Shown here piece after piece: positions 1-15,038 of a DNA stretch of 15,038 bases. The translations under genes were made by a program, and so were the position numbers. The notes below the pieces were generated by a model, which saw only the letters and a list, made by a program, of their open reading frames with translations, was not told the DNA's origin and did not search any database. This DNA comes from Novosphingobium sp. (GTDB taxonomy: Bacteria > Pseudomonadota > Alphaproteobacteria > Sphingomonadales > Sphingomonadaceae), in NCBI GenBank assembly GCA_030830245.1, contig JAURNJ010000145.1, forward strand, positions 1 to 15,038, read 5' to 3'. The stretch's first letter is position 1; each line of letters begins with the position of its first letter.

Positions 1-910
1 ATTGCTCGACCCGGTTGCCATCGGCATCGACGACCGACGGTGCGATGCCTTGTTCCCCTTCATCGGCGCCGAGCACGATCCCGACGACGCAGGCTTCTGT
101 CTTCTTGCGAACCAACTCGGCCTGCGTCCAATCGTCGAGATCGCGCAGGGCTCGCATCACCGGCGTACCCCATGGCACCCCACGCGCTTGGGTTCGCTGC
201 TTCTCGTAGAGATGGGCAATGTCGCTGGCCGGGATCGCCAGGCTATCGAGGCGCCGGCGCGTCGAGACGACCGTATCGCCCGGATGCTGCGCAAAGAGCC
301 AATAGGCGCGTCGTTGGCCGATGCCGTTAAACTCGACTCCTTGGACGATCCGTCCGCCATCGACAAGGTCACCGTTGCGGCTGGCGTCCAGCATATCGGC
401 TTCGAGCAGCTGCAATTGCAGCGGTACGTCGAGCCCATCACTCGCCCGACGAGGTCTGCGCCGGATCAGCACCTCGCCCGCTTCGACCATCTGCCGACAG
501 GCGAGCGTCTGGATTCCCAGGAAATCCAGCTGACCATCAGCATCACAGCGGACCGACCATGCCTCCCAGAGGGCCGTGGTCTGTGCATCGAGCTTCTCGT
601 TGCCGCTTGCCGCGCGGGCAATGATGCCCGAGCCGATGATGTTGTTCACGAGAACCGACACTGCCTTGGCGGCGTGCGGGTTGTTGCGGACCAGATCGCG
701 CATACGATCCCGCAGCAGGGCGCCGGCGGTCCCTATCTCGCTGTCGGCGGATGTGCCGGCGCTACGCCAGCCATCGGTCCGTCGTCCCTTGGCCGCGCCA
801 TCATAGCCGCGGGCCAGGGCATCCAGATGGTCGCGCGCTTGGACCCGTCTGAGCGCCGTGCGTGGCGCGACCGAGCCTATAGCGCGATCAAGCCAGGTCA
901 CGCGGCCCAT
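1..910 (-). CDS. Phage portal protein, lambda family (C-terminal part cut by window edge)
   Basis: The reading frame opens with ATG at 910 and stays open to the left edge, giving 303 codons. It is the phage portal, the dodecameric ring at the capsid vertex through which DNA enters and leaves and to which the tail connector binds. The N-terminus MGRVTWLDRAIGSVAP, followed by RMRDLVRNNPHAAKAVSVLV and NNIIGSGI near residues 80-105, is the hallmark of lambda-type portals (Phage_portal_2). Later segments such as QTLACRQMVEAGEVLIRRRP, VEFNGIGQRRAYW and HLYEKQRTQARGVPWGTPVM also fit. Family members usually run to about 500 residues, so roughly 200 are missing. The start overlaps the stop of the gpW-like gene in a TGATG junction, so translation is probably coupled. 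I am confident of the family; the copy number and structure are family knowledge. Confidence 0.93.
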   Translation of the reverse strand, partial: MGRVTWLDRAIGSVAPRTALRRVQARDHLDALARGYDGAAKGRRTDGWRSAGTSADSEIGTAGALLRDRMRDLVRNNPHAAKAVSVLVNNIIGSGIIARAASGNEKLDAQTTALWEAWSVRCDADGQLDFLGIQTLACRQMVEAGEVLIRRRPRRASDGLDVPLQLQLLEADMLDASRNGDLVDGGRIVQGVEFNGIGQRRAYWLFAQHPGDTVVSTRRRLDSLAIPASDIAHLYEKQRTQARGVPWGTPVMRALRDLDDWTQAELVRKKTEACVVGIVLGADEGEQGIAPSVVDADGNRVEQ

Positions 911-1119
911 CAGCGATCCCCGCGTGCAAAACCGGCAAGGCCGGCGACCGGAGCACGGCCGGCAGAATTCCCGATCAATTCGCGCTCGACTGTGCGGATC
1001 CGCGACAGCAGGTCGGATGCAGACCCGTATTCGACGGTCTTGCCCTCGTAGCTGACCCGCAGCGTGCCGGATGCGTAGGCACGTCGCAGGGCTTCGAGTT
1101 CAGCGGTCGTCCAGCTCAT
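910..1119 (-). CDS. gpW-like head-tail joining protein
   Basis: This is a 69-residue protein beginning MSWTTAELEALRRAYASG and containing SYEGKTVEYGSASDLLSRI. Proteins of this size and pattern between large terminase and portal are gpW-family head-tail joining proteins, which plug the portal after packaging so that the tail can attach. The start was set at ATG 1119 because AAAGGA (1128-1133) lies 8 bases upstream and because this ATG overlaps the terminase stop as ATGA. The alternative ATG at 1128 would add three residues but overlaps the ribosome-binding site. The helix-rich first half and the beta-hairpin-like VSYEGKTVEYGS segment fit the known alpha+beta fold of gpW. It is the middle gene of a tightly overlapping terminase-gpW-portal string. 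Confidence 0.85.
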   Translation of the reverse strand: MSWTTAELEALRRAYASGTLRVSYEGKTVEYGSASDLLSRIRTVERELIGNSAGRAPVAGLAGFARGDR

Positions 1120-3137
1120 CGCAGCCATCCTTTGTCGACGCCCGAGAGCCAGTCAGAGCGGCGTTTGCCTCCAATCGCGGGAGCACGCGCCAACACACCG
1201 GCTGCAATCGAGGCGTCGGGTTTCACATCCAGCATGTGTTCGGGCATGGGCCCGACCTGATCCTCCAGGTCGCGCCACTTCTCATCGGTCCAGCGATCAA
1301 CGCCCGCGATCCATGCCGCCGCACGGGCGTAGACCCGGCAGTCGAGCACCTCGTTGCGTTCCCTGAGCTTCTGCCATTCGAGCTTCTGAAACCCACGGCG
1401 GGTCTTCACGCTGATCAGCTGCTCTGCAACCAGCTGCTTGACCCATTCCGCCTCAAGCCCGCGCGGCAAGTGCACATATCCGGCGGGATGGCGCGCCCCA
1501 TCGAGAATGTCCTCATCAGTCGGCCGCACAAGGCGCAGATAGCGATAGGTCTCGCTCTTGAAAGTCGCGACCGCGACGGTCCAGAGCCTGGCGCCACGGC
1601 GCAGTCTTTTGCCCCCCTCCGTCACATCCACGAAGGTTGGACCGACGACCGGCGCGGCGCGATTGAAGCCCTCGACGCCTTTGAGCGGCGCGACTTGCGC
1701 ATGCCCCATGGCGCGCGCCCATGAATAGACGGCGGCTGCCTCATAGCCCGTGTCGATCCCGAGCTTGGCGAGGCCGAGCCTTGCGCCATGAGCGTGCGGC
1801 CAGGTGCGATTGAGCAGAGACCCCAGTTCCGACCAGCACTCTGGATTATCGGGTCCGCCATCGATGACGATGTGGTCGACGAGCCAGCTCGTAAGATCGC
1901 GTCCCCATGCCCAGATCGAGACTTCGATCCGGTCCTTCTGCACATCGGCGCCGGCCGTCAGAAACAGGCCGCCGCTTGGTACGGTACCGATCTGCCAATC
2001 TTCGCGCCGGTCATAAATCCGCTGCCAGTCCGGCGCATCGCCAGTCTCGATCCAGGTCTCGCCCAGAACGCTGTTCTTGAAGCTGCGCTTGGCTTCATCG
2101 CTCGACTGGGATGTTTCCCACATCCGGGCGATCATGGCCCAACTCATCCACCCGACCGGGGAGTAGAGCGCCGAGAGGTGGAACCCAATCGTGCCGGGAT
2201 CCCTCGCCTCGGCGGTGGCGCGCCATTCGCCGTCTTCGAGCATTGCGATCTTGTGATGCTCTTCGATCGGGGTATCACAGGCGTCGCAGATGTAGTGCGC
2301 CGTCTCCGGCTTGCCCTTGTCCCAGCGGAGCCTCTCGAAGCGCAGCCACTGGCGGTGTTGGCAATGCGGGCATGGCACGAAGAAACGCTGCTGGTCGGAC
2401 GCTTCGAATTCGCGTTCGATCCGCGACACGCCATGGATTGTCGGCGTCGACGCGAGGAACACCTTCGACCGCCAAGAGAAGGTCCTAGTGCGCGCTTCAG
2501 CAAGCGCGACCGGATCGCCTTCCTCGTCGGCCGAGGGCGGATAAGCATCGACCTCGTCCAGAAACAAATAGCGCGCCGGCATTGAGCGCAGCCCCACCGC
2601 GCTGTTCGCCCCGGTGATGACCAGAAGCCCTGCCGGAAACTCCTTCGACAGGACCGTGTTACCGGCGTCCCGCGCCCGGGACGGCTTGACCCGCTCGCGC
2701 AAGCTCGGGCTCTCAGCGATCAGCGGCTCGATGCGTTGACGCGAGAACCGCTTGGCAAGCTCCACTGTCGGCTGAACCGAAAGCATCGGCCCCGGCGCAT
2801 GGTGAATCACATAGCCGATCCAGTTGTTTCCAGCTTCCGTTGCGCCAACCTGCGCCGCCTTCATGAAGACGATGCGCCGGACTGGATGCGACGGCGATAG
2901 CGCGTCCATGATCGCGCGCATGTAGGGCGTGCGATCCGTTCTGTAGCGCCCGGGCTCGGCCGAGGCGCGTGGGCTCAAGAAGCGATGACGATCGGCCCAT
3001 TCCGAGACGGTAAGCAGTGGGTCGGGCGTGAGCCCGTCGCGCCAGGATCTCCAGAGTTCGTCTGCGCCTTCAAAGGCGAAAGCATCAACGGAACTCAGGT
3101 CGGATCTCGGCAAGCTCGGCGAGATGGGCGCGGACAT
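1116..3137 (-). CDS. Phage terminase large subunit, GpA family
   Basis: This is the ATP-driven packaging motor and nuclease that cuts concatemeric phage DNA and pumps it into the prohead through the portal. Numbered from the upstream TTG at 3146, the ATPase domain shows a Walker A-like loop KAAQVGATE (96-104) and a Walker B YLFLDEVD (193-200), followed by LASTPT as the coupling motif. A zinc-ribbon-like pair CPHC (259-262) and CDAC (287-290) follows, as in many GpA proteins. The C-terminal nuclease has acidic candidates in LTAGADVQKD (D401) and GIDTGYEA (D465). ATG 3137 was chosen over TTG 3146, giving 673 residues, the normal family length. The 5' end overlaps the small-subunit gene by 53 bases, so the two are probably translationally coupled. 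Confidence 0.95.
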   Translation of the reverse strand: MSAPISPSLPRSDLSSVDAFAFEGADELWRSWRDGLTPDPLLTVSEWADRHRFLSPRASAEPGRYRTDRTPYMRAIMDALSPSHPVRRIVFMKAAQVGATEAGNNWIGYVIHHAPGPMLSVQPTVELAKRFSRQRIEPLIAESPSLRERVKPSRARDAGNTVLSKEFPAGLLVITGANSAVGLRSMPARYLFLDEVDAYPPSADEEGDPVALAEARTRTFSWRSKVFLASTPTIHGVSRIEREFEASDQQRFFVPCPHCQHRQWLRFERLRWDKGKPETAHYICDACDTPIEEHHKIAMLEDGEWRATAEARDPGTIGFHLSALYSPVGWMSWAMIARMWETSQSSDEAKRSFKNSVLGETWIETGDAPDWQRIYDRREDWQIGTVPSGGLFLTAGADVQKDRIEVSIWAWGRDLTSWLVDHIVIDGGPDNPECWSELGSLLNRTWPHAHGARLGLAKLGIDTGYEAAAVYSWARAMGHAQVAPLKGVEGFNRAAPVVGPTFVDVTEGGKRLRRGARLWTVAVATFKSETYRYLRLVRPTDEDILDGARHPAGYVHLPRGLEAEWVKQLVAEQLISVKTRRGFQKLEWQKLRERNEVLDCRVYARAAAWIAGVDRWTDEKWRDLEDQVGPMPEHMLDVKPDASIAAGVLARAPAIGGKRRSDWLSGVDKGWLR

Positions 3138-3648
3138 GCGTCTCAAGAACCTTTTGCATCGGATGCGCTTCGACGCCGAGTTCAGCCGCCATCAGGGCTG
3201 CGATGCGCGCTGGCCAATTGACCCATGTGTCGCGCTCCTCGCGCGCAAGCCGGAATACCAGCGCCGTCGCCCGCGAACGGTCGACGACTTCGTTCTTCAT
3301 CTTCTGAAGCCTGAGGCGACGCTCCTGGGCCTTGAGCACCTCGTTGGCGGTCTTGGCTTGCAGGAACGTCGTCCCACCGCCGTTGGGCGGGGCGGCGATA
3401 CCATTCTCCCGCAGCGTGTCGCCGACAGCGGACAGGGCGGTATCAGGGACCGGCCTGAGCTTCGTGGCGCTCGGAGTGGAACGCTGCTTCGAGGGATCGG
3501 TCATGGCGGCGCGACGCGCGTCGCTGGCTGCCGCGTCGATCGATCCATCAGGCAGCAGAACCAGCCGTCCCGCGAGCCTTGCCTTCTGGATCGCGCCGCG
3601 AGACAGCCCGACATGGGCTGCATATTGGCGCTCGCTCATGCCCTTCAT
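3085..3648 (-). CDS. Probable terminase small subunit
   Basis: This is a 187-residue protein directly upstream of, and overlapping, the large terminase gene. Residues 1-40 (MSERQYAAHVGLSRGAIQKA, then LVLLPDGSID) form a helix-turn-helix of the kind used by Nu1-type small subunits to bind the packaging start site. The middle is low-complexity and Pro/Ser/Thr-rich. The C-terminal half (LKAQERRLRLQKMKNEVVDR onward) is a long charged helix that probably assembles the oligomer and contacts the large subunit. ATG 3648 has AGGA 7 bases upstream; ATG 3639 is an alternative. The assignment relies on position, HTH and the KAQERRLRLQKMKNEVVDR pattern common in small-terminase-like proteins of alphaproteobacterial prophages. 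It starts only 15 bases after the parE stop. Confidence 0.82.
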   Translation of the reverse strand: MKGMSERQYAAHVGLSRGAIQKARLAGRLVLLPDGSIDAAASDARRAAMTDPSKQRSTPSATKLRPVPDTALSAVGDTLRENGIAAPPNGGGTTFLQAKTANEVLKAQERRLRLQKMKNEVVDRSRATALVFRLAREERDTWVNWPARIAALMAAELGVEAHPMQKVLETHVRAHLAELAEIRPEFR

Positions 3649-3655
3649 GGATAGA

Positions 3656-3669
3656 TCCTGACGTCAGGA
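3656..3669. repeat. 14-bp perfect palindrome at the parE / small-terminase junction
   Basis: TCCTGACGTCAGGA is a perfect palindrome that contains both the parE stop codon and the AGGA ribosome-binding site of the small-terminase gene. A second GACGTC at 3670-3675 repeats the one at 3660-3665 with a 10-base period. It could be an operator, a terminase-binding site or an mRNA hairpin that couples translation; the sequence alone does not decide. Confidence 0.5.
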
Positions 3670-3993
3670 GACGTCCGGATCCTTCATCCAGGCAGGGATG
3701 TCGCGCTCGGCATGGAGCACGCGCCAGACGTCAATGTGGGTCTCGCGCTCGAGGTAGAACACGAGATAGGGATACCGCTTCAGCGGCCAGAACTTGAGGC
3801 CCTGCAAATCCAGCTCATGGGCATACCGGCTGGAGCCGCTCGCAGGGTGCCGCGCGATATGCTGGTAGGCCCGCTCCACGGCATCGACGAAGCCCAAGGC
3901 GACGGCTTCTCCGGCCTGGTCGAGATAGTGGTCGAGGGCCTCTTCGACGTCCCGGTTGGCCAGCTCGCGCGGAATGACCGGTTTGGCGCTCAC
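3664..3993 (-). CDS. parE: ParE-family toxin (first parDE module)
   Basis: This is a 109-residue type II toxin of the RelE/ParE superfamily; classical ParE poisons DNA gyrase. The family pattern is clear: IPRELANRDVEEALDHYLDQ in the first helices, AYQHIARHPASGS before the sheet, then LKFWPLKRYPYLVFYLERET and IDVWRVLHAERDIPAWM, the conserved C-terminal strand and tail. It starts with GTG at 3993, overlapping the parD stop as GTGA, so toxin synthesis is coupled to antitoxin synthesis. Length and motifs are complete, so the toxin is probably functional. The gene ends 15 bases before the small-terminase ATG with no terminator between them, so its transcript can run into the packaging genes. The target (gyrase) is family knowledge and was not seen here. 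Confidence 0.92.
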   Translation of the reverse strand: MSAKPVIPRELANRDVEEALDHYLDQAGEAVALGFVDAVERAYQHIARHPASGSSRYAHELDLQGLKFWPLKRYPYLVFYLERETHIDVWRVLHAERDIPAWMKDPDVS

Positions 3994-4229
3994 GTCGCCT
4001 GACGGCTGCGGGCCCGGGCGCGCAGCCCCTCGAAGTAGCCCTCATCTGCCGCAGCGGCCGGCGCCGACTGGGCGCCCTGTAGGAGCAAGCCACGCAGATG
4101 CTGACGATCGAGGTCTTTGCGGATGAGCTCGCGGACATACTCGCTGCTCGTCCCAAAGCCGCGCGCAGCGACCTGCTCGTCCACGAAGGATTTGAGCGAT
4201 TCCGGCAGGGAGATGTTCATCGTGGTCAT
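3990..4229 (-). CDS. parD: ParD-family antitoxin (first parDE module)
   Basis: This is a 79-residue antitoxin beginning MTTMNISLPESLKSFVDEQV, the N-terminal ribbon-helix-helix DNA-binding domain of ParD/CopG proteins. FGTSSEYVRELIRKDLDRQH completes the DNA-binding fold. The flexible C-terminal part (GYFEGLRARARSRQAT) is expected to wrap around ParE. The frame is open further upstream, but homology begins at ATG 4229, or at the second Met at 4220, and a sigma70-like promoter ends 6 bases before 4229. No Shine-Dalgarno sequence precedes either ATG, so the message is probably leaderless. By analogy with other ParD proteins it should repress its own promoter; TTGGCAA direct repeats overlie the -35 and the spacer. 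Confidence 0.92.
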   Translation of the reverse strand: MTTMNISLPESLKSFVDEQVAARGFGTSSEYVRELIRKDLDRQHLRGLLLQGAQSAPAAAADEGYFEGLRARARSRQAT

Positions 4230-4235
4230 GGGCGC

Positions 4236-4264
4236 AAGATAGCCAGTTTGGCAAAAATTGGCAA
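4236..4264 (-). promoter_or_regulatory. parDE promoter with TTGGCAA operator repeats
   Basis: On the minus strand TTGCCA (4264-4259) and TATCTT (4241-4236) are separated by exactly 17 bases, a good sigma70 match. The first transcribed base would fall at or next to the A of the parD ATG at 4229, which implies a leaderless mRNA. TTGGCAA occurs twice, at 4248-4254 and 4258-4264, one helical turn apart, and GCCAgttTGGC (4242-4252) is a short inverted repeat. These are likely ParD/ParDE binding sites. Confidence 0.7.
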
Positions 4265-4399
4265 GATCCGCCGTACGGAGAGCCAGGACCGGCGCGCGGC
4301 GGAACAGGCAAAAAAAGCAATCGAATGATGCACTTATCGCCTTGCTAGGGGCACCGATCAGAGCCTGTATGGGGTCACAAACAAGCGCAGGAGAGCGCC

Positions 4400-4621
4400 G
4401 TGACCAAGACCGCCGCCAAGCAAACCGCCCTCGACGCATTCATCGCAAGGAAGGCCGAAATCGACGCTGCGCTCGAACGCCTGCAGGCGCTCAGCGATGA
4501 CCATTTCGACTACGCCCCTGAGGAGATCCATTGGGGTCATGTCGGAACCCTTGCCCACTACGCAGAGCTGCTGAAGCGCATCACCGACAGCGCCTTCAAG
4601 GAAGGCAAACACGCCGATTGA
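4400..4621 (+). CDS. Hypothetical protein, 73 residues
   Basis: The start is GTG at 4400, supported by AGGAGAG at 4389-4395, 4 to 6 bases upstream. The protein is small, soluble and helical: TALDAFIARKAEIDAALERL looks like an amphipathic helix and may form a coiled coil, followed by DHFDYAPEEIHWGHVGTLAH and a C-terminal charged helix ending KEGKHAD. There is no signal peptide or membrane segment. I do not recognise a named family, although similar small proteins occur beside DUF3489 genes in rhizobial genomes, as here. It is read opposite to the phage genes and ends 20 bases before a stable hairpin (4642-4669). A regulatory or cargo role is possible but not shown. Confidence 0.75.
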   Translation: MTKTAAKQTALDAFIARKAEIDAALERLQALSDDHFDYAPEEIHWGHVGTLAHYAELLKRITDSAFKEGKHAD

Positions 4622-4641
4622 CGAGCGCCCGGCGCACTCAC

Positions 4642-4669
4642 AGCCCCGACCGGTATTGCCGGCGGGGCT
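4642..4669 (+). terminator. GC-rich hairpin downstream of the 73-residue gene
   Basis: AGCCCCG-a-CCGG (4642-4653) pairs with CCGG-CGGGGCT (4659-4669) around the loop TATTG, giving 11 base pairs with one bulged A. No U-run follows, so it may be a weak intrinsic terminator or an mRNA 3' stabiliser between this gene and the DUF3489 gene. Confidence 0.5.
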
Positions 4670-4728
4670 TGGGGTCCTAGCAGCGCCGCGAGGGTCGCGG
4701 ACGCCGCTTAAAACGAAAGGATCCCGCC

Positions 4729-5286
4729 ATGAAGCTTTCCGACACGCAGCTTGTCATTCTCACCGCCGCCGCGCAGCGATCGAATTTGCTCGCGCTTCCA
4801 CTGCCGCAGAACCTCAAAGGCGGCGCGGCGCAAAAGGTTGTCGCTTCGCTGCTGAAGCAGGGCTTGCTGGAAGAAATTGACGCTGACACGCGGACCGGTG
4901 AGCCGGTCTGGCGCAAAACCGGCGACGTTCATGGCGTTACGCTCGCCATCACCGAGCAGGGGCTTGCCGCCATTGGCATCGAGCCAGATGAAGCCGACAA
5001 CGCACCCGCGAGTGAGACAGAAGAGCCGCCGCAGGAATCCGCGCCGCATCGCGAAGCCGAGGCCGCGCAATCGACGCGTATGCCGCGCGCCGGGACCAAG
5101 CAGGCCGCGTTGATCGCCATGCTGTGCGCGCCGGACGGTGCGACCATCGAGGAGATCACCACCGCCACAGGCTGGCAGGCCCACACGGTGCGCGGGGCCA
5201 TCGCCGGAGCACTGAAGAAGAATCTCGGGCTCGACGTGACCTCCGAGAAGGTCGAGGGACGCGGGCGGGCTTACCGGATCGTCTGA
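4729..5286 (+). CDS. DUF3489-domain protein
   Basis: This 185-residue protein has two helix-turn-helix-like segments joined by an acidic, Pro/Glu-rich linker (about residues 85-120). The N-terminal part (MKLSDTQLVILTAAAQRSN, then LKGGAAQKVVASLLKQGLLE) resembles a winged helix. The C-terminal part (TKQAALIAMLCAPDGATIEE, then TGWQAHTVRGAIAGALKKNL and EGRGRAYRI) is the DUF3489 domain, common in alphaproteobacterial prophages and mobile elements. ATG 4729 has AAGGA 7 bases upstream. The function of DUF3489 is not established; the architecture suggests binding to nucleic acid and perhaps transcription control. It sits between a small unknown gene and the phd-toxin pair on the same strand, with a separate promoter for the latter. 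Confidence 0.88.
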   Translation: MKLSDTQLVILTAAAQRSNLLALPLPQNLKGGAAQKVVASLLKQGLLEEIDADTRTGEPVWRKTGDVHGVTLAITEQGLAAIGIEPDEADNAPASETEEPPQESAPHREAEAAQSTRMPRAGTKQAALIAMLCAPDGATIEEITTATGWQAHTVRGAIAGALKKNLGLDVTSEKVEGRGRAYRIV

Positions 5287-5298
5287 TAGCCAAAATCC

Positions 5299-5349
5299 TC
5301 GACGCGCATCGATAAGGACGCTATATTCGCACCGAATTCGATGCGCGTC
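5299..5349 (+). promoter_or_regulatory. phd promoter framed by a 12-bp inverted repeat operator
   Basis: GACGCGCATCGA (5301-5312) and TCGATGCGCGTC (5338-5349) are perfect 12-bp inverted arms, 25 bases apart. The -10 TATATT (5322-5327) lies between them, and the -35-like TCGACG (5299-5304), 17 bases upstream of it, overlaps the left arm. The right arm abuts AGGAGG (5350-5355). This layout fits an autoregulatory operator for a Phd/YefM antitoxin-toxin complex. Confidence 0.75.
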
Positions 5350-5361
5350 AGGAGGCCAGCC

Positions 5362-5637
5362 ATGAATATCACAGAAGACATCAGCCCGCTGACCGAGTTC
5401 AAGCGGGAGTCGGCGCGCATGATCGCGCACATCAAGGAAACTGGGCGGCCGCAGATCCTGACCGTGAACGGCAAGCCATCCGTCGTCGTGATGGACGCCG
5501 CCGCATGGCAGGACATGCAGGACCAGCTCGACTACGCCGAGACCGTTGCGGGAATCCGCAAGGGTCTGACGCAGACCCGCGCCGGTGAAGGCGTCGAGGC
5601 CAGCCGGTTCTTCGATGAGCTTGCCCAATCCAAATGA
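5362..5637 (+). CDS. Phd/YefM-family antitoxin
   Basis: This is a 91-residue antitoxin of the Phd/YefM family, which binds the toxin through a C-terminal tail and its own promoter through the N-terminal fold. Typical sequence is present: ISPLTEFKRESARMIAHIKE, TGRPQILTVNGKPSVVVMDA and WQDMQDQLDYAETVAGIRKG, ending in a toxin-binding region with FFDELAQSK. An upstream ATG at 5341 is in frame but lies inside the operator arm. ATG 5362 follows AGGAGG by 6 bases and begins MNITEDISPL as family members do. The stop overlaps the toxin start (ATGA), so the two are coupled. The strong inverted-repeat operator upstream suggests tight autorepression. Confidence 0.93.
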   Translation: MNITEDISPLTEFKRESARMIAHIKETGRPQILTVNGKPSVVVMDAAAWQDMQDQLDYAETVAGIRKGLTQTRAGEGVEASRFFDELAQSK

Positions 5638-5945
5638 CTTCGCCATTGCCCGTGATCATCACGCCGAACGCGGCGAATGATCTGACGGAAGCATGGGTCT
5701 GGCTGCGTGAACGCAACCCGCGGGCTGCGGACGAATGGCTATCGGACATCCGGGGCACGATCCTTGGCCTCGGCGCCATGCCCGAGGCGCATCCGATCGC
5801 GCCTGAGTCTCAGGCGTTCGAACTGCCGATCCGTCGCGCCCTCTATGGCCGCGCAACGCGTTGGCGCATCTACTATGCCATCATCGACGGAATGGTGCAG
5901 GTTCTTCATGTCCGGCATGGTCGCCGCAGTGATTGGCAACCCTGA
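5634..5945 (+). CDS. RelE/ParE-superfamily toxin
   Basis: This is a 103-residue type II toxin paired with the Phd-like antitoxin. The sequence TPNAANDLTEAWVWLRERNP matches the N-terminal helices of RelE/ParE toxins, LPIRRALYGRATRWRIYYAI the central strands, and VQVLHVRHGRRSDWQP the C-terminal strand with the basic residues usual in this superfamily. The start ATG overlaps the antitoxin stop. Whether it cuts ribosome-bound mRNA or targets gyrase cannot be told from sequence. The last 65 bases overlap the 3' end of the convergent DUF7220-like gene. That overlap may have arisen when the module entered the phage genome, because the toxin C-terminus itself looks normal. Confidence 0.9.
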   Translation: MTSPLPVIITPNAANDLTEAWVWLRERNPRAADEWLSDIRGTILGLGAMPEAHPIAPESQAFELPIRRALYGRATRWRIYYAIIDGMVQVLHVRHGRRSDWQP

Positions 5946-6147
5946 TCGCTTCAAACAGCCGTCGCAGAGCAAATGACCGTGAGATGCTCACTACTGTGAA
6001 GATCGCGCCGATCATTAGGTTCTCCACCAGCGTCGTGTGCAGCGCGAACAGGGGAAACACGAGCTGCTGGCTGAGCACGGCGACGCCGTAGCCGATCGCG
6101 ACATTGGCAAGCGATTCCACCAACGACATACGTCGTGACTGCTTCAT
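5881..6147 (-). CDS. Small membrane protein, DUF7220-like phage protein
   Basis: This is an 88-residue protein beginning MKQSRRMSLVESLANVAIGY. It has two hydrophobic stretches, about residues 10-35 (SLANVAIGYGVAVLSQQLVF) and 38-57 (TTLVENLMIGAIFTVVSIS), followed by the basic end RSFALRRLFEAIR. It is a predicted two-helix inner-membrane protein of a type often found beside the terminase in alphaproteobacterial prophages, which I recall as DUF7220. A holin-like role is conceivable but unproven. The ATG overlaps the methyltransferase stop as ATGA. The final 19 or so residues (VANHCGDHAGHEEPAPFRR) are hydrophilic, are encoded opposite the toxin's last codons, and go beyond where I remember family members ending. 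They may be an acquired tail. Confidence 0.8.
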   Translation of the reverse strand: MKQSRRMSLVESLANVAIGYGVAVLSQQLVFPLFALHTTLVENLMIGAIFTVVSISRSFALRRLFEAIRVANHCGDHAGHEEPAPFRR

Positions 6148-7466
6148 GCCGCCTCCGTCGTAGGGTTCGCTCCAAGCCGCTCGGCTTTGATGACGTCAAA
6201 GCTTCGGCCGTCACCTTCCAGGATTGCGACGCTGCACGTCTGCGCTTGCCAGCGCTCCACCGCCACATCGACATATGCAGGGCTTATCTCCATCGCGAAG
6301 ACACGGCGACCATTGGCTTCGCCTGCCATAATCTGCGAGCCAGATCCGGAGAATGGTTCGTAGCAGAGCCCACCCCGCGCCACGTGCTGGCGCATCGGAA
6401 TTCCGAAGGCATCGAGCGGCTTCGGCGTTGGATGATCAGGGCGTTCTTCCCTCGCGAAGCTCGGTAGTTGCCAGGTCGAGGACAGCGTTTCCTCGGCTAC
6501 TTTCGGTGGTCGGTTTGGGCGACGCCAGCCCATGAAGCAAGGCTCATGTTTCCAGAGATAATGAGACCGGGTGAGCACACCGCGTTCCTTCACCCAGATG
6601 ATCTGCTGATGGACGAAGGCGCCGGCCTTCTCCCAGCAAGCTTCCAGCATGGCCTGTCGGCGAGACGCATGCCAACAGTACCAGGCCGCATCATCGGTAA
6701 TAGCTTCGGCAACGGCCGCTGCGATGAAGTTGTCATAGAGTTCAGCGCCCTGGGAGCTGTCGTCCCATGTCACACTCTCGCTCTCTGCTGGATCTTTTTT
6801 ACGCTTCGGATGGTTCGAGCCATCGTAATCTACGAGATATGGTGGATCGGTCGCGAACAAGACGGCACGCTCGCCATTCATCAGGCGGCGCACATTGGCG
6901 TGGCTGGTGCTGTCGCCGCAAAGAAGCCGGTGGTCACCCAGGATCCAAAGATCGCCCGTGCGCGACGCCGGATTGCGGGGCGGCTCAGGGATGGTCAGCG
7001 GCGGCGGCGATCCCTTGCTCTCAGAACTTCCCTCAGCTGTTTCCGGCTCGAAGGTGAGCAGCTTGTCGAGTTCACCGTCGGAGAAGCCGACCAGGGACAG
7101 GTCGAAATCATCGGCCAGCAGGCTCTGAAGTTCCACGGATAGAAGGGCCTGATCCCAACCGCCGAGTTCCGTCAGCTTGTTGTCGGCGATCCTGTAGGCT
7201 CGGCGCTGAGCCTCACTCAGATGGTCGAGGACTATTACCGGAGCCTCAGTAAGGCCGAGCCGGGTGGCGGCCAGGACACGGCCGTGTCCAGCGATCAGTT
7301 CACCATCCTTCGCGACGAGGCACGGCACGGTCCAGCCAAACGCCGCCATGCTGGCGGCGAGCTTCGCCACCTGATCATCGTCATGGGCTTTGGGGTTGGC
7401 GGCATAGGGCTGCAGCTTGGCCAGCGGCCAGGTCTCGATCCGCTCAGGGGCGAAGCTCAGCGTCAT
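6144..7466 (-). CDS. ParB-domain DNA methyltransferase (beta-class N4/N6 type)
   Basis: This 440-residue protein fuses two domains. Residues 1-130 are a ParB/Srx-like domain (WPLAKLQPYAANPKAHDDDQ, GELIAGHGRVLAATRLG at 56-72, and YRIADNKLTELGGWD). Residues 170-425 form an S-adenosylmethionine-dependent methylase with GDLWILGDHRLLCGDS, the catalytic DPPY (207-210), HPTPKP (345-350) and the cofactor-binding FSGSG (372-376). Motif order (DPPY, recognition region, FSGSG) is beta-class; DPPY is compatible with N6-adenine or N4-cytosine methylation. No restriction enzyme gene is adjacent, so it is probably a solitary phage enzyme that protects or marks phage DNA. No good ribosome-binding site precedes ATG 7466. 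It is coupled to the small membrane protein downstream. Confidence 0.93.
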   Translation of the reverse strand: MTLSFAPERIETWPLAKLQPYAANPKAHDDDQVAKLAASMAAFGWTVPCLVAKDGELIAGHGRVLAATRLGLTEAPVIVLDHLSEAQRRAYRIADNKLTELGGWDQALLSVELQSLLADDFDLSLVGFSDGELDKLLTFEPETAEGSSESKGSPPPLTIPEPPRNPASRTGDLWILGDHRLLCGDSTSHANVRRLMNGERAVLFATDPPYLVDYDGSNHPKRKKDPAESESVTWDDSSQGAELYDNFIAAAVAEAITDDAAWYCWHASRRQAMLEACWEKAGAFVHQQIIWVKERGVLTRSHYLWKHEPCFMGWRRPNRPPKVAEETLSSTWQLPSFAREERPDHPTPKPLDAFGIPMRQHVARGGLCYEPFSGSGSQIMAGEANGRRVFAMEISPAYVDVAVERWQAQTCSVAILEGDGRSFDVIKAERLGANPTTEAA

Positions 7467-7508
7467 AAAGGGCGTGTATCCCGGTTTGTGGATGCCGCGC
7501 GGGGTCCG

Positions 7509-7538
7509 GCTCCTGGACTCCAGGTGGGGTCCAGGAGC
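7509..7538 (-). repeat. 10-bp perfect inverted repeat upstream of the methyltransferase gene
   Basis: GCTCCTGGAC (7509-7518) and GTCCAGGAGC (7529-7538) pair perfectly around a 10-base spacer. It lies 43 bases before the methyltransferase ATG. CTGGAcTCCAG within it offers an alternative smaller hairpin. It could be an operator for methyltransferase control or a 5' UTR or terminator-like hairpin; there is no U-run on either side. Confidence 0.55.
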
Positions 7539-7654
7539 AACGAGGCACGCGCGAAAAAGTCTGGTTCTTCAGGGCCTGCGTCAGGTCAGTGCGTTGGTAT
7601 TGGTAGGCCTGGCTTCCCAAAAACCGACCCTGACGCTAGCGACGTTTCGCGCCT

Positions 7655-7680
7655 TGCCCTCCCGCATTACCAGGAGGGCA
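7655..7680. repeat. 8-bp inverted repeat in the methyltransferase-vapB gap
   Basis: TGCCCTCC (7655-7662) and GGAGGGCA (7673-7680) are perfect inverted arms around a 10-base loop CGCATTACCA. The geometry (10-base loop) matches the neighbouring repeat at 7509-7538. Function unknown. Confidence 0.5.
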
Positions 7681-7729
7681 GGAAGGACCCGCGATATCAA
7701 TGGGTTAAATCGCATTGCTCTCCGAGTAG

Positions 7730-7752
7730 ATTTCCGGTACATTTCCGGAAAT
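7730..7752 (+). promoter_or_regulatory. Candidate vapBC operator
   Basis: ATTTCCGG occurs twice, at 7730-7737 and 7741-7748, 11 bases apart. The second copy is part of a perfect 12-bp palindrome ATTTCCGGAAAT (7741-7752) ending six bases before the AGGAGG site of vapB. This is the expected place for the VapBC autorepression site. Confidence 0.6.
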
Positions 7753-7768
7753 CAACTAGGAGGCGGCC

Positions 7769-8053
7769 GTGGCCAACGCTCGCAAGACCCCGCTCGAATC
7801 GTTCCGCAAGCGCCAGAAGCGCGAGGGCATCGTGCGTGTCGAAGTTCAGGTGCGCAAGGAAGACGCCGTCCTGCTGCGCGGCGTCGCCCAGGCGCTTGGC
7901 GATCCGGCACGCGAAGCGGAGACACGCAGCCTGCTGAAAGCCCGCTTCATTGCTCCACGCCCTGTTGGGCTCAAGGCGTTGCTGGCGTCCGCTCCCCTGG
8001 ATGGGATCGAACTCGAACGCTCGCGTGACCTTGGCCGGCCGGTCGACCTGTGA
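7769..8053 (+). CDS. vapB: VapB-type antitoxin
   Basis: This 94-residue antitoxin is encoded immediately before a PIN-domain toxin. It starts with GTG at 7769 after AGGAGG (7758-7763) with a 5-base gap. The N-terminal half is strongly basic (TPLESFRKRQKREGIVRVEV, then QVRKEDAVLLRGVAQALGDP) and looks like a ribbon-helix-helix or similar DNA-binding fold. Residues 50-94 (TRSLLKARFIAPRPVGLKAL, then SAPLDGIELERSRDLGRPVD) fit the extended toxin-binding tail of VapB proteins, with the hydrophobic and acidic SAPLDGIELERS segment placed to block the toxin active site. Its stop overlaps the vapC GTG (GTGA). The antitoxin identity rests mainly on this pairing and on similarity to antitoxins of rhizobial vapBC loci. 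Confidence 0.88.
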   Translation: MANARKTPLESFRKRQKREGIVRVEVQVRKEDAVLLRGVAQALGDPAREAETRSLLKARFIAPRPVGLKALLASAPLDGIELERSRDLGRPVDL

Positions 8054-8463
8054 GTTTCCTGATCGACACGAACGTCATATCCGAGGTCCGCAAAGGGACG
8101 CGGTGCGATCCAAACGTTGCGGCGTGGTATTCCTCGATCAAGGATTCCGATCTTTATCTCAGCGCGCTGATCCTCGGCGAGATCCGCAAAGGCATCGAGC
8201 TTGCTCGCCCGCGCGACCCGGCAAAGGCCGAGGCCTTGCAAGGGTGGCTCGACGCTGTCGTTGAGGCTTTCGCCGATCGCGTGATCCCTGTCGATCGTTT
8301 CGTCAGTGACGCGTGGGGTCGCATGAGCGCCATGCGTCCCATTCCCGTCATCGACGGGTTGCTCGCGGCGACCGCCAAAGTTCATGACCTTACGCTGGTG
8401 ACACGCAACGACGCCGATGTTGCCGGCCTTGGCGTGCGCGTCCTCAACCCGTTCAAGGTATAA
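8050..8463 (+). CDS. vapC: VapC toxin, PIN-domain ribonuclease
   Basis: This 137-residue protein is a PIN-domain endoribonuclease; VapC toxins usually cleave tRNA or rRNA with Mg2+. All four acidic positions of the active site are visible: D6 in FLIDTNVISE, E44 in ALILGEIRKGIE, D102 in PVIDGLLAATAK, and N120/D121 in LVTRNDADV. The C-terminus GVRVLNPF is also typical. The length is normal, so the toxin should be active unless held by VapB. Translation starts at GTG 8050 inside the vapB stop. The gene is read opposite to the flanking phage genes, which suggests it is cargo and not part of the phage lytic programme. Confidence 0.95.
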   Translation: MSFLIDTNVISEVRKGTRCDPNVAAWYSSIKDSDLYLSALILGEIRKGIELARPRDPAKAEALQGWLDAVVEAFADRVIPVDRFVSDAWGRMSAMRPIPVIDGLLAATAKVHDLTLVTRNDADVAGLGVRVLNPFKV

Positions 8464-8501
8464 TCGGATCGACCGACGGGCCGGTTCCGGAATGGGCGTA
8501 A

Positions 8502-8552
8502 TCGGGTGTGCATTCGGGTATGGGTAATGCCATCGACGCGGAAACCGTTTAG
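8502..8552 (+). pseudogene. Possible remnant of a higB toxin gene (C-terminus only)
   Basis: In the frame ending with TAG at 8550-8552 the last codons read GxHSGMGNAIDAETV, resembling the end of HigB toxins (a GTH motif, then aspartate/alanine and IDAETV). The frame is closed by TAA at 8499-8501, and nothing further upstream looks like a toxin before the vapC stop at 8463. It lies 12 bases before the higA-like start, exactly where higB should end. The match is short and from memory of the family, so confidence is moderate. Confidence 0.45.
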
Positions 8553-8564
8553 AGGGTCACCGCC

Positions 8565-8936
8565 GTGGATATCACGCCAATCAAGACCCAGCGCGATTAC
8601 CGCCGCGCCCACAAGTAAGTCGCGGGCCTGATGACCGCAAAGCGCGGCACGCCCGAAGGCGATCGGCTGGATGTTCTGGTGACGTTGATCGACGCTTGGG
8701 AAGCCAAGCACTACCCGCTCGACCGTCCTGATCCCGTCAAGGCCATCAAGTACCACATGGACCAGGGTGGACTGGAGCCTCGGGATCTCATCCCGTTCAT
8801 CGGCAGCCGCAACCGGGTCTATGAGGTCCTCAACCGCAAGCGCCCGCTCACGCTCAAAATGATCTGGCAGCTGCATGACGGGCTCGGCATCCCGGCGGAG
8901 TCGCTGATCAAGAGCGGGCAGGATCACGCGGCTTGA
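8565..8936 (+). pseudogene. higA: HigA-like antitoxin with in-frame stop codon
   Basis: From GTG 8565 the frame reads MDITPIKTQRDYRRAHK, then TAA at 8616-8618, then VAGLMTAKRGTPEGDRLDVL and on to a natural stop at 8936. Full-length HigA antitoxins read through this point (roughly RRALKEIEGLM), so the TAA is a nonsense mutation, most simply GAA to TAA. The rest is intact: residues with TLIDAWEAKHYPLDRPDPVK, then IKYHMDQGGLEPRDLIPFIG, NRVYEVLNRKRPLTLKMIWQ and LHDGLGIPAESLI form the DNA-binding HTH. ATG 8631 could restart translation to give a 101-residue protein, but no ribosome-binding site precedes it. AGAGGG (8551-8556) supports GTG 8565. The upstream toxin appears lost, so loss of the antitoxin would carry no cost. 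Confidence 0.82.
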
Positions 8937-9270
8937 AAATTTCCGTGGCCACGCTTGCCGAGCCCGATGGGGAGCAATGATCGGGAGCACGGCCTCGCGC
9001 GAGACCAAATGTCGCGTTGGCGCCAGCGCGCTCGTCTCGTGAGGATGGCAGAAAATCTAGCCCAATCCGGCGTTTCTGTCCCTTCGAAAAGTGTCCGGCG
9101 GACGCTTTACTTTGCATCACTCCGCGTTGCGACAACTCCCCAAAAGAATGCTCGTGGACGGCCTGGCACCTGACGTCAGTCAAGGATGCTCTTCTCGGCC
9201 TGCACCTGCGACAAGCTGAGCCGGGCAACAACTTCAGTATCAGCCAAAGCAATCTCGCGTTGGGTGAAAG
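8937..9270. other. 334-bp stretch without a recognisable gene
   Basis: Open frames on both strands here are short or lack recognisable sequence, initiation sites and family features. I see a perfect palindrome CTGACGTCAG (9170-9179) and inverted 7-base arms GCACCTG (9202-9208) and CAGGTGC (9274-9280), the latter running into the parE 3' end. AT content is locally higher than in the surrounding genes. It may be decayed coding DNA left between two modules. Confidence 0.55.
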
Positions 9271-9570
9271 CTACAGGTGCCGTGCGACATCCATGCGCTG
9301 ATGCAGCACGCGAACAACGACAAGGTCCGATTCGGTGAGGCGGTAGAATACAAGATGAGAACCGACCGAATGTGTTAAGTAGCCATCTCGGATATCGACG
9401 AGACGCCCGATCTTCCTACCATTCGCCAGATCGTCAAACGCCTCGACGATGGCGGCGTGGTAGCTGTCAGCCTGCGCAAGCGACCAGGTCTTGAAGGTGT
9501 AAAGCCAGATTTCTTCGAGGTCGGCTTCTGCCCGGGGTGAAAGCAGACAGGCCCGGCTTTTACCCGGCAT
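9271..9570 (-). CDS. parE: ParE-family toxin (second parDE module)
   Basis: This 99-residue RelE/ParE-superfamily toxin is encoded downstream of a ParD-type antitoxin and overlaps it by 11 bases. Family pattern: LLSPRAEADLEEIWLYTFKT in the first helices, QADSYHAAIVEAFDDLANG, the GRLVDIRDGYLTHSVGSHLV loop and strand, FYRLTESDLVVVRVLH and the end HQRMDVARHL. It is complete in length. It differs clearly from the first ParE of this window in sequence and so is not a recent duplicate. The stop TAG at 9271 lies next to the unexplained gap at 8937-9270. By family analogy it would act on gyrase. Confidence 0.93.
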   Translation of the reverse strand: MPGKSRACLLSPRAEADLEEIWLYTFKTWSLAQADSYHAAIVEAFDDLANGRKIGRLVDIRDGYLTHSVGSHLVFYRLTESDLVVVRVLHQRMDVARHL

Positions 9571-9805
9571 GCTTGGTTCGCATGCGCTTCAGGAACGCGT
9601 CACTGTCGAGCGGCGCCGGCTGACCGGATTGCTCTCCGACGATCAGCGCGTCCTGGAGAGCCTTCACCTTGGCCTCATGCTCTTCCAGAAGCCGCAAACC
9701 CGCCCGCACGACATCGCTGGCCGAGCCGTAGCGGCCGGTTTGAACCTGCCCATCAATGAATGCGGCGAAATGGTCGCCTAGGGAAACGGATGTATTGCGC
9801 GCCAT
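9560..9805 (-). CDS. parD: ParD-family antitoxin (second parDE module)
   Basis: This 81-residue antitoxin begins MARNTSVSLGDHFAAFIDGQ, then VQTGRYGSASDVVRAGLRLL, the ribbon-helix-helix DNA-binding domain of ParD. The remainder (EEHEAKVKALQDALIVGEQS, then PLDSDAFLKRMRTKH) is the toxin-binding region. ATG 9805 has AAGGAGG six bases upstream, unlike the apparently leaderless first parD. The coding sequence overlaps parE by 11 bases. A TACCA/TGGTA inverted repeat 29 bases upstream is a likely self-regulatory site. The module is divergent from the HipB-like regulator and shares a 197-bp control region with it. Confidence 0.94.
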   Translation of the reverse strand: MARNTSVSLGDHFAAFIDGQVQTGRYGSASDVVRAGLRLLEEHEAKVKALQDALIVGEQSGQPAPLDSDAFLKRMRTKHAG

Positions 9806-9834
9806 GCCACGCCTCCTTGGACGTGGGCAGCATA

Positions 9835-9849
9835 TACCATTTTTTGGTA
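9835..9849 (-). promoter_or_regulatory. Candidate parDE operator (TACCA-TTTTT-TGGTA)
   Basis: TACCA (9835-9839) and TGGTA (9845-9849) are inverted arms around five T residues, embedded in an AT-rich stretch with TATATG on the minus strand that could serve as a -10. The distance to the parD ATG (29 bases) suits a repressor site over the promoter. Confidence 0.5.
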
Positions 9850-9896
9850 CATTTGGATAGGCCGATCCATCTGTTTATCTCAGGCAGAATTATCAT

Positions 9897-9987
9897 CGAA
9901 CGACGACATCGTACGCTGTCACCGTTCGATGACTTTTTCGCTTGTCGCCGAACGGCGACAATGCTGTATTGTATGCGAACGACGACA
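9897..9987 (+). promoter_or_regulatory. Promoter and four-copy operator of the HipB-like regulator
   Basis: The 12-base motif CGAACGRYGACA occurs at 9897-9908, 9949-9960 and 9976-9987 on the plus strand and once inverted at 9917-9928. The copy at 9949 is also half of a perfect palindrome with 9-base arms TTGTCGCCG and CGGCGACAA (9942-9961). A promoter fits: -35 TTGTCG (9942-9947), 17-base spacer, extended -10 TGC-TGTATT (9962-9970). Occupied sites would cover the -35, the -10 flank and upstream DNA. Confidence 0.7.
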
Positions 9988-10002
9988 ATTGAACGAGGCG
10001 CT

Positions 10003-10296
10003 GTGCACAATCGAACGCCTTTGGACTTCGGGCTGGTCATCCGTCATCGGAGAAGGCAGCTCGCGCTCAACCAAGCAGATCTTGCTCGCCGCGTCGGCGT
10101 TAGCCGCCAATGGATAGTGGCCGTCGAGCAAGGCAAAGCGCGGGCGGAATTGGGCCTCGTCCTACGCACCCTCGCGGCGCTCGACTTGAAGCTAGCGCTA
10201 GAGGCATGCGTCGACGCAGCCACGCCGAGTGTCGATAGCGTCGTACCGATCGACATTGATGCCGTCGTCGAGGCCGCAAAACGTCGGGGCACGTGA
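10003..10296 (+). CDS. HipB-like helix-turn-helix regulator (orphan antitoxin)
   Basis: This is a 97-residue Xre-type DNA-binding protein. RTPLDFGLVIRHRRRQLALN, then QADLARRVGVSRQWIVAVEQ (residues 24-43) and GKARAELGLVLRTLAALDLK follow the HipB antitoxin pattern closely. The C-terminal 30 residues (ending AVVEAAKRRGT) are less conserved. GTG 10003 was chosen because the HipB-type start HNRTPLDFG follows directly and GAGG (9994-9997) lies 5 bases upstream; longer frames run back through the operator. HipB normally represses and neutralises the kinase HipA, encoded next. Here 52 bases separate this stop from the stop of a convergent phage gene, and no hipA is present. It may now act as a stand-alone repressor, possibly of other promoters with the CGAACGRYGACA motif. 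Confidence 0.85.
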   Translation: MHNRTPLDFGLVIRHRRRQLALNQADLARRVGVSRQWIVAVEQGKARAELGLVLRTLAALDLKLALEACVDAATPSVDSVVPIDIDAVVEAAKRRGT

Positions 10297-10309
10297 CATG
10301 CTCCCCGAC
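10283..10309 (+). terminator. Hairpin at the 3' end of the HipB-like gene
   Basis: GTCGGGG (10283-10289) and CCCCGAC (10303-10309) pair perfectly around a 13-base loop that includes the stop codon. No U-run follows. It lies in a convergent junction where termination is expected, so a weak terminator is possible. Confidence 0.35.
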
Positions 10310-10348
10310 AAACGATGCGCCGGCCAAATCCACTGATCGTGCCTTCTG

Positions 10349-10789
10349 CTAGGGTTGCGGCCCCGGTGGGCGCACCAGCTCAATGATATATCGCCTCGAA
10401 CGCTTGCCAGGGACTCGCCGCCCGTTGAGTTGCCAAGCAATTACGCAGAGCGCGTAGAGCCAGTGCTCATGCGCCGCAGAGCGCTGCATGCCGACCGCCC
10501 AGCAGATCGCCTTCCACCGTTCGCCATGTGCACGCATCCAGACGATCTTGCCGTCGATCGCGTCGAGGCCGACCGTCCAGCTTAGCGTTTCCTCCATGCG
10601 GCTGATGGCGGCGGGCGAAGGCAGCACGCGCATCGGCTTTGCCTCCTGTCCGACCTTGTCGGCAAAGTCGTGCACGATCTGCGGCCAGACGTTGAAGTAG
10701 CCGCGCCGGCGGTCTGCCGGCAGACGCTTCAGCACAAAGGCCGCTTCGGAAAGACGTTCCTCGACGAGGCTCGGCGTCCATTCGGTCAT
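10349..10789 (-). CDS. DUF6362-family phage protein
   Basis: This 146-residue protein begins MTEWTPSLVEERLSEAAFVL, then KRLPADRRRGYFNVWPQIVH. Later parts are PSPAAISRMEETLSWTVGLD, VWMRAHGERWKAICWAVGMQ and SAAHEHWLYALCVIAWQLNG. I recognise the pattern as DUF6362, usual in alphaproteobacterial prophages upstream of the packaging genes. The segment RWKAICWAVGMQRSAAHEHWLYAL resembles a helix-turn-helix, so DNA binding and late-gene control is a reasonable inference, not an established function. ATG 10789 has AAGGAGG 7 bases upstream and overlaps the stop of the preceding 65-residue gene (ATGA). It is the last phage gene before the first TA-rich gap. Confidence 0.85.
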   Translation of the reverse strand: MTEWTPSLVEERLSEAAFVLKRLPADRRRGYFNVWPQIVHDFADKVGQEAKPMRVLPSPAAISRMEETLSWTVGLDAIDGKIVWMRAHGERWKAICWAVGMQRSAAHEHWLYALCVIAWQLNGRRVPGKRSRRYIIELVRPPGPQP

Positions 10790-10983
10790 TGCTGCGCCTC
10801 CTTGCGTTTGGTGCGATCGCCGTAGAGCTTCTCGCCGAGTTGTCGGATCAGTTCACGCTCCGGCCAGGTCAGCCGGGCATCGTCGAGCGAGACCGCCAGT
10901 ACGCGCTGCTCGCGCCAGCCATCGCGCTTGATCTCGTCGGGTGTGCGGCGATTGCCGCCATAACCGGGGGGCGCCCACTTCAC
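10786..10983 (-). CDS. Small phage protein, 65 residues
   Basis: The frame is open further upstream, but the likely start is GTG at 10983, which overlaps the stop of the RuvC-like gene (GTGA) and has GAGGAGG 6 bases upstream. The protein begins MKWAPPGYGGNRRTPDEIKR, continues DGWREQRVLAVSLDDARLTW and ends in a charged helix (PERELIRQLGEKLYGDRTKR). It is soluble and basic. The LTWPERELIRQLGEKLYG segment looks like a single DNA-binding or protein-docking helix pair. Similar short proteins sit between RuvC-like and DUF6362 genes in related prophages, as I recall, with no assigned function. Its tight coupling to both neighbours suggests a shared role in late replication or gene control. Confidence 0.8.
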   Translation of the reverse strand: MKWAPPGYGGNRRTPDEIKRDGWREQRVLAVSLDDARLTWPERELIRQLGEKLYGDRTKRKEAQQ

Positions 10984-11510
10984 AGCACGCCTCCTCGTGT
11001 CTCCATCGCCCAGAGCAGGATCGCGAGCGCATCGGCCTCGTTGTCGTCGGCGGGGTTGAAACCGCGACTGCGCATCGCTGCCAGGACAGCCTGTTTGTCG
11101 GCATTGCCCTTGCCCGTGGCAAAGCGCTTCACGGTGCCGACGGGGACGCCCTGGTAGGCCACGCCCTTGCGCTCGCACCACGCGCTCAGCGTCGCCAGGA
11201 AGCCTCCGTAGATGTGCGCTGCATCGGTGCCGATGTGACGGCGGACCTCTTCGAAGTAGATCGCCGCCACGCCGCCTGTGTCTTCGGCGAGCCCCTCAAG
11301 CCATGTCTGGAAACGCAGGTAGCGCATGCCGCCGCCGTCGTAGCGCCCTGTGTGGAACGTCATGGTGCCGCTATGCACGACCCCCTGGACCAGACCTGCC
11401 CAACCGGTCGTGGTGCCGAGATCAAGGGCCAGGATGGTCCGGGCCGCTGGGATGACGGGCGGCGTCGACCGGAGGCCGGGCATGGTCACGGGTGCAGGGT
11501 GTGTGCTCAT
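10980..11510 (-). CDS. RuvC-like Holliday-junction resolvase (phage type)
   Basis: This 176-residue protein has the RNase H fold signature of crossover-junction endonucleases, which resolve branched DNA before packaging. Acidic active-site candidates are in order: D30 in ILALDLGTTTGWAGL, E87/E88 in AIYFEEVRRH, and D156/D160 in DDNEADALAILLWA. The basic segment VKRFATGKGNADKQ (127-140) fits the DNA-binding region of RuvC. The first 25 residues are proline-rich and poorly conserved. ATG 11510 has AGGG about 9 bases upstream; a longer frame upstream would cross the repeat region and is not credible. It is followed, with a GTGA overlap, by the 65-residue gene. Placement in the phage replication block supports the role. 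Confidence 0.9.
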   Translation of the reverse strand: MSTHPAPVTMPGLRSTPPVIPAARTILALDLGTTTGWAGLVQGVVHSGTMTFHTGRYDGGGMRYLRFQTWLEGLAEDTGGVAAIYFEEVRRHIGTDAAHIYGGFLATLSAWCERKGVAYQGVPVGTVKRFATGKGNADKQAVLAAMRSRGFNPADDNEADALAILLWAMETRGGVL

Positions 11511-11596
11511 GGAAGTCGATCCCTGGGGGAGGTGGCGGATGGTCGAGGGGTTGAGATGCAGGCCACGCGCGCGCGAAGCCCCTGGGGGTGGGAATG

Positions 11597-11640
11597 GGAG
11601 ACCCCGCCTGCGGCGGTCTCCCCACCCCCGAAGGGGGTGG
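11597..11640 (-). repeat. Two tandem GC-rich hairpins upstream of the resolvase gene
   Basis: The first hairpin, as read on the minus strand, has perfect 8-base arms CCACCCCC (minus 11640-11633) and GGGGGTGG (11629-11622), and its apex can form C(UUCG)G, an unusually stable tetraloop. The second (11621-11597) has a 10-bp stem GGAGACC-GCC with a 2-base bulge. No U-run follows. They lie in the 5' region of the resolvase transcript or the 3' end of the helicase transcript, and could slow polymerase or protect an mRNA end. Confidence 0.55.
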
Positions 11641-11698
11641 CTTTCACCCCCTAAACTTGAACTGACCAATAGTGCATTGATTGGATTGATGTTTTTCC

Positions 11699-11896
11699 AG
11701 TTTCGGCAGTTTCGGAATGGCACATCGACCCAATCTGGTTGGAGCGAAGCCAAACTAGTCAGGGCGCAATTCTGACGGGGTAGTTTCGGAAACCCGCCCA
11801 ATCTGATCACGGCGGACCAGAGCGAAGCGGCGAGCAGCCGTGTCGGAGCAGTTTCGGCGCTGCGCCCCATCTGGTTTAAACTGGGCAGAGCGCAGT
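11699..11896. repeat. Three imperfect 68-bp tandem repeats (iteron-like), candidate origin
   Basis: Within the 413-bp non-coding stretch 11511-11923, AGTTTCGG recurs at 11699, 11708, 11782 and 11850. CCCAATCTG recurs at 11729 and 11797, with CCCCATCTG at 11865, spaced exactly 68 and 68 bases. GAGCGAAGC recurs at 11742 and 11820, with GAGCGCAGT at 11888. The order of motifs is the same in each unit while the filler differs. An AT-rich stretch (11650-11700) lies beside them. Position directly after the primase-helicase gene suggests replication iterons or operator sites; neither is proven. Confidence 0.7.
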
Positions 11897-11923
11897 CCTG
11901 CGGGATGTGCGTGAGGCCCGCGA

Positions 11924-14212
11924 TCATGGCTCTTCGCCTTCCGGGTAGACCCACACCTGCGGGTTTTCGACCTCGAGCAGCACGCCCGTCTGGGGCGATT
12001 TGTAGTGGGTCGGCAGCACGGCGATGGTCGCCGGAACGACCTCGCCGGTATCGGGATCGACGGCCTCCGCGCCCGTCGGCGCGGCCATCCCTTCGACGCA
12101 CAGAAAGCCGAACCGGGAACGCGACGGGCCGAGTCCGTAGGGCGTGCCGTCGCGCAGGAACTTCACGAAGCCCTTCGTGGCAAGGACGTTCAGTCGCTCG
12201 CGGATCGTGTCCTTGCCGCCAAGGCCGCCGCGGTTCTCGAAGGCTTCCGCGAACTGATTGATGGTGTAGAGCCGTCCTTCCAGCGCCTCATCCAGCAACA
12301 CGCCGAGAATGACGTCGTGCTTGCGCACGCGCTCTGCATCGAGCTTGTCGCCCATGGCCTTGCGCACGAGACGCTCGCTGGACCGATCGATCTCGATCCA
12401 GCGCCCATTCGCCTTGTCGATGACGATCGGCTCGATGCCCGGCCCGTTGCGCAGCTCGAAATGCAGCATCCGCTCCGGTCGGTCTTCGTCGGGCCGATGC
12501 ATGATGATGCCGGATGTGTAGAAGCTGCGGAGCGATCCTGCGCCAGAAAGCGCCATGAACGGATCCTCGATGAGCTGCTTCTTCGTAATCTTGCGAGTGT
12601 GGTGGCACAGGATCAGGCCGGCATCGGGCGCAACCGCGTCGCGCAGCGCTTCGATCCGGGCCTGCAGGAAGAAGAGCATCGCGGTGTTGTCGTTCTCACC
12701 GCCTCCCTCCGCTCCGCCATCGAAGAGGTTGCGGATCGGATCGATGCAGAGGATGTCCGGCGCGCTGTGACCGTAATGCGCGCGGACGGCGGCTGTGGTC
12801 AGCGCAACGCCGCCCGCATCAAGCAGCATGCGGACCTTGGGCGTTGCGACGAGGTTGTCACGTGCTGCCGCTATGAGCGCGGGATCGATGCGGATGGCTT
12901 GAAGGCGCTCGCGCAAATAGTGGTACTGGATCTCCGCCTGCAGATAGAAGATCCGAAGCGGCCGACTTGGCGCGAAGGCCAGGAACGGCACGCCCGCCGC
13001 CATGTGCACGAGCAGGCTGATCAGAAAGTCGCTCTTGCCGACCTTGGGCGCGCCGCCCAGTACAAGCATCCCGCCCGGCGTCAGCACGCGTGGAGCGATG
13101 ATGTCGTCCGGCATGGGGCTGGTGTCGTCGAGCAGGGCGCCGAGCGTGAATGTCGGCAAGGCTGACATGGGCGGAGCGGAGAGCCGCTCCAGGGCCGGGC
13201 CGTGGCGTTCCTCGTGTAGCCGCCAGAGCCGTTGGGCTTCGCTCGCAAGGCGCTCCAGGGGCCAACACGGGCGAAGCTGGGCGGCATTGTACTGGCAGAT
13301 GGCCTCCCAGGCTTCGTCACGGCTCATGCGGCCCTCGTGGGCCATGCGCACGTAATGACCGATCGCGGCGCTTGCCCCCTGGAAACGTGTCCAGTCATCC
13401 TCGCCGCCTTCACGGACCGGCGTGGTCAGGATGTCTTTGATCGAGGGTTTCTCGGACGCGGGACCAGGCTCACACCCGACGCCGGCCAACGGCGGCATGG
13501 CGTCCACCAGCTCTGCAAACTCACGCAGGTGGACTTCGGCCTGTGGGCTGTGGCGACGAATGGTGACGAGGCGTGTAAATCCGCCCTTGTGATAGACGGA
13601 GCCCGCCAGTCGGATCGGCTGGTGCGCTGAGCGAAAATGCGTGTCGCCTCCGACCTTCACGGCGATGTCGCCGCGCAGCCGACAGAGCAACGCAATATCC
13701 TCCGCCTCCGCAGGCTCACTCAGCCGCCACCAGACATGCAGCTTGTCGATGCCATCGGGGGTGCGACCGCCGCTCTCGACGATCAGCGTCGGCTCGCCAA
13801 GATGCAGTATGAGGTGGTCCAGCTTTGCGGGGATGTCGCCCGCATCGAGATCGACCAGCACGGTCTGCATTTGGCGGACATCGGCGGCCTTCGCCTTGCC
13901 GGCATCAACGACCGTGCCCGGCACCACGTAGAACGCTGCGCCTTCGCGCGCAGCCCAGCCGGCGAAGGAGATGGCTTTCTCAAGAAGGCTGCCATCGACT
14001 TCGACCCATACATTGTGCGGACGGCCTGCAATCCCCTGGCCCTTGTCGACGAACCCGCGCAGGGGAGCCCAGCCTTCGCAGTAGCCGAAGACAACGTCGA
14101 GAAAGATCGCGATCTGCTCGGGATCCGGCTCGATGTTGAACGGGTCGCTTAGCGGAGCCGCGTCGTTGAAATCGCGCCACGCATCTAGGGAGACGATGTT
14201 GCTCTCGCTCAT
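11924..14212 (-). CDS. Phage replication primase-helicase fusion (AEP-like primase plus RecA-like ATPase)
   Basis: This 762-residue protein probably starts and drives phage DNA synthesis. Residues 60-240 resemble an archaeo-eukaryotic-type (RepB-like) primase: VLVDLDAGD with D121 and D123, IVESGGRTPDGIDKLHVWWR with H159, and HFRSAHQPIRLAGSVYHKGG. Residues 375-600 form a RecA/RepA-like ATPase with Walker A GAPKVGKS (387-394), YLQAEIQYHYLRERL, Walker B ILCIDPI (D491), LILCHHTRK (H537, H538) and LSGAGSLRSFYTSG. The C-terminus (DVILGVLLDEALEGRLYTIN, then KDTIRERLNVLATKGFVKFL) is a winged-helix-like segment. ATG 14212 overlaps the nuclease stop (ATGA); a longer frame to 14257 is unlikely. Primase activity is inferred from motifs only. 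Confidence 0.88.
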   Translation of the reverse strand: MSESNIVSLDAWRDFNDAAPLSDPFNIEPDPEQIAIFLDVVFGYCEGWAPLRGFVDKGQGIAGRPHNVWVEVDGSLLEKAISFAGWAAREGAAFYVVPGTVVDAGKAKAADVRQMQTVLVDLDAGDIPAKLDHLILHLGEPTLIVESGGRTPDGIDKLHVWWRLSEPAEAEDIALLCRLRGDIAVKVGGDTHFRSAHQPIRLAGSVYHKGGFTRLVTIRRHSPQAEVHLREFAELVDAMPPLAGVGCEPGPASEKPSIKDILTTPVREGGEDDWTRFQGASAAIGHYVRMAHEGRMSRDEAWEAICQYNAAQLRPCWPLERLASEAQRLWRLHEERHGPALERLSAPPMSALPTFTLGALLDDTSPMPDDIIAPRVLTPGGMLVLGGAPKVGKSDFLISLLVHMAAGVPFLAFAPSRPLRIFYLQAEIQYHYLRERLQAIRIDPALIAAARDNLVATPKVRMLLDAGGVALTTAAVRAHYGHSAPDILCIDPIRNLFDGGAEGGGENDNTAMLFFLQARIEALRDAVAPDAGLILCHHTRKITKKQLIEDPFMALSGAGSLRSFYTSGIIMHRPDEDRPERMLHFELRNGPGIEPIVIDKANGRWIEIDRSSERLVRKAMGDKLDAERVRKHDVILGVLLDEALEGRLYTINQFAEAFENRGGLGGKDTIRERLNVLATKGFVKFLRDGTPYGLGPSRSRFGFLCVEGMAAPTGAEAVDPDTGEVVPATIAVLPTHYKSPQTGVLLEVENPQVWVYPEGEEP

Positions 14213-14976
14213 GTGGGCAGCCCCCAGCACCGATCTGCCCATGCGCACATCCGGCATTCATGGAAGTCGCGGCTCGTGGCGATGCGCGGCAGCAATTCGC
14301 CCGCGTCGGTCGCCTGCAGGATGCGCACACCGCGATCGCTCATCCGCTGCGCCAGTGCTGCGTCGAACGGCACGAGCTCATGGTGCAGCTCCGCGGTGTC
14401 CTTGTTGATGGCCGTGAACAGCGCGGGGCTCTGCGAGATGCCCGGCACCTGCGCTTCCATGTAGGCTTGGTAGAGCGCGATCTGCGCGGCGTAGACGGGC
14501 TTTGCTACGACCACGCCCCGGGCAACCGTCTCGCGCCAGTTCTTCGCGTTCATCGTCTTGCATTCCCAGAGTGCGGGGACGGCAAGTCCGATCGCACCTG
14601 GTGTTGAGGCGATGATGCCATCGACATGTCCACGGATACGCCCGCCGGCGACGGCGAAGCCGAATTGCTCGCCATCGGGGCGATTGCCCTTGCGGGTATA
14701 GAGATCAATGTCTGCGGCGCGCAGCCAGCGGATTGCGAGGTCTTCAAGCGCGTGACCGATCTCGAAGATGCGCAACGTCTGGCCCTTGAAGTGAGAGCCC
14801 TCGTCTTTCGGCGCGCCCGTGAACTCGAATTGCAGCGCGCGTTCGCAAGCCACGCCAAGACGTGAGCCGCCGAGATAGGTTCGCGCAGACGCGGCGCCGC
14901 GCTCGGTCTCGATAGCGGCATCGATGAGCGCGTTGATCTGGTCGGCGCATGTGGCCCGATGATTGAAGTCCAGCAT
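14209..14976 (-). CDS. PD-(D/E)XK nuclease with Cas4/AddB-like cysteine set
   Basis: This 255-residue nuclease probably acts as the phage exonuclease that resects DNA for recombination. Catalytic motifs are visible: FEIGHALEDLA (a G-x3-E-like element), D119 in RGHVDGI, E138 and K140 in LWECKTMN, and Q165-x3-Y169 in AAQIALYQAY. One cysteine near the N-terminus (C44 in GVACERALQF) and three near the C-terminus (C241, C244, C250 in HECRMCAWADRCWG) match the 1+3 spacing that holds a 4Fe-4S cluster in Cas4 and AddB. The length is right for such stand-alone enzymes. It is joined by a TGATG overlap to the gene upstream and by ATGA to the primase-helicase. The Fe-S cluster is predicted, not shown. 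Confidence 0.9.
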   Translation of the reverse strand: MLDFNHRATCADQINALIDAAIETERGAASARTYLGGSRLGVACERALQFEFTGAPKDEGSHFKGQTLRIFEIGHALEDLAIRWLRAADIDLYTRKGNRPDGEQFGFAVAGGRIRGHVDGIIASTPGAIGLAVPALWECKTMNAKNWRETVARGVVVAKPVYAAQIALYQAYMEAQVPGISQSPALFTAINKDTAELHHELVPFDAALAQRMSDRGVRILQATDAGELLPRIATSRDFHECRMCAWADRCWGLPT

Positions 14977-15038
14977 CAGAACGGAACCTCCGCACCTGCG
15001 CTTTGCGCCGTCGCGCGCATGGCGTCCTGGAAGCCACC
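14976..15038 (-). CDS. C-terminus of an unidentified phage gene (possibly DNA-annealing or single-strand-binding protein)
   Basis: Only the last 20 codons are present, ending AQSAGAEVPF and TGA, whose last base starts the nuclease ATG (TGATG). The short acidic-hydrophobic end EVPF recalls the SSB-type tail (DDDIPF) found on single-strand-binding and annealing proteins. In phages the gene next to a recombination exonuclease is often such a protein. Twenty residues are not enough to name it. Confidence 0.55.
   Translation of the reverse strand, partial: GGFQDAMRATAQSAGAEVPF

Follow-up and report, generated by a model that had tools for sequence, protein, structure and literature searches.

The window, the whole 15,038-bp contig that we analyzed, encodes four type II toxin-antitoxin (TA) pairs together with the wreck of a higBA module and a full-length orphan hipB (Table 1). 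It comes from a metagenome-assembled genome (MAG) of 2.14 Mb (351 contigs, 72% complete), and all three of the MAG-wide matches to ParE, the single match to Phd and one of the two matches to PIN lie on it. In each of the four pairs the antitoxin gene overlaps the toxin gene; the pairs are encoded where the earlier note had placed them and are predicted from their sequence to be intact. That note had also put the TA loci in exactly two gaps; DUF3489 and the 73-aa gene p4400, which we considered and rejected as parts of TA loci, are core genes, and the TA loci occupy three junctions (DUF6362-MTase, DUF7220-DUF3489 and p4400-TerS). These junctions lie upstream of the terminase genes.

Table 1. 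Genes, inserts and noncoding elements of the window, in order of position (bit scores with curated cut-offs where available).
Feature	Coordinates	Strand	Evidence and remarks
Large terminase gpA (TerL)	1116..3146	-	PF05876 and PF20454
Small terminase (TerS)	3085..3648	-	phrog_57, 120.7 bits; anchor
parE1 toxin, 109 aa	3664..3993	-	PF05016, 47.9 bits (cut-off 23)
parD1 antitoxin (start 4230 or 4221)	3990..4230	-	TIGR02606, 47.5 bits (cut-off 46.2)
p4400, core gene of unknown function, not TA	4400..4621	+	phrog_14596, 124 bits; in 132/193 fetched loci
DUF3489, core gene, not TA	4729..5286	+	PF11994, 110.2 bits; in 146/193 fetched loci
Insert in DUF7220-DUF3489	5294..5950		DUF7220 3' end also replaced
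phd antitoxin	5362..5637	+	PF02604, 44.9 bits (cut-off 29.8)
relE/parE toxin, 103 aa	5634..5945	+	PF05016, 43.5 bits (cut-off 23)
DUF7220	5881..6147	-	PF23858, 107.1 bits; anchor
ParB-like/N6-N4 DNA methyltransferase (MTase)	6144..7466	-	PF01555, 41.1 bits; anchor between hotspots
Element E3, noncoding block upstream of MTase	7610..7693	-	Profile matches 236/315 sequences searched
Insert A	7692..9020		vapBC cassette (7692-8520) and higBA relic (8529-8937)
vapB-like antitoxin, 94 aa	7769..8053	+	GTGA overlap with vapC; AGGAGG upstream
vapC toxin, PIN domain, 137 aa	8050..8463	+	PF01850, 46.6 bits (cut-off 23.6)
higB relic, final 8 codons (8526-8549) and stop	8526..8552	+	NAIDAETV; intact L288 HigB ends in DAIDAQTV
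higA frame, stop at codon 18	8565..8936	+	101-aa ORF left from 8631; same in L004
Element E5, noncoding block between inserts A and B	9021..9125	-	In L005-L008 between DUF6362 and MTase
Insert B	9126..10391		parDE3 and orphan hipB; DUF6362 3' end also replaced
parE3 toxin, 99 aa	9271..9570	-	PF05016, 70.2 bits (cut-off 23)
parD3 antitoxin, 81 aa	9560..9805	-	PF03693, 117.1 bits (cut-off 21)
Orphan hipB-like antitoxin, 97 aa (start codon inferred)	10003..10296	+	No hipA
DUF6362	10349..10789	-	PF19889, 136 bits; anchor of main hotspot

Compared with the nearest relatives, the main junction, DUF6362-MTase, contains two inserts (A, and B ending near 10391) on either side of a conserved noncoding block. 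Insert A is missing in loci L005-L008, where the alignment passes from window position 9019 or 9021 to 7691 with a few dozen bases between at most. Its vapBC cassette matches L272 at 98%, and the vapBC genes are 97-99% identical in DNA to those of L272, compared with 82-95% in the neighboring MTase stretch. The pair (7769-8463) contains the PIN toxin expected of VapBC, whose nearest solved relative is FitB (2h1c, 4.6e-15). The VapB-like protein had no match in Pfam, NCBIfam or PHROG profiles; its position and overlap with vapC fit an antitoxin, and a 98% identical copy adjoins vapC in L272. The rest of insert A resembles L288 (80% DNA match), where HigB is intact (PF09907, 102.9 bits). The higB remnant gives a protein match of E 7.7 when taken alone, and the DNA match runs through it into HigA, whose interrupted frame is 86% identical to the uninterrupted HigA of L288. 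The higBA locus is thus decayed, as had been proposed, with 8 terminal codons of HigB surviving. As the sequence of L004, a second metagenomic contig, is identical to the window in this region, the decay is not an error of a single assembly.

Insert B lies where the alignments of L006-L008 to the window stop at 10392 on the DUF6362 side and resume from 9125 or 9097, and G+C content is ~57% at 9001-10250 versus mostly 60-68% elsewhere. Its adjacent ParE and ParD (9271-9805) both score above curated cut-offs, and ParE3 resembles ParE1 of PDB 8c24 (2.2e-21). The neighboring hipB had been read as a second decayed locus, but its helix-turn-helix covers positions 2-58 of the 58 in TIGR03070 (67.4 bits, slightly below the cut-off of 71.65), and this full-span match rules out a degraded gene. 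An inverted repeat (9893-9932) lies upstream of hipB, and no match of note to HipA was found anywhere in the window, leaving the antitoxin of HipBA on its own.

At DUF7220-DUF3489, the borders of the insert are given by L008, whose positions 11582 and 11516 align to window positions 5293 and 5951. The insert holds a Phd and a RelE/ParE-superfamily toxin (5362-5945), both above cut-off, and the junction measures 594 bp in the window, L092 and L025 alike. L092 is a related prophage of Tabrizicola rongguiensis J26, an environmental isolate. We calculated dN/dS values of 0.08 (versus L092) and 0.11 (versus L025) for phd, and of 0.19 and 0.16, respectively, for its toxin. At p4400-TerS, ParE and ParD are again adjacent (3664-4230), the latter recognized through TIGR02606, a narrow pass; with extra upstream codons, parD1 scores 17.7 against Pfam ParD, below the cut-off of 21. 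parE1 occupies the same junction in L005-L008 and L199, and this parDE beside the terminase is the sole module that the window has in common with its nearest complete relatives (methyltransferase 91.6-94.1%). Values of dN/dS were 0.13-0.19 for parD1, and for parE1 0.14-0.16 versus L005-L007 and 0.75 versus L008, the last on 7 changes. With dN/dS of 0.08-0.19 in 11 of 12 comparisons, these data show purifying selection on parDE1 and phd-relE.

A MAG in 351 contigs and 72% complete invites the explanation that fragments of different phages were joined in assembly or binning. L004 represents the same phage (99.78% identity, 20 differences in 9,096 bp) and, as a separate metagenomic record that may share a sample with the MAG, repeats the arrangement over positions 5881-14976, stopping in DUF7220, short of the remaining junctions. 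L272 has the same joint between vapBC and MTase, and L025 and L092 have the phd-relE junction. An artefact is thus very improbable overall and, for the main junction, already largely refuted.

Relatives were located with the MTase as query and their open reading frames called with a home-made hexamer model, so that small or unusual genes of relatives may be missed. Comparison with these phages showed that TA cargo varies while the flanks stay constant, in support of the earlier suggestion of a site that tolerates insertion. Counting this phage, we compared 178 distinct loci, and in 50 of them the DUF6362-MTase gap is longer than 600 bp. Of these expanded gaps, 29 contain TA genes, which belong to eight families if Fic is taken as TA, and 14 had no nameable content; non-TA cargo included DRT9, dGTPase, DUF3800, SRAP and nitronate monooxygenase. 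Because a single TacAT type accounts for 13 of the 29 gaps with TA genes, and because L285 is close to L286 and L252 to L257, independent acquisitions number fewer than 29. The families seen in the window recur in the gap after DUF6362 as vapBC (L272), higBA (L288), parDE (L285/L286) and hipBA (L227/L236), with L285, L286 and L288 having a different gene order in which DUF3489 follows the gap.

We also scored each junction as stretched when its gap was >200 bp above its own 5th percentile, counting the window and leaving out L004. Stretching was more frequent at MTase-DUF7220 (92/118 loci), DUF7220-DUF3489 (53/114), DUF6362-MTase (28/120) and p4400-TerS (14/103) than at helicase-RuvC (2/69), RuvC-p73 (4/110), p73-DUF6362 (0/113), DUF3489-p4400 (4/106) and TerS-TerL (1/103). 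TA modules of the window sit at three junctions where relatives carry other cargo or none. These are not the only TA sites: ParE was present in 12 of 50 related records, in 6 of them outside the junctions (5 hand-mapped 11-13 kb downstream of the MTase start), and a relative of parDE3 lies right after TerL in 11 contigs. None of the 50 records has more than one ParE, compared with three in the window; in some relatives (e.g. L052, L288) two or three TA modules occur together, drawn from different families.

Cargo recurs at positions around the noncoding blocks E3 and E5 (29 loci inspected). E3 sits a median of 161 bp ahead of the MTase start in 223 of the 236 sequences that contain it. Element E5 contains a TGTCCGGCGGACA-like dyad; its profile matches 161 of 315 sequences searched and does not recognize the element in 10 of the 22 loci listed, L272 included. 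A general direct-repeat cassette mechanism was considered and rejected, since E3 is doubled around vapBC in L272 alone (1 of 236 sequences), and a repeat search of the window returned no E3-type duplication around vapBC. We likewise rejected the idea that the gap encodes a known RNA family: the sole Rfam match (E 0.86, 28.2 bits, gathering score 70.4) falls within the MTase coding sequence. Scanning with consensus motifs yielded 5 terminator-like sites where 5.3 were expected and 3 promoter-like ones where 1.2 were expected.

Together, these comparisons identify DUF6362-MTase and its companion junctions, as judged from sequence, as a TA-rich accessory-gene hotspot of the P2/P4 kind. Separate acquisition of the modules, which had been suggested earlier, is supported because the main-gap modules each have their closest relative in a different phage; no fetched relative co-inherits all six loci, and L004 alone shares the main-gap set. 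We propose that the window belongs to a probably temperate phage whose replication-to-packaging stretch holds favored landing sites for accessory cassettes. Modules would pass between related phages that co-occur in one cell, by recombination in shared flanks. Each would be a self-regulated transcription unit and would therefore leave the surrounding operon undisturbed. Newcomers may settle beside or upon older modules, as vapBC probably did when it landed on higBA and deleted most of HigB, and as modules age, the toxin would go first and the antitoxin later. Most likely, those still intact help to maintain the lysogen and render its host inhospitable to competing phages. We assign this whole picture, of favored landing sites filled by circulating, layered modules with both roles, a probability of roughly two in three.

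There are three rival accounts of function. The junctions may merely tolerate DNA, with TA modules as selfish arrivals that are useless to the phage and kept until they decay: the toxin is gone from 2 of 6 loci, 128 of the 178 loci have a main gap no longer than 600 bp, and cargo extends to the metabolic-looking nitronate monooxygenase of L022. We find this doubtful, as parDE1 has been retained in all five near relatives with a complete junction and the dN/dS values of parDE1 and phd-relE speak against uselessness. That the modules serve chiefly as abortive-infection defence against other phages is a possibility we consider less likely than not: the same gap in relatives holds the DRT9 reverse transcriptase (L056, and L095 by 93% identity), DarTG (L132), a SoFic-like Fic (L050) and dGTPase (L088), but ParDE, VapBC and Phd-RelE are not, to our knowledge, defence families per se, and PADLOC returned no match for VapC, the one window toxin queried. 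PMC9122126 describes P2/P4 hotspots as reservoirs of systems with shown activity, which fits such an arsenal. Finally, the modules might act purely in addiction, killing or arresting cells that lose the prophage. A serine recombinase is encoded in L004 and 8 of 11 other records tested (a tyrosine integrase in 1 of 12), and a type II TA is reported, in the review PMC12548467, to be essential for maintenance of prophage CP4So; against this, one module would be enough, and in many relatives these gaps contain none, and we consider addiction by itself rather unlikely.

A more speculative reading, which we think improbable, is that the stack guards the replication/packaging junction, itself prone to recombination: replacement of this stretch by a related phage through homologous recombination would strip the resident antitoxins and poison the cell (allelic addiction). 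If so, an incoming phage would win only by adding a module of its own, so that layers would build up, and antitoxins would persist longer than toxins because they confer immunity to earlier layers.

No close isolate of this phage lineage was found, and this phage appears in metagenomes only. Megablast of the window against named phages gave no match; searches with single genes matched 8 records for DUF6362 (28-31% identity), 10 for the 73-aa gene (<60%) and 583 for MTase, all at <60%. None of the matches listed in the literature search had a title on a TA hotspot at these genes, and the literature searched contained no mention of DUF6362, DUF7220 or phrog_14596; DUF3489 occurs in one paper. 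The lineage occurs in many alphaproteobacterial genomes, and two conserved anchor genes mark its collecting place for TA and defence genes, which makes further examples simple to look for. As the stacked case combines intact modules with toxin-less and truncated ones, one can ask why phages stack TA modules and in what order these decay.

Toxin-less antitoxins, such as hipB here and TacA in L254, liken these phages to those with orphan antitoxins, of which phage enzymes reportedly acting against DarTG1 are an example; unlike those, hipB looks like a leftover after toxin loss. As described for prophage type II TA in PMC12548467, overlapping parDE, phd-relE and vapBC pairs occur on a probably temperate phage, but here four pairs and two relics lie within 15 kb. 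According to PMC9122126, P2/P4 hotspots are small loci (~1-5 kb) lying between a pair of conserved phage genes, with high turnover and often more than one system, and that of P2 sits between a replication gene and a packaging gene. The hotspot analyzed here likewise holds unrelated cargo turning over at the same position between two conserved genes. It differs in belonging to another phage lineage, in named cargo that is mostly type II TA, in its three junctions, in cargo on either side of conserved noncoding blocks and in relics that keep the antitoxin. The type of hotspot is already known; the unusual features are how high the stack is and its antitoxin-only relics.

Contig C87 (15,038 bp), which makes up the entire window, belongs to a MAG of 2.14 Mb in 351 contigs that is 71.8% complete, and it carries all three ParE matches, the single Phd match and one of the two PIN matches in that MAG. 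The phage genes on its minus strand run in the order exonuclease, helicase/primase-like gene, RuvC-like resolvase, p73, DUF6362, methyltransferase (MTase), DUF7220, small terminase (TerS), large terminase (TerL), head-tail adaptor and portal. L004, a locus of the same phage, encodes a serine recombinase, as do 8 of 11 further records searched for one, and related loci are embedded in large contigs of isolate genomes. Because of these two features the phage lineage is most likely temperate, a statement about the lineage and not about integration of the window's own copy. L004 matches the window at 99.78% over 9,096 bp, with 20 differences, none of them in the DUF6362|MTase junction (the main gap), and stops inside DUF7220, where the last relE codons are just visible. 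Ten of the 20 differences cluster in one 85-bp stretch inside the RuvC-like gene (L004:6331-6415; window 11052-11136), which suggests local recombination or an assembly join.

Features of the window
Feature	Position	Strand	Remark
exonuclease	14209-14976	minus	
helicase/primase-like gene	11924-14257	minus	
p73		minus	65-aa gene, between RuvC-like resolvase and DUF6362
insert B	9126 to about 10391		
hipB	10003-10296		match to L227 (69%) spans 9931-10183
parDE3	9271-9805		complete-looking; match to L285/L286 (80%) spans 9261-9853
E5	9021-9125		noncoding
insert A	7692-9020		
higBA relic	8529-8937		80% identity to L288
vapBC	7769-8463		complete-looking; match to L272 (98%) spans 7692-8520
E3	7610-7693		noncoding
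phd-relE	5362-5945		complete-looking
DUF3489 and p4400		plus	between DUF7220 and small terminase; p4400 is a 73-aa gene (phrog_14596)
parDE1	3664-4230		complete-looking

Relatives came from an MTase search, from which we took the best 80 loci in viral records (out of 531) and the best 80 in prokaryote genomes (out of 368). Their MTase identity is 82-94%, the same phage excepted, and the genera named for them are Alphaproteobacteria, with Rhodobacterales the commonest. Removal of identical MTase sequences left 131 of the 160 loci. A junction, named by its two flanking core genes, was scored as expanded when it was more than 200 bp longer than its own 5th percentile; the window was counted and L004 left out. 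Expansion was found at DUF6362|MTase in 28 of 120 loci, at MTase|DUF7220 in 92 of 118, at DUF7220|DUF3489 in 53 of 114 and at p4400|TerS in 14 of 103, compared with 2/69 at helicase|RuvC, 4/110 at RuvC|p73, 0/113 at p73|DUF6362, 4/106 at DUF3489|p4400 and 1/103 at TerS|TerL. Three of the four variable junctions are expanded in the window, where MTase|DUF7220 has no gap; the extra DNA that relatives have at MTase|DUF7220 frequently includes a large ORF from one of a small number of families. In a Sagittula prophage (L130:10218-12248), the DUF7220|DUF3489 junction encodes a 676-aa protein that matches PDC-S41, a candidate defence family, with 977 bits. At its contig end (9165-9224), L023 holds the last 20 codons of relE at 90% identity, and therefore phd-relE may occupy the same junction in this further phage.

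Four relatives, L005-L008 (MTase identity 91.6-94.1%), bear on the age of the modules. Their main gap measures 331-340 bp, except in L005 (643 bp), where it contains an 88-aa ORF that matches no known family, and their DUF7220|DUF3489 junction is 3 bp. Their p4400|TerS junction, of 749-750 bp, contains parDE1, which is therefore a long-standing module of the branch. As for the remaining modules of the window, either they arrived recently or the other phages lost them; we favor arrival, because the gap is short in most relatives.

A census pooling MTase, DUF6362 and toxin-antitoxin (TA) searches covered 178 distinct loci with a resolved main gap, this phage being counted once. The gap is at most 600 bp in 128 loci and longer in 50. 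TA genes lie in 29 of the 50 long gaps if Fic is counted as TA (28 without the Fic-only case): TacAT in 13, AbrB-Doc in 4, hipBA in 4, parDE in 2, and higBA, DarTG, Fic alone, Fic with vapBC, Fic with a lone TacA, and the set of this phage in one each. Other named cargo occupies 7 of the 50 (DRT9 and DUF3800, two each; dGTPase, nitronate monooxygenase or SRAP), and no cargo was recognised in 14; on visual inspection one of these, L129, seems to contain host genes. Cargo labels come from family searches of some proteins and from homology to those for others. DUF3489 and p4400 also lie inside the main gap in L285, L286 and L288. Of the 178 loci, that of this phage is the only one with more than two TA families there.

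Four TA pairs of the window look complete. VapB gave no profile match, and its probable pairing with VapC rests on gene overlap and on a 98% identical copy adjoining VapC in L272. higBA is a relic with eight HigB codons left and a stop at codon 18 of the HigA frame; L288 has uninterrupted HigBA. hipB is full length without a partner; complete hipBA is present in L227 and L236, and L252 and L257 have a complete hipBA of a different type, with the domain check covering L227 and L252. By Nei-Gojobori counts, in which comparisons are not independent because the phages are related to each other, dN/dS against L005, L007 and L006 was 0.14, 0.16 and 0.14 for parE1 and 0.16, 0.14 and 0.13 for parD1; against L008 it was 0.19 for parD1 and 0.75 for parE1, the latter from 2 synonymous and 5 other changes. 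Against L092 and L025, values were 0.08 and 0.11 for phd and 0.19 and 0.16 for relE, whose 3' end overlaps DUF7220 and is constrained by it too. parD3 gave 0.14 against L169 (dS 1.25).

The modules of the main gap match different relatives. In L272, vapBC occupies the corresponding position next to E3 and MTase, its other neighbor is a Fic gene, and DUF6362 is only 51% identical; identity to the window is 97-99% within vapBC versus 82-95% in the adjoining MTase stretch. The vapBC match ends at 8520 and the higBA match begins at 8529, which places the joint in between, where it coincides with the loss of HigB. The parDE3 match in L285/L286 comes after DUF6362. Another eleven contigs (L274-L284; 79-80%), from a different but related type of phage, have it after TerL; beyond it, nine of them carry a portal gene and the other two end. 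L227 has its intact hipBA in the same gap.

Alignment with L006-L008 runs from DUF6362 to window position 10392, then covers a block from 9019/9021 to 9097-9125, and then continues from 7691 onward; hence, inserts B and A lie on two sides of conserved block E5. E3 is a second conserved block between DUF6362 and MTase. A profile search of 315 sequences found E3 in 236 and E5 in 161, and E5 is less constant than E3, since its profile missed 10 of 22 loci listed individually. Using end sequences of short gaps, we placed cargo relative to the blocks in 29 loci: the stretch from DUF6362 to the E5-side block holds TacAT, DRT9, DarTG, the L050 Fic, dGTPase, DUF3800, hipBA and the TacA of L254; that between the two blocks holds Doc and the Fic of L254; and that from the E3-side block to MTase holds SRAP and nitronate monooxygenase. 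In L272, where the profile search did not recognise E5, vapBC directly adjoins E3; neither block was recognised in L285 or L288. Part of E3 is duplicated in L272 (786-868 and 1716-1765), flanking vapBC, the sole such case among the 236 E3 sequences and possibly a trace of cassette joining. E5 contains a dyad resembling TGTCCGGCGGACA, and E3 terminates in a near-invariant string resembling TTTTTGGGAAGCCA; these blocks could be operators, promoters or terminators. In the subgroup L067, L082, L123 and L161 the E5 dyad is swapped for other sequence and the opposite end kept.

To gauge how unusual this stack is, we searched 50 viral records, namely L272, L288 and 48 of 149 distinct contigs that were picked mainly by length; 49 of these 50 records are longer than 20 kb. 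ParE was present in 12, never twice in one record, against three in the window; PIN occurs in six and TacA in four. Hand-mapping put four of the 12 ParE genes at p4400|TerS, one at DUF7220|DUF3489 (L025), one apparently near it (L229) and six elsewhere; PIN is in the main gap in L272 only and TacA in two (L028, L201). The main gap is therefore a favored, not the sole, TA site. Multiple modules also occur in L028 and L201 (TacAT and ParE), L052 (Doc, ParE and PIN) and L288 (TacAT, higBA and a BrnT toxin gene), so that the window has the highest TA number among the records examined without being unique in having several.

The antitoxin side is kept in both ruined loci of the window (HigA in part only) and in L254, where TacA without TacT (8509-8784) adjoins the Fic gene, a second lone-antitoxin case. 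Such lopsided decay is expected if toxin loss is harmless and antitoxin-first loss is not; three cases are too few to establish a rule. The stacking of TA modules is real and well supported by the comparison of loci, and its best reading is a hotspot for accessory genes where replication genes meet packaging genes. Related phages would exchange cargo that feeds it, and this phage would have collected several TA modules there. A review (PMC12548467) proposes that prophage TA modules exclude competing phages. The details of this hotspot appear new and its kind already known, with the P2/P4 hotspots (PMC9122126) providing a close precedent.
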